45,918 bases of DNA from a bacterium (GCA_028821455.1 JAPPGE010000061.1:1-45918), one strand, 5' to 3'. Shown: positions 1 to 45,918, counted from the stretch's first letter. Made by a program: numbers and translations. The notes: a model not told the origin generated them from the sequence alone.

Positions 1-174
1 CTCAGCACTTTCATGGCCGGGGGTGACGACCGAAACGCTCTTCATGCGCATTTGCAGGACCGGTGGGCGGTGGTGTCGGCGCGTTTCCCGAGGCGTGCCG
101 GAATGTCCTTGATCTGCGAAGGCACTGGTGTTGATGATGACTCCGTTTTCAGACCGGCTGGAGAGGATCAATCC

Positions 175-1833
175 ATGCGACATGCGCCCAATGCGCCTGT
201 TCTGGCTCCGCGGGGGCCGGAACTCAACACGAAGGGCTGGCCACAGGAGACCGCATACCGGTTGCTGATGAACAACCTGGAGGTGGCCGAGGACTGGAAA
301 CGGCTCATCGTCTACGGCGGACGTGGCAAGGCGGCGCGTGACTGGGACTCCTATTTCCGCATCGTCGAGATGCTCGAGACCCTCGAGGGCGACGAGACCC
401 TTGTCGTGCAGTCGGGCAAACCGGTCGCCATCTGGCCAACCCACGAATGGGCGCCCCGTGTGCTGATCTCGAACTCCATGCTGGTGCCCCACTGGAGCAC
501 GCTGGAGCACTTCAATGAACTCGAGGCCAAGGGCCTCATGATGTACGGCCAGATGACGGCGGGCTCATGGTGCAACATCGGCTCCCAGGGCATCGTCCAG
601 GGGACCTACGAGACCTTCGCCACGCTGGCCAAGATGAAGTTCGGCGGCACGCTGAAAGGACGTGTCACGATCACCGGCGGGCTCGGCATGTTCAGCGGCA
701 TCATGCCGCACTGCATCACGCTCAACGGCGGTGTGAGCATCGGCGTCGAGATCGATCCGGAGAGAATAGCCCGCCGCCTCGAACTGGGTTTTGTCCACGA
801 GGTCCTGGATGATCCGGACGTTGCCTTGAAGAGGGCAAGGGACTGTGCCGAACGGGGTGAAGCACGCGCCTTCGCCCTTCACGGCAACATGTCGGATGTC
901 CTGAACGGCTATCTCGAGAACGAAGTCCCCTTCGATATCGTGACGGACCAGACTTCGGCCCACGACATGCTGGAGGGCTATGTTCCCGGCGGCATGACGC
1001 TCGCCGAGGCGCTGGACCTGCGCCAGAAGGACCCCGCCGCCTACATCGAACAGGCCCGCTCGACGGCGGTCCGCCAGGTCCGCGCCATGGTTGAGTACCA
1101 GAGACGTGGCGCCATGGTGTTCGACTACGGCAACAACATCCGCCAGGAAGCCTACAACCACGGTTACAAGGACGCCTTCGCCTTCCCGGGGTTCGTGGAA
1201 GCATTCATCCGTCCGCTGTTTTGCGTGGGACGAGGCCCCTTCCGCTGGATCTGCCTGTCGGGCGAGGAAAGCGATCTGCGCAAGACCGAAGAGGTCGCCC
1301 TCGACGAGTTTGGCGACGACGAGGTGTTCGCCAACTGGGTGCGTCTTGCCTCCGAACACCAGCCCATCGAAGGCCTGCCGGCGCGTCTTGGATATCTGGG
1401 ATTTGGCCAGCGCGCCCGCTTCGGCAAGCTGCTCAACGACCTGGTGCGCTCGGGCGAGCTTGCCGGGCCTGTGGCGATGAGCCGCGACCATCTCGATACC
1501 GGCTCCGTGGCGTCACCGAACCGGGAGACCGAGGGCATGTTGGACGGCAGCGATGCGGTGGCCGACTGGCCGATCCTGAACGCCCTGCTCAACACCGCCT
1601 GCGGGGCGACCTACGTGGCGGTCCACAACGGCGGCGGCGTGGGCATCGGCTATGCGACCCATGCCGGGCTGGTGGTACTGGCCGACGGCACGGACATGGC
1701 CGAGCGCAAGATCGAGCGCTGCCTTACCGTGGACCCGGGCATGGGGATCGTGCGCCACGCGGATGCCGGCTACGACCTGGCGAAGGACGCCGCCCGCAGG
1801 CACGGCCTGCGCATGCCCATGCTCGGGGACTGA
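175..1833 (+). CDS. Urocanate hydratase-family protein, divergent paralogue A
   Basis: The 552-residue product aligns along its length with urocanase, the NAD-dependent enzyme that hydrates urocanate to imidazolonepropionate. Family blocks visible are YGGRGKAARDW (Tyr47), THEWAPRV, the QMTAGSW block, GRGPFRW and RDHLDTGSVASPNRETE. Two changes stand out. The family signature around the active-site Cys (usually LPxRICW) reads LPARLGY, so Gly406 replaces Cys. The usual HHGGGVG block reads HNGGGVG (484-490). The start at 175 is chosen because GAGAGG lies 8 bases upstream and the protein then has normal family length; the frame is open further upstream but does not look like urocanase. No hutH, hutI or hutG lies nearby. 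The neighbours are N-methyl/betaine-type flavoenzymes, so a modified substrate such as thiourocanate or N-methylurocanate is possible. Family membership is firm; substrate is unknown. Confidence 0.85.
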   Translation: MRHAPNAPVLAPRGPELNTKGWPQETAYRLLMNNLEVAEDWKRLIVYGGRGKAARDWDSYFRIVEMLETLEGDETLVVQSGKPVAIWPTHEWAPRVLISNSMLVPHWSTLEHFNELEAKGLMMYGQMTAGSWCNIGSQGIVQGTYETFATLAKMKFGGTLKGRVTITGGLGMFSGIMPHCITLNGGVSIGVEIDPERIARRLELGFVHEVLDDPDVALKRARDCAERGEARAFALHGNMSDVLNGYLENEVPFDIVTDQTSAHDMLEGYVPGGMTLAEALDLRQKDPAAYIEQARSTAVRQVRAMVEYQRRGAMVFDYGNNIRQEAYNHGYKDAFAFPGFVEAFIRPLFCVGRGPFRWICLSGEESDLRKTEEVALDEFGDDEVFANWVRLASEHQPIEGLPARLGYLGFGQRARFGKLLNDLVRSGELAGPVAMSRDHLDTGSVASPNRETEGMLDGSDAVADWPILNALLNTACGATYVAVHNGGGVGIGYATHAGLVVLADGTDMAERKIERCLTVDPGMGIVRHADAGYDLAKDAARRHGLRMPMLGD

Positions 1834-1843
1834 AGCCCTCTGG

Positions 1844-1858
1844 CAGGCGGGGCGCCTG
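1844..1858. terminator. Hairpin between convergent urocanase-like and M24 genes
   Basis: CAGGCG-GGG-CGCCTG is a perfect 6-bp stem with a 3-base loop in the 31-bp gap between two convergent genes. No T-run follows on either strand, so intrinsic termination is only suggested by position. Confidence 0.35.
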
Positions 1859-1864
1859 GCCCGG

Positions 1865-3097
1865 CTACAGCAGCGCTGCCTCGAAAGGCATGTCGGAGAG
1901 GAGCTCGATGCCGCCCTCCTTCACGAGGATCTGCTGTTCGAGCTTGACGCCCTCCTTGCCGCCGGGCTTGCCGGCGTAGCTTTCGATGCAGAAGACCATG
2001 CCGGCCTCGACCATGCCGTTGTGACCGGCCTCCCTGTGGCGGGAGGCGTGGAGGACGATCGGGTACTCGTTGACGAGACCGACGCCGTGGGCGACCGCCG
2101 GAATCTGGTACTCCGAAAAGCTCCCCGGCAGGGCGTAGGCCTTCTCGGCGATCTCGTCGAATGTCGCTCCGGGGCAGAAGAGTTCCTGGTTTCGCATCAC
2201 CTGTTCGAAGGCAAGGCCGTAGAGTGTCTTTTGTTCTCCCGACGGCGGCCTGCCGTCGACGATCCAGCTGCGCGAGATGTCCGCCGAATATCCCATCGGA
2301 CCGACGAGATCGGAATCCAGGCTCACCATGTCGCCTGCCTCGACACGGCGGTTCGATGCCTCCTGATACCAGGGGTTGGTGCGCGGGCCGGAACTGAAGA
2401 GCCTTGTCTCGATCCACTCCCCGCCCAACCGGATGTTCGTCTCATGCAGGACCGACCAGATCGCGTTCTCGGTCATGCCGGGCTCGGTCGCTTCCATCAT
2501 GCCCGCGATGCCTTTCTGGCAGACGGCAACCGCGTCGCGCAGGGCATCGACCTCTTCAGGCGTCTTGATGCGGCGCGCACGCTCCGCCACCTCCCGGCCG
2601 TCGATGACCGTGCATCCGGCCTCCCGCAGGAGGTCCAGTCCTTGAGGATCGGCACGATCAATGGCAATTCGCCGGTTGCCGGCGCCATGCGCCGCCACCA
2701 GGTCGAGGATCTCCGCTGCCCAGACTCCAGCATTCTCACCGGTTCTCGGGCCGGAGATGCTGAAGTACCACGGGACGGCGTTGCGGACCTCGTTCACGGC
2801 AACGCAGTTCCCGGAGAGATGCCCGCAGCCCTTGAACTCGAAGAGCGTGACGGGGCCTTCCACCGGCACGACGACATAGCGGCAGGGATTGTGAAGGGCG
2901 TAGACCTGCATGTTCGAGGTGCCGGTGGCGTAGCGGATGTTGACCGGGTCATAGAAGAGACCGGCTCCGCAGTCGGCCCGCGCAATCTCGTTTCTCAGCC
3001 GGGCCAGCCTGCCGAGATCCAGTTTCTCGCGCCACCCCTGTCCCCGCTCCCCCAGCAGGTGGGCATCCGTTGTCCGGGTCTCGTTCATGGCGACCAT
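1865..3097 (-). CDS. DddP-like M24-family metalloprotein
   Basis: The 410-residue protein has the pita-bread (M24, creatinase/prolidase) fold and resembles the DMSP lyase DddP more than ordinary Xaa-Pro peptidases. DddP-like blocks are DPVNIRYATGTSNMQ and the stretch around GGEWIETRLFSSGPRTNPW. All six DddP-type metal ligands can be aligned: two Asp in SLDSDL, one in ADISRSW, His337 in HGVGL, Glu in CIESY and Glu in KLEQQ. The Asp proposed as catalytic base in DddP (six residues after the His) is Asn343 here, and the Tyr five residues before the His is Ile. A metalloenzyme is likely; true DMSP lyase activity is doubtful. An alternative start is at 3088; 3097 is preferred because GCGGGA lies upstream. 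It is divergent from the DAO/DMGDH pair. Confidence 0.8.
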   Translation of the reverse strand: MVAMNETRTTDAHLLGERGQGWREKLDLGRLARLRNEIARADCGAGLFYDPVNIRYATGTSNMQVYALHNPCRYVVVPVEGPVTLFEFKGCGHLSGNCVAVNEVRNAVPWYFSISGPRTGENAGVWAAEILDLVAAHGAGNRRIAIDRADPQGLDLLREAGCTVIDGREVAERARRIKTPEEVDALRDAVAVCQKGIAGMMEATEPGMTENAIWSVLHETNIRLGGEWIETRLFSSGPRTNPWYQEASNRRVEAGDMVSLDSDLVGPMGYSADISRSWIVDGRPPSGEQKTLYGLAFEQVMRNQELFCPGATFDEIAEKAYALPGSFSEYQIPAVAHGVGLVNEYPIVLHASRHREAGHNGMVEAGMVFCIESYAGKPGGKEGVKLEQQILVKEGGIELLSDMPFEAALL

Positions 3098-3200
3098 CAA
3101 GCATGTCCCGCAGCGTTGCGCAACCCTGCCTCGCGTGCGATTGCGCCGGCGCCAGGTCCGGGGTGGCGGGAGACCGTCAAGCGGTGGTATGGAGACCGTG

Positions 3201-3220
3201 CCTCCGGAGGTTTCCGGAGG
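3201..3220. promoter_or_regulatory. 8-bp-stem hairpin/palindrome in divergent intergenic region
   Basis: CCTCCGGA-GGTT-TCCGGAGG forms a perfect 8-bp stem with a 4-base loop. It sits 31 bases before the ATG of the DAO gene and between divergently transcribed catabolic genes. It could be a regulator binding site or a leader-RNA hairpin; no known riboswitch consensus was recognised. Confidence 0.35.
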
Positions 3221-3251
3221 GTGACCGGGAGAACAAGGGAGACCTGAAGCC

Positions 3252-4556
3252 ATGGCCGACACACGGGATGCCATCGTGATCGGAGCGGGGATCATCGGTG
3301 CCAGCACGGCGCGTGAACTTGCCGCCAGGGGCATGGATGTTCTGGCCGTCGATCGTCTGCCGGCGGCCAGCTACGGTTCGACCGCCAATTCCTGCGCGAT
3401 CGTTCGCCCGTACTATTCGACGGTGCACGGATCGGCCATTGCCTACGAGAGCCATTTCTACTGGTCCGACTGGGAGAACTACTGCGGCATCGTCGATGAA
3501 CGCGGCATGGCGCGATACAACAACGTCGGCTGCATGATCATGAAGACACGGCAGAACAACTTCCTCGAGAACATCCTCAAGGTCATGGACGAGATCGGCT
3601 GTCCCTACGAGGAACTGACGCCCGAGGAAGTCCGCCAGCGCATGCCGTCCGTCTCGACGGCGTGTTTCGGGGAGCCGCGCCGCACCGACGATCCGGACTT
3701 CGGCGAGCCCCTCGACCGCGAGGTCTTCGGCGCTGCCTACTTCCCGTGCGGCGGGTACATCTCGGACCCGCAGCTTGCCGGTCACAACGTCCAGAGGGCC
3801 GCGGAAAAACGCGGTGCAACGTTTCGATTCAACACCACCGTGACCGCCATCCGCCGCGACAACGGGCGCGTCAAGGGCGTCACCCTCGACAATGGCGAGG
3901 ATATCGATGCACCCGTGGTGGTCAACGTCGCCGGCCCGCATTCGTCGAAAATCAACGAGATGGCGGGTCTTGCCGGAACCATGCGCATCACGACCCGCGC
4001 CCTGCGCCACGAGGTGGCCCATGTGCCGGCGCCGGACGACTACGATTCCAGCGTCAGCCACGTCTTTTCGGACAGCGAGGTCGGCACCTATTGCCGCCCC
4101 GAGACGGGCAATCACATTCTCATCGGCAGCGAGGATCCGGCCTGCGACGACAAGGAATGGGTTGACCCGGATGACTATCTCCAGGAGTTCACGGGCATGT
4201 GGACGACCCTCGTCATGCGCCAGGCGCAGCGTTTCCCGGGACTGAAGATCCCGGGTTCCGCGGCCAGGGGCGCGGTTGACCTCTATGACGTCACCGAGGA
4301 CTGGGGACCCATCTACGACAAGTCGGACCTCGGCGGCTTCTACCTGGCGATCGGCACCAGCGGCAACCAGTTCAAGAATGCGCCCATCGCCGGCGAGATG
4401 ATGGCGGCCCTGATCGCCGCCTGCGAGGACGGCCAGGACCATGACGTCGACCCGGTAAGCTTCCATCTCCCGCACATTGATCGCGATGTCGACATGTCCT
4501 TCTTCTCGCGCAACCGGGAGATCAACCGGAACAGCACCTTTACCGTTCTGGGGTAG
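3252..4556 (+). CDS. FAD-dependent oxidoreductase, DAO/sarcosine-oxidase-beta-like
   Basis: A 434-residue member of the DAO superfamily, which oxidises secondary or tertiary amines and amino acids. The dinucleotide-binding motif GAGIIG lies at 11-16 within a typical beta-alpha-beta start, followed by an acidic/basic strand end (VDRL). The C-terminal FAD-binding segment includes GFYLAIGTSGNQFKNAP, as in sarcosine oxidase beta and DMGDH relatives. The start ATG has GGGAGA upstream. It ends 6 bp before the DMGDH-like gene, so the two are almost certainly co-transcribed. No signal peptide is seen, so it is probably cytoplasmic. The substrate is not readable from sequence; neighbours suggest an N-methylated amino acid or betaine derivative. 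Confidence 0.82.
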   Translation: MADTRDAIVIGAGIIGASTARELAARGMDVLAVDRLPAASYGSTANSCAIVRPYYSTVHGSAIAYESHFYWSDWENYCGIVDERGMARYNNVGCMIMKTRQNNFLENILKVMDEIGCPYEELTPEEVRQRMPSVSTACFGEPRRTDDPDFGEPLDREVFGAAYFPCGGYISDPQLAGHNVQRAAEKRGATFRFNTTVTAIRRDNGRVKGVTLDNGEDIDAPVVVNVAGPHSSKINEMAGLAGTMRITTRALRHEVAHVPAPDDYDSSVSHVFSDSEVGTYCRPETGNHILIGSEDPACDDKEWVDPDDYLQEFTGMWTTLVMRQAQRFPGLKIPGSAARGAVDLYDVTEDWGPIYDKSDLGGFYLAIGTSGNQFKNAPIAGEMMAALIAACEDGQDHDVDPVSFHLPHIDRDVDMSFFSRNREINRNSTFTVLG

Positions 4557-4562
4557 CAGCCG

Positions 4563-6977
4563 ATGCGGTCCCATGTGCGCGTGGCCGTCATTGGCGGTGG
4601 CGTTGTCGGGTGCAGTGTCCTCTATCACCTGACGAAGTTCGGCTGGTCCGATGTCATGCTCATCGAGCGCTCGGAACTGACCTCGGGCTCGACGTGGCAT
4701 GCGGCGGGTGGATTCCACACGCTGAACGCGGACCCCAACATGGCAGCCCTGCAGGGCTACACCATCCGCCTCTATCGCGAGCTCGAGGAGATCACCGGCC
4801 TTTCCTGCGGCCTCCACCATGTCGGTGGCCTGACCATCGCCGAATCACCCGACAGGATGGATTTCCTCAAGGCCGAACGGGCCAAGCACCGCCACATGGG
4901 ACTCGAAACCGAGATCGTCGGCCCCGGCGAGATCGCCGACTACACCCCCATCATCAACGCGGAAGGTCTCCTCGGGGCGCTCTGGGATCCCCTCGACGGA
5001 CACCTCGACCCCTCTGGAACGACTCATGCTTATGCCCGTGCGGCGAGGATGGCCGGGGCCGAGATCTCGCTTCAAAACCGTGTGCTCGAACTTCACCAGA
5101 GAAACGACGGCCACTGGGAAGTCGTCACCGAGAAGGGGTCCGTCGTTGCCGAGCATGTCGTCAATGCTGCCGGGCTTTGGGCCCGCGAAGTGGGCATGAT
5201 GGCGGGTGTCCGTCTGCCTCTCCATCCGCTCGAGCACCAGTACCTCGTCACCGGCGACATCGAGGAGGTCTACGGGCACGACAAGGAACTTCCCCATGTC
5301 ATGGATCCCTCGGGCGAGAGCTACCTCAGACAGGAGGGCCGGGGTCTCGTCATCGGCATCTACGAGCAGGCCTGCCGGCACTGGGCCGTCGACGGCACGT
5401 CCTGGGATTTCGGGCACGAGCTTCTCGCCGATGACATCGACCGCGTTGCCGGGCCTCTGGAAACCGCCTACCAGCGCTATCCCGTGCTGCAGTCCGCCGG
5501 AATCAAGCGCATCATCAACGGCCCCTTCACCTTCGCTCCCGACGGCAATCCCCTGGTGGGACGGGTTCCGGGCGTTCCCGGATACTGGGCCTGCTGTGCC
5601 GTCATGGCCGGGTTCAGCCAGGCCGGAGGCGTCGGACTGGCCCTGGCGGAGTGGATGATCGAAGGCGAGCCGTCACGGGACATCTTCGCCATGGACGTGG
5701 CGCGTTTCGGAGATTGGGCGACGTCTGCCTGGACTCGCGCGAAGACCCGCGAGAACTACCAGAGGCGCTTTGCCATCGCCTATCCCAACGAGGAGCTTCC
5801 CGCAGGCCGGCCCTTCCACACGACGCCTGCCCACGGCGTGTGGAAGGAGCGGCGAGCCGTTTTCGGCAGCGCCTTCGGCATGGAACATGTCAACTACTTC
5901 GCGCCGCCGGGCGAGCCGCTCTACGAGACGCCGAGTTTCCGCCGCTCCAACGCCTTCGCCGCGACGGCCCGTGAGTGCCGCGGCGTTCGCGAGGGCGTGG
6001 GCATCAACGAGATCCACAACTTCTCCAAGTTCCGCATCGAGGGAGAGGGTGCGGCAGCCTGGCTCGACCGCATCATGGCCGGGCGAGTGCCGAAGGAGGG
6101 ACGGCTCACGCTGTCACCGCTTCTCAACCATCGTGGGCGACTGGCGGGAGATTTCACCATCGCCAGGGATGGGTCCGAGAGTTTCAGGGTGCAGGCGAGC
6201 TATGCCGCCCAGGATGCCCACATGCGCCTCTTTCTAGATCTCCTGCCCGAGCACGGGGTGACGGTCACCAACATCTCGCGCGATCTCGTCGGCTTCCAGA
6301 TCGCCGGGCCGCGGGCACGGGAACTGCTGCAGCGCACCACGGATGCCGATGTTTCGGGCAACGCCATGCCGTTCCGCGCAGTCCGCAACATCGCCATCGG
6401 CATGGTCGAGGCCACCGTGCAGCGGGTGACCTACACCGGGGATCTCGGCTACGAGATTTACGTGCCGCCCGTCCTCCAGCGCGCCCTCTTCGAGACCCTC
6501 GAGGGTGAGAGCGCCGGTCTCGGCCTCGTGCCCTTCGGCATGCGCGCCATGATGAGTCTGCGCCTGGAGAAATCCTTCGGTTCGTGGCTGCGCGAGTACC
6601 GGCCCGACTACACCGCCGCCGAGACCGGCCTCGATCGCTTCATTGCCTTCGACAAGGAGGACTTCCCCGGACGTGACACGGCCTTGAGGGAAGCCGCGGA
6701 AGGACCCGGACGACGGCTGGTGACGTTCGTCGTCGATGCCGCCGATGCCGACTGCGTCGCCGACGAACCGGTGTGGAGGGACGGCAAGGTCGTCGGTTTC
6801 GTCACGTCGGGGGGGTACGCCCACCACGTGGAGAAGTCCGTGGCGCTCGGTTTCGTGCCGGTCGACATGGCCGAGACTGGGGAAGAGTTCCAGATCGAGA
6901 TCCTAGGCGACATGCGCCGTGCCACCATTGTCGAGGCGCCGCTCTTCGATCCATCCGGTTCGCGCATGCGCATGTAG
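4563..6977 (+). CDS. Dimethylglycine dehydrogenase-like DAO-GcvT fusion
   Basis: The 804-residue protein has the domain order of dimethylglycine/sarcosine dehydrogenases. It has an N-terminal FAD domain (GGGVVG at 11-16), a linker (roughly 400-480), and a C-terminal folate-binding GcvT/aminomethyltransferase domain ending near residue 800. TSGSTWHAAG contains His46, aligned with the histidine that carries covalent FAD in DMGDH. These enzymes oxidatively demethylate a methylamine and pass the one-carbon unit to tetrahydrofolate. Length is normal for the family (about 800-860). It lies 6 bp after the preceding flavoprotein gene. Whether the substrate is dimethylglycine, sarcosine or another methylated amino acid is not decided by sequence; the Rieske oxygenase at 9.4 kb fits a glycine-betaine-like route. 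Confidence 0.88.
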   Translation: MRSHVRVAVIGGGVVGCSVLYHLTKFGWSDVMLIERSELTSGSTWHAAGGFHTLNADPNMAALQGYTIRLYRELEEITGLSCGLHHVGGLTIAESPDRMDFLKAERAKHRHMGLETEIVGPGEIADYTPIINAEGLLGALWDPLDGHLDPSGTTHAYARAARMAGAEISLQNRVLELHQRNDGHWEVVTEKGSVVAEHVVNAAGLWAREVGMMAGVRLPLHPLEHQYLVTGDIEEVYGHDKELPHVMDPSGESYLRQEGRGLVIGIYEQACRHWAVDGTSWDFGHELLADDIDRVAGPLETAYQRYPVLQSAGIKRIINGPFTFAPDGNPLVGRVPGVPGYWACCAVMAGFSQAGGVGLALAEWMIEGEPSRDIFAMDVARFGDWATSAWTRAKTRENYQRRFAIAYPNEELPAGRPFHTTPAHGVWKERRAVFGSAFGMEHVNYFAPPGEPLYETPSFRRSNAFAATARECRGVREGVGINEIHNFSKFRIEGEGAAAWLDRIMAGRVPKEGRLTLSPLLNHRGRLAGDFTIARDGSESFRVQASYAAQDAHMRLFLDLLPEHGVTVTNISRDLVGFQIAGPRARELLQRTTDADVSGNAMPFRAVRNIAIGMVEATVQRVTYTGDLGYEIYVPPVLQRALFETLEGESAGLGLVPFGMRAMMSLRLEKSFGSWLREYRPDYTAAETGLDRFIAFDKEDFPGRDTALREAAEGPGRRLVTFVVDAADADCVADEPVWRDGKVVGFVTSGGYAHHVEKSVALGFVPVDMAETGEEFQIEILGDMRRATIVEAPLFDPSGSRMRM

Positions 6978-6988
6978 GTCCCGGTCCG

Positions 6989-7003
6989 GTAACACAACTT
7001 TAC
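6989..7003. promoter_or_regulatory. Inverted repeat upstream of Spy-like/two-component operon
   Basis: GTAA-CACAACT-TTAC, a 4-bp inverted repeat with a 7-base spacer, lies about 70 bases before the first gene of the operon. OmpR/CpxR-class regulators often bind GTAA-type half sites, so autoregulation is plausible but unproven. Confidence 0.25.
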
Positions 7004-7071
7004 ACACGCGCAACATTCGGGACATCGGCGGCGCCCATGATGTGTTTCATCACTGAAAGAGGGCACGAACC

Positions 7072-7524
7072 ATGACCGACATGACCGAGAAACCCCGCCG
7101 CCGCCGCTGGTGGATCGCCGGAGCCATTGCTCTGGCGGTCGTCGTGGCCGCAGGCGCCGTCGCGTTCTCGTTCCATGGCCACGGGATTGAACGGTTTGCC
7201 GAGAAACGCATCGATCGCATGCTGGACAAGGTCGATGCCAGCGACGGCCAGCGTGCCGAGGTGGCAGGTATTGTCGGGGAGGCGGTTGCCGACATGAAGG
7301 AACTGCGCGGCCTCTTCCAGGAGAGCCGGCAGACCCTGCTCGACACCCTCGGGGCGGAGACCGTCGACCGCGAGGCCCTGGAGGAACTGCGCCTGGCGAA
7401 TCTGCAGACCGTGGACCAGGCCAGCAGGCGTCTCGTGACCGCCCTTGCCGATGTGGCGGATGTCCTCACGCCCGAACAGCGCCGCGAACTCGTCCGGCAC
7501 ATGCAGCGCCACGAGCGTCCATGA
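7072..7524 (+). CDS. Spy/CpxP-family periplasmic protein
   Basis: A 150-residue protein with a short basic N-terminus, a single hydrophobic segment (about 13-33) and an alpha-helical remainder ending in LTPEQRRELV, the LTxxQ-type motif of the Spy/CpxP/CnrX group. Such proteins sit in the periplasm and either chaperone unfolded proteins or modulate a sensor kinase. The stop overlaps the next ATG (ATGA), coupling it to the response regulator. This arrangement matches envelope or metal-stress systems in which the Spy-like protein is an accessory sensor or inhibitor. The ligand is unknown. Confidence 0.75.
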   Translation: MTDMTEKPRRRRWWIAGAIALAVVVAAGAVAFSFHGHGIERFAEKRIDRMLDKVDASDGQRAEVAGIVGEAVADMKELRGLFQESRQTLLDTLGAETVDREALEELRLANLQTVDQASRRLVTALADVADVLTPEQRRELVRHMQRHERP

Positions 7525-8207
7525 CGCACTTGCTGATGATCGAGGACGACCGTGACCTCGCCTCGATGGTGCAGGTCTACCTGGCCCGGGCGGGCATGAC
7601 CCTCGAACATCACGCCAGCGCTGCCAGGGGTCTTGCCGCCGCGGCGAGGGGCGGGTTCGATGCGGTCATCCTCGATCTCATGCTTCCCGACGCCGACGGA
7701 CTCGATGTGTGCCGGACCATCCGGGCACGCTCGGACGTTCCCGTCCTGATGCTGACGGCCCGCGGCGCGGAGGAGGATCGTATCGTCGGCCTCGAGATCG
7801 GCGCCGACGACTACCTCGCCAAGCCCTTCAATCCGCGCGAGCTTCTTGCACGCCTGCGCGCCATCCTTCGCCGGCGCACGTCGACTCCCGACATCATGCG
7901 GTTTGGCCGCCTGGTAATCGACCGGTCGACCCGCACCGTGACCCTCGATGGCGAGGAGCGGGCGCTCACGGGCCATCAGTTCGACCTCCTCGTCGCCCTG
8001 GCAGGGAATGCGGGACGCGTCCTCAGCCGTGATCAGCTCATGGAAAGGGTGCGGGGCACGTCTCTCGAGGCCTTCGACCGGAGCATCGATGTGCATGTCT
8101 CGAGAATCAGGGCGGCGATCGAGGATGATCCGGGCAACCCGCGGCGCATCGTCACGCTGCGCGGCGCCGGGTATCTGTTCACGGGCCGCCGGGACGACGA
8201 AGGGTGA
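7521..8207 (+). CDS. OmpR-family response regulator
   Basis: The 228-residue protein has an N-terminal receiver domain with the acidic pocket (EDD at 8-10), phospho-acceptor Asp52 in ILDLMLPD, the conserved Thr (LTA) and Lys (AKPFNPREL). A C-terminal winged-helix DNA-binding domain follows (about 130-223). It overlaps the Spy-like gene upstream and the kinase gene downstream by 4 bases each, giving a coupled stimulus-response operon. CpxR/RstA-type regulators are the closest in architecture; the regulon is not known. Confidence 0.9.
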   Translation: MTHLLMIEDDRDLASMVQVYLARAGMTLEHHASAARGLAAAARGGFDAVILDLMLPDADGLDVCRTIRARSDVPVLMLTARGAEEDRIVGLEIGADDYLAKPFNPRELLARLRAILRRRTSTPDIMRFGRLVIDRSTRTVTLDGEERALTGHQFDLLVALAGNAGRVLSRDQLMERVRGTSLEAFDRSIDVHVSRIRAAIEDDPGNPRRIVTLRGAGYLFTGRRDDEG

Positions 8208-9430
8208 GGCGGCGCCTCTTCTTCCAGGTCTATCTCACGTTCCTTGCCATCATCGTCCTCTTTGGCGTGCTGACCGCGCTGGCATGGTGGTTCATCCCCG
8301 ATGAACACCGGGCAGGCGACTTCACCCGGGGCATGGGGTCTTACCTCCAGGAGACTCTGCCGCCGGCCGGAGCGCCGCGGCACCAGATGGATGCCCATCT
8401 CGCCCGCCTGGCGAGGCACTTCGATGTCGACCTCACCCTGTTTGCTGCCGACGGCAGTGTCCTGGGGAGTGCCGGCTCCGGTACCGGGGAGGAGAGGCGG
8501 CGCCACCGGCACGCCATCATGCTTCCCGACGGCCGGACCATGGAGGTCGACTGGTCGAGGAATGGTGTCTCAGGCGCCGGATTCATTGTCGTCCCCGGTC
8601 TTCTCGCGCTGGCCGCCGCCATCGGCGCCTGGCCCCTGTCGCGCCGTCTCGCCGGGCGTCTCGAGCGGCTGAAGTCCAGGGTCGAGGCCCTGGGTTCAGG
8701 GGATCTCCAGGCGCGCGTCAAGGTCGAGGGCAGGGACGAGATCGCCGCCCTGGCGACGAGCTTCAACCGCGCCGCCGGTCGTATCGAGAACCTTGTGGAA
8801 GCCCAGCGCAACACCCTGGCGGCAGCATCCCATGAACTGCGATCCCCGCTGGCGCGGATCGCCATGGCCACCGGACTCCTTGCCGATTATGCGGATCAAG
8901 ATCTGGTGGCCCGGATCGAGCGCGACATTGCGGAGCTCGATCAGCTGATCGACGAAATCCTGCTCGGCAGCCGCCTCGAGATCGATGAGGGACCGGCCCG
9001 TGTTGACGAGATCGATCTTGGCGCACTCGCCGCCGAGGAGGCGGCCCGCTTCGAGGTCGCGTTCACCGGCGGCACGGCCGTGATCGAGGTGGAAAAACAC
9101 CTGGTCCGTCACCTCGTGCGCAACCTTCTCGGCAATGCGCGGCGTCATGCCGCAGGAAGTCCGGTGAGCGTCGATGTGTCGGCCGACGGGCCATGGGTGC
9201 GCCTTCGTGTCGCCGACAGGGGCCCCGGGGTGAGCGAATCCATGAGGGAGAGCATCTTCGAACCGTTCCGCTCCTTCGCCGCTGATGGCAAGGGCGCCGG
9301 TCTCGGTCTCTATCTGGTGCGGCGCATTGCCAGACGCTACGGTGGTGACGCAGTCTGCCTCGAGAGGCCGGACGGAGGCGCGCTCTTCGAGGTGAGCCTG
9401 CCCGCCAGGGGAGAGGAGCAGGGCCCATGA
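8204..9430 (+). CDS. Membrane sensor histidine kinase
   Basis: A 408-residue classic kinase with two membrane segments (about 7-28 and 127-145) flanking a periplasmic sensor of about 100 residues, a HAMP linker, an H-box with His210 (ASHELRSPLAR), an N-box (LVRNLLGNARRH), and G-boxes DRGPGV and GAGLGLYLV. It starts at GTG overlapping the regulator stop (GTGA). Its own stop TGA overlaps the ATG of the Rieske oxygenase gene, an unusual coupling of a kinase gene to a catabolic enzyme gene. The signal sensed is unknown. Confidence 0.9.
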   Translation: MRRRLFFQVYLTFLAIIVLFGVLTALAWWFIPDEHRAGDFTRGMGSYLQETLPPAGAPRHQMDAHLARLARHFDVDLTLFAADGSVLGSAGSGTGEERRRHRHAIMLPDGRTMEVDWSRNGVSGAGFIVVPGLLALAAAIGAWPLSRRLAGRLERLKSRVEALGSGDLQARVKVEGRDEIAALATSFNRAAGRIENLVEAQRNTLAAASHELRSPLARIAMATGLLADYADQDLVARIERDIAELDQLIDEILLGSRLEIDEGPARVDEIDLGALAAEEAARFEVAFTGGTAVIEVEKHLVRHLVRNLLGNARRHAAGSPVSVDVSADGPWVRLRVADRGPGVSESMRESIFEPFRSFAADGKGAGLGLYLVRRIARRYGGDAVCLERPDGGALFEVSLPARGEEQGP

Positions 9431-10554
9431 CAAGCACGCTCGATGCCGGCGGCTTTGACGTCTCTGCCGAGCACTCGACCACGCTGCCCTCGAGCTGGTA
9501 CCGGGATCCCGCCATCTGGCGCCTCGAGCACGAGGCGATCTTCTACCGCAGTTGGTGGTACCTGGGACATGTGAGCGACCTCCCCCGGCGCGGCGACTAC
9601 CTCACCGGCAGGATTGTCGATCAGAATGTCCTCGTCATCAGGGGCCACGACGGGGTGTTGCGCGCCTTTCACAACGTGTGTAGCCACCGCGCCCATCCGC
9701 TGCTCGAGGGTTGCGGCAACACGGCCTTCATCATCTGCCCCTATCACCAGTGGACCTACGACGCGAACGGCCGTTTTCGCCAGGGTCGGGGATGTGAGCC
9801 TCTGAAGGACTGGACGGCGGGGAACGCCGACCTCAAGCCCGTGCGGCTGGAGGACTACGGCGGCTTTCTCTTCGTCAACCTCGATGCCGGAGCCGTCCCC
9901 CTCATCGACCAGGCGGGGAGCTTTCTCAAGGACATGCATCGCGCTTGCCCGCGGCTGCCGGACCTGGTGCGCGCCTGTCGCTGGGAAGTCGACGTACAGG
10001 CCAACTGGAAGACGGTGATTGACAACAATCACGAGTGTTACCACTGCGACGTCAATCACCGGTCACTGATGGAGCTCGTCGACTATGACGGCCAGGCAGT
10101 CTGGTCCGATGACGGCATCACATTCAGCCACAGGATCGCCGCCAGGGATCTCGACAACACGGCCTATCGCCTCGAAGCGGTGGACGTCGAGCAGAAGGAA
10201 GCCCTTTTCGGCTACATCTGGCCCACCGCAATTCCCCTCATGTACCCCGGCAGCCCGCATCTGGCGATGTTCCAGGTCCTGCCCACCGGTCCCGAGACCA
10301 CCCGCGAGAGATGGGACTTCTACTTCACCTCCCGCGAGCCCTCGGAGTTCGAGAGGCGGTTCATGGACTACATCCGCACCGTCCTCGTGGTCGAGGATGT
10401 CGGGCTCTGCGAGAACGTCCAGCAGGGCCTCAACTCACTGGGCTATCACCAGGGGCGGTTCGTCGTCGACAGGGATCATCCCGAATACAGCGAGCACCAC
10501 GTGCACTTCTTCCAGTCCATGGTGCTGGACTCGCTCAAATCCTTCACGGCGTGA
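9427..10554 (+). CDS. Rieske non-heme iron oxygenase, choline/betaine-type alpha subunit
   Basis: The 375-residue oxygenase has a Rieske [2Fe-2S] site C85-x-H87-x16-C104-x2-H107 and a mononuclear iron site in NNHECYHCDVNH (His206 and His211), with Asp324 in VVEDVGL as the probable third ligand. This arrangement is typical of choline monooxygenase, glycine-betaine monooxygenase GbcA and other quaternary-ammonium oxygenases, which remove or oxidise an N-methyl group. No ferredoxin reductase gene (GbcB-like) is present in the window, so the electron donor must be elsewhere. The start ATG overlaps the kinase stop. Its 3' end overlaps convergent ubiA by 11 bp. With the DMGDH-like gene nearby, a betaine to dimethylamino-acid route is plausible. 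Confidence 0.85.
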   Translation: MTSTLDAGGFDVSAEHSTTLPSSWYRDPAIWRLEHEAIFYRSWWYLGHVSDLPRRGDYLTGRIVDQNVLVIRGHDGVLRAFHNVCSHRAHPLLEGCGNTAFIICPYHQWTYDANGRFRQGRGCEPLKDWTAGNADLKPVRLEDYGGFLFVNLDAGAVPLIDQAGSFLKDMHRACPRLPDLVRACRWEVDVQANWKTVIDNNHECYHCDVNHRSLMELVDYDGQAVWSDDGITFSHRIAARDLDNTAYRLEAVDVEQKEALFGYIWPTAIPLMYPGSPHLAMFQVLPTGPETTRERWDFYFTSREPSEFERRFMDYIRTVLVVEDVGLCENVQQGLNSLGYHQGRFVVDRDHPEYSEHHVHFFQSMVLDSLKSFTA

Positions 10555-11452
10555 CCGGGACGAGACGGCCCAGGACAAGTCCGGCAAAGACCAGGAGGCC
10601 AATCCGGTTGTTGGCGGAAAAGGCCCTCAAGCATGATCCCGGGTCATCGAGATCGACGGTGACGAGCTGCCTTGCCAGATCGGCGGCGGCGATGGCGAGG
10701 ACCACCAGGAAGGGCCACCCGGTCCCGGCCAGGTAGCCGGCCAGGGCCGCCCCGGCAACGAAAACGCCGTAGAAAAGACCGGTGAGGAGTTTTGTGCTCT
10801 CGCCGAAGGCAAGTGCCGTCGACTTCACGCCGATCCGCTCATCGTCCGTCTTGTCCTGGTGGGCATAGATCGTGTCATAACCGATCGTCCATGCGATGGC
10901 GGCGAGATAGAGCACCAGGGGCTCGGGCGAGAGTGTGCCCCTGACCGCGACCCAGCCGACCAGGGCCCCCCAGCTGAAGGCGAGGCCGAGAAAGAGCTGC
11001 GGCCAGTAGGTGACGCGTTTCATGAAGGGATAGATGACCACCAGGCCAAGGGAGGCGAGACCTGTGATGATCGCTGCCTGGTTGAACTGGAGAAGGACGA
11101 CGAGACCCGCGGCAAGCAGCAGGCCAAGGAAGACCAGGGCGCCCGGCAGCGTGACGGCGCCGCTGGCGAGGGGGCGATCGCGGGTCCGCTCGACCCGGGC
11201 GTCGATCCGCCGGTCGACGATGTCGTTGACGATGCAGCCGGCGGACCGCATCACCACGGCTCCGGCGGCGAAAAGGCCAAGGAGCGTCCAGTCCGGCCAT
11301 CCAGGCGAAGCCAGGGCAACCGCCCACCAGCAGGGCCACATCAGGAGCCAGAAGCCCGCGGGCCTGTCGACGCGCGCCAGTTGCAGCCACGGCCGCCACG
11401 ATTCGGGCGCCCGAGCGTTGACCCACTCCCTGAAGAACGGACGCCGGCTCAT
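10544..11452 (-). CDS. ubiA: 4-hydroxybenzoate polyprenyltransferase
   Basis: A 302-residue integral membrane prenyltransferase that attaches the polyprenyl tail to 4-hydroxybenzoate in ubiquinone synthesis. Both Asp-rich, Mg-pyrophosphate binding motifs are present: NDIVDRRID (Asp77, Asp80, Asp84) and YDTIYAHQDKTDD (Asp193-Asp204). About eight hydrophobic helices are visible and length matches the family. It is transcribed divergently from gshA and converges on the Rieske gene. Confidence 0.95.
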   Translation of the reverse strand: MSRRPFFREWVNARAPESWRPWLQLARVDRPAGFWLLMWPCWWAVALASPGWPDWTLLGLFAAGAVVMRSAGCIVNDIVDRRIDARVERTRDRPLASGAVTLPGALVFLGLLLAAGLVVLLQFNQAAIITGLASLGLVVIYPFMKRVTYWPQLFLGLAFSWGALVGWVAVRGTLSPEPLVLYLAAIAWTIGYDTIYAHQDKTDDERIGVKSTALAFGESTKLLTGLFYGVFVAGAALAGYLAGTGWPFLVVLAIAAADLARQLVTVDLDDPGSCLRAFSANNRIGLLVFAGLVLGRLVPVTP

Positions 11453-11573
11453 TCAGGTGACTCCCGGAATGGCGCACGCCGACATTGTCTGCCGCCGGCC
11501 GTCTTTGCAAGGGCCCCATGCGCGGGATATCGTGCGCGCCGCCAATCGAGGCGCCCGGGGAGCCATATCGATC

Positions 11574-12935
11574 GTGTCCATACCGTCCGCACAGAACGCC
11601 ACGCCGGTCACATCCCGCAACCAGCTCGTCGAAGTCCTGGAATCGGGGTGCAAGCCGCCCGAGGAGTGGCGGGTCGGCACGGAGCACGAGAAGTTCGCCT
11701 ACGACGCCGAGACCCGCAGGCCCCTCTCCTACGACGCTCCCAACGGCATCCGCGTCATCCTCGAGGAATTGCAGCGATTTGGCTGGCAGCCGCTCATGGA
11801 GGGAGACCATGTCATCGGGTTGAAGAAGGACAACCAGCACGTTTCCCTGGAACCGGGGGGGCAGGTGGAGCTCTCCGGCGCCCCCTTGAAGACGCTCCAT
11901 GAATCCTGTCGCGAGGTGAATGCCCACCTGGACCAGTGCCAGGAAGTCGCCGAGGAGCTCGGCATCATCTTCCTCGGCCTTGGGTTGAGACCCCTCGACC
12001 GTCGCCAGGACGTGCCCTGGATGCCCAAGGGCCGCTACCGGATCATGCGGGAATACATGCAGAAGGTCGGGACCATGGGCCTCGACATGATGGTCGGCAC
12101 CTGCACCATCCAGGCCAATCTGGATTTCGCTTCCGAGGCGGACATGGTGCAGAAGTTCAGGGTCGCCCAGGCGCTGCAGGCGGTGACCACCGCGCTTTTC
12201 GCCAACTCGCCCTTCAGCGAGGGAAAGCCCAACGGCTACCTGTCGATGCGCGCCCACATCTGGACCGACACCGACAATGACCGCAGCGGCTTGCTGAAGT
12301 TCGTCACCGAGGACGGGTTCGGATTCGAGCGATACGTCGACTACGCTCTCGATGTGCCAATGTACTTCGTGCTGCGCGACGGGCGCTACATCGACGCCTC
12401 GGGCCAGTCGTTCCGCGACTTCATGGAGGGCCGCCTGCCTGCCCTGCCAGGCGAAATCCCGACGATCTCCGACTGGGAAGACCACCTGACCACACTGTTC
12501 CCGGACGTCCGGATCAAGCGGTACATGGAAGTACGCGGCGCCGATGGCGCCAGCTGGCGGCGCATCTGTGCGCTGCCCGCCCTGTGGACCGGGCTGCTCT
12601 ACGTGTCGTCGCAACTCGATGCGGCCTGGGAGATGGTGCGGGACTGGACCTGGGAAGAGCAGGTGCAGATGAAGGCCGACGTGCCGCGGCTCGGGCTGAG
12701 GGCGCCGTTCAGGTCGGGCACCGTCCAGGATGTCGCCCGTACCATGCTGGAAATCTCCTGCGAAGGACTCTACCGGCGGCGCTACTACGACGGCAGCCTC
12801 GACGAGGTGCATTTTCTCGACTCGCTGATGGAGATTGCGATGTCGGGAAGAACCCCGGCGGAGATCCTTCTGGATCGATGGGAGAACGCCTGGGGCGGCA
12901 GTATCGATCCGGTGTTCAGTGAGTTCTCGTTCTGA
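11574..12935 (+). CDS. gshA: Glutamate-cysteine ligase (plant/proteobacterial type)
   Basis: The 453-residue product makes gamma-glutamylcysteine, the first step of glutathione synthesis. Family hallmarks include the early WRVGTEHEKF block, HVSLEPGGQVELSG, and MVGTCTIQANLDF. The frame is open upstream, but recognisable homology starts after the GTG at 11574, which has GGGGAG about 11 bases upstream and gives the usual length of about 455. It is divergent from ubiA and is followed 28 bp later by a RidA-family gene. Confidence 0.93.
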   Translation: MSIPSAQNATPVTSRNQLVEVLESGCKPPEEWRVGTEHEKFAYDAETRRPLSYDAPNGIRVILEELQRFGWQPLMEGDHVIGLKKDNQHVSLEPGGQVELSGAPLKTLHESCREVNAHLDQCQEVAEELGIIFLGLGLRPLDRRQDVPWMPKGRYRIMREYMQKVGTMGLDMMVGTCTIQANLDFASEADMVQKFRVAQALQAVTTALFANSPFSEGKPNGYLSMRAHIWTDTDNDRSGLLKFVTEDGFGFERYVDYALDVPMYFVLRDGRYIDASGQSFRDFMEGRLPALPGEIPTISDWEDHLTTLFPDVRIKRYMEVRGADGASWRRICALPALWTGLLYVSSQLDAAWEMVRDWTWEEQVQMKADVPRLGLRAPFRSGTVQDVARTMLEISCEGLYRRRYYDGSLDEVHFLDSLMEIAMSGRTPAEILLDRWENAWGGSIDPVFSEFSF

Positions 12936-12963
12936 AACTGCCCATGAAAGGAGCGCCACGGCC

Positions 12964-13353
12964 GTGCTGAGACGATTCAATCCCGAGGGTGTTGCGCCAC
13001 CCCTGTCGAACTACAGCCACGGAGTCGTGATACCCGCTGGCATGAAGCAGCTGCATGTCTCGGGGCAGATCGGAATCACGCCCGACGGCACCATTCCCGA
13101 TGATGTCGGTGAACAGGCACGCTGGTGCTTTGCGAATATCCTGGCGATCCTCGCGGCGGAAGGCATGGCGGCGGACAATCTCGCGTCGCTGACGACCTAT
13201 GTTGTCGGCGAGGACAATCTCGCGGCCGTGCGCGAGGCGCGCCAGCAGGCTCTCGGAGAGGCTGCGCCAGCCTCGACGCTGGTGTTCGTCGCGGCCCTTG
13301 CCACGCCCGTACTCAAGGTCGAGGTCCAGGCAATCGCCGCCTCGGTGGTCTGA
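12964..13353 (+). CDS. RidA/YjgF/YER057c-family protein
   Basis: A 129-residue protein of the Rid family, usually trimeric; RidA itself hydrolyses reactive enamine/imine intermediates from PLP enzymes. Visible features are an N-terminal RFNPEG...PLSNYSHGV strand, HVSGQIG and the C-terminal KVEVQAIA. The archetypal RidA arginine near the C-terminus (in IEIEAIA-RR-type tails) is not seen, so it may be one of the RidA-like (Rid1-7) groups. The start is the GTG at 12964 with GGAG about 10 bases upstream; nearby ATG codons are out of frame. Its 3' end faces tldD. Confidence 0.85.
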   Translation: MLRRFNPEGVAPPLSNYSHGVVIPAGMKQLHVSGQIGITPDGTIPDDVGEQARWCFANILAILAAEGMAADNLASLTTYVVGEDNLAAVREARQQALGEAAPASTLVFVAALATPVLKVEVQAIAASVV

Positions 13354-13368
13354 CGACACAAGGGCGGT

Positions 13369-14796
13369 TTATCCGGCCTGCGTGCCGCCAACGGTGAGGC
13401 CTTCGATCAGCATGGTTGGCTGACCGACGCCTACCGGCACGCTCTGGCCATTCTTGCCGCAGGTCCCCACACCGGGGTCGAGCCGCATGTCGTTGCCAAG
13501 CGCCTTGACATGCTTGAGGGCGGACGGTCCGTCGCCGATCAGTGTCGCGCCCTTGACCGATGGGCCCACCTTGCCGTTCTCGATGAGGTAGGCCTCCGAT
13601 GCGGTGAAGACAAAGGTGCCGTTGACGATGTCGACCTGGCCACCGGAAAAATTGACCGCATAGAGACCATTGGGAACCGATTCGATGATCTCTTCGGGGT
13701 CGCTGTCGCCTGACAGCATGCAGGTGTTGGTCATCCTCGGCATGGGCTGGTGGGCATGGCTTTCGCGCCGGCCGTTGCCGGTCTTCGCCGCGTCCATCAG
13801 GTGGGCATTCATGCGATCCGTCATGTAGTTCTTCAGAATTCCGTCCTCGATCAGCACCGTCCGCTCGGTTGGCGTGCCCTCGTCATCGATGGTGAGCGAT
13901 CCCCGCCTGCCGGCGATTGTCCCGTCGTCGATCACCGTGACGCCCGGGGCAGCCACCCGCTCACCCATGAGACCGGAGAATGCCGACGTCTTCTTGCGGT
14001 TGAAGTCGCCCTCGAGGCCGTGTCCGACGGCCTCGTGCAGCATGACGGCCGGCCAGCCGGGACCGAGGACGACGGGCATCTCGCCGGCCGGCGCATCGAC
14101 GGACTCGAGGTTGACGAGGGCGATGCGCAAGGCCTCGTCGGCATGATCCTTCCATTGCTCCCGGCCAATGAAGTCGTGATAGGGCAGGCGGCCGCCCGTG
14201 CCGTGGGAGCCGGCTTCCATGCGGTCGCCCGACTGCACGACGCAACTGATCCTGACCGAGACCAAAGGCCGGACATCCGTCGCCATGCTGCCGTCGGCGC
14301 GCAGGATGGAGACCACCTGCCAGCTTGCCATGAGGGCAGCCGTCACCTGGTGGACTCTCTCGTCCCTGGAGCGAAGCCAGGCGTCGATGTCCTCGAGCAG
14401 CGTCACCTTGTCGCCGAAGGGCATCTCCGACACCGGATTGTCCTCTCCATAGAGATGACGGTTGGTGCGCGCCGGCGCGACAGCGACGTCCGCCTGGCGT
14501 CCATCGATCTCGCGCACGGTCCCGGCGGCACGCCTGAGGGCAGCTTCGGAGAGTTCCGAGGTGTGGGCATAGGCGGTCACATCGTCGACGATGCGCCTCA
14601 GGCCCATGCCCTGGACGACGTCGTAGCCGGCCTGCTTCAGGCGCCCGTCGTCGAACACGAGGGTTTCGGACTGACCGTACTCCATGAAGAGCTCGCCATC
14701 GTCGGCGCCGTTGAGGGCATCGCCGACGATACCGGTGACCCGGCTTCTGTCCATGCCGCTTCTATGGAAGAAGAGTTCATCGGCTGACGCGTTCAT
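13369..14796 (-). CDS. tldD: Metalloprotease TldD
   Basis: A 475-residue TldD, which with TldE/PmbA forms a heterodimeric zinc protease that trims small peptides and modified peptide precursors. The HExxxH zinc motif is HEAVGH at 254-259, followed by GLEGDFNRKKTSAFSG. The C-terminal GTCGKNGQ contains the conserved zinc-ligand Cys. The start ATG gives normal family length. No tldE/pmbA partner lies in the window. It is divergent from the cytochrome oxidase operon. Confidence 0.93.
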   Translation of the reverse strand: MNASADELFFHRSGMDRSRVTGIVGDALNGADDGELFMEYGQSETLVFDDGRLKQAGYDVVQGMGLRRIVDDVTAYAHTSELSEAALRRAAGTVREIDGRQADVAVAPARTNRHLYGEDNPVSEMPFGDKVTLLEDIDAWLRSRDERVHQVTAALMASWQVVSILRADGSMATDVRPLVSVRISCVVQSGDRMEAGSHGTGGRLPYHDFIGREQWKDHADEALRIALVNLESVDAPAGEMPVVLGPGWPAVMLHEAVGHGLEGDFNRKKTSAFSGLMGERVAAPGVTVIDDGTIAGRRGSLTIDDEGTPTERTVLIEDGILKNYMTDRMNAHLMDAAKTGNGRRESHAHQPMPRMTNTCMLSGDSDPEEIIESVPNGLYAVNFSGGQVDIVNGTFVFTASEAYLIENGKVGPSVKGATLIGDGPSALKHVKALGNDMRLDPGVGTCGKNGQSVPVGVGQPTMLIEGLTVGGTQAG

Positions 14797-15210
14797 CCCT
14801 GGGGGCCTCCACCGGCAACTCTTCCTTATAGCGACTGCATCCCGACTCCGCCAACGACCCTTGCGGGGAGCGCGCCCGCCTCGCGGAATGCCGACATGAA
14901 CGTGGCTTCCTCCCTGCGTGCTGTCCTTGCCCCGCCGGCCGTGCCGGAAAGGAGCGTCACGGCACCGTCCTGCAGGTTCCGTGACCCCGTCTGATCCGTC
15001 GTCTCACATTGAGAGCGAACCTGGCGGGAGAGTTGCGAAGTCAGCCGGAATCGGGACGGATTGGCCTTGTATGGACATCCGGTGCCGGAGGGGGAGATTC
15101 GGGTCCTGCAGGCTTGTGAAGCGGATTGCGGGTCGTGTATGGTCCGCCTCGCCCGAACCGGTGGATCGGACCGGTCCGCCTGCGGGGTGAATGTCTGGAG
15201 GAGAGTCATA
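14797..15210. other. Intergenic region between tldD and ctaC
   Basis: A 414-bp gap between divergent genes that must carry the promoters of tldD and the cytochrome oxidase operon. Open frames here are short and show no recognisable family. No clear -35/-10 pair or known riboswitch was identified. The ctaC ribosome-binding site (GGAGGAGAG, 15197-15205) is at its right edge. Confidence 0.5.
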
Positions 15211-16044
15211 GTGACACCGTTCCTCATGGTGGCGGTCCTGGTGGTCGCCGTGCATGCCGCTCCAGCCCTGGCCCAGGAGACAGTCGGCCTTCCTGAGGAC
15301 TGGCAGTGGGGTTTCCAGCCGGCGGCGTCGCCGAGCATGGAAGACATCCACTGGCTCTACGACGTCTTCCTGTTTCCGGTGATGATGATCATCTCGGCCT
15401 TCGTGCTGCTGCTCATGGCCTACATCCTCGTGCGTTACCGCCGTGCCGCCAATCCGCAAGCTTCCGGCACCACCCACAACAGTCTTCTCGAGGTGATCTG
15501 GACCGGAATTCCGGCACTCATCCTGATCGTGATTGCCATTCCCTCCCTGCGCCTTCTCTATGATCAGGAAACCCTGCCCGTGGCGGAGCCTGACCTCACC
15601 ATCAAGATCACGGGCCACCAGTGGTACTGGTCCTACGAGTATCCGGATTACGATGGTCTGGAGTTCGATGCCTACATCCTGGGTGATGACGAACTCGCGG
15701 AGGGCCAGCCACGACTGCTTGCCACCGACACGACCGTCGTGGTGCCGACCGATACATACATCAGGCTGCAGATCACGTCCGAAGACGTCATCCACGCCTG
15801 GGCCCTGCCGGCGGCCGGGGTCAAGATGGACGCCGTTCCGGGACGCCTCAACGAGATCTGGATGAAACTCGAGCAGCCGGGCATGTACTACGGACAGTGT
15901 TCGGAACTGTGCGGTCTCAACCACGGCTACATGCCGATCATGGTCGAGGCCGTGTCCGAAGCCGAGTTCGGAACATGGGCGAACGAGCAGCTGGCGGGTC
16001 GCGGGACGGCCGATGACGCGGTCGTGACGGTCGCGCAGAACTGA
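15211..16044 (+). CDS. ctaC: Cytochrome c oxidase subunit II
   Basis: A 277-residue CuA subunit of the aa3-type oxidase, which accepts electrons from cytochrome c. It has a signal peptide of about 22 residues ending APALAQ, two membrane helices, the aromatic block [13 protein letters not shown], and a complete CuA site (His195, then C230-x-E232-x-C234-x3-H238-x2-M241). The start is the GTG at 15211, directly behind GGAGGAGAG, because this begins exactly at a good signal peptide; upstream in-frame sequence does not resemble subunit II. It is the first gene of the ctaC-D-B-x-G-E operon. Confidence 0.95.
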
Positions 16045-16084
16045 ACATTCCTACGAGGCAAGGCCCTGCAAGGACACCGATGAG

Positions 16085-17701
16085 ATGAGTCAAGCCCAAG
16101 CGGTCGAAGACCACCACGCGCACCAGCCCACAGGGTTCCTGCGCTACCTCTACTCCACGAATCACAAGGACATCGGGACGATGTACATCGTCTACGGGTT
16201 CGTGTTCGGCCTGATCGGCTTCCTGATGTCGATGCTCATCCGCATCGAACTGGCGCATCCCGGTGACGGCATCCTGGGCGGCGACTATCACCTCTACAAC
16301 GTGCTGATCACGAGTCACGGACTGATCATGATCTTCTTCATGATCATGCCGGTATTCATCGGCGGGTTCGGCAACTGGATGATACCGTTGATGATCGGTG
16401 CGCCCGACATGGCGTTCCCGCGCATGAACAACATCAGTTTCTGGCTGCTCATTCCGTCAGGAATACTGCTTGTGGGGTCGGTGTTCATCGGTGGGGGCAC
16501 CGGTGTCGGCTGGACGATCTATGCGCCATTGTCGACCTACGGAAACCAGGGGAACCTGGCGATCGACTGCCTCATCCTGGCGATCCACCTTGCCGGTGCG
16601 TCGTCGATTCTGGGGGCGATCAACTTCATCACCACCATTTTCAACATGCGCGCACCGGGCATGACGCTTCACCGCATGCCGCTCTTCGTGTGGGCGGTGC
16701 TTGTGACCGCCTTCCTGCTCGTGCTGTCACTGCCGGTCCTGGCCGGCGCCATCACCATGCTGCTGACGGACCGCAATTTCGGCACCGGCTTCTTTGACCC
16801 CGCCCTGGGTGGCGATCCCGTCCTCTACCAGCACCTGTTCTGGTTCTTCGGCCATCCGGAGGTCTACATCCTCATCCTGCCGGGCTTCGGAATCGTCAGC
16901 CACATCATCTCGACCTTCTCGCGCAAGCCCATCTTCGGCTACCTCGGCATGGCCTACGCCATGGTCGCCATCGGATTCGTCGGATTCATCGTCTGGGCCC
17001 ATCACATGTACACGGTGGGTATGGGGCTGGACACGAAGGCCTATTTCATCATTGCAACGATGATCATCGCCGTGCCCACGGGCATCAAGATCTTCAGCTG
17101 GCTCGCCACCATGTGGGGTGGTTCCATCGAGTTCAGCACGCCGATGCTGTGGGCTCTTGGATTCATCTTCCTGTTCACGGTGGGCGGCGTGACCGGCGTG
17201 CTGCTGGCCAATGCCGGCATCGACACCGCCATGCACGACACCTACTTCGTGGTGGCGCACTTCCACTACGTGCTGTCGCTCGGCGCCGTCTTCGCCCTCT
17301 TCGGCGGCTTCTATTACTGGATCGGCAAGATGTCCGGGTACCAGTATCCCGAATGGGCCGGCAAGGCGCATTTCTGGATCACCCTGATCGGCGTCAACGT
17401 CACCTTCTTTCCGCAGCACTTCCTCGGAATGGCGGGCATGCCGCGAAGAATCCCGGACTATCCTGATGTCTATGCCGGATGGAATCTCGTGTCGTCCATC
17501 GGATCCTACATCACGGCTGCCGGCATGCTGGTGTTCCTCTACGTGCTCTACTACGTCTTCGTGGCCCACCGCGTGCGCTGTCCCGACAACCCCTGGGGAG
17601 AAGGGGCGACGACACTGGAATGGACGGTGTCCTCGCCGCCGCCTTTCCACACATTCGAGGATCCCCCCTACATGGGTGCCCCGGCCAGGGCGGGCCACTG
17701 A
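16085..17701 (+). CDS. ctaD: Cytochrome c oxidase subunit I
   Basis: The 538-residue catalytic subunit carries heme a and the heme a3-CuB centre. Twelve hydrophobic helices are apparent. Recognisable blocks are [28 protein letters not shown] (low-spin heme His), [17 protein letters not shown] (CuB His and the cross-linked Tyr), WAHHMYTVG and [17 protein letters not shown]. It pumps protons as it reduces oxygen. It lies 40 bp after ctaC and 15 bp before ctaB. Confidence 0.97.
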
Positions 17702-17716
17702 CGAAGGGGTGAGACC

Positions 17717-18622
17717 CTGACCACGGATATCCAGGCAGCACACCCGTCTGACACGCTCGCCGCGTCTCCGGGCGACTATCTTGCGCTCCTCAAGCCGCGG
17801 GTGATGTCGCTGGTGGTGTTCACCGGCGCCATCGGTCTCGTCGTTGCCGAGGGAAGTCTCCACCCGTTCCTTGCCGCCGTGGCGCTCCTGTGCATCGCGC
17901 TGGGTGCCGGCGCCGCCGGGTGCATCAACATGTGGTATGAGCAGGACCTCGACGTTCTCATGCACAGGACATGGCATCGCCCCATACCAAGCGGCCGGAT
18001 TGCCGGGACGACCGCCCTGGAGTTCGGCACGACGCTGGCGATTGCCTCGGTCATGTTGATGGGAGTCGCGGTCAACTGGATGGCCGCCGGTCTGCTGACC
18101 CTCGCCATCGCTTTCTATGTCTTTGTCTACACGGTGTGGCTCAAGCGCCGGACTCCCTGGAACATCGTCATCGGGGGTGCCGCCGGCGCCTTTCCTCCGG
18201 TCATCGGCGAAGCCGCCGTGACTGGCAGCGTGTCGGTCGCCTCAGTCGCCCTCTTTGCCATCATCTTCATGTGGACTCCGCCGCATTTCTGGTCGCTGGC
18301 CCTCTATCGGTCGGATGATTACCGCCGCGCCGGCATTCCGATGCTGCCGGTCACGGCCGGCGCCAGGACGACGCGCTGGCAGATCCTCGTCTACAGCGCT
18401 CTCATGATTCCGGTGTCGATGACCCCCTGGTTCCTTGGCAGCGCCGGATCCCTCTATGGCGCGGGTGCAGCCCTCCTCTCGGTCATCTTCACGGGTGGCG
18501 CCGTTGCCATTCTGGTGCATCGCAACGAGGCATCGGCGCGCTGGATGTTCAGGTACTCCATTCTCTACCTTGCGGCGCTCTTCGCTCTCCTTGGCATCGA
18601 TCACGGGATCCATATGCCATGA
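17717..18622 (+). CDS. ctaB: Protoheme IX farnesyltransferase (heme O synthase)
   Basis: A polytopic prenyltransferase that adds the farnesyl tail to heme b for heme o/a synthesis. The conserved N-terminal block DYLALLKPRVMSLVVFTG begins before any ATG or GTG in frame: the first in-frame GTG/ATG (17801/17804) would cut into it. The best upstream start is the CTG at 17717, preceded by AAGGGGTGAG at good spacing, giving 301 residues, normal for the family. Later motifs NMWYEQDLD and RTWHRPIPSG are the Asp-rich site. The 3' end overlaps the next gene (ATGA). The CTG start is inference. Confidence 0.92.
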   Translation: MTTDIQAAHPSDTLAASPGDYLALLKPRVMSLVVFTGAIGLVVAEGSLHPFLAAVALLCIALGAGAAGCINMWYEQDLDVLMHRTWHRPIPSGRIAGTTALEFGTTLAIASVMLMGVAVNWMAAGLLTLAIAFYVFVYTVWLKRRTPWNIVIGGAAGAFPPVIGEAAVTGSVSVASVALFAIIFMWTPPHFWSLALYRSDDYRRAGIPMLPVTAGARTTRWQILVYSALMIPVSMTPWFLGSAGSLYGAGAALLSVIFTGGAVAILVHRNEASARWMFRYSILYLAALFALLGIDHGIHMP

Positions 18623-18738
18623 GCGAAGCCGAACGCATCAGGACGCAACGCAGACGCCGGAGCATCGTGATCGCCCTCGTTCTCGCCGCGTTCATCCTCG
18701 TCATCTATGGCGTCTCGATCGTCAGGATGGGTGGCTGA
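18619..18738 (+). CDS. Small single-helix membrane protein in cox operon
   Basis: A 39-residue protein with a very basic N-terminus (RTQRRRRS) and one hydrophobic helix (about residues 16-35), overlapping the ctaB stop by 4 bases (ATGA) and ending 3 bp before ctaG. Small single-span proteins at this exact spot occur in alphaproteobacterial aa3 operons and are often labelled CoxF/CtaF. A role in oxidase assembly is inferred from position and topology only. Confidence 0.7.
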   Translation: MSEAERIRTQRRRRSIVIALVLAAFILVIYGVSIVRMGG

Positions 18739-18741
18739 GCG

Positions 18742-19350
18742 ATGAGCAAGCGGACCACCGTCGCCGGAATTGTCGCCGGCATCGCCCTGATGACGGCGCT
18801 GACCGTGGCAGCGGTGCCACTCTACCGCCTGTTCTGCCAGGTGACGGGATTCGGCGGCACGCCCGCCACGGCGAATGCCGCTCCCGGGTTCAGCGGGGAT
18901 CCGACACTCGTCACGGTACGCTTCAATGCCGATACGGCGCGCGGACTCTTCTGGGAGTTCCATCCGCTGCTGAAGGAGATCCGGACACCGACGGGTGAGC
19001 AGGTCACGGTCTTTTACGAGGCGTTCAATCCCACGGGCAGGGAGATCACCGGAGTCTCGACCTTCAATGTCACGCCTTTGAAGGTCGGCGAGTATTTCGC
19101 CAAGATCGATTGCTTCTGCTTCGTCGAGCAGACACTCAAACCCGGCGAGCGCGTCGCCATGCCGGTCACGTTCTTCGTCGATCCGGAAATGCTGAAAGAT
19201 CCGCTGACCGCGGAAGTCCGCAGCATCACGTTATCCTATACGTTCTTTGCCAGCGACAGGACGGCCGAGGCCCGAATTCCGGGTCCGCTGGCCATGCACA
19301 CCATGATCGGCGGCCGGATTCCGGCCGCACCGTTACGAGGAGAGACCTGA
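18742..19350 (+). CDS. ctaG: Cytochrome c oxidase assembly protein CtaG/Cox11
   Basis: A 202-residue copper chaperone that delivers copper to the CuB site of subunit I. It has one N-terminal membrane helix (about 7-27), followed by the PLYRLFCQ.TGFGGT block, and a periplasmic beta-barrel domain with the copper-binding CFCF motif (Cys124, Cys126). Length is typical. The stop TGA shares its last base with the ATG of ctaE. Confidence 0.95.
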   Translation: MSKRTTVAGIVAGIALMTALTVAAVPLYRLFCQVTGFGGTPATANAAPGFSGDPTLVTVRFNADTARGLFWEFHPLLKEIRTPTGEQVTVFYEAFNPTGREITGVSTFNVTPLKVGEYFAKIDCFCFVEQTLKPGERVAMPVTFFVDPEMLKDPLTAEVRSITLSYTFFASDRTAEARIPGPLAMHTMIGGRIPAAPLRGET

Positions 19351-20162
19351 TGGCCGATCATTCATCCACGCATCCCTACCATCTGGTCAATCCCAGTCCC
19401 TGGCCCGCGCTCGGCGCTTTCTCCGCCCTCGTGCTGGCCGCCGGGGCGATCGGCATGTTCGACAACCCGGGACGGTGGTGGATGATCTTTCCGGGACTGG
19501 TACTTGCCCTGTCGACCATGTTCTTCTGGTGGCGCGACGTGGTGAGCGAGGCCCAGGACGAGAAGGCGCACACGCCGGTGGTGCAGATCGGATTGCGCTA
19601 CGGCATGGCGCTGTTCATCGCCTCGGAGGTGATGTTCTTCCTTGCCTGGTTCTGGGCCTACTTCAACGCCGCCCTCTTTCCGACCATCCAGATGGGCGGC
19701 ATATGGCCGCCAGAGAACACCCTCACGTTTGATCCCTGGGACCTTCCCTTCATCAACACGCTGGTGCTGCTGACTTCCGGCACCACCGTCACATGGGCAC
19801 ACCACGCCTTGAGGGAAGGCAAGCGCGATCAGCTGATCGCCGGCCTGTGGGTCACGGTGGTGCTCGGCATCACCTTCACGGCCTTCCAGATCGTCGAGTA
19901 TGCCGAAGCGCCGTTCTCCTTCAGTGGCGGGATCTACGGATCCACCTTCTTCATGGCCACCGGCTTCCACGGCTTCCACGTCATCGTCGGCACCATCTTC
20001 CTCGCTGTCTGCCTGGTCAGGGCCTGCAAGGGCCATTTCACCCCGCAGCAGCACTTCGGGTTCGAGGCGGCCGCCTGGTACTGGCACTTCGTCGATGTCG
20101 TCTGGCTCTTCCTGTTCTGCAGCATCTACTGGTGGGGTGCGGGGGAAATCGCCCCGCACTGA
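19350..20162 (+). CDS. ctaE: Cytochrome c oxidase subunit III
   Basis: A 270-residue seven-helix subunit III, which stabilises the oxidase and supports proton uptake. Blocks such as HPYHLVNPSPWP at the N-terminus, FIASEVMFFLAWFWAYF, GFHGFHVIVG and YWHFVDVVWLFLF near the end are diagnostic. The start ATG at 19350 follows AGGAGAG and overlaps the ctaG stop by one base. It is the last gene of the operon and a strong hairpin follows. Confidence 0.96.
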   Translation: MADHSSTHPYHLVNPSPWPALGAFSALVLAAGAIGMFDNPGRWWMIFPGLVLALSTMFFWWRDVVSEAQDEKAHTPVVQIGLRYGMALFIASEVMFFLAWFWAYFNAALFPTIQMGGIWPPENTLTFDPWDLPFINTLVLLTSGTTVTWAHHALREGKRDQLIAGLWVTVVLGITFTAFQIVEYAEAPFSFSGGIYGSTFFMATGFHGFHVIVGTIFLAVCLVRACKGHFTPQQHFGFEAAAWYWHFVDVVWLFLFCSIYWWGAGEIAPH

Positions 20163-20168
20163 CGCTGC

Positions 20169-20191
20169 GCCGGGAACCCGATGTTCCCGGC
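20169..20191. terminator. Strong hairpin between convergent ctaE and phaB
   Basis: GCCGGGAAC-CCGAT-GTTCCCGGC is a perfect 9-bp stem with a 5-base loop, 6 bp after the ctaE stop and 44 bp beyond the phaB stop on the other strand. No T-run follows, so bidirectional termination is inferred from stem strength and position. Confidence 0.5.
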
Positions 20192-20235
20192 CGGTTCGGC
20201 AAGAGTCCTGTCGTCCCGAACCTGGCGGCGCCCGG

Positions 20236-20958
20236 TCAGGCCATGTGGGCGCCACCGTTGACGGAGAGGGTCGAGCCGGTGATGAAACCGGCGTCGTCTG
20301 CGGCGAGAAACAGGACGCAGCGCGCCACTTCTTCCGGCTGCGCCACTCGGCCCACGGGGATGCCGGAGACGATGCGCTGCATCATCGCTTCGCTGACGTG
20401 GGCAATGAGATCGGTGTCGACATAGCCAGGCGCGACGGCGTTGACGGTGATCCCCTTCGAGGCATTCTCGAGGGCGAGCGCCTTCGTCATGCCGAGCATG
20501 CCCGCCTTGGCGGCCGAATAGTTCGACAGTCCCAGCATGCCGGCCTGGCCGTTGACGGAACTGATGTTGATGATCCGTCCGAACCCGCGGCTGCGCATGC
20601 CGCCGATGACCGCGCGGCACATGTGAAAACATGAACTCAGGTTGACGTCCACGACCCTCGACCAGTCCTCGTCCGCCATCTTGTGAAGGAATCCGTCGCG
20701 CGACGTGCCGGCGTTGTTGACCAGGACCTCGATGCCGCCGATCTGCTCCTCGACGAGGGCCACGCCCTCCTGGCAGGCGTCGTGGTCCGAAACATCCCAG
20801 CGGAATGACGGAATGTCGGTCCGCGCTGTGAAGTCCCGGGCAGCCTCGACGTTGCCGGAGTAGCTCACGGCGACCGTGTAGCCGGCGGCGGCAAGGGCTT
20901 CGGCGATGGCGGCTCCGATACCGCGTGTGCCGCCGGTGACGAGAGCGTTCCTGCTCAT
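20236..20958 (-). CDS. phaB: Acetoacetyl-CoA reductase
   Basis: A 240-residue short-chain dehydrogenase that reduces acetoacetyl-CoA to (R)-3-hydroxybutyryl-CoA for PHB synthesis. It has the glycine-rich NAD(P) motif TGGTRGIG, NNAG, and the catalytic Ser-Tyr-Lys (ISSVNGQ..., YSAAK). The length equals canonical PhaB. The start at 20958 follows GGGAGA and lies 29 bp after phaA, indicating a phaA-phaB operon. Confidence 0.93.
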   Translation of the reverse strand: MSRNALVTGGTRGIGAAIAEALAAAGYTVAVSYSGNVEAARDFTARTDIPSFRWDVSDHDACQEGVALVEEQIGGIEVLVNNAGTSRDGFLHKMADEDWSRVVDVNLSSCFHMCRAVIGGMRSRGFGRIINISSVNGQAGMLGLSNYSAAKAGMLGMTKALALENASKGITVNAVAPGYVDTDLIAHVSEAMMQRIVSGIPVGRVAQPEEVARCVLFLAADDAGFITGSTLSVNGGAHMA

Positions 20959-20987
20959 GATGACATGGTCTCCCGATCTGCTGCGCT

Positions 20988-22160
<1,173 letters not shown>

Positions 22161-22343
22161 GACGGGGACCTCCACTGCTGGCTGGCAATCCCTTGTGCCA
22201 CAGGACCGGCAATCGAGTCGAGATACGACAGAGAGCCGGTCGGGCGTCAGACCGTCACGTGGAGCGGGATTCCGGTGTTTCGCGGGCCGGTCGGCAAGGC
22301 TCGCCAGGGATGACGTCGCCCCGCACCATGTCTTTCTCTGCCG

Positions 22344-24041
22344 TCAGCCTTCGGGACCGAAGGTCGCATGCTCCGACCACCACAAAGGGACCTTGATGGC
22401 GTCGCAGGTGAGCGGTCCCTTTCCTTCGGAGACCCGGCGCGCTGTGTCGTATCCGGACTGGGCATAGCGGACGATGCCGATACCGCCGTCGGTGGTCATG
22501 GCCGTCTCGATGCGCATCGCACTCTCGGCGGTACCGTCGGCAACGATGGTCACACCTGTGTGATGGGAGATACCCATCGTGCCGTTGGCCTGGATGGAGA
22601 CGAGATCGGCCATGGCCGCGGTGTTGAGCAGGGCGTTGAGGAACGGCCAGTCCGAAATGGCGTCGGAACCGTCCTTCATGGTCTCGGTCTCCATGGCCGG
22701 ATTGGCGATGGATCCCGCGTCGAGATTGTCCCTGGAGAAGGCGATCGGTCCCTCGACGTCCCCACGGCCAACGAGCCGGTTGACGGCCAGGGCGAAGTCC
22801 TTCCTCTGCCCGAAACCTAAGAAACAGACCCGTGCGGGAAGTCCCTCGACGGGAAGATGCTTGCGTGCAAGCGGTATCCAGCGCTGCGTGACGGGACATT
22901 CGGGGAACATCTCCAGCGCCAGTTCATCGAGCCGGTCGCGATCTGCCGTCGATCCCGATATGCAGGTCCAGCGAAAGGGGCCCCTGCCGAGTTCGAAGAT
23001 CCGGGGGCGCCAGTAGGCGGAGACAAACCCCGGATAGCCGAAGGCCTCGTCCTGGTCCATGCCGGCATCGAAGGCTTCCTTTCGGGCAAAGGTGCCGAAC
23101 TCGAAGACTTCGCACCCGTGATCGCGGAAGCGGTTCATGGCTCCCACGATGCGCTTGATCGACTCCCGGGCGTACTCCAGGTAGATCGCGCGGGATTGCG
23201 CGCGAACGCCGGCGGCGCGTTCCGGCGAGAGGCCGGCGGGAATGACGGCGAAGGGATCGTGAAACGGGCACATCTCCGTCACGATGTCGGGAAACCAGCC
23301 CTTCGAGAGGGCCTCTTCGCAGACGTCCACCATGTTGCCGCAGAGGACGATCGAAAGGGGTTCCCTCGCCTCGGCCGCCCTGCGGGCCAGTTCGATGGCC
23401 GACGCAAGGTCGTCCGCCTCGACATCGACCCAGCCGTCCCTGAGCCGTTGCTCCACGACGTCCTTCCTGACCTCGACGATGACCGAGACACCGCCATGCA
23501 TGGTCATGGCCCTGGGCTGGGAACGTCCCATGCCACCCAGCCCTGCGGTGAAGAAGATGCGGCCGGCGAGATCGCCGTCCCACCGGTTGTCGGCAATGCA
23601 GGCAAGGGTCTCGAAGGTCCCTTCCACCACGCCCTGACTTCCGATGTATTCCCACGGGCCCGCGGTGTAGGACGAGAAGGTCGTCAGGTTGCGGTCCATG
23701 AGGTCGTAGAACTTCGGCCAGTCCGCCTGGATGACATTGGAGAGCGCCATGACGACACGCGGCGCCAGCCTGTGCGTCCGGAATGTCGCCACCGGCATGC
23801 CAGCCTGGATGGCGAGGGTCTCGTCGTCCTCGAGGTTCTTCAGGGCGTCGACGATCGCATGATAACTCTCCCAGTTCCGCGCCGCCTTGGCGATTCCGCC
23901 GTAGACGATCAGGCGTGACGGGTCTTCCGCGTTCTCGAGATTGTTCTCCAGCATGCGCAGCAGCGATTCCTGCTTCCATCCCTTGCAGCGCAACCGGGAT
24001 CCGCGCTCAGCCCTGACGTGCCTGAAGACATCTGCCGGCAT
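22344..24041 (-). CDS. Urocanate hydratase-family protein, divergent paralogue B
   Basis: A 565-residue urocanase homologue that retains the RCKGWKQE N-terminus, YGGIAKAARNWES, THRLAPRV, GRGPFRW and RDNLDAGSIANPAMETE blocks. It keeps the signature Cys (Cys406 in LPARVCFLG) but has lost the HHGGGVG block, which reads QANGTMG at 484-490, and it has a C-terminal extension of about 20 residues. Paralogue A shows the opposite combination (Cys lost, glycine block kept). A non-urocanate substrate is therefore likely; thiourocanate-type and N-methylurocanate hydratases are known relatives. GGAGG with 6-base spacing supports the start at 24041. It is followed on the same strand by phaA, but 183 bp away. 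Confidence 0.83.
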   Translation of the reverse strand: MPADVFRHVRAERGSRLRCKGWKQESLLRMLENNLENAEDPSRLIVYGGIAKAARNWESYHAIVDALKNLEDDETLAIQAGMPVATFRTHRLAPRVVMALSNVIQADWPKFYDLMDRNLTTFSSYTAGPWEYIGSQGVVEGTFETLACIADNRWDGDLAGRIFFTAGLGGMGRSQPRAMTMHGGVSVIVEVRKDVVEQRLRDGWVDVEADDLASAIELARRAAEAREPLSIVLCGNMVDVCEEALSKGWFPDIVTEMCPFHDPFAVIPAGLSPERAAGVRAQSRAIYLEYARESIKRIVGAMNRFRDHGCEVFEFGTFARKEAFDAGMDQDEAFGYPGFVSAYWRPRIFELGRGPFRWTCISGSTADRDRLDELALEMFPECPVTQRWIPLARKHLPVEGLPARVCFLGFGQRKDFALAVNRLVGRGDVEGPIAFSRDNLDAGSIANPAMETETMKDGSDAISDWPFLNALLNTAAMADLVSIQANGTMGISHHTGVTIVADGTAESAMRIETAMTTDGGIGIVRYAQSGYDTARRVSEGKGPLTCDAIKVPLWWSEHATFGPEG

Positions 24042-24546
24042 GGCCGTCCTCCAACTCTGGCGGTGCGAGTTTGCCATCGATGCGCCACGCGTGCGATTGC
24101 CCGAACGTCATCCCGGTCGTGCCCGCCCGGAGTTGCACCCTGCCGGGCAAGATCCCACACAGTGACCATGGCGACTGTGTCACGGTCAGGCTCCACCACC
24201 CGCAGTCCGGACCCGACAAGGGGTGACCAGTGATCCCGATCCATCATGCCGGGCGCGACCCCGATATCGATCGCCTCCCGATGGTTTTCGGCCTGCGGAG
24301 ACGTTTCTTGCGGCCGGATGTACTGATTGGGTAACCCCGGGGTTGGGGTCCGGCGGTCCTGAGTCTGGTTCACTCTATGGTTCGTGACAGGGTGATCGAG
24401 TCATCCGACGGTAGAACCCGGTACCGAAACGACGTGCATTCGCGTCCGGACGGCATCCGAAGGCCTTGGCAATTCCGACGCTGCAAGACGATCCCGGTTG
24501 TCTTGCACCAGCCCTTCCGGAGGAATTTCCGGAGACAGGGGAAGTC
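24042..24546. other. Intergenic region upstream of urocanase paralogue B
   Basis: A 505-bp gap between a leftward and a rightward gene. Open frames on both strands lack recognisable family features, ribosome-binding sites or good codon structure. It should hold the promoter of the urocanase-like gene and of the small RHH-like gene; no clear consensus was identified. Confidence 0.4.
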
Positions 24547-24831
24547 ATGACCGGCACCAAACCGTCACCCGTCACCAAATGGCGCAAGCGCCGCCAGCGG
24601 CAGGGCCTCGTTCGCGTTGAGATCCAGGTCCGGGAAGAAGACGCCTCGCTCGTGAGGCACGTCGCCACGGCACTGCTCGATCCTGAGCGCGAGCGCGAAA
24701 CACGCGCCATTCTACGCGAGAGTATCGCCACGCCGCGCTCCGCAGGGCTCAAGGCCTTGCTCGCCTCGGCACCGCTCGAGGGTATCGATCTTGTACGCCA
24801 GCGCGACTTCGGACGTGACGCCGGCCCATGA
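24547..24831 (+). CDS. Small ribbon-helix-helix/antitoxin-like protein
   Basis: A 94-residue protein with a basic start (KWRKRRQRQG), then a short beta strand (LVRVEIQV) and two predicted helices, an arrangement like MetJ/Arc-type antitoxins. The ATG follows CAGGGGAAG. No toxin gene is adjacent: 24832-25009 carries nothing convincing and the next gene is convergent. It may be an orphan antitoxin or small regulator. The family assignment rests on pattern only. Confidence 0.45.
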   Translation: MTGTKPSPVTKWRKRRQRQGLVRVEIQVREEDASLVRHVATALLDPERERETRAILRESIATPRSAGLKALLASAPLEGIDLVRQRDFGRDAGP

Positions 24832-25009
24832 CGTTGGTCCAACCACAAGCAACTGGCACCCTCAAGGTGCCCGGTTTTCCGACACGTCAGGTCCATCAAA
24901 GCCCTCATCGAACATGACGATGTCGACGCGCCCCGTTCATCCGGGCTTCAACAGACAGCCCGCGCCTTGCCACGCTGGAACGACGATCCGCGCGCCATGG
25001 CGGGACAGG

Positions 25010-26458
25010 CTATCGGCGGTTCGCACCCATGGTCGGCAGGCTGAGCGGCGCGATCGTTGCGGCATCGCGCCCGGCAAAATCGCGCTTTGGGCCGTCAGCC
25101 AGCATGCGGGCCTGGGCCTCCTGCAGGCGATCGTGTGCGGCCGCGGGATCGAGCGTCGTGACCTTGCCGTCGGCCACGACCTGGCGGCCGTCCACGAAGA
25201 CATCCTTCACCGCACGCTCCGCCGCCGAGAAGACCAGGCTGCGCAGGGGATCGCGCACGGGCCGCATGTGGTAACTGGCGAGATCGGCGATCACGATGTC
25301 GGCCTTGGCGCCGGGCGCGAGGCGGCCGAGATCGTCGCGGCCCAGGGCGTTCGCCCCGCCGATGGTGGCTGCATCGAGGATGTCGGCGAGGCCGAGGGCG
25401 GCGATGTTGCCGGCCGCAATGCGCGCCAGTACGGCCGCCTTACGCATCTCCTCGAGGAAGTTGTGGGGCAGGGTGTCCGTGCCGATGCCCATGGTCACGC
25501 CGGACTTGAGGTAGCGTCCGAAGTCCTCCAGCACCTGGCCGTAGCGGCAGAACGGGGTGGGGCAGTGGGCCACCGTGACGCCGGCCTCGGCGAGGATCGA
25601 GAGATCGCGCCGGGTGCGCCAGTGGAGCCATGAGTGATCATCGATAAAGATGGCGTGCGCCAGGAGCGCGCCGGGCGTCAGGAAGCCGATCTTCCGCGCC
25701 CATTGCACGGGGGTCATGGCGTGGCGCTCGACCATGACGTTGAACTCGACGACCGACTGCGCGATGTGGGTGGTGTAGGGACGGCCGCTCGTCCGGGCCG
25801 CGGCAACGGTGTCGCGCAGGAGCTCTTCGGTGCAGGTGTCGATGGTGCCGGGGGAATACATGCCCGAAAGCCGGCCGCACACGTGCCCCTCGGCCTCGGA
25901 CATGAGCGCTTCGGCTTCGGCCATGCCGCGAACGCCGTCCGCTTCGTCCCACACGAAGCCCAGCCTGTGGCCGGCGTCCATGCGCCACGAGGCGGAGCCG
26001 TACCAGGGCGCGACCCAGGCTCTGAGCCCGCTCCTCGCGAGGAGGTCGATCCAGCCCGGATAGGCGTGCGACACGTCCACCAGAGAGGTGACGCCGGAGC
26101 ACAGAAGTTCCGAGAACGCCACCTCGGCCGCGGCCGAGGCGCCGTCATCGTCGGTGCGAAAGGCGCAGCTGCGCTCGTAAAGCCCGGTCATGTACATCTC
26201 GGGCACGCCGTGCTCCTCGCGCACGCCCCTGTAGGCCGGCTCCGACGAGGGATGGGCGTGAAGGTCGATCAGGCCCGGCAGGACAAAAAGCCCGCGTCCG
26301 TCGATTTCCCGGTCGGCATCGCCGGTAAAGCCGGGACCCACGTGTACGATGCGGTTATCGGCAAAGGCGAGATCGGCGTCGCGGAGATAGGCGTGCCGGC
26401 CCGCCGTCCGGTCCCACGCGACAAGCCAGGCGGCGTTCCGGATCAGCGTCGTGGGCAC
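25010..26458 (-). CDS. Amidohydrolase, TRZ/ATZ (chlorohydrolase/deaminase) type
   Basis: A 482-residue metal-dependent hydrolase of the AtzA/TrzN/adenosine-deaminase-like branch of the amidohydrolase superfamily. All ligands can be placed: His67 and His69 (DLHAHP), His231 (THIAQS), His268 (LLAHAIF) and Asp328 (GIGTDTLPHN). Such enzymes deaminate, dechlorinate or remove other leaving groups from nitrogen heterocycles. The start is the GTG at 26458, where the conserved LIRNAAWLVAWD strand begins; further upstream sequence lacks homology. It lies on the same strand as urocanase paralogue B, about 1 kb upstream of it, which makes a role on a urocanase-derived heterocycle conceivable, though unproven. 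Confidence 0.85.
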   Translation of the reverse strand: MPTTLIRNAAWLVAWDRTAGRHAYLRDADLAFADNRIVHVGPGFTGDADREIDGRGLFVLPGLIDLHAHPSSEPAYRGVREEHGVPEMYMTGLYERSCAFRTDDDGASAAAEVAFSELLCSGVTSLVDVSHAYPGWIDLLARSGLRAWVAPWYGSASWRMDAGHRLGFVWDEADGVRGMAEAEALMSEAEGHVCGRLSGMYSPGTIDTCTEELLRDTVAAARTSGRPYTTHIAQSVVEFNVMVERHAMTPVQWARKIGFLTPGALLAHAIFIDDHSWLHWRTRRDLSILAEAGVTVAHCPTPFCRYGQVLEDFGRYLKSGVTMGIGTDTLPHNFLEEMRKAAVLARIAAGNIAALGLADILDAATIGGANALGRDDLGRLAPGAKADIVIADLASYHMRPVRDPLRSLVFSAAERAVKDVFVDGRQVVADGKVTTLDPAAAHDRLQEAQARMLADGPKRDFAGRDAATIAPLSLPTMGANRR

Positions 26459-27227
26459 GTGGCGTCCGATCCGTTGTCGCGGGACGTGTCGACATGGCCT
26501 ATCAGCCCCGCATTCGGCGGCCAGTCGTTCACGATGCCCTCCCCGTTGCTGACCATGGACTTGCCGAAACGGCATGTCTTGCTCTGCCGGCAAGGGCCGC
26601 GCGCGAGGTTGGCGCCGACCGCAACGTCAAGTCTCCTGGCGAGGTGCAGCGAGGCCTCGCGGGTCGCATGGGCGATGTCGTCTTGAGCCGTGGTTCCGGC
26701 GAGGTCCGTCACAACGACGGACACGGCAAGGCGTCTGAGTCTCATGACGGTTTCCCCGACGGGAAATCGAACGCCGAACCAATACTGACAATGCGACTGA
26801 TCTGCAACGCCGATAGAACATGTGGTTTCGAAGAGGCGCCTTGGTCCGTCTGTGCAGCCAGGCCAGTTCCTCCTCGAGGCGGTCGAGGCCGCGCTGGAGC
26901 TCCGATCGATCCACTCTCCAATTCGACTGACCCGTTTTCATTCTTTCCCCGATCGCTCAGCCATGTCTGGATTGACCGGTTCGGCATTCCGGTTCCATGT
27001 CAGATCTCCTTCTCTCACGCCAGGAATTGATTGACCCGCAGGCTGGACGGCCACCGCGTGAGCGATGCGTCGTCTGCCTTCCGTCGCTTCGTCTAACGGG
27101 TGCGCTATCGCAGGACGAATCCGGACGCGTGGACGGCACGATGCTGACACAGTGCGTTATGCTGCACGTAATGCGGATGGAGTTGCCACGGTGGCAACCG
27201 CATGACCTTTGTGGGATGGGATGCGTC
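26459..27227. other. Long intergenic region with no convincing gene
   Basis: About 770 bp between the amidohydrolase start and higB. Leftward frames of 81-104 codons exist (one starting at 26941 begins with a coiled-coil-like RSELQRGLDRLEEEL), but none matches a known family or keeps coding character throughout. The right end carries the higBA promoter and palindromes, listed separately. Confidence 0.4.
27144..27198 (+). promoter_or_regulatory. Putative higBA promoter with two inverted repeats
   Basis: CTGACA (27144-27149), a 17-base spacer and CGTAAT (27167-27172) resemble a sigma-70 promoter about 55 bases before higB. An imperfect inverted repeat GCGTTA-N9-TAATGC (27154-27174) overlaps the -10. 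A perfect palindrome GTTGCCAC-G-GTGGCAAC (27182-27198) lies just downstream. HigA proteins repress their own operon by binding such repeats; assignment here is inference. Confidence 0.4.
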
Positions 27228-27497
27228 GTGATCGTTGGCTTCAAGGACAGGGCGAACGAGGCGTTCTATCGCGGAGACCGGGTCGCGTCCTTCTCCGGTT
27301 TCGCGCAGACCGCCTCGCGCAAGCTCAACCAGCTTGACGCAGCCACCGGACTGGAGGATTCGGCGCGCTCCGGCAACCGTCTCGAACCGATCACGGGCCA
27401 GTGGAGCATTCGCATCAACGACCGGTGGCGGATCTGCTTTGAATGACCCGAGGGCAGTCCCGGCCCGACCGAAGCGGAGTTCGTCGACTACCATTGA
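27228..27497 (+). pseudogene. higB: HigB/RelE-type toxin with in-frame TGA
   Basis: This gene encodes a HigB-like mRNA interferase: FKDRANEAFYRGDRV, ARRKL-like SRKLNQLDAA, GNRLEPITGQWSIRINDRWRICFE. Reading stops at TGA (27444-27446), yet the same frame continues as PEGSPG...EAEFVDYH and stops at 27495-27497. Canonical HigB has Trp at the TGA position (CFxW...VDYH ending). A single TGG-to-TGA change would explain this and removes the last 18 residues, including the usual C-terminal EIVDYH strand. The start is the GTG at 27228. Full length would be about 89 residues, normal for HigB. The higA gene follows 13 bp after the ancestral stop. The toxin is probably inactive or impaired. Confidence 0.8.
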
Positions 27498-27510
27498 GAG
27501 AAGGCACATC

Positions 27511-27849
27511 ATGCGCAACCCAATCCATCCGGGCGAGACACTGCGTGAGGACCTTGATGCTCTGGGGATGAGCGAGGCGGAGCTGGCGCGGCGCATTGAG
27601 GTGCCGGTGAACCGCATCACCGAGATTCTCAAAGGCCGGCGTGCGGTCACCGGCGACACGGCGTTACGCCTGGGGCGCTTCGTCGCGCTTGCGGCGGAGG
27701 ATCTCGCCCCGATGCTGTTGGCGGTCGGCACCGACGCCGCCGACATGGCGGCGCTCTCGGAGGCATTCGCCGTACCTCGTCCTGTCACCGGTCGCGTTGG
27801 GGAAGCGGCTGATGGCCGGGGAGCGAGCGCAGATCTGGTTGGAGTGTGA
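27511..27849 (+). CDS. higA: HigA-family antitoxin (XRE-type)
   Basis: A 112-residue antitoxin with the HigA signature start NPIHPGETLREDL, a helix-turn-helix (SEAELARRIEVPVNRITEILKGRRAV) and TGDTALRLGRF. The usual C-terminal block after LGRF (FWLNLQ..YDL) is absent; the tail is alanine-rich and low in identity to typical HigA. The ATG at 27511 follows GAGAAGG. It lies directly after the disrupted higB in the usual toxin-first order and would neutralise the toxin and repress the operon. Confidence 0.85.
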   Translation: MRNPIHPGETLREDLDALGMSEAELARRIEVPVNRITEILKGRRAVTGDTALRLGRFVALAAEDLAPMLLAVGTDAADMAALSEAFAVPRPVTGRVGEAADGRGASADLVGV

Positions 27850-27873
27850 CTTATGCCCGATGTGCGGGCGCTG

Positions 27874-28332
27874 TTACTGTTCCGGTGACGGGTGCTGTGC
27901 CGATCCTGCGATCAACGACGCCCAGTCGTTGGGTGGGTTCCCCTGCGCGAGCATTCTGGTGAACGCCGCGTACGGATCGGTCTTGCTCCCGGAGGCCCGC
28001 AACGTGCTTTCGTCATTCATCCAGGCATAGACGATCACCTTCGCCTTGGCATCGTAGCGAAAGAACAGCCTGAATCGCCTGCCGATCTTGACGCGTCGCC
28101 AGTGTCGGTAGTCTCTCCCGAGCGTATTTCCTTGTCGGTACTCGGGCCTGGATGGATCTTGCGGGATAACCTCCAGGATCGCCCGGTCGACTGCTCGCAA
28201 CAGCTTGACGTTCGAGTTGGATACAGCCCTTCCAGGGTCCCTTCGCTGGGCGCGCTCGGCTGCATCCTTGAGTCTGCCGCGCTGCCTGCTGAACTCCGTG
28301 TAGAACAGCAGTCTCCATCCGTGTCTTTCCAC
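27874..28332 (-). CDS. yhaV: YhaV-type toxin of PrlF-YhaV system
   Basis: A 152-residue ribonuclease toxin of the YhaV family (RelE superfamily). Diagnostic segments are GNTLGRDYRHWRRVKIGRRFRLFFRYD and VIVYAWMNDE. It starts with GTG at 28332, whose G is also the last base of the prlF stop TAG, so translation is coupled. The length matches the E. coli protein. It converges on higA with a 24-bp gap. Confidence 0.9.
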   Translation of the reverse strand: MERHGWRLLFYTEFSRQRGRLKDAAERAQRRDPGRAVSNSNVKLLRAVDRAILEVIPQDPSRPEYRQGNTLGRDYRHWRRVKIGRRFRLFFRYDAKAKVIVYAWMNDESTLRASGSKTDPYAAFTRMLAQGNPPNDWASLIAGSAQHPSPEQ

Positions 28333-28652
28333 TACAGGTCAACATCGCCCTCGATGGGCTCATCGAGATCGATGTTCAGCTCGGCGTGTTCCAGCATCTC
28401 CTGCGCTACGTCGTCAGGGATCTCCTCCACCCCTCGACCGGCCTTAATCTCTTTCTCGATCAGATCGAGAAATGCCCTGATGGCTGGATCTTCGTGCTCG
28501 GCATCAGCACGGCTCACGACAACCTGTCCGTTTTCGTGGAGTTCGAACGTCACTTTGGTTCCGGTGTCGGCACCGAGTGCCTGGCGAATTGGCTTCGGTA
28601 CCGTGATTTGCCCCTTCGCGGTCATCGTGGCCACTTCGTGGATGATTGGCAT
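28332..28652 (-). CDS. prlF: PrlF-type antitoxin (AbrB fold)
   Basis: A 106-residue antitoxin with an N-terminal swapped-hairpin AbrB DNA-binding domain (MTAKGQITVPKPIRQALG) and an acidic C-terminal half that would wrap the YhaV toxin. The ATG at 28652 is preferred because GAGAGGAG lies upstream at proper spacing; a GTG at 28661 is possible. It is the first gene of the prlF-yhaV pair. A promoter with an internal palindrome lies just upstream. Confidence 0.88.
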   Translation of the reverse strand: MPIIHEVATMTAKGQITVPKPIRQALGADTGTKVTFELHENGQVVVSRADAEHEDPAIRAFLDLIEKEIKAGRGVEEIPDDVAQEMLEHAELNIDLDEPIEGDVDL

Positions 28653-28682
28653 GTCCGACACTCCTCTCCCGTGGCCTGCGAC

Positions 28683-28711
28683 ATCGTAAGGAACTTCCCT
28701 TACCTTATCAA
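28683..28711 (-). promoter_or_regulatory. prlF-yhaV promoter with internal palindrome
   Basis: On the minus strand TTGATA (28711-28706), a 17-base spacer and TACGAT (28688-28683) form a good sigma-70 promoter about 30 bases before prlF. The inverted repeat GTAAGG-N6-CCTTAC (28686-28703) fills the spacer and overlaps the -10, as expected of an operator bound by the PrlF-YhaV complex. Confidence 0.5.
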
Positions 28712-29501
28712 CTGGATGTGGCTGATGGGCGGTTTATCGCTAGTATCGTGGCGTTGTGCCTATTCCTGCTTTCAGGTTCTGTCAGGACCATGCCAGCCTC
28801 CGAGAGGGCGATCTGGTCGCTCCTGACGACGGTAGGTCTCCGCTGTATGCCGGGCCCGGGACGCCAGGGTGGCCTTGTCGCACCGCACGTTCACTTGGCG
28901 CGCGATATTCGCGAAGAGTCCGTCCTGTCCAACCAAGTCGCCAAGCCTGGTACCGGCGCCGCCGCCCGTTGCCGGTCGCAGGAGGTCGCACTCCCGCCGG
29001 CGGGTTGCATGGGCATTCGAAGCTTGCGGCCGCAGTCTTCCGTGACAGGTCCCGCTGCATCCCGGGGCTCAAGCGGTCTCGACTCCATACAATGGGGGAG
29101 GAGAAGAGCCGGCCGGGAAGAAGGTGCTGACGGAGAGGGGGCGGGCAGAGCCTGTCGGTCCCAAGACGGTGGCCAGTTTTGTGCTGGACGCCCTGAGGAT
29201 CAGGACCGACTGCCCGGAGACGACCATGTTCGAGAAGCCCTGGAGCCTGCGCGTCGAGGCACCGCACCACCAGGTGGCGAGCGCCTGAGTCCTGACGTTC
29301 GTCGTCGGTGTGATACACCATCCTGGCGACCTCGAGACGGCAGGGCTGGTCTGATACGTGGAATGACAAATGCGCCAGCGCAAGGCACCGCTCATCTCCA
29401 AGGACGACGACGGACAGGTGGCACACCGTTAGCGCGCCCTCTGGCAGCTGAGCGAATTGCGGGCGCAGAGGGTGGCGCGGTTCGCGGCGGCCTACGTCCG
29501 G
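28712..29501. other. Degenerate region without a convincing gene
   Basis: About 790 bp beyond the prlF promoter. Open frames cover it on both strands but none has a recognisable family, ribosome-binding site or stable codon pattern. A rightward frame ending at about 29288 (VGPKTVASFVLDALRIRTD) and one from 29370 that meets TAG at 29430 and then continues in a protein-like way (RALWQLSELRAQRV) could be gene remnants. Confidence 0.35.
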
Positions 29502-29741
29502 TCAATCCTTGATGGCATCCTCCGGCATCGGCGGCACGTCCGGCGCGCGGTCAAGAAGTTTTGTCAGATCGCCGCGCTTTGCCTTGCCGGCACGCGCCTT
29601 CAGGAAGTCGTCAGCCGTCTCCACGGCCCCGATTTTCTGCGCGACCGCCGGGACGGTCCACTGATTGAGCGACACGCGGTTCTCCATGGCCAGTCGCGCC
29701 GCCGCATTCTTGAGCGACTGCGGCAGTTCGAGCGAAATCAT
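29502..29741 (-). CDS. HicB/Arc-like small antitoxin
   Basis: A 79-residue protein with an Arc-type ribbon-helix-helix: a short strand (MISLELP) then helices (QSLKNAAARLAMENRVSLNQWTVPAVAQKIGAVE). The C-terminal tail carries charged FLKARAGKAKRGDL. Similar proteins are annotated as HicB-family antitoxins, but no HicA or other toxin gene is next to it. The start ATG is preceded by TAAGGCG. It may be a stand-alone regulator. Confidence 0.65.
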   Translation of the reverse strand: MISLELPQSLKNAAARLAMENRVSLNQWTVPAVAQKIGAVETADDFLKARAGKAKRGDLTKLLDRAPDVPPMPEDAIKD

Positions 29742-29825
29742 GGCGCCTTAGGTCCGCATCATGTGTCCGGTCTCCTGACGATCCCTCCCGGTGTTACCAT
29801 GGTCGCTGCCCAGCTCGAACGCCCC

Positions 29826-30920
29826 TCACTCCAGGGCGGTGAGCCAGGAGAGCGCCGGCTGCCACAGTGTAGAGAGGGAACGGCGGCCGGCAACCATGCC
29901 GACGTGACCGGCGTTCGGCTCGATCCTGGTGGCGTGGGGGACGAGGTCTGCCAGGGATCGCGCGGATTCCGGAGGAACGATGCGGTCTCGTGCCGGAAGG
30001 GCGACGAGGACGGGACAATCGAGCGCGGCAGGATCGATGGTCCGGCCAAGCGAGATCCAGTTTCTCCTGGCCGGCAGGTTGTCGCGGTACCAGCCGTGGA
30101 GGCAGTCGGCGGCAACGCCTGCGGCAAGCGGGACGCCGTCGTTGAGCCAGTCCTCCAGGGCCACGAAAGTGCGGGCCCGGTCACTGTCGGGATCGAGGCG
30201 GGCGAATGCGCGGAACTTGGTTTCCACGTTGCCGGGCTGGATGGAGGCAAAGAGCGCCTGGACGACGTCTACCGGGACCGGCGGCGCCGAAGGACGGGAC
30301 GCGAGTGCTGCCACGGCAGCCAGCGGAGCGTTCCAGGATATGGCGCCGGCATGGAAATCCCAGGGCGTGGCGAGGAGGGCAAGGCCCCTGATACGGTCCG
30401 GACGGGCGAGGGCGCCTGAAAGGGCGATGAGACCTCCCATGCAGTAGCCGAGAACGGGCATCGGGACGCCGGTGATGGCCGTGGCGGCCTCGAGTGCCGG
30501 AAGGAGCCGGTCGGCAATGTAGGCGTCGAGGTCGAAGCGGGCTTCCGTGTCGCCGGGCTCACCCCAGTCGAGCAGAAGCGGTCGTGCCCCGTTGCTGCGC
30601 AGCCATGAACAGAAGCCTTCTCCGGGGCCAAGATCGAGAATGTAGGACCGGTTGATGAGGGAGGGGATGAGGAGAAGCGGCAGACCGGATCCGCCGTAGT
30701 CGAGAAGCGACGTCGACCCGCTGCGCCACAGGACGTCTAGGGACCGATCGGAGCGTCTCCAGGGATGTTCGTGATAGGCGCGCACGCCGGCGATGAAGGA
30801 TCCGAGTCGCCGGCCGGCTTCGGCGCCGACGACTGCGGCAAAGTCATCGGCGTCAACGTCGTGAAGGGCGTGACTCAGCCTTTCCGTCTGCGGGACGACC
30901 CTGCTGTTCCAGGAGATCAA
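29826..30920 (-). CDS. PhaC-like PHA synthase / alpha-beta hydrolase
   Basis: A 364-residue alpha/beta hydrolase whose nucleophile elbow is GYCMGG, with Cys160 in place of the lipase Ser, as in PHA synthases. Asp312 (LPARDRIVPP) and His339 (NAGHVGM) complete the triad. The size fits class III PhaC (about 355 residues), which polymerises 3-hydroxybutyryl-CoA with PhaE. The likely start is the TTG at 30920 with GAGGA 7 bases upstream; it overlaps the preceding gene by 68 bp. The frame is open further upstream but not homologous. phaR lies divergently beside it and phaA-phaB are 8 kb away. Confidence 0.8.
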   Translation of the reverse strand: MISWNSRVVPQTERLSHALHDVDADDFAAVVGAEAGRRLGSFIAGVRAYHEHPWRRSDRSLDVLWRSGSTSLLDYGGSGLPLLLIPSLINRSYILDLGPGEGFCSWLRSNGARPLLLDWGEPGDTEARFDLDAYIADRLLPALEAATAITGVPMPVLGYCMGGLIALSGALARPDRIRGLALLATPWDFHAGAISWNAPLAAVAALASRPSAPPVPVDVVQALFASIQPGNVETKFRAFARLDPDSDRARTFVALEDWLNDGVPLAAGVAADCLHGWYRDNLPARRNWISLGRTIDPAALDCPVLVALPARDRIVPPESARSLADLVPHATRIEPNAGHVGMVAGRRSLSTLWQPALSWLTALE

Positions 30921-31149
30921 GCCGTTCCTCGCAGCGAGCGATGCGGCTGGCGAGGTCGTCAAGACGCTCGCCGAGAGAGTCAGGTGCATCGCCAATGGCC
31001 GCGGTCCCCGTCGCGTCATGCGGCATTCCCGCAAGCCACATGGTAGCCCACTTGGCCAGCGCCGGGTCGGACAGCGTCGCCGCGAGGTGCTCCTGCCAGA
31101 GCTCGACGAAGTCCCGGGCGAGATCCTCGAGATCCTGCTTGTCCTTCAT
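30853..31149 (-). CDS. Short helical protein, possible PhaE-like partner
   Basis: A 98-residue protein with helices DLARDFVELWQEHLAATL and a coiled-coil-like DDLASRIARCEERLDLLEQQ, ending in a basic tail. Its 3' end overlaps the start of the PhaC-like gene by 68 bp in another frame. Class III PHA synthases need a PhaE subunit, normally about 350 residues; this is much shorter, so PhaE-like function is only suggested by position and helical make-up. The ribosome-binding site is weak. Confidence 0.55.
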   Translation of the reverse strand: MKDKQDLEDLARDFVELWQEHLAATLSDPALAKWATMWLAGMPHDATGTAAIGDAPDSLGERLDDLASRIARCEERLDLLEQQGRPADGKAESRPSRR

Positions 31150-31170
31150 GGCGGCGATGATGGCACCTTT

Positions 31171-31198
31171 TGCGCCATGCAGCCATGCCGCACTGCAA
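31171..31198. promoter_or_regulatory. TGC-rich candidate PhaR operator
   Basis: Between the divergent PhaE-like and phaR genes the sequence TGCGCCATGCAGCCATGCC runs on to CACTGCAACA, giving several TGC/GCA half sites. Alphaproteobacterial PhaR recognises CTGC/GCAG-type sites; no perfect CTGC-N3/4-GCAG is present, so this is a weak candidate. Confidence 0.25.
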
Positions 31199-31264
31199 CA
31201 AAGTCTGGCCGCAGACCACACTCGGGGTCATACTGACATCCTCCAGGAGGAAGGCTCGAAGACG

Positions 31265-31846
31265 ATGGCGAAAGCCAGAAACCGGCACACAGGGGATACG
31301 ATCGTCATCAAAAAGTATGCCAACAGGCGACTCTACAACACCGCGACCAGCAGCTACATCACCCTCGAACAGCTCGCCGGTATCGTGAAGGAAGGCGCCG
31401 ACTTCGTGGTTCAGGATGCCAAGAGCGGCGAGGACATCACCCGTGCGGTGCTGACGCAGATCATCGTCGAGGAAGAGTCCAAGGGAGCCAACCTGCTGCC
31501 GATCAGCTTCCTCAAGCAGCTGATCGGGTTCTATGGCGACAGCATGCAGACCTTCGTGCCGCGCTATCTCGAACTCAGCATGGAGAGCCTGGCGAAGAAC
31601 CAGGAACAGGTGCGCGACATGGTCTCGCGCACCTTCGATCAGATGTTCCCCTCGCCGACGGATGCCGTTGACGGCATGGTCAGGAACAACATGGCCATGA
31701 TGCGCCGCACCATGGAAATGTTCTATCCCGAAGGCGACCAGACGACAGACAAGACGCCGGAGCGTGACGAGGACATCCGCGCCCTCCAGGAGCGCATCGA
31801 CAGCCTGCAGAACCAGCTTGACCGGATCTCCCGGACCAAGTCGTAG
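31265..31846 (+). CDS. phaR: Polyhydroxyalkanoate synthesis repressor PhaR
   Basis: A 193-residue regulator with the conserved PHB/PHA accumulation DNA-binding domain (IKKYANRRLYNTATSSYITL, then VVQDAKSGEDITRAVLTQII) and a C-terminal coiled coil (EDIRALQERIDSLQNQLDRI). PhaR senses PHB granules or oligomers and represses phasin and synthesis genes when polymer is low. It is divergent from the PhaC-like operon and converges on the aminotransferase gene with 17 bp between them. Confidence 0.95.
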   Translation: MAKARNRHTGDTIVIKKYANRRLYNTATSSYITLEQLAGIVKEGADFVVQDAKSGEDITRAVLTQIIVEEESKGANLLPISFLKQLIGFYGDSMQTFVPRYLELSMESLAKNQEQVRDMVSRTFDQMFPSPTDAVDGMVRNNMAMMRRTMEMFYPEGDQTTDKTPERDEDIRALQERIDSLQNQLDRISRTKS

Positions 31847-31863
31847 CGCAGCGCCTGGATGGT

Positions 31864-33195
31864 TCAGGCGACCGTCTTGAGGGTTGAACCGATGGTCTCG
31901 AAGATCTGGTCCACGTGGCTGTGTTCCGCGATGAGCGGCGGCGAGAGGGCGATGGTGTCGCCGGTCACGCGGATGAGCACGCCGTCATCGAAACACTTCT
32001 GGAACGTCTCCATGGCGCGTGCGGTCGGCTGACCGGGTCTCGGTTCGAGTTCGATCCCTGCCATGATGCCGATGTTCCTCAGATCGATCACGTGGTGACC
32101 GCCCTCTAGGGACCACAGGGCGTCCTGCCAATAGCCGGCAAGATCCCGGGCCCTCTCGAAGAGCCCCTCCTCGCGATAGAGATCAAGGGTCGCGATGCCC
32201 GCCGCGGCGGCCAGCGGGTGGCCCGAATAGGTGTAGCCGTGGAACAGCTCGATACCGGCCGATGACCCCGCCATGAAGGCGTCGTGGACCTTCCTGGAAC
32301 ACAGCACGGCACCCATGGGGACGGTGGCGTTGGTGAGCCCCTTGGCCGTGGTCATCATGTCCGGAATCACGCCGAAGTACTCGCTGGCAAAGCTGGCGCC
32401 CAGGCGTCCGAATCCGGTGATGACCTCGTCGAAGATGAGCAGGATGTCGTGCTTGTCGCAAATCTCCCGCAGGCGTTTCAGGTAACCCTTCGGCGGGACC
32501 AGGACACCGGTGGACCCGGCCACCGGTTCGACGATGACCGCGGCGATCGTCGATGAATCGTGGAGCGCCACGAGGCGCTCGAGATCGTCTGCAAGGTGGG
32601 CGCCCCACTCGGGCTCCCCCTTCGTCCAGGCCTGGTGTTCGTAATCATGGGTATGGCGAATGTGGTCGACGCCGGAGATCAGGCCACCGTAGAACTGCCT
32701 GTTCTTGACGATGCCGCCGACGGACGTGCCGCCGAAATTGACCCCGTGATAGCCGCGCTCGCGGCCGATCAGGCGGACCTTCGATCCCTTGCCCCTGACG
32801 TTGTGGTAGGCCAGCGCGATCTTCAGGGCGGTGTCCGCGGATTCCGATCCTGAATTGGTGAAGAACACGTGATCGAGGTCGCCAGGCGCCAGATCGGCGA
32901 GCCGTTTGGCGAGTTCGAAGGGAGCAGGGTGGCCCATCTGGAAGGTCGGCGCGAAGTCCATCTTGTCCGCCTGCGCCTTGATGGCCTCGGCGATGCGGAT
33001 GCGTCCATGACCGGCGTTGCAGCACCACAGGCCCGCGGTGCCGTCGAGGATCTTCCTGCCGCCGGGCGTCATGTAGTGCATGTCCCGGGCGCTTGCCAGA
33101 AGGCGGGGAGACGACTTGTAATCCCTGTTCGAGGTGAACGGCATCCAGAACGCTTCGAGATCGTTCGGCAGATCGGGGTAGTTCAGTTCATCCAT
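31864..33195 (-). CDS. Class III omega-aminotransferase (beta-alanine:pyruvate type)
   Basis: A 443-residue PLP-dependent transaminase. Landmarks are LDGTAGLWCCNAGHGR, NSGSESADTALKIA (phosphate binding), YHGVNFGGTS, LIFDEVITGFGR (Asp binds PLP nitrogen) and the PLP Lys285 in TTAKGLTNA. The pattern matches beta-alanine:pyruvate or related omega-amino-acid aminotransferases, which yield malonate semialdehyde. The start ATG at 33195 follows GAGGAA. It is divergent from methylmalonyl-CoA mutase, a neighbour in C3 metabolism. Exact substrate is uncertain. Confidence 0.88.
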   Translation of the reverse strand: MDELNYPDLPNDLEAFWMPFTSNRDYKSSPRLLASARDMHYMTPGGRKILDGTAGLWCCNAGHGRIRIAEAIKAQADKMDFAPTFQMGHPAPFELAKRLADLAPGDLDHVFFTNSGSESADTALKIALAYHNVRGKGSKVRLIGRERGYHGVNFGGTSVGGIVKNRQFYGGLISGVDHIRHTHDYEHQAWTKGEPEWGAHLADDLERLVALHDSSTIAAVIVEPVAGSTGVLVPPKGYLKRLREICDKHDILLIFDEVITGFGRLGASFASEYFGVIPDMMTTAKGLTNATVPMGAVLCSRKVHDAFMAGSSAGIELFHGYTYSGHPLAAAAGIATLDLYREEGLFERARDLAGYWQDALWSLEGGHHVIDLRNIGIMAGIELEPRPGQPTARAMETFQKCFDDGVLIRVTGDTIALSPPLIAEHSHVDQIFETIGSTLKTVA

Positions 33196-33238
33196 CGTGC
33201 ATTTCCTCAAGGGCAGGGCAGCGACTATAGACCACGCC

Positions 33239-33303
33239 TGTGCAGGTGCAACCGGCGACGCGTTGACGTGTTCGGCCGGCGGACCAATACTTTGTGCAGG
33301 TGC
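33239..33303 (+). promoter_or_regulatory. Mutase promoter flanked by an 11-bp direct repeat
   Basis: TTGACG (33263-33268), 17 bases, AATACT (33286-33291) fits a sigma-70 promoter for the mutase gene. The sequence TGTGCAGGTGC occurs twice, at 33239-33249 and 33293-33303, one copy upstream of the -35 and one at the expected transcription start. It may be a paired operator controlling the divergent genes. Confidence 0.4.
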
Positions 33304-33320
33304 GAAGGAAGCGGTTCACC

Positions 33321-35456
33321 ATGACGGAGTTTCCAGAAGCCTGGCACTCCCAGGCCGGGAAGGAACTCAAGGGCGGATCCGCCGAGGATCTCGTCAGGGA
33401 GACGGCCGAGGGAATTTCCGTCAAGCCACTCTACACCGAGGCGGACCTCGAGGCCCTTGGCCATTCCGCCACCCTGCCCGGGCTCTTTCCCTATGTGCGT
33501 GGCGTGCGCGCGACGATGTACGCCAACAGGCCATGGACCATCCGCCAGTACGCCGGGTTCTCGACCGCCGATGAATCCAACGCCTTCTACCGGCAGGCCC
33601 TGGCCGGGGGGCAGAAGGGTCTGTCGGTGGCCTTCGATCTTGCCACCCACCGCGGCTATGACAGCGACCACCCCAGGGTGGCCGGCGATGTCGGCAAGGC
33701 GGGTGTGGCCATCGACACCGTCGAGGACATGAAGATCCTGTTCGACGGCATTCCCCTCGACGGGATGTCCGTCTCCATGACCATGAACGGGGCTGTCCTG
33801 CCGGTGCTCGCCATGTTCATCGTGGCGGCAGAGGAGCAGGGCGTCTCCCCGGACCGCCTGACCGGGACCATCCAGAACGACATCCTCAAGGAGTTCATGG
33901 TCCGCAACACCTATATCTATCCGCCGGCGCCCAGCATGCGCATCGTCGCCGACATCATTGCCTGGTGCGCGGCGTCGATGCCCCGCTTCAACTCGATTTC
34001 CATCAGCGGCTATCACATGCAGGAAGCGGGGGCGACGGCGGTCCAGGAACTCGCCTACACCCTTGCCGACGGGGTCGAGTACGTGCGCGCCGCTCATGAC
34101 CGCGGTCTCGACATCGACACCTTCGCGCCCCGGCTTTCCTTCTTCTTCGGCATCGGCATGAACTTCTTCATGGAGATTGCCAAGCTCCGTGCGGCGAGGC
34201 TCTTGTGGGCCCGGCTCATGGAGCCCTTCAATCCGGATGACCCGCGGTCCCTGATGCTGCGCACCCACTGCCAGACCAGCGGCGTTTCGCTGACCGAACA
34301 GGATCCCTTCAACAACATCGTGCGCACCACCGTCGAGGCCATGGCGGCCGTGCTCGGTGGCACCCAGAGCCTTCACACCAACAGCTATGACGAGGCCCTG
34401 GCGCTCCCCGGCGACGAGGCGTCCCGCATCGCCCGCAACACGCAGCTGATTCTCGCCGGCGAAACCGGCATTCCCCATGTCGTCGACCCTCTGGGCGGCA
34501 GCTACTTTGTCGAATCGCTCACCGCCTCTCTCGTCGAGGCCGCATCGCGGTTGATCGATGAGGTCGAGGAGATGGGTGGCATGACGCGCGCCATCGAGGC
34601 CGGGCTGCCGAAGCTGCGCATCGAGGAGAGTGCGGCACGCCGCCAGGCGCGGATCGAGCGCGGCGACGACACGGTGGTGGGAGTCAACCGCTTCAGGAAC
34701 GAGGCGGAGCCCGAGGTCGAGATTCGCGAGATCGACAACACCGCGGTGCGCGTCGCCCAGATCCGGCGCCTCGAGGAGGTGCGCCAAAGCCGTGATGACG
34801 GAGCGGTGAAGTCGGCCCTAGATGCCCTTGCCGCCGGTGCCGCCGAAGACGGAAATCTCCTTGAACTTTCAATCGCCGCGGCACGGGTGCGGGCCACGCT
34901 CGGCGAAATCTCGGATGCCCTGGAAGGCGTCTTCACCCGGCACAGCGCGGTGCTGCGGCCGGTCTCCGGAGTCTACGGCGCTGCCTGGCAGGGGGCGGAC
35001 GAGTTTTGTCAGGTGAGGGAGCGCGTCGACGCATTCTCCGCCGAGGAGGGACGGCAGCCGCGCATGCTTGTCGCCAAGCTCGGCCAGGACGGCCACGACC
35101 GGGGTGCCCGCATCATCGCCAGCGCCTTCGCCGATCTCGGTTTCGACGTCGACATCGGCCCTCTCTTCCAGACCCCTGGAGAAGCGGCCCAGCAGGCCGT
35201 GGAAAGCGATGTTCATGTCATCGGCGTTTCCACCCAGGCGGCCGGTCACCGGACCCTGGTGCCGCAGCTTGTCGCCGCCCTGGCGAAGCTTTCCGCAACG
35301 GACATTCAGGTCGTGGTCGGCGGCGTGGTGCCGCCACAGGACCACGCCATGCTCCGCGAAGCCGGAGTGTCGGCCATCTTCGGTCCCGGAACCCATATTC
35401 CGGATGCGGCGGCGCATGTCCTCGATCTGATCCGTTCGCAGCGCCGGGCGGCCTGA
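33321..35456 (+). CDS. Methylmalonyl-CoA mutase, single-chain
   Basis: A 711-residue adenosylcobalamin enzyme that interconverts methylmalonyl-CoA and succinyl-CoA in propionate and branched-chain catabolism. It has an N-terminal TIM barrel ([17 protein letters not shown], then [14 protein letters not shown]) and a C-terminal B12-binding domain with D590-x-H592-x2-G595 (QDGHDRG), the base-off cobalt ligand motif. The start ATG at 33321 follows GAAGGAAG; upstream codons are non-homologous. The chaperone GTPase MeaB follows 4 bp later. Cobalamin genes cobS and cobT lie downstream in the same window. Confidence 0.97.
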
Positions 35457-35460
35457 CATC

Positions 35461-36408
35461 TTGATCGCCGAGGCCCTGAAATCCGGTGACCGCCGGGCAC
35501 TCGGGCGTGCCATCACGCTCGTCGAGTCGACGCGCGCCGAAGATGAGGAAGCGGCTGCGCGCTTGCTCGAGAGCCTCGCACAGGTCACACCGGCGCGCCG
35601 GCGCATCGGCATCTCAGGCGCCCCTGGTGTCGGCAAGTCCACCTTCATCGAGGCCATCGGCCTGAAGGCCCTCGATGACGGCTGGCGGGTTGCCGTCATC
35701 ACCATCGACCCCTCCTCGACGAGGAGCGGTGGTTCCATCCTCGGCGACAGAACCAGGATGGAACGCCTGTCGCGCCATCCGCTCGCCTTCATCCGCTCTT
35801 CGCCGTCGCGCGGCACGCTCGGCGGCGTGGCGCGGCGCACGCGGGACGTCATCCGGCTCGTTGAGGCGGCAGGCCATGATCTCGTGATCGTCGAGACCGT
35901 CGGCGTCGGCCAGTCGGAGGTGACGGCGTCGGCCATGACCGACATGTTCGTCGTTCTCCTGGCACCCGGCGCCGGCGACGGCCTGCAGGGCGTCAAGCGC
36001 GGGATCATGGAGCTTGCCGACCTCGTCATCGTCAACAAGGCCGATGGCGAGCTTGCCGGCATGGCGCGTCACATGGTGACGGATTTCCGGCAGGCGCTCT
36101 CGCTCATGCGTCCCGGGCGCAGCTTCTGGGCGACGCGCGTGATGTCCTGTTCGGCACTCACCGGGGACGGTCTCGATGACGTGCGGGCCGCCATCGACGA
36201 ATGGTTCGACGCCGCCAGCCCTCACCTCGATGAGGAACGCCGCAGGCAGGCGGTCGAGGCCATCGGGAACGAGGTGGCCGATCTCACCCTGGCGCGGTTG
36301 ATGTCAGGTGACGGAAACAGTCACGCGTCGCAAGCCCTCGCCGACGACGTTGCCAGCGGACGCATGCCGCTGCGGACCGCCGCCAGGAAGATCCTCGACG
36401 ACACGTGA
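35461..36408 (+). CDS. meaB: Methylmalonyl-CoA mutase-associated GTPase MeaB
   Basis: A 315-residue G3E P-loop GTPase (MeaB/ArgK) that protects and reloads methylmalonyl-CoA mutase with adenosylcobalamin. Walker A is GAPGVGKST at 53-61; other G-motifs are DPSSTRSGGSILGDRTRM, VETVGVGQSE and NKADG. The start is the TTG at 35461, four bases after the mutase stop, giving near-normal length. It is co-transcribed with the mutase. Confidence 0.95.
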   Translation: MIAEALKSGDRRALGRAITLVESTRAEDEEAAARLLESLAQVTPARRRIGISGAPGVGKSTFIEAIGLKALDDGWRVAVITIDPSSTRSGGSILGDRTRMERLSRHPLAFIRSSPSRGTLGGVARRTRDVIRLVEAAGHDLVIVETVGVGQSEVTASAMTDMFVVLLAPGAGDGLQGVKRGIMELADLVIVNKADGELAGMARHMVTDFRQALSLMRPGRSFWATRVMSCSALTGDGLDDVRAAIDEWFDAASPHLDEERRRQAVEAIGNEVADLTLARLMSGDGNSHASQALADDVASGRMPLRTAARKILDDT

Positions 36409-36541
36409 TCAGGGTTGCGCCGGCTCTCCCCGAACGTCGTCGATCATCCGCGACATGCCTCACGGGTCCGGATGATCTCGATCCCGGCGGTGTTGCTGGT
36501 ACGATGGGTGTCGTTTTCGGCGACGCCCGGGAGGACATGGG

Positions 36542-37693
36542 ATGGAAGTCAGTCACGAAGCACGCCGCATCCACGCATCGTCGATCGTGATCGATACCCA
36601 CGTCGATACCGTGGTGCGCTGGATCGACCTCGAGGAAGACCTCGGCGTCGAGACCGGCAACGGCTACATGGACCTGCCGCTCATGAAGCGGGGCAACCTC
36701 ACGGCATCCTTCTTTGCCTGCTGCGTCGGCTTCCACCACGTCGCCGCAGGGACGGCCATCCGCCGCGCTCTCGACATGATCGACGGCGTGAAGGAGATCT
36801 GCCGGTTCTATCCGCATGACGTCGAGGTGGCCCTTGGCGCTGCGGACGTGCGGCGCATTGCCGCAGCGGGCAAGCTCGCGGTGATCATCGCGATCGAGGG
36901 CGGGCATGCGATCGACGATGATCTCAGGGTTCTGCGCCAGTACTTCGATCTGGGCGTGCGCTACATGTCGCTCACCCATTTCAACACGCACGGCTGGGCC
37001 GATTCCGCGACCGACGCGGCGCGGCACGACGGACTGAGCCCGCTCGGCCGCGACGTCGTCGCGGAGATGAACCGGATGGGCATGATGGTCGATGTCTCGC
37101 ATGCCTCCGACAAGGTGTTCCAGGACGTGATCGAGATGACCAAGGCGCCTGTCATGGCCTCGCACTCGTCGATGCGGGCCCTGGTGGACCATCCCCGCAA
37201 CATGACCGACGATATGCTCCGGGCCGTGGCGGAGGGCGGCGGCATCGTCTGCGTGACGGCATGGCCCGAGTACATTTCACGGAGCTACTGGCAGGGGCTC
37301 GAGGATGTTGCCGACCGTCGCGCGGGACGCGGCGGCGCCAATCGACGACAGAGCGCATCGGGCTCGACGTCGGCGATTTCGGACCTGATGGCAATGACGG
37401 GCGGCGACAGCAACGGGGGCTACAACGTGCTGATTGATGCGGGGATCCCGTTTCCCTCGCTCGACGACCTCATCCGTCATATCGATCACGCGGTCGGGGT
37501 GGCCGGTGTCGATCACGTCGGTATCGGCACCGACCATGGCGCCGTCCGCTTCGACCTGGTGGACCTCGAAGACTGCTCCAGGCTCCCCGTCCTCACCGAG
37601 GCCTTGCTGCGCCGCGGATACTGCGAGGCCGACATCCGCAAGATTCTCGGTGAAAACGTCTTGCGGGTCATGGAAGACGTGATCGGCTGCTGA
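36542..37693 (+). CDS. Membrane dipeptidase, peptidase family M19
   Basis: A 383-residue zinc dipeptidase of the renal-dipeptidase family. Zinc ligands are visible: His20 and Asp22 (DTHVD), Glu119 (EGGH), and later His residues in DVSHASD and [13 protein letters not shown] is the C-terminal active-site block. Such enzymes cleave dipeptides, often with D- or dehydro residues. No signal peptide or lipobox is seen, so it is probably cytoplasmic. The ATG follows GGGAGGA. A 133-bp gap separates it from meaB. Confidence 0.9.
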
Positions 37694-37716
37694 ACGCGAG
37701 CTGCGGCCTAGAGGAG

Positions 37717-37743
37717 TTGACCCGGAGCCGATGGCGCTATAGG
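37717..37743 (+). promoter_or_regulatory. Putative rpmB promoter
   Basis: TTGACC (37717-37722) and TATAGG (37738-37743) with a 15-base spacer lie about 37 bases before rpmB. The hexamers are good; the spacer is short. Confidence 0.4.
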
Positions 37744-37779
37744 TACGGCATCGCTTACTTGAGTTCCGGAGCCGAAGAG

Positions 37780-38079
37780 ATGTCGCGCACATGTTCCCTG
37801 ACCGGCAAGTCCGTCATGTCGGGAAACAACCGCAGCCATGCCGAGAACAAGTCCAAGCGGGTGTTCCGGCCGAACCTGGTGAGGGCCAGCCTGTGGTCCG
37901 AGACGCTCGGTGAACGGGTGCGCCTGCGCATTTCTGCAAACGCCCTGCGTACCGTCGAGAAACACGGCGGCATCGACGCCTTCCTGATGCAGGAGCGCGA
38001 CAGCCGGCTGGCCGCTCCGGCACTGAAGCTCAAGCGCCGCGTCGCGAAGGCGGCGGCGCGCCGGAACGCCAGCGCCTGA
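37780..38079 (+). CDS. rpmB: 50S ribosomal protein L28
   Basis: A 99-residue L28 with the typical CSLTGK...[20 protein letters not shown] start, [18 protein letters not shown] and a basic alanine-lysine-arginine tail. It is part of the large ribosomal subunit. The ATG at 37780 follows GGAGCCGAAGAG. The next gene starts 10 bp later. Confidence 0.96.
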
Positions 38080-38089
38080 CTCTCCCGCC

Positions 38090-38665
38090 ATGACACGCCC
38101 GGCCGTCGCCATCGCTGCGATGTCGGCGGTGGTGGTCGTCTCGAACCTGCTGGTTCACGCTCCGATCAACGATTGGCTGACCTGGGCCGCCTTCACCTAC
38201 CCTGTCTCGTTTCTGGTGACGGATCTTTCCAACCGCGCCTTCGGTCCGGCGCGTGCGGCCCGCGTTGTGCTGTGGGGGTTTGCCGTCGGTGTCATCATGT
38301 CCGCCGTCCTTTCGGACTGGACGCCCTTTTCCATGCCGCAGGCGTTCTCGGAGAAGGCCCTGCTGACCGCGGTGGCGTCCGGCTCCGCCTTTCTCACGGC
38401 ACAGCTCCTCGACATCTTCATCTTCCGCCTGCTGCGGCGCTCGGCCTGGTGGCGCGCGCCTCTCATCTCCTCGGCGGTGGCCTCAGCCGTGGACACCCTC
38501 ATCTTCTTCTGGCTGCTGTTCGGAGTCTTCTTCCCCGAATGGGGGTTCGACTGGGTGAGCTACGGTGTCGGTGACTACGCCGTCAAGGCGTCGATGGCCC
38601 TGGCGCTCCTGGTGCCCTACCGCGTGCTCATGGGGCGGTACGCGGCGCCGCCCGCCGCCGGCTGA
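38090..38665 (+). CDS. Queuosine precursor transporter, YhhQ/VUT family
   Basis: A 191-residue membrane protein with about six hydrophobic helices and the YhhQ-type blocks [17 protein letters not shown] and [14 protein letters not shown]. Family members import the queuosine precursor preQ0/preQ1 for tRNA modification. It follows rpmB by 10 bp. Its 3' end overlaps the convergent cobT 3' end by 49 bp. Confidence 0.88.
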
Positions 38666-40509
38666 GAGCGTGCCGCTCCGGATTGACGGGACCGGGAACG
38701 GGTGGCCGGTGTCTCCTCGTCGAAGAGGGATGCGAGTTCGCCGAGCACGGTGCCGCCGAGCTGTTCGACGTCGGTGAGCGTGACGGCGCGGCGATAGTAG
38801 CGCGTCACGTCATGCCCGATGCCGATGGCGATCAGTTCCACCGGCGAGAGGCCCTCGATCTTGTCGATGACCTCGCGCAGGTGACGTTCGAGATAGTTGC
38901 CTGAATTGACCGAAAGCGTGGAGTCATCCACCGGGGCGCCATCGGAAATCACCATGAGGATGCGCCGCTGTTCAGGCCGCCCCATCAGCCGTTCGTGGGC
39001 CCACAGCAGCGCCTCGCCATCGATGTTCTCCTTGAGCAGACCCTCGCGCAGCATCAGGCCCAGACTCCGCCGGGCGCGCCGCCAGGGCATGTCCGCGGAC
39101 TTGTAGACGATGTGGCGAAGGTCGTTGAGACGGCCGGGCGTGGCGGGCTTGCCGGATGCCAGCCACTTCTCGCGGCTGCGTCCGCCCTTCCAGGTGCGCG
39201 TGGTGAATCCGAGGATCTCGACCTTGACGCCGCAGCGTTCCAGGGTCTGCGCCAGGATGTCCGCACTCATCGCGGCGATGCCGATCGGCCGGCCGCGCAT
39301 GGAACCGGAATTGTCGATGAGGAGCGAGACCACCGTGTCGCGGAACTCGGTCTCGTGTTCGATCTTGAAGGAGAGCGGCATCAGGGGATCGACAACCACC
39401 CGGGACAGTCGTGCGGAGTCGAGAAGCCCCTCCTCGAGGTCGAACTCCCAGGCCCTGTTCTGCTGCGACATGAGCTTGCGCTGCAGGCGGTTGGCGAGCC
39501 GTGCCGTGACGCCGCGCAGATGGGCGATCTGCTGATCGAGCTGGGACCTCAACCGTGCCAGCTCTTCCGGATCGCACAGATCCGTGGCGTCGATGATCTC
39601 GTCGAATTCCTGGGTGAAGGCGCGGTAGAGGAACCGGTTGCTGGCCAGGTTCAGAGGATCGTCGGCACGTTCCATCTCGCCGGCAGGATCGGTGTCGTCG
39701 GTGCTGGCCGACACCATCTCGTCATCCTCCGACTCCCGGGAGTCGGCCTCCATGGAGTCCTCGGACATCTCTTCCTCGGCGCTGGCCTCGGAACTGGATT
39801 CGCTCTCCCCCTCGGCCTCCGCCTGTTCGGGATCGGCCTCGTCGCTGTCGTCCTGGTCCTCGGGCGCGGCGTCCGCCTCTTCATCGGGCAGATCGAGATG
39901 GCGAATGAGCGTGCGCAGCGTTTCGGCAAAGGCGGCCTGGTCACCGACGACCTCGTGAAGCGAGTCCAGCTCACGGCCGATCTTGTCATTGAGCCAGCCG
40001 CGCATGAGCCGGGTGGCCTGCGTTGCCGAGGGCGGCGGCGCCACGCCGGTCAGCCTCTCGCGCACGAGAAGGCCGATCACGTCGGCCAGCGGCGCATCCT
40101 CGCGCTGCTCGATGCGGTGCAGCCCCCTGGTCCGGCAACGCTCCTCGAGAACCGTCTGGATGTTGTCGGCCACACCCTTCATGCGCATCGCCCCAATGGA
40201 TTCGCAGCGCGCCTCCTCGACCACATCGAAAATGGAGCGGCCCAGTTCGCTCGCCGGCCGGCGACGGGCATGGGTCCGGGTGTCGTGATGGCGCAGCTTG
40301 AGCGCCAGGGCATCGGCTTCGCCCCGCGCCATGGCGACGGCATGGCGATCGAGATCCCGCGGCACCTGCGTCAGGCGCGCCGTCTTGCCGCTGGCGCCAG
40401 GCTCCCTGACGCCGAAACTCACCTCGAGTTCCGGTTCACGGGCCATGGCGCGCATGGTGCCCGCAACGACCCTTCTGAAGGGTTCAGCCGGGTTGCTGTC
40501 CTGTGCCAG
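38617..40509 (-). CDS. cobT: Cobaltochelatase subunit CobT
   Basis: A 630-residue subunit of the CobNST chelatase, which inserts cobalt into hydrogenobyrinic acid a,c-diamide in aerobic B12 synthesis. It has a central acidic low-complexity region (about 206-283) and a C-terminal von Willebrand domain with MIDAS D399-x-S401-x-S403 (DNSGSM). The first in-frame ATG (40455) cuts into the conserved [24 protein letters not shown] start. The best start is the CTG at 40509 ([11 protein letters not shown]) with GGAGGAAG at ideal spacing, so CTG initiation is inferred. It lies 27 bp after cobS. CobN is not in the window. Confidence 0.94.
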
Positions 40510-40536
40510 GGGACTTCCTCCGGAGGATCTGCCGGT

Positions 40537-41535
40537 CTACTGCGCCGCGGTTCCGGCGACGACGGCCTCGCTGATCTCGGATCCGAAACAGCGCTGGTAG
40601 AATTCCGCGACCTGCGACCGCTCGGTTTCGTCGCACTTGTTGAGGAAGGTCAGCCGGAAGGCGAAGCCGATGTCGTCGAAGATGTCCGCGTTCTCCGCCC
40701 AGGTGATCACCGTCCTGGGCGACATGACGGTCGAGATGTCGCCGGCGACGAAGGCGCCGCGCGTCAGTTCGGCGACGGCCACCATCTGGCCGATGGTCTC
40801 CCGGCCCCGCGTCGTGGCGTAGTGCGGCACCTTGGAGAGGACAATCTTCTCTTCTTCCTCGTGCTCGAGGTAGTTCAGCGTCGAGACGATGGACCACCGG
40901 TCCATCTGTCCCTGGTTGATCTGCTGGGTGCCGTGATAGAGCCCCGTGGTGTCGCCGAGACCGACGGTATTGGCCGTGGAAAACAGGCGGAAGGAGGGAT
41001 GGGGGACGATCACCCTGTTCTGGTCGAGCAGCGTCATCTTGCCCTGGACCTCGAGCACCCGCTGGATCACGAACATCACGTCGGGACGGCCGGCGTCATA
41101 CTCGTCAAAGACCAGGGCGACCGGGTTCTGGATCGCCCAGGGCAGGATTCCCTCGCGGAACTCGGTGACCTGCATGCCGTCGCGCAGGATGATGGCGTCC
41201 TTGCCGATGAGATCGATCCGGGAGATGTGGCTGTCCAGGTTGACCCGGATGCATGGCCAGTTGAGACGCGCCGCCACCTGTTCGATATGGGTGGACTTTC
41301 CGGTGCCGTGGTAGCCCTGGATCATCACCCTGCGGTTGTGGGCGAAGCCGGCGAGAATGGCGAGCGTGGTCTGCGGATCGAAGACATAGGAATCATCGAT
41401 ATCCGGTACGTGTTCGCCACGCTCCGAGTAACCCGGCACCTCCATGGTGGTGTCGAGGCCGAAAGCCGAAGCGACCTTTATGGTCATGTCGGGGGCGCCC
41501 TGCGGAAGCAGGCTTGTTTCGCTGGGATTCTTCAC
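40537..41535 (-). CDS. cobS: Cobaltochelatase subunit CobS
   Basis: A 332-residue AAA+ ATPase of the cobalt chelatase. Walker A is GYHGTGKST at 74-82 (Lys80); Walker B is [35 protein letters not shown] is diagnostic for CobS. The GTG at 41535 gives the usual length; ATG codons further upstream would add a non-homologous proline-rich extension, and an internal ATG (MTIK) is also possible. It forms an operon with cobT and likely with the J-domain gene upstream. Confidence 0.93.
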
Positions 41536-41694
41536 GGTCTCACACGTCTTGATTGTCTGCCGGTCCGGATACCCCATCCGAGGACAGGTGACCACCTCGT
41601 CGCCACCGGGATCCGGATGGGCCAACAATGGCATGGCCGCGGGATGGGGCGCAAGGGACCATGGCTGGCAGGACACCCGCCGGTGGGGCTGCCG

Positions 41695-42243
41695 TCAGTC
41701 GGGTGCGGGACCGGTGAGGTGCTGGTAGGCCCAGATGACGTCGCGCAGCCGCCCATTTGCCTTGCCGCTGCCGCCGTTGACGTCCGGATGGCATGCCTTC
41801 ACCGCCTTCTTGAATCGCCTGCGGATGGCGGCCGCGTCAGCATCGGGTCCGACATCGAGAATGGAACGCGCCTTGCGTTCGCTGGCCGACATGGCTGCCT
41901 GGCGCGCCGTTGCCGGATCGCAGCTGCCGTCCCCGGCGATGCCGAAGACGTCCCGCACGCCGTCACCGGTCCACACCCTGTGGAGGTGATGCGGCGCCGA
42001 CGTCGGCCATGTCGGCCGGTGCCAGGAAAGATCCGCGTGCTGCCAGGCCTCGATGGCCTCCTTCGACCAGCCCTCGAAGAAGTTCCAGGAGCGGTTGAAC
42101 TCGCGAACGTGCTCAAGGCACAGGTACTGGAAACTGTCGGTCCTGTCTGGCCCCAGGGGCGCGCGGTACTCGCCGGGCCGGTCACAGCCCAAGCGGGAGC
42201 ATGGCCTCAAGGTGGTTTCTTGCCTGGCCGATCGTCGCGACAT
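41695..42243 (-). CDS. J-domain protein upstream of cobST
   Basis: A 182-residue protein with an N-terminal zinc/cysteine-type segment (CSRLGCDRPGEYRAP, CLEHVREFNRSWNFFEGWS) and a C-terminal J domain containing HPD at 152-154. J proteins stimulate Hsp70 ATPase. This architecture, and its position just upstream of cobS, is common in alphaproteobacteria; a role in chelatase assembly is only suggested by that linkage. The ATG at 42243 is preferred over an upstream frame extension without homology. Confidence 0.88.
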   Translation of the reverse strand: MSRRSARQETTLRPCSRLGCDRPGEYRAPLGPDRTDSFQYLCLEHVREFNRSWNFFEGWSKEAIEAWQHADLSWHRPTWPTSAPHHLHRVWTGDGVRDVFGIAGDGSCDPATARQAAMSASERKARSILDVGPDADAAAIRRRFKKAVKACHPDVNGGSGKANGRLRDVIWAYQHLTGPAPD

Positions 42244-42459
42244 GGCTCCAGTATAGGATGATGCGGACACCGAGGGCCACAAGGGGCGCCGCCGATTACC
42301 CGCGTGCGGCCTAGCGCACCGACACGACGGTGATGATCCATGAATAGCCGCGGAGCCTTCGGAAAACCGGCCGGGCAGGCGACTCTGTTGGACACCAGGA
42401 AGAAAGAGGGAGAATCAACAATGAAATTGGGCAAGCACTCCATTGACAAGTGACGCTCG

Positions 42460-43422
42460 ATGGTTAGGTTAAGAATAGAACAAAACATGAACGACGATGA
42501 GCGACAAGATATCCTCTTCAGCTACGAGTTCCACGAGGTATCTCCTGACAAAGCCAAGGCAGCTACATGGTTCGAGAGTCAGCTTTGGCCTATCGATCGG
42601 TTTTGCCCACACTGCGGTTCTGACAACACTGTTGAATGCACGAAACCACAGCCTTATCGTTGTCGCGATTGCCGTAGGTACTTCAGCGCCCGCAGAGGAA
42701 CCCTGATGCAGTCAAGCAAGCTTCCGATCAAGAAGTCGCTCTATGCGGTCTACCTCATCGGCGTGCGCAAGAAGAGGTTGTCCAGTCTGCAATTGGCCTG
42801 CAAGTTAGGGATCGCCCGAGGGACCGCATGGCGGCTTGGACACAAGACTCGCGAGATGTGGAGTCAAGATGCTCTGTTCCCGATGTATGGTGAGCTCAAG
42901 ATTGACGGGAGCTGTGTCAGTGGTCTGGAGAAGAGAGAGCACAAGCACAATAGGATGTATGCGGGCCGTGGCACCATTGGCATGCAACCCGCCATGGGGA
43001 GGCCTCAACGCGACAATCGCCAAATTCATAACTGGCCCGCGGATTTCACTCCCGCCAGAGTTTTGCAACCGCACATTCGAGTGAACGTAGAGCCTGACTC
43101 CACCGTCTACACGAAATGTGTAGGCGCCTTCGAAGGAATGCACCACCACCAACATGAGGTGGTTGCACACGGTGTAGGTGAGTATGTCCGAGACAAAGTA
43201 GGCACTAACGAAATCGAGTCCATTTGGACTCCTCTGAATCGCGAGATTATTGACTCCTACCAACATGTGAGCGTCAAGCGTCTGTTTCGATATGTCGATG
43301 AGGTCTACTGCCTCGACGACATCTGGAAAGCACATGCATTCAGCCTTATGGCGGCAAGCGCCGTCGAGATAGTGGGGCGAGGGCTCATGCGCAGAGCACT
43401 GGTCGATGGAGACGCGACATGA
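42460..43422 (+). CDS. IS1595/ISXO2-like transposase-derived protein, catalytic Asp lost
   Basis: A 320-residue homologue of IS1595-family (ISXO2-like) transposases. The N-terminal zinc ribbon is intact (C49-x2-C52, C68-x2-C71), followed by a helix-turn-helix region (SSLQLACKLGIARGTAWRL). In the DDE/DDN domain the first Asp is kept (Asp149, KIDGS), but the second, normally in TVYTD, is Lys219 (TVYTKCVGAF). The third region GTNEIESIW (Asn250, Glu253) and GVGEYV are kept, as is RLFRYVDE. The stop overlaps the methyltransferase ATG (ATGA) and no terminal inverted repeat was seen, so this is not a free-standing IS. Base composition is lower in GC than the chromosome. An ATG at 42487 is an alternative start; TTGACA at 42443 is a possible -35. 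DNA binding without transposition is inferred. Confidence 0.8.
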   Translation: MVRLRIEQNMNDDERQDILFSYEFHEVSPDKAKAATWFESQLWPIDRFCPHCGSDNTVECTKPQPYRCRDCRRYFSARRGTLMQSSKLPIKKSLYAVYLIGVRKKRLSSLQLACKLGIARGTAWRLGHKTREMWSQDALFPMYGELKIDGSCVSGLEKREHKHNRMYAGRGTIGMQPAMGRPQRDNRQIHNWPADFTPARVLQPHIRVNVEPDSTVYTKCVGAFEGMHHHQHEVVAHGVGEYVRDKVGTNEIESIWTPLNREIIDSYQHVSVKRLFRYVDEVYCLDDIWKAHAFSLMAASAVEIVGRGLMRRALVDGDAT

Positions 43423-44429
43423 GAGCCGAATCTGCGATCAGGAACCTGCCGGGAAGCTTCAACCAGACCGTCGCGAAGCTGTCGGGGACGCCGGTCAAGA
43501 CCTATCGCGTAGTGTCACTGTTCAGCGGATGCGGTGGCATGGACTTGGGGTTTCTAGGCGGCTTCTCGTTCGGTGACCGCTTCTATGACCGATTGCCGTT
43601 TCGCATCGTGTGGGCGAACGACATCAATACCGCCGCCGGCTGCACCTATGCGGAAAACATGAAGCATAGCATTGTGGTCGGCGATGTAGCGGAACATATG
43701 GATCAACTGCCCAAGACCGCTGAAGTAGTGATCGGCGGTTTCCCTTGTCAGGACGTTTCGATCAATGGCGCTAGGCAGGGCGCGAATGGCGAGCGAACGA
43801 TCCTCTACAAATACATGATCTCCGCGATCGAGCGCACAAAGCCGCGAATCTTCGTGGCCGAGAATGTCAAGGGTCTGTTGCAGGCACACGGCAAGGACTT
43901 CCTCGACACCATGCTGAGTGACTTCGCCGCGACCGGCTATCGGGTGAGCCATCGTCTTTACCTCGCCGCCGACTATGGCGTGCCTCAGATGCGTGAACGG
44001 TTGTTCATTGTTGGCGTGAAGGGTCGTCGCGAGTTTGAGCACCCTGCACCTGACCTGCGCCACATGACAGCCCAAGAGGCACTATCCGATCTTGAGGACG
44101 CAAAGGAGAACGAGGCGATAGGTCATGTGTGGTCAAAGGCGCAAGCCAGCCCGGATCAGGGGAACCGCCGATTGAAGGCCGACAAGCCTGCCACTACCAT
44201 CCGGGCGGAACATCACGGGAATATCCAGTGGCACTACAACCTCGACCGACGGCTGTCCCTTCGGGAAGCGGCCAGACTCCAGTCCTTTCCCGATGGGTTC
44301 CGGTTCCATGGTGGTATGCGCGAGCGCGAACGGATGATTGGCAATGCGGTCCCGCCCGTGCTGGCGTGGCACATTGCCAAGGCAGTGCGAGAGTTCCTTG
44401 ACCCCGGACGAGTTCGAGCGGGTTCTTGA
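43419..44429 (+). CDS. DNA (cytosine-5)-methyltransferase
   Basis: A 336-residue C5 methyltransferase of the type II R-M kind. Motif I is SLFSGCGGMDLGF, motif IV GGFPCQDVS with catalytic Cys110, motif VI AENVKGL, motif VIII PQMRERLFIVG, motif IX LSLREAARLQSFPDGF and motif X GNAVPP. The target-recognition stretch between VIII and IX is short (about 80 residues) and its site is not predictable. It overlaps the transposase-like gene by 4 bases at the start and the endonuclease gene by at least 32 bases at the end. The following Vsr fits a C5 enzyme, since deaminated 5-methylcytosine gives T:G mismatches. Confidence 0.94.
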   Translation: MRAESAIRNLPGSFNQTVAKLSGTPVKTYRVVSLFSGCGGMDLGFLGGFSFGDRFYDRLPFRIVWANDINTAAGCTYAENMKHSIVVGDVAEHMDQLPKTAEVVIGGFPCQDVSINGARQGANGERTILYKYMISAIERTKPRIFVAENVKGLLQAHGKDFLDTMLSDFAATGYRVSHRLYLAADYGVPQMRERLFIVGVKGRREFEHPAPDLRHMTAQEALSDLEDAKENEAIGHVWSKAQASPDQGNRRLKADKPATTIRAEHHGNIQWHYNLDRRLSLREAARLQSFPDGFRFHGGMRERERMIGNAVPPVLAWHIAKAVREFLDPGRVRAGS

Positions 44430-45402
44430 TCGCGCTTGCGATATTCTGACGGAGAACGTTCGCTCCAGCACGCTCTATCACGGTCCTGAACCCTTCGAGC
44501 AACACGTCCAGGACATGCTGAAGGTTGCGGCGAAGGACACCGGCTTCACTGTGTCCCCGACTTTCAACCGGTACGCCTTTCCGGATATCCGGGTGAACGG
44601 CTACGGCGTTGAGGTCAAGTACACGAAGCAGGACACATGGACCGCGGTAGGCAACAGTATTTTCGAGGGGATGCGCGACCCTGACGTTCACTCCATCTAT
44701 GTCGTGCTTGGCAAAATCGGCGGCACTCCCGAGGTCCGGTGGGGCCGCTACGAAGATGCGGTGACGCATGTGCGCGTGTCCAACTCGCCGCGTTTTGTGA
44801 TCGAGTTGGAGACTGAGCGGGCCCCGCTATTCTCTCACATGGCGATCCCATATGGTGAATTTGCCCAATTGGGCGATGAAGCCAAGATGCGGCACGTTCG
44901 AGACTATTCGCGGGGTCGACTGAAGGAGGGCGAGCGACTGTGGTGGCTGGAACCGGAACACTCGTTGCCTCTCCAAGTCCGACCTTACCCAGACCTGCCT
45001 GATGCGGAAAAACGTGCATTGCGGGCTGAGGCTTCGTTGCTATCGCCTCAAATCTGCGGCCCATCGCACGGCCGCACGGCACAGCGAAAGTACGCCGCGC
45101 CTGCGCTCTACCTGCTAATGCACCATGGCGTGATCGCGCCGCAGACGCGGGATCTGTTCTCTGCGGGTAGCGTTGCGCAGCACATTCCGCCGCTCTACGA
45201 GGGCGAGCCTCATGTGTCCCGTGCGCTACGGGGCATTGAGGACTTGATGCGGGACGCGGCAGAGCGGTTGGAGGATGCCCTGTTCGAGGAGTATTGGGGC
45301 CGTCGGTGCCCACCTGATGAGCGGATCGCCGAGTGGCTCAGGATGGCGGATGCCGTAGCAATAGGCTGGCGACCGTCAGATCACTTGTTCTTGGCTCACT
45401 AG
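44398..45402 (+). CDS. PD-(D/E)XK restriction endonuclease
   Basis: A 334-residue nuclease with a clear PD-(D/E)XK core: Pro62-Asp63 then Glu72-Val73-Lys74 (FPDIRVNGYGVEVKYTK). The context (C5 methyltransferase upstream, Vsr downstream) makes it the restriction enzyme of the cassette. No specific restriction family was recognised and the recognition site is unknown. Homology-free upstream codons make the TTG at 44398 the best start (GAGAG upstream); an ATG at 44344 is possible. Any start must lie at or before 44398, so it overlaps the methyltransferase gene. The C-terminal third is helical with Glu/Arg-rich segments. Confidence 0.85.
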   Translation: MTPDEFERVLDRACDILTENVRSSTLYHGPEPFEQHVQDMLKVAAKDTGFTVSPTFNRYAFPDIRVNGYGVEVKYTKQDTWTAVGNSIFEGMRDPDVHSIYVVLGKIGGTPEVRWGRYEDAVTHVRVSNSPRFVIELETERAPLFSHMAIPYGEFAQLGDEAKMRHVRDYSRGRLKEGERLWWLEPEHSLPLQVRPYPDLPDAEKRALRAEASLLSPQICGPSHGRTAQRKYAAPALYLLMHHGVIAPQTRDLFSAGSVAQHIPPLYEGEPHVSRALRGIEDLMRDAAERLEDALFEEYWGRRCPPDERIAEWLRMADAVAIGWRPSDHLFLAH

Positions 45403-45418
45403 GCGAGGAGAAATCCGG

Positions 45419-45823
45419 ATGAGTGACGCCACTGAGATTAAGCGGCGTGGAGTGGCGGCAGTTCGCAGCAAGAACACCAAACCCGAGATGGCTGTCCGCC
45501 GGATGCTGCACGCCCAAGGTTACAGATACCGCCTACACAGAACGGACCTGCCTGGATCGCCCGATCTCGTGTTCCCCAGCCGCAAGAAGGTGATATTCGT
45601 CAACGGTTGCTTTTGGCATGGACACTCATGCAAGAACGGCTCGCGCCGACCACCATCCAACACAAGCTATTGGCTTCCTAAGATCGCTCGCAATGTTGAG
45701 CGTGACGCCAAGAACATATCGAGCCTCGAAGTTCTCGGATGGCAGTCCTTGACGGTCTGGGAATGTGAGTTGAAGCGCTCACCTGAAGAACTGCGGAGCC
45801 GCATCACACGATTCCTGGGCTAA
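45419..45823 (+). CDS. vsr: Very-short-patch repair endonuclease Vsr
   Basis: A 134-residue T:G mismatch nickase. It has RSKNTKPEMAVRRMLH, GYRYRLHRTDLPGSPDLVF with Asp49 (E. coli Asp51) and NGCFWHGHSC with His67 (E. coli His69). The residue aligned with E. coli His64 is Asn62. Vsr cuts beside T:G mismatches arising from deaminated 5-methylcytosine in the site of its partner methyltransferase. The ATG follows GGAG and lies 16 bp after the endonuclease stop, so it is the last recognised gene of the cassette. Confidence 0.94.
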   Translation: MSDATEIKRRGVAAVRSKNTKPEMAVRRMLHAQGYRYRLHRTDLPGSPDLVFPSRKKVIFVNGCFWHGHSCKNGSRRPPSNTSYWLPKIARNVERDAKNISSLEVLGWQSLTVWECELKRSPEELRSRITRFLG

Positions 45824-45869
45824 GCGTGATACTATTGCGCCTTGTTCAAGTACCCACAAAGTACCTAAC

Positions 45870-45882
45870 CCGGCATAGCCGG
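45870..45882. terminator. Short hairpin after vsr
   Basis: CCGGC-ATA-GCCGG is a perfect 5-bp stem 46 bp after the vsr stop, without a T-run. Just before it, AAGTACC occurs twice (45848-45854 and 45859-45865). It may mark the cassette end or its 3' boundary; weak. Confidence 0.25.
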
Positions 45883-45918
45883 AACCAAAGTTCTGCGAGA
45901 TGGTATGCTGAGTCCAGC

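What the first reader, a model, noticed from the sequence alone, without database searches (positions are those of the whole stretch)
42460..45823. Restriction-modification-Vsr operon headed by a catalytically altered IS1595-like transposase
The transposase-like gene is joined by an ATGA overlap to a C5 methyltransferase gene, which overlaps a PD-(D/E)XK endonuclease gene, followed by vsr. The transposase-like protein keeps its zinc ribbon and much of the fold, but the second catalytic Asp (TVYTD in relatives) is Lys219 and the residue after the first Asp is Gly. Stop-start coupling with no visible terminal repeats between the genes argues against a chance IS insertion. A co-opted DNA-binding partner of an R-M system would be new. 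An alternative is an IS1595-family element carrying the R-M genes as passengers, as that family is known to carry passenger genes.
Basis: partly seen in the sequence, partly recalled or inferred. Interest (0 to 1): 0.85.

Follow-up and report, generated by a model that had tools for sequence, protein, structure and literature searches.

The report
Immobilised transposon fossil heading restriction-modification operon
A bacterial DNA-defence operon sits behind a transposase gene that can no longer cut DNA; the pair is the stranded remains of a small jumping element whose relatives carry many different DNA-defence systems, and only the zinc-binding domain of the dead transposase still looks preserved by selection.

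Summary
An IS1595-type transposase gene (42460-43422; the start is probably 42487) overlaps a C5 methyltransferase gene by ATGA, followed by an overlapping PD-(D/E)XK nuclease gene and vsr. The second catalytic Asp is Lys219, and the residue after the first Asp is Gly.

Its origin is clear. The closest relatives are intact transposases of a 2-4 kb IS1595 transposon group with GGGRATTATATA ends and 8-bp target duplications. Of 24 end-bounded elements, 13 carry methyltransferase, restriction, Mom or GIY-YIG genes. One, in a Boseongicola MAG, carries the same methyltransferase-nuclease pair behind an intact transposase. Two more lie in this genome. So the R-M genes are passengers.

The window copy is immobile: catalytic residues and left end are gone, and the contig stops 95 bp after vsr.

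The unexpected part: outside the zinc ribbon the protein has lost about 40% of near-invariant positions, yet the ribbon (residues 36-85) is as conserved as in active transposases. The frame has no stop, which is unlikely under neutral decay.

Most likely this is a stranded R-M transposon whose dead transposase survives as a zinc-ribbon, probably DNA-binding, leader protein. That regulatory role is inferred. A passive fossil remains the main rival.

The parts
42293..42459 (.). left junction zone: chromosomal backbone shared with two close relatives ends at 42280-42292; left end of the acquired segment lies here; no IS1595-type terminal repeat recognisable
   Evidence: blastn to two same-genus genomes, 90-92% identity ending at 42292 and 42280; weight-matrix scan best score 1.2 against 12-25 for 19 of 20 training ends; no inverted-repeat pair
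42443..42448 (+). TTGACA, possible -35 box at about the place where relatives have TTGAC inside their terminal repeat (weak; no good -10)
   Evidence: read from sequence, compared with relatives' ends; the promoter scan found no sigma-70 match
42460..43422 (+). IS1595-type transposase gene, 320 aa (likely start ATG 42487), catalytically inactivated (D219K, E150G), no stop or frameshift
42565..42714 (+). zinc ribbon, residues 36-85 of the transposase-like protein; the only part with normal conservation
43419..44429 (+). C5 cytosine DNA methyltransferase, 336 aa, motifs intact, ATGA overlap with the transposase gene
44398..45402 (+). PD-(D/E)XK-type restriction endonuclease (FPD...EVK), 334 aa from TTG 44398; the longer frame begins at 44338
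   Evidence: PADLOC REase_II 7e-85; 49% and 44% identity to plasmid homologues
45419..45823 (+). vsr, very short patch repair endonuclease, 134 aa
   Evidence: TIGR00632 147 bits, cut-off 97.85; GSPDLVF and NGCFWHGH motifs
45824..45918 (.). last 95 bp of the contig; right end of the acquired segment is not present
   Evidence: contig G000:C23 is 45918 bp; no second copy of this stretch in the genome

Best explanation
The segment from about 42300 to the contig end is a stranded IS1595-family transposon whose cargo is a type II R-M system (C5 methyltransferase, PD-(D/E)XK nuclease, Vsr). Shown: intact relatives with terminal repeats and target duplications carry R-M cargo ATGA-coupled to the transposase, including the same R-M type; this copy has lost catalytic residues and left repeat, so it should not be able to move by its own transposase; its R-M genes keep their motifs. 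Also shown by comparison: only the zinc ribbon of the dead transposase kept normal conservation, and the frame stayed open. Inferred: the gene is still translated as the leader of the operon (stop-start coupling to the methyltransferase), and its zinc ribbon still binds DNA, most likely near the operon promoter, so that the former transposase acts as a non-catalytic autoregulator much as the InsA protein of IS1 does (InsA from my own knowledge).
For: Origin: G300 has four near-identical 2.75-kb copies of [ends]-tnp-ATGA-methyltransferase-BglII type nuclease, one with the 8-bp duplication AATTTTAA. A 3,200-bp Boseongicola element with perfect 31-bp ends and duplication CTTCTATC holds an intact transposase, ATGA-overlapping C5 methyltransferase (60% to the window's) and the same nuclease family (41%); its methyltransferase, the window's and one other form a clade (99/100). 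13 of 24 end-bounded relatives carry DNA modification, restriction or related nuclease cargo, as do four of the five closest viral-contig members. Insertion: backbone identity stops at 42280-42292; none of 15 other genomes of the order has the nuclease. Immobility: D219K and E150G, with both Asp kept in every full-length relative checked; no left repeat. Retained ribbon: 13/14 near-invariant positions kept against 33/57 elsewhere (Fisher p 0.012); block contrast 1.88 against at most 0.62 in any relative, permutation p below 5e-5; excess against 67 other IS1595 proteins z 3.3. Open frame: neutral simulation gave P(no stop) at most 0.007 at 38% replacement and at most 0.04 at 25%. The transposase end branch is 3.1 against a median 0.29. 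With the same 12 sequences AlphaFold2 gives the intact relative pLDDT 79.5 / pTM 0.77 and the window protein 50.3 / 0.34, best around the ribbon.
Against: One sequence only: no close relative of the altered protein was found, so dN/dS cannot be computed. The helix-turn-helix region, probably needed for strong end binding, is as eroded as the catalytic core. No operator, promoter or terminal repeat was found upstream. The right end is missing. An ancient exchange that replaced only the ribbon cannot be excluded, although no close donor was found. In one relative (L175) a NotI-type cargo sits behind a frameshifted transposase, so an intact leader is not always needed. Nothing about expression or binding was tested.
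Confidence: 0.6

Rival explanations
1. Passive fossil. Same origin, but the transposase-derived protein does nothing; the open frame survives only because translation must run through it into the methyltransferase start, or because the decay is recent.
For: Outside the ribbon, near-invariant and variable columns decayed by nearly the same factor (DDE core 0.59 and 0.53), as in a protein without residue-level constraint; the AlphaFold2 model of the core is poor; most R-M relatives lack any such gene.
Against: Does not explain why residues 36-85 alone show no loss. A recent decay does not fit a branch ten times the median.
Confidence: 0.28
2. Trans-acting inhibitor. The dead transposase is kept because its zinc ribbon binds ends of related IS1595 elements and dampens their transposition, rather than regulating its own operon.
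For: The genome holds two intact relatives of the group, with Mom and N6-methyltransferase cargo.
Against: Ribbon identity to those two copies is only 56% and 44%, and the helix-turn-helix region is eroded.
Confidence: 0.08
3. Constitutive R-M partner: a transposase-derived subunit that belongs to this R-M family.
For: Stop-start coupling and operon layout; some relatives have small RHH, MerR or Cro-type genes just upstream of the methyltransferase.
Against: 50 of 51 loci with the nuclease family show no IS1595 gene, and the one that has it keeps an intact transposase inside a bounded transposon.
Confidence: 0.03
4. Still mobile in trans: the element has usable ends outside the contig or unrecognised ends, and is moved by the intact relatives in the genome.
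For: Two intact relatives are present and the right end is not in the contig.
Against: No end-like site on the left between the backbone junction and the gene; no second copy of the transposase gene or of the last 95 bp.
Confidence: 0.04

Closest known systems
IS1595 family with passenger genes (tIS; Siguier et al. 2009, cited in PMC5704250 and PMC8101967)
   Same: zinc ribbon plus DDE_Tnp_IS1595 domain, passenger genes next to the transposase; relatives have GG-starting ends and 8-bp target duplications
   Different: window copy lacks catalytic-motif residues and recognisable ends; the passenger-carrying members described in the papers I could read are a lincomycin resistance element and a mobilisable element, not R-M (PMC5704250)
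Mobile R-M units (Furuta et al. 2010, not held, known from citations; IS-linked movement of PaeR7I, PMC3031569)
   Same: R-M genes carried by a transposable unit
   Different: here the cargo is coupled to one transposase gene inside a single transposon, not flanked by two IS copies
Boseongicola MAG transposon, L123 (VYCX01000135.1)
   Same: transposase, C5 methyltransferase with ATGA overlap, same nuclease family
   Different: transposase intact, perfect 31-bp ends and 8-bp duplication, no vsr detected
G065 contig 111 element, L229
   Same: catalytically dead transposase heading an R-M pair, stop-start coupling kept
   Different: dead by one in-frame deletion of the DDE core; ends and 8-bp duplication kept; N4/N6 methyltransferase plus BglII-type nuclease
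Controller (C) proteins of type II R-M systems
   Same: small DNA-binding gene upstream of the R-M genes is the role proposed here
   Different: zinc ribbon in a 320-aa transposase remnant instead of a small HTH protein; regulation not shown

Membership tests
IS1595-family transposase / insertion sequence | DDE_Tnp_IS1595 (ISXO2-like) domain | tested here: met
   52.5 bits, cut-off 27; NF033547 91.6 bits, cut-off 75
IS1595-family transposase / insertion sequence | N-terminal zinc ribbon | tested here: met
   24.9 bits against a cut-off of 25.4, so marginal by Pfam; 13 of 14 near-invariant positions kept
IS1595-family transposase / insertion sequence | complete DDE catalytic residues | tested here: not met
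   second Asp is Lys219; residue after first Asp is Gly150
IS1595-family transposase / insertion sequence | terminal inverted repeats starting GG | tested here: not met
   none on the left side; right side lies beyond the contig
IS1595-family transposase / insertion sequence | 8-bp target duplication | not testable with these tools
   right junction is not in the assembly
Type II restriction-modification system | DNA methyltransferase with intact motifs | tested here: met
   PF00145 2e-63; PCQ, ENV and other motifs present
Type II restriction-modification system | adjacent restriction endonuclease with intact active-site motif | tested here: met
   PDLC03508 7e-85; PD and EVK columns invariant with homologues; same gene pair found in most of the loci carrying the nuclease
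Type II restriction-modification system | matched cleavage and methylation activity | not testable with these tools
   needs biochemistry or methylome data
Controller protein of an R-M system | DNA-binding regulator acting on the operon promoter | not testable with these tools
   ribbon constraint suggests binding; no operator found

The most novel reading that the evidence does not exclude
A transposase has been turned, inside its own transposon, into the regulator of the R-M cargo: catalysis and mobility were lost while the zinc ribbon kept binding near the operon promoter, making an R-M controller of transposase origin.
Probability: 0.35. Interest if true: 0.75.

Novelty: new variant of a known kind. 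Interest (0 to 1): 0.55.

Why it matters
R-M systems are known to move often, but the vehicle is usually unclear. The relatives found here form a compact transposon group, seen in many genomes of the window's class and in viral contigs, in which about half of the bounded elements carry restriction, modification, Mom or GIY-YIG defence genes, mostly translated directly behind the transposase. That gives a concrete, testable vehicle for R-M spread. The window adds a stage that is rarely caught: the vehicle is stranded and its transposase is dead, yet one domain is still preserved, which suggests a route from transposase to cargo regulator.

Tried and rejected
Close relatives of the altered protein: none in 85,000 genomes or viral contigs with peptide patterns, nor in several hundred genomes by direct search (best 38-40%). 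Terminal repeats in the window: none. Continuation of the contig: no overlap found. Frameshift as the cause of divergence: rejected, since the protein aligns in one frame throughout. Recent exchange of the ribbon with resident copies: no close DNA match. Placing the window transposase in the tree: unresolved because of its long branch (p-AU 0.09-0.17 for three tested groups). Structure model of the window protein: too poor for a fold search, so none was run. PDB sequence search: no informative hit for the nuclease or the transposase. Literature: no paper found in the held library describes this transposon group or a transposase-derived R-M regulator; Furuta 2010 is not held.

Full report
Observation. 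The first matches IS1595 transposases, the second C5 methyltransferases, the third a PADLOC type II restriction enzyme model, the fourth Vsr. The transposase gene ends in ATGA, shared with the methyltransferase start. Counting from 42460, the second catalytic Asp is Lys219 and the residue after the first Asp is Gly150; relatives have DETYVGG and VYTD. The likely start is ATG 42487, which matches the length of the N-terminus in relatives. The nuclease aligns with homologues from TTG 44398. The methyltransferase, nuclease and Vsr motifs are intact.

Where it lies. The window is the whole of contig 23 of a 4.36-Mb draft genome. Two same-genus genomes match the flank at 90-92% DNA identity up to 42280-42292 and then differ. 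None of the 15 other genomes of the order has the nuclease. G+C falls from 0.62-0.71 to mostly 0.52-0.62. So the segment was acquired; its right end is not in the assembly.

What the relatives are. The closest transposases, at 35-40% identity, are intact and belong to one group. In G300 four near-identical copies define a 2.75-kb element: ends GGGAATTATATA, transposase, N4/N6 methyltransferase starting in the transposase stop codon, BglII-type nuclease, and an 8-bp duplication at one copy. A scan of other relatives gave 24 distinct elements bounded by such ends, 19 with perfect 8-bp duplications. Thirteen carry DNA modification, restriction or related nuclease genes: Mom, D12 methyltransferase with NotI, C5 methyltransferase with GIY-YIG, methyltransferase with HNH, methyltransferase-HNH fusions, type IIG with specificity subunit, an N6 methyltransferase, UzuA, and two elements with a methyltransferase-nuclease pair (BglII type in G300; the window's type in L123). 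Two of the thirteen are in the window's own genome. Viral contigs hold more of the same kind.

The same R-M type in an intact transposon. A scan of 85,000 genomes and of viral contigs with the nuclease alignment gave 51 loci. Nearly all pair it with the related methyltransferase, some with vsr, and all but one show no IS1595 gene. The exception, L123 from a Boseongicola MAG, is a 3,200-bp element with perfect 31-bp ends, the duplication CTTCTATC, an intact transposase and an ATGA-overlapping methyltransferase. The methyltransferases of the window, L123 and one further alphaproteobacterium form a clade with support 99/100; the order within it is unresolved. This makes passenger carriage the best-supported origin and argues against this R-M family generally using a transposase-derived partner.

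Loss of mobility. Apart from the window, every full-length relative inspected keeps both Asp residues. A weight matrix of relatives' ends finds nothing between the backbone junction and the gene, and no inverted repeat pair brackets the genes.

The unexpected part. I compared the window protein with 25 intact relatives, column by column, using leave-one-out values of the relatives as the yardstick. In residues 36-85, the zinc ribbon, the window is about as conserved as the relatives (13 of 14 near-invariant positions; variable positions 0.54 against 0.50, for residues 24-85). Everywhere else it has lost about 40-50% of the expected matches. The contrast between block and rest is 1.88; the largest in any relative is 0.62. 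The block was chosen after seeing a sliding profile, so the permutation value (below 5e-5) is somewhat flattering; the comparison with the best block of each relative is fairer. Across 67 other IS1595 proteins the ribbon excess is 3.3 standard deviations. The frame has no stop, whereas neutral simulations to 25-38% amino-acid replacement give a stop-free gene in at most 4% and 0.7% of runs. The end branch of the transposase is 3.1 against a median of 0.29, while the window methyltransferase branch is 0.58. With the same 12 sequences AlphaFold2 models the intact L123 transposase well and the window protein poorly, except for moderate confidence around the ribbon. This agrees with an eroded core, but a single shallow alignment is weak evidence.

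Mechanism. Shown: passenger origin in the group, loss of catalytic residues and left end, intact R-M motifs, a selectively retained ribbon, an open and stop-start coupled frame. Inferred: translation of the remnant as operon leader, and DNA binding by the ribbon near the promoter. In several relatives a TTGAC box lies inside or next to the end repeat, so a protein that binds the end would also control the promoter; the window keeps a TTGACA at 42443, but no convincing promoter or operator was found. Some other members of this R-M family have RHH, MerR or Cro-type genes just upstream of the methyltransferase, so that place is used by regulators elsewhere. The eroded helix-turn-helix region argues against a full end-binding activity.

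A second dead transposase. L229 (G065 contig 111) is a duplication-flanked element in which an in-frame deletion removed the DDE core but left ribbon, helix-turn-helix and the stop-start link to a methyltransferase and BglII-type nuclease. It looks recent, so it shows that such derivatives arise, not that they are selected. L175 shows the opposite: a frameshifted transposase before a NotI-type pair.

Verdict. A real and informative feature, with an ordinary origin as an IS1595 passenger transposon and one unexplained trait, the selective retention of the zinc ribbon. What is new, as far as the papers held allow me to say, is the R-M rich IS1595 group with translationally coupled cargo and the possible transposase-to-regulator step. 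The second point rests on one sequence.

Noticed in passing
L033 (G000:C78), 5689-7388: Intact IS1595-type transposon in the same genome whose cargo is a Mom-family DNA modification protein, with 8-bp duplication CAAGCGAC.
   Followed up: partly
L034 (G000:C51), 7985-11595: Second intact transposon in the same genome, carrying an 860-aa N6 methyltransferase resembling type I/IIG enzymes.
   Followed up: partly
L229 (G065:C111), 607-3644: Bounded element whose transposase lost its DDE core by an in-frame deletion, leaving a 159-aa zinc-ribbon/HTH protein coupled to a methyltransferase and BglII-type nuclease.
   Followed up: yes
L042 (G289:C16), 6672-7493: Relative whose cargo matches the PADLOC UzuA model (GIY-YIG domain), inside ends with 8-bp duplication AATATTGA.
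   Followed up: no
L047 8980-9405; L056 7360-7785; L059 8477-8878: Small proteins of about 133-141 aa follow the transposase in several elements, twice before a methyltransferase-HNH fusion; the one scanned (L047) has no Pfam match.
   Followed up: no
L093 4824-5069: 81-aa gene of unknown family with an ATGA overlap to the closest tnp-free methyltransferase relative, just after an integrase-like gene.
   Followed up: partly
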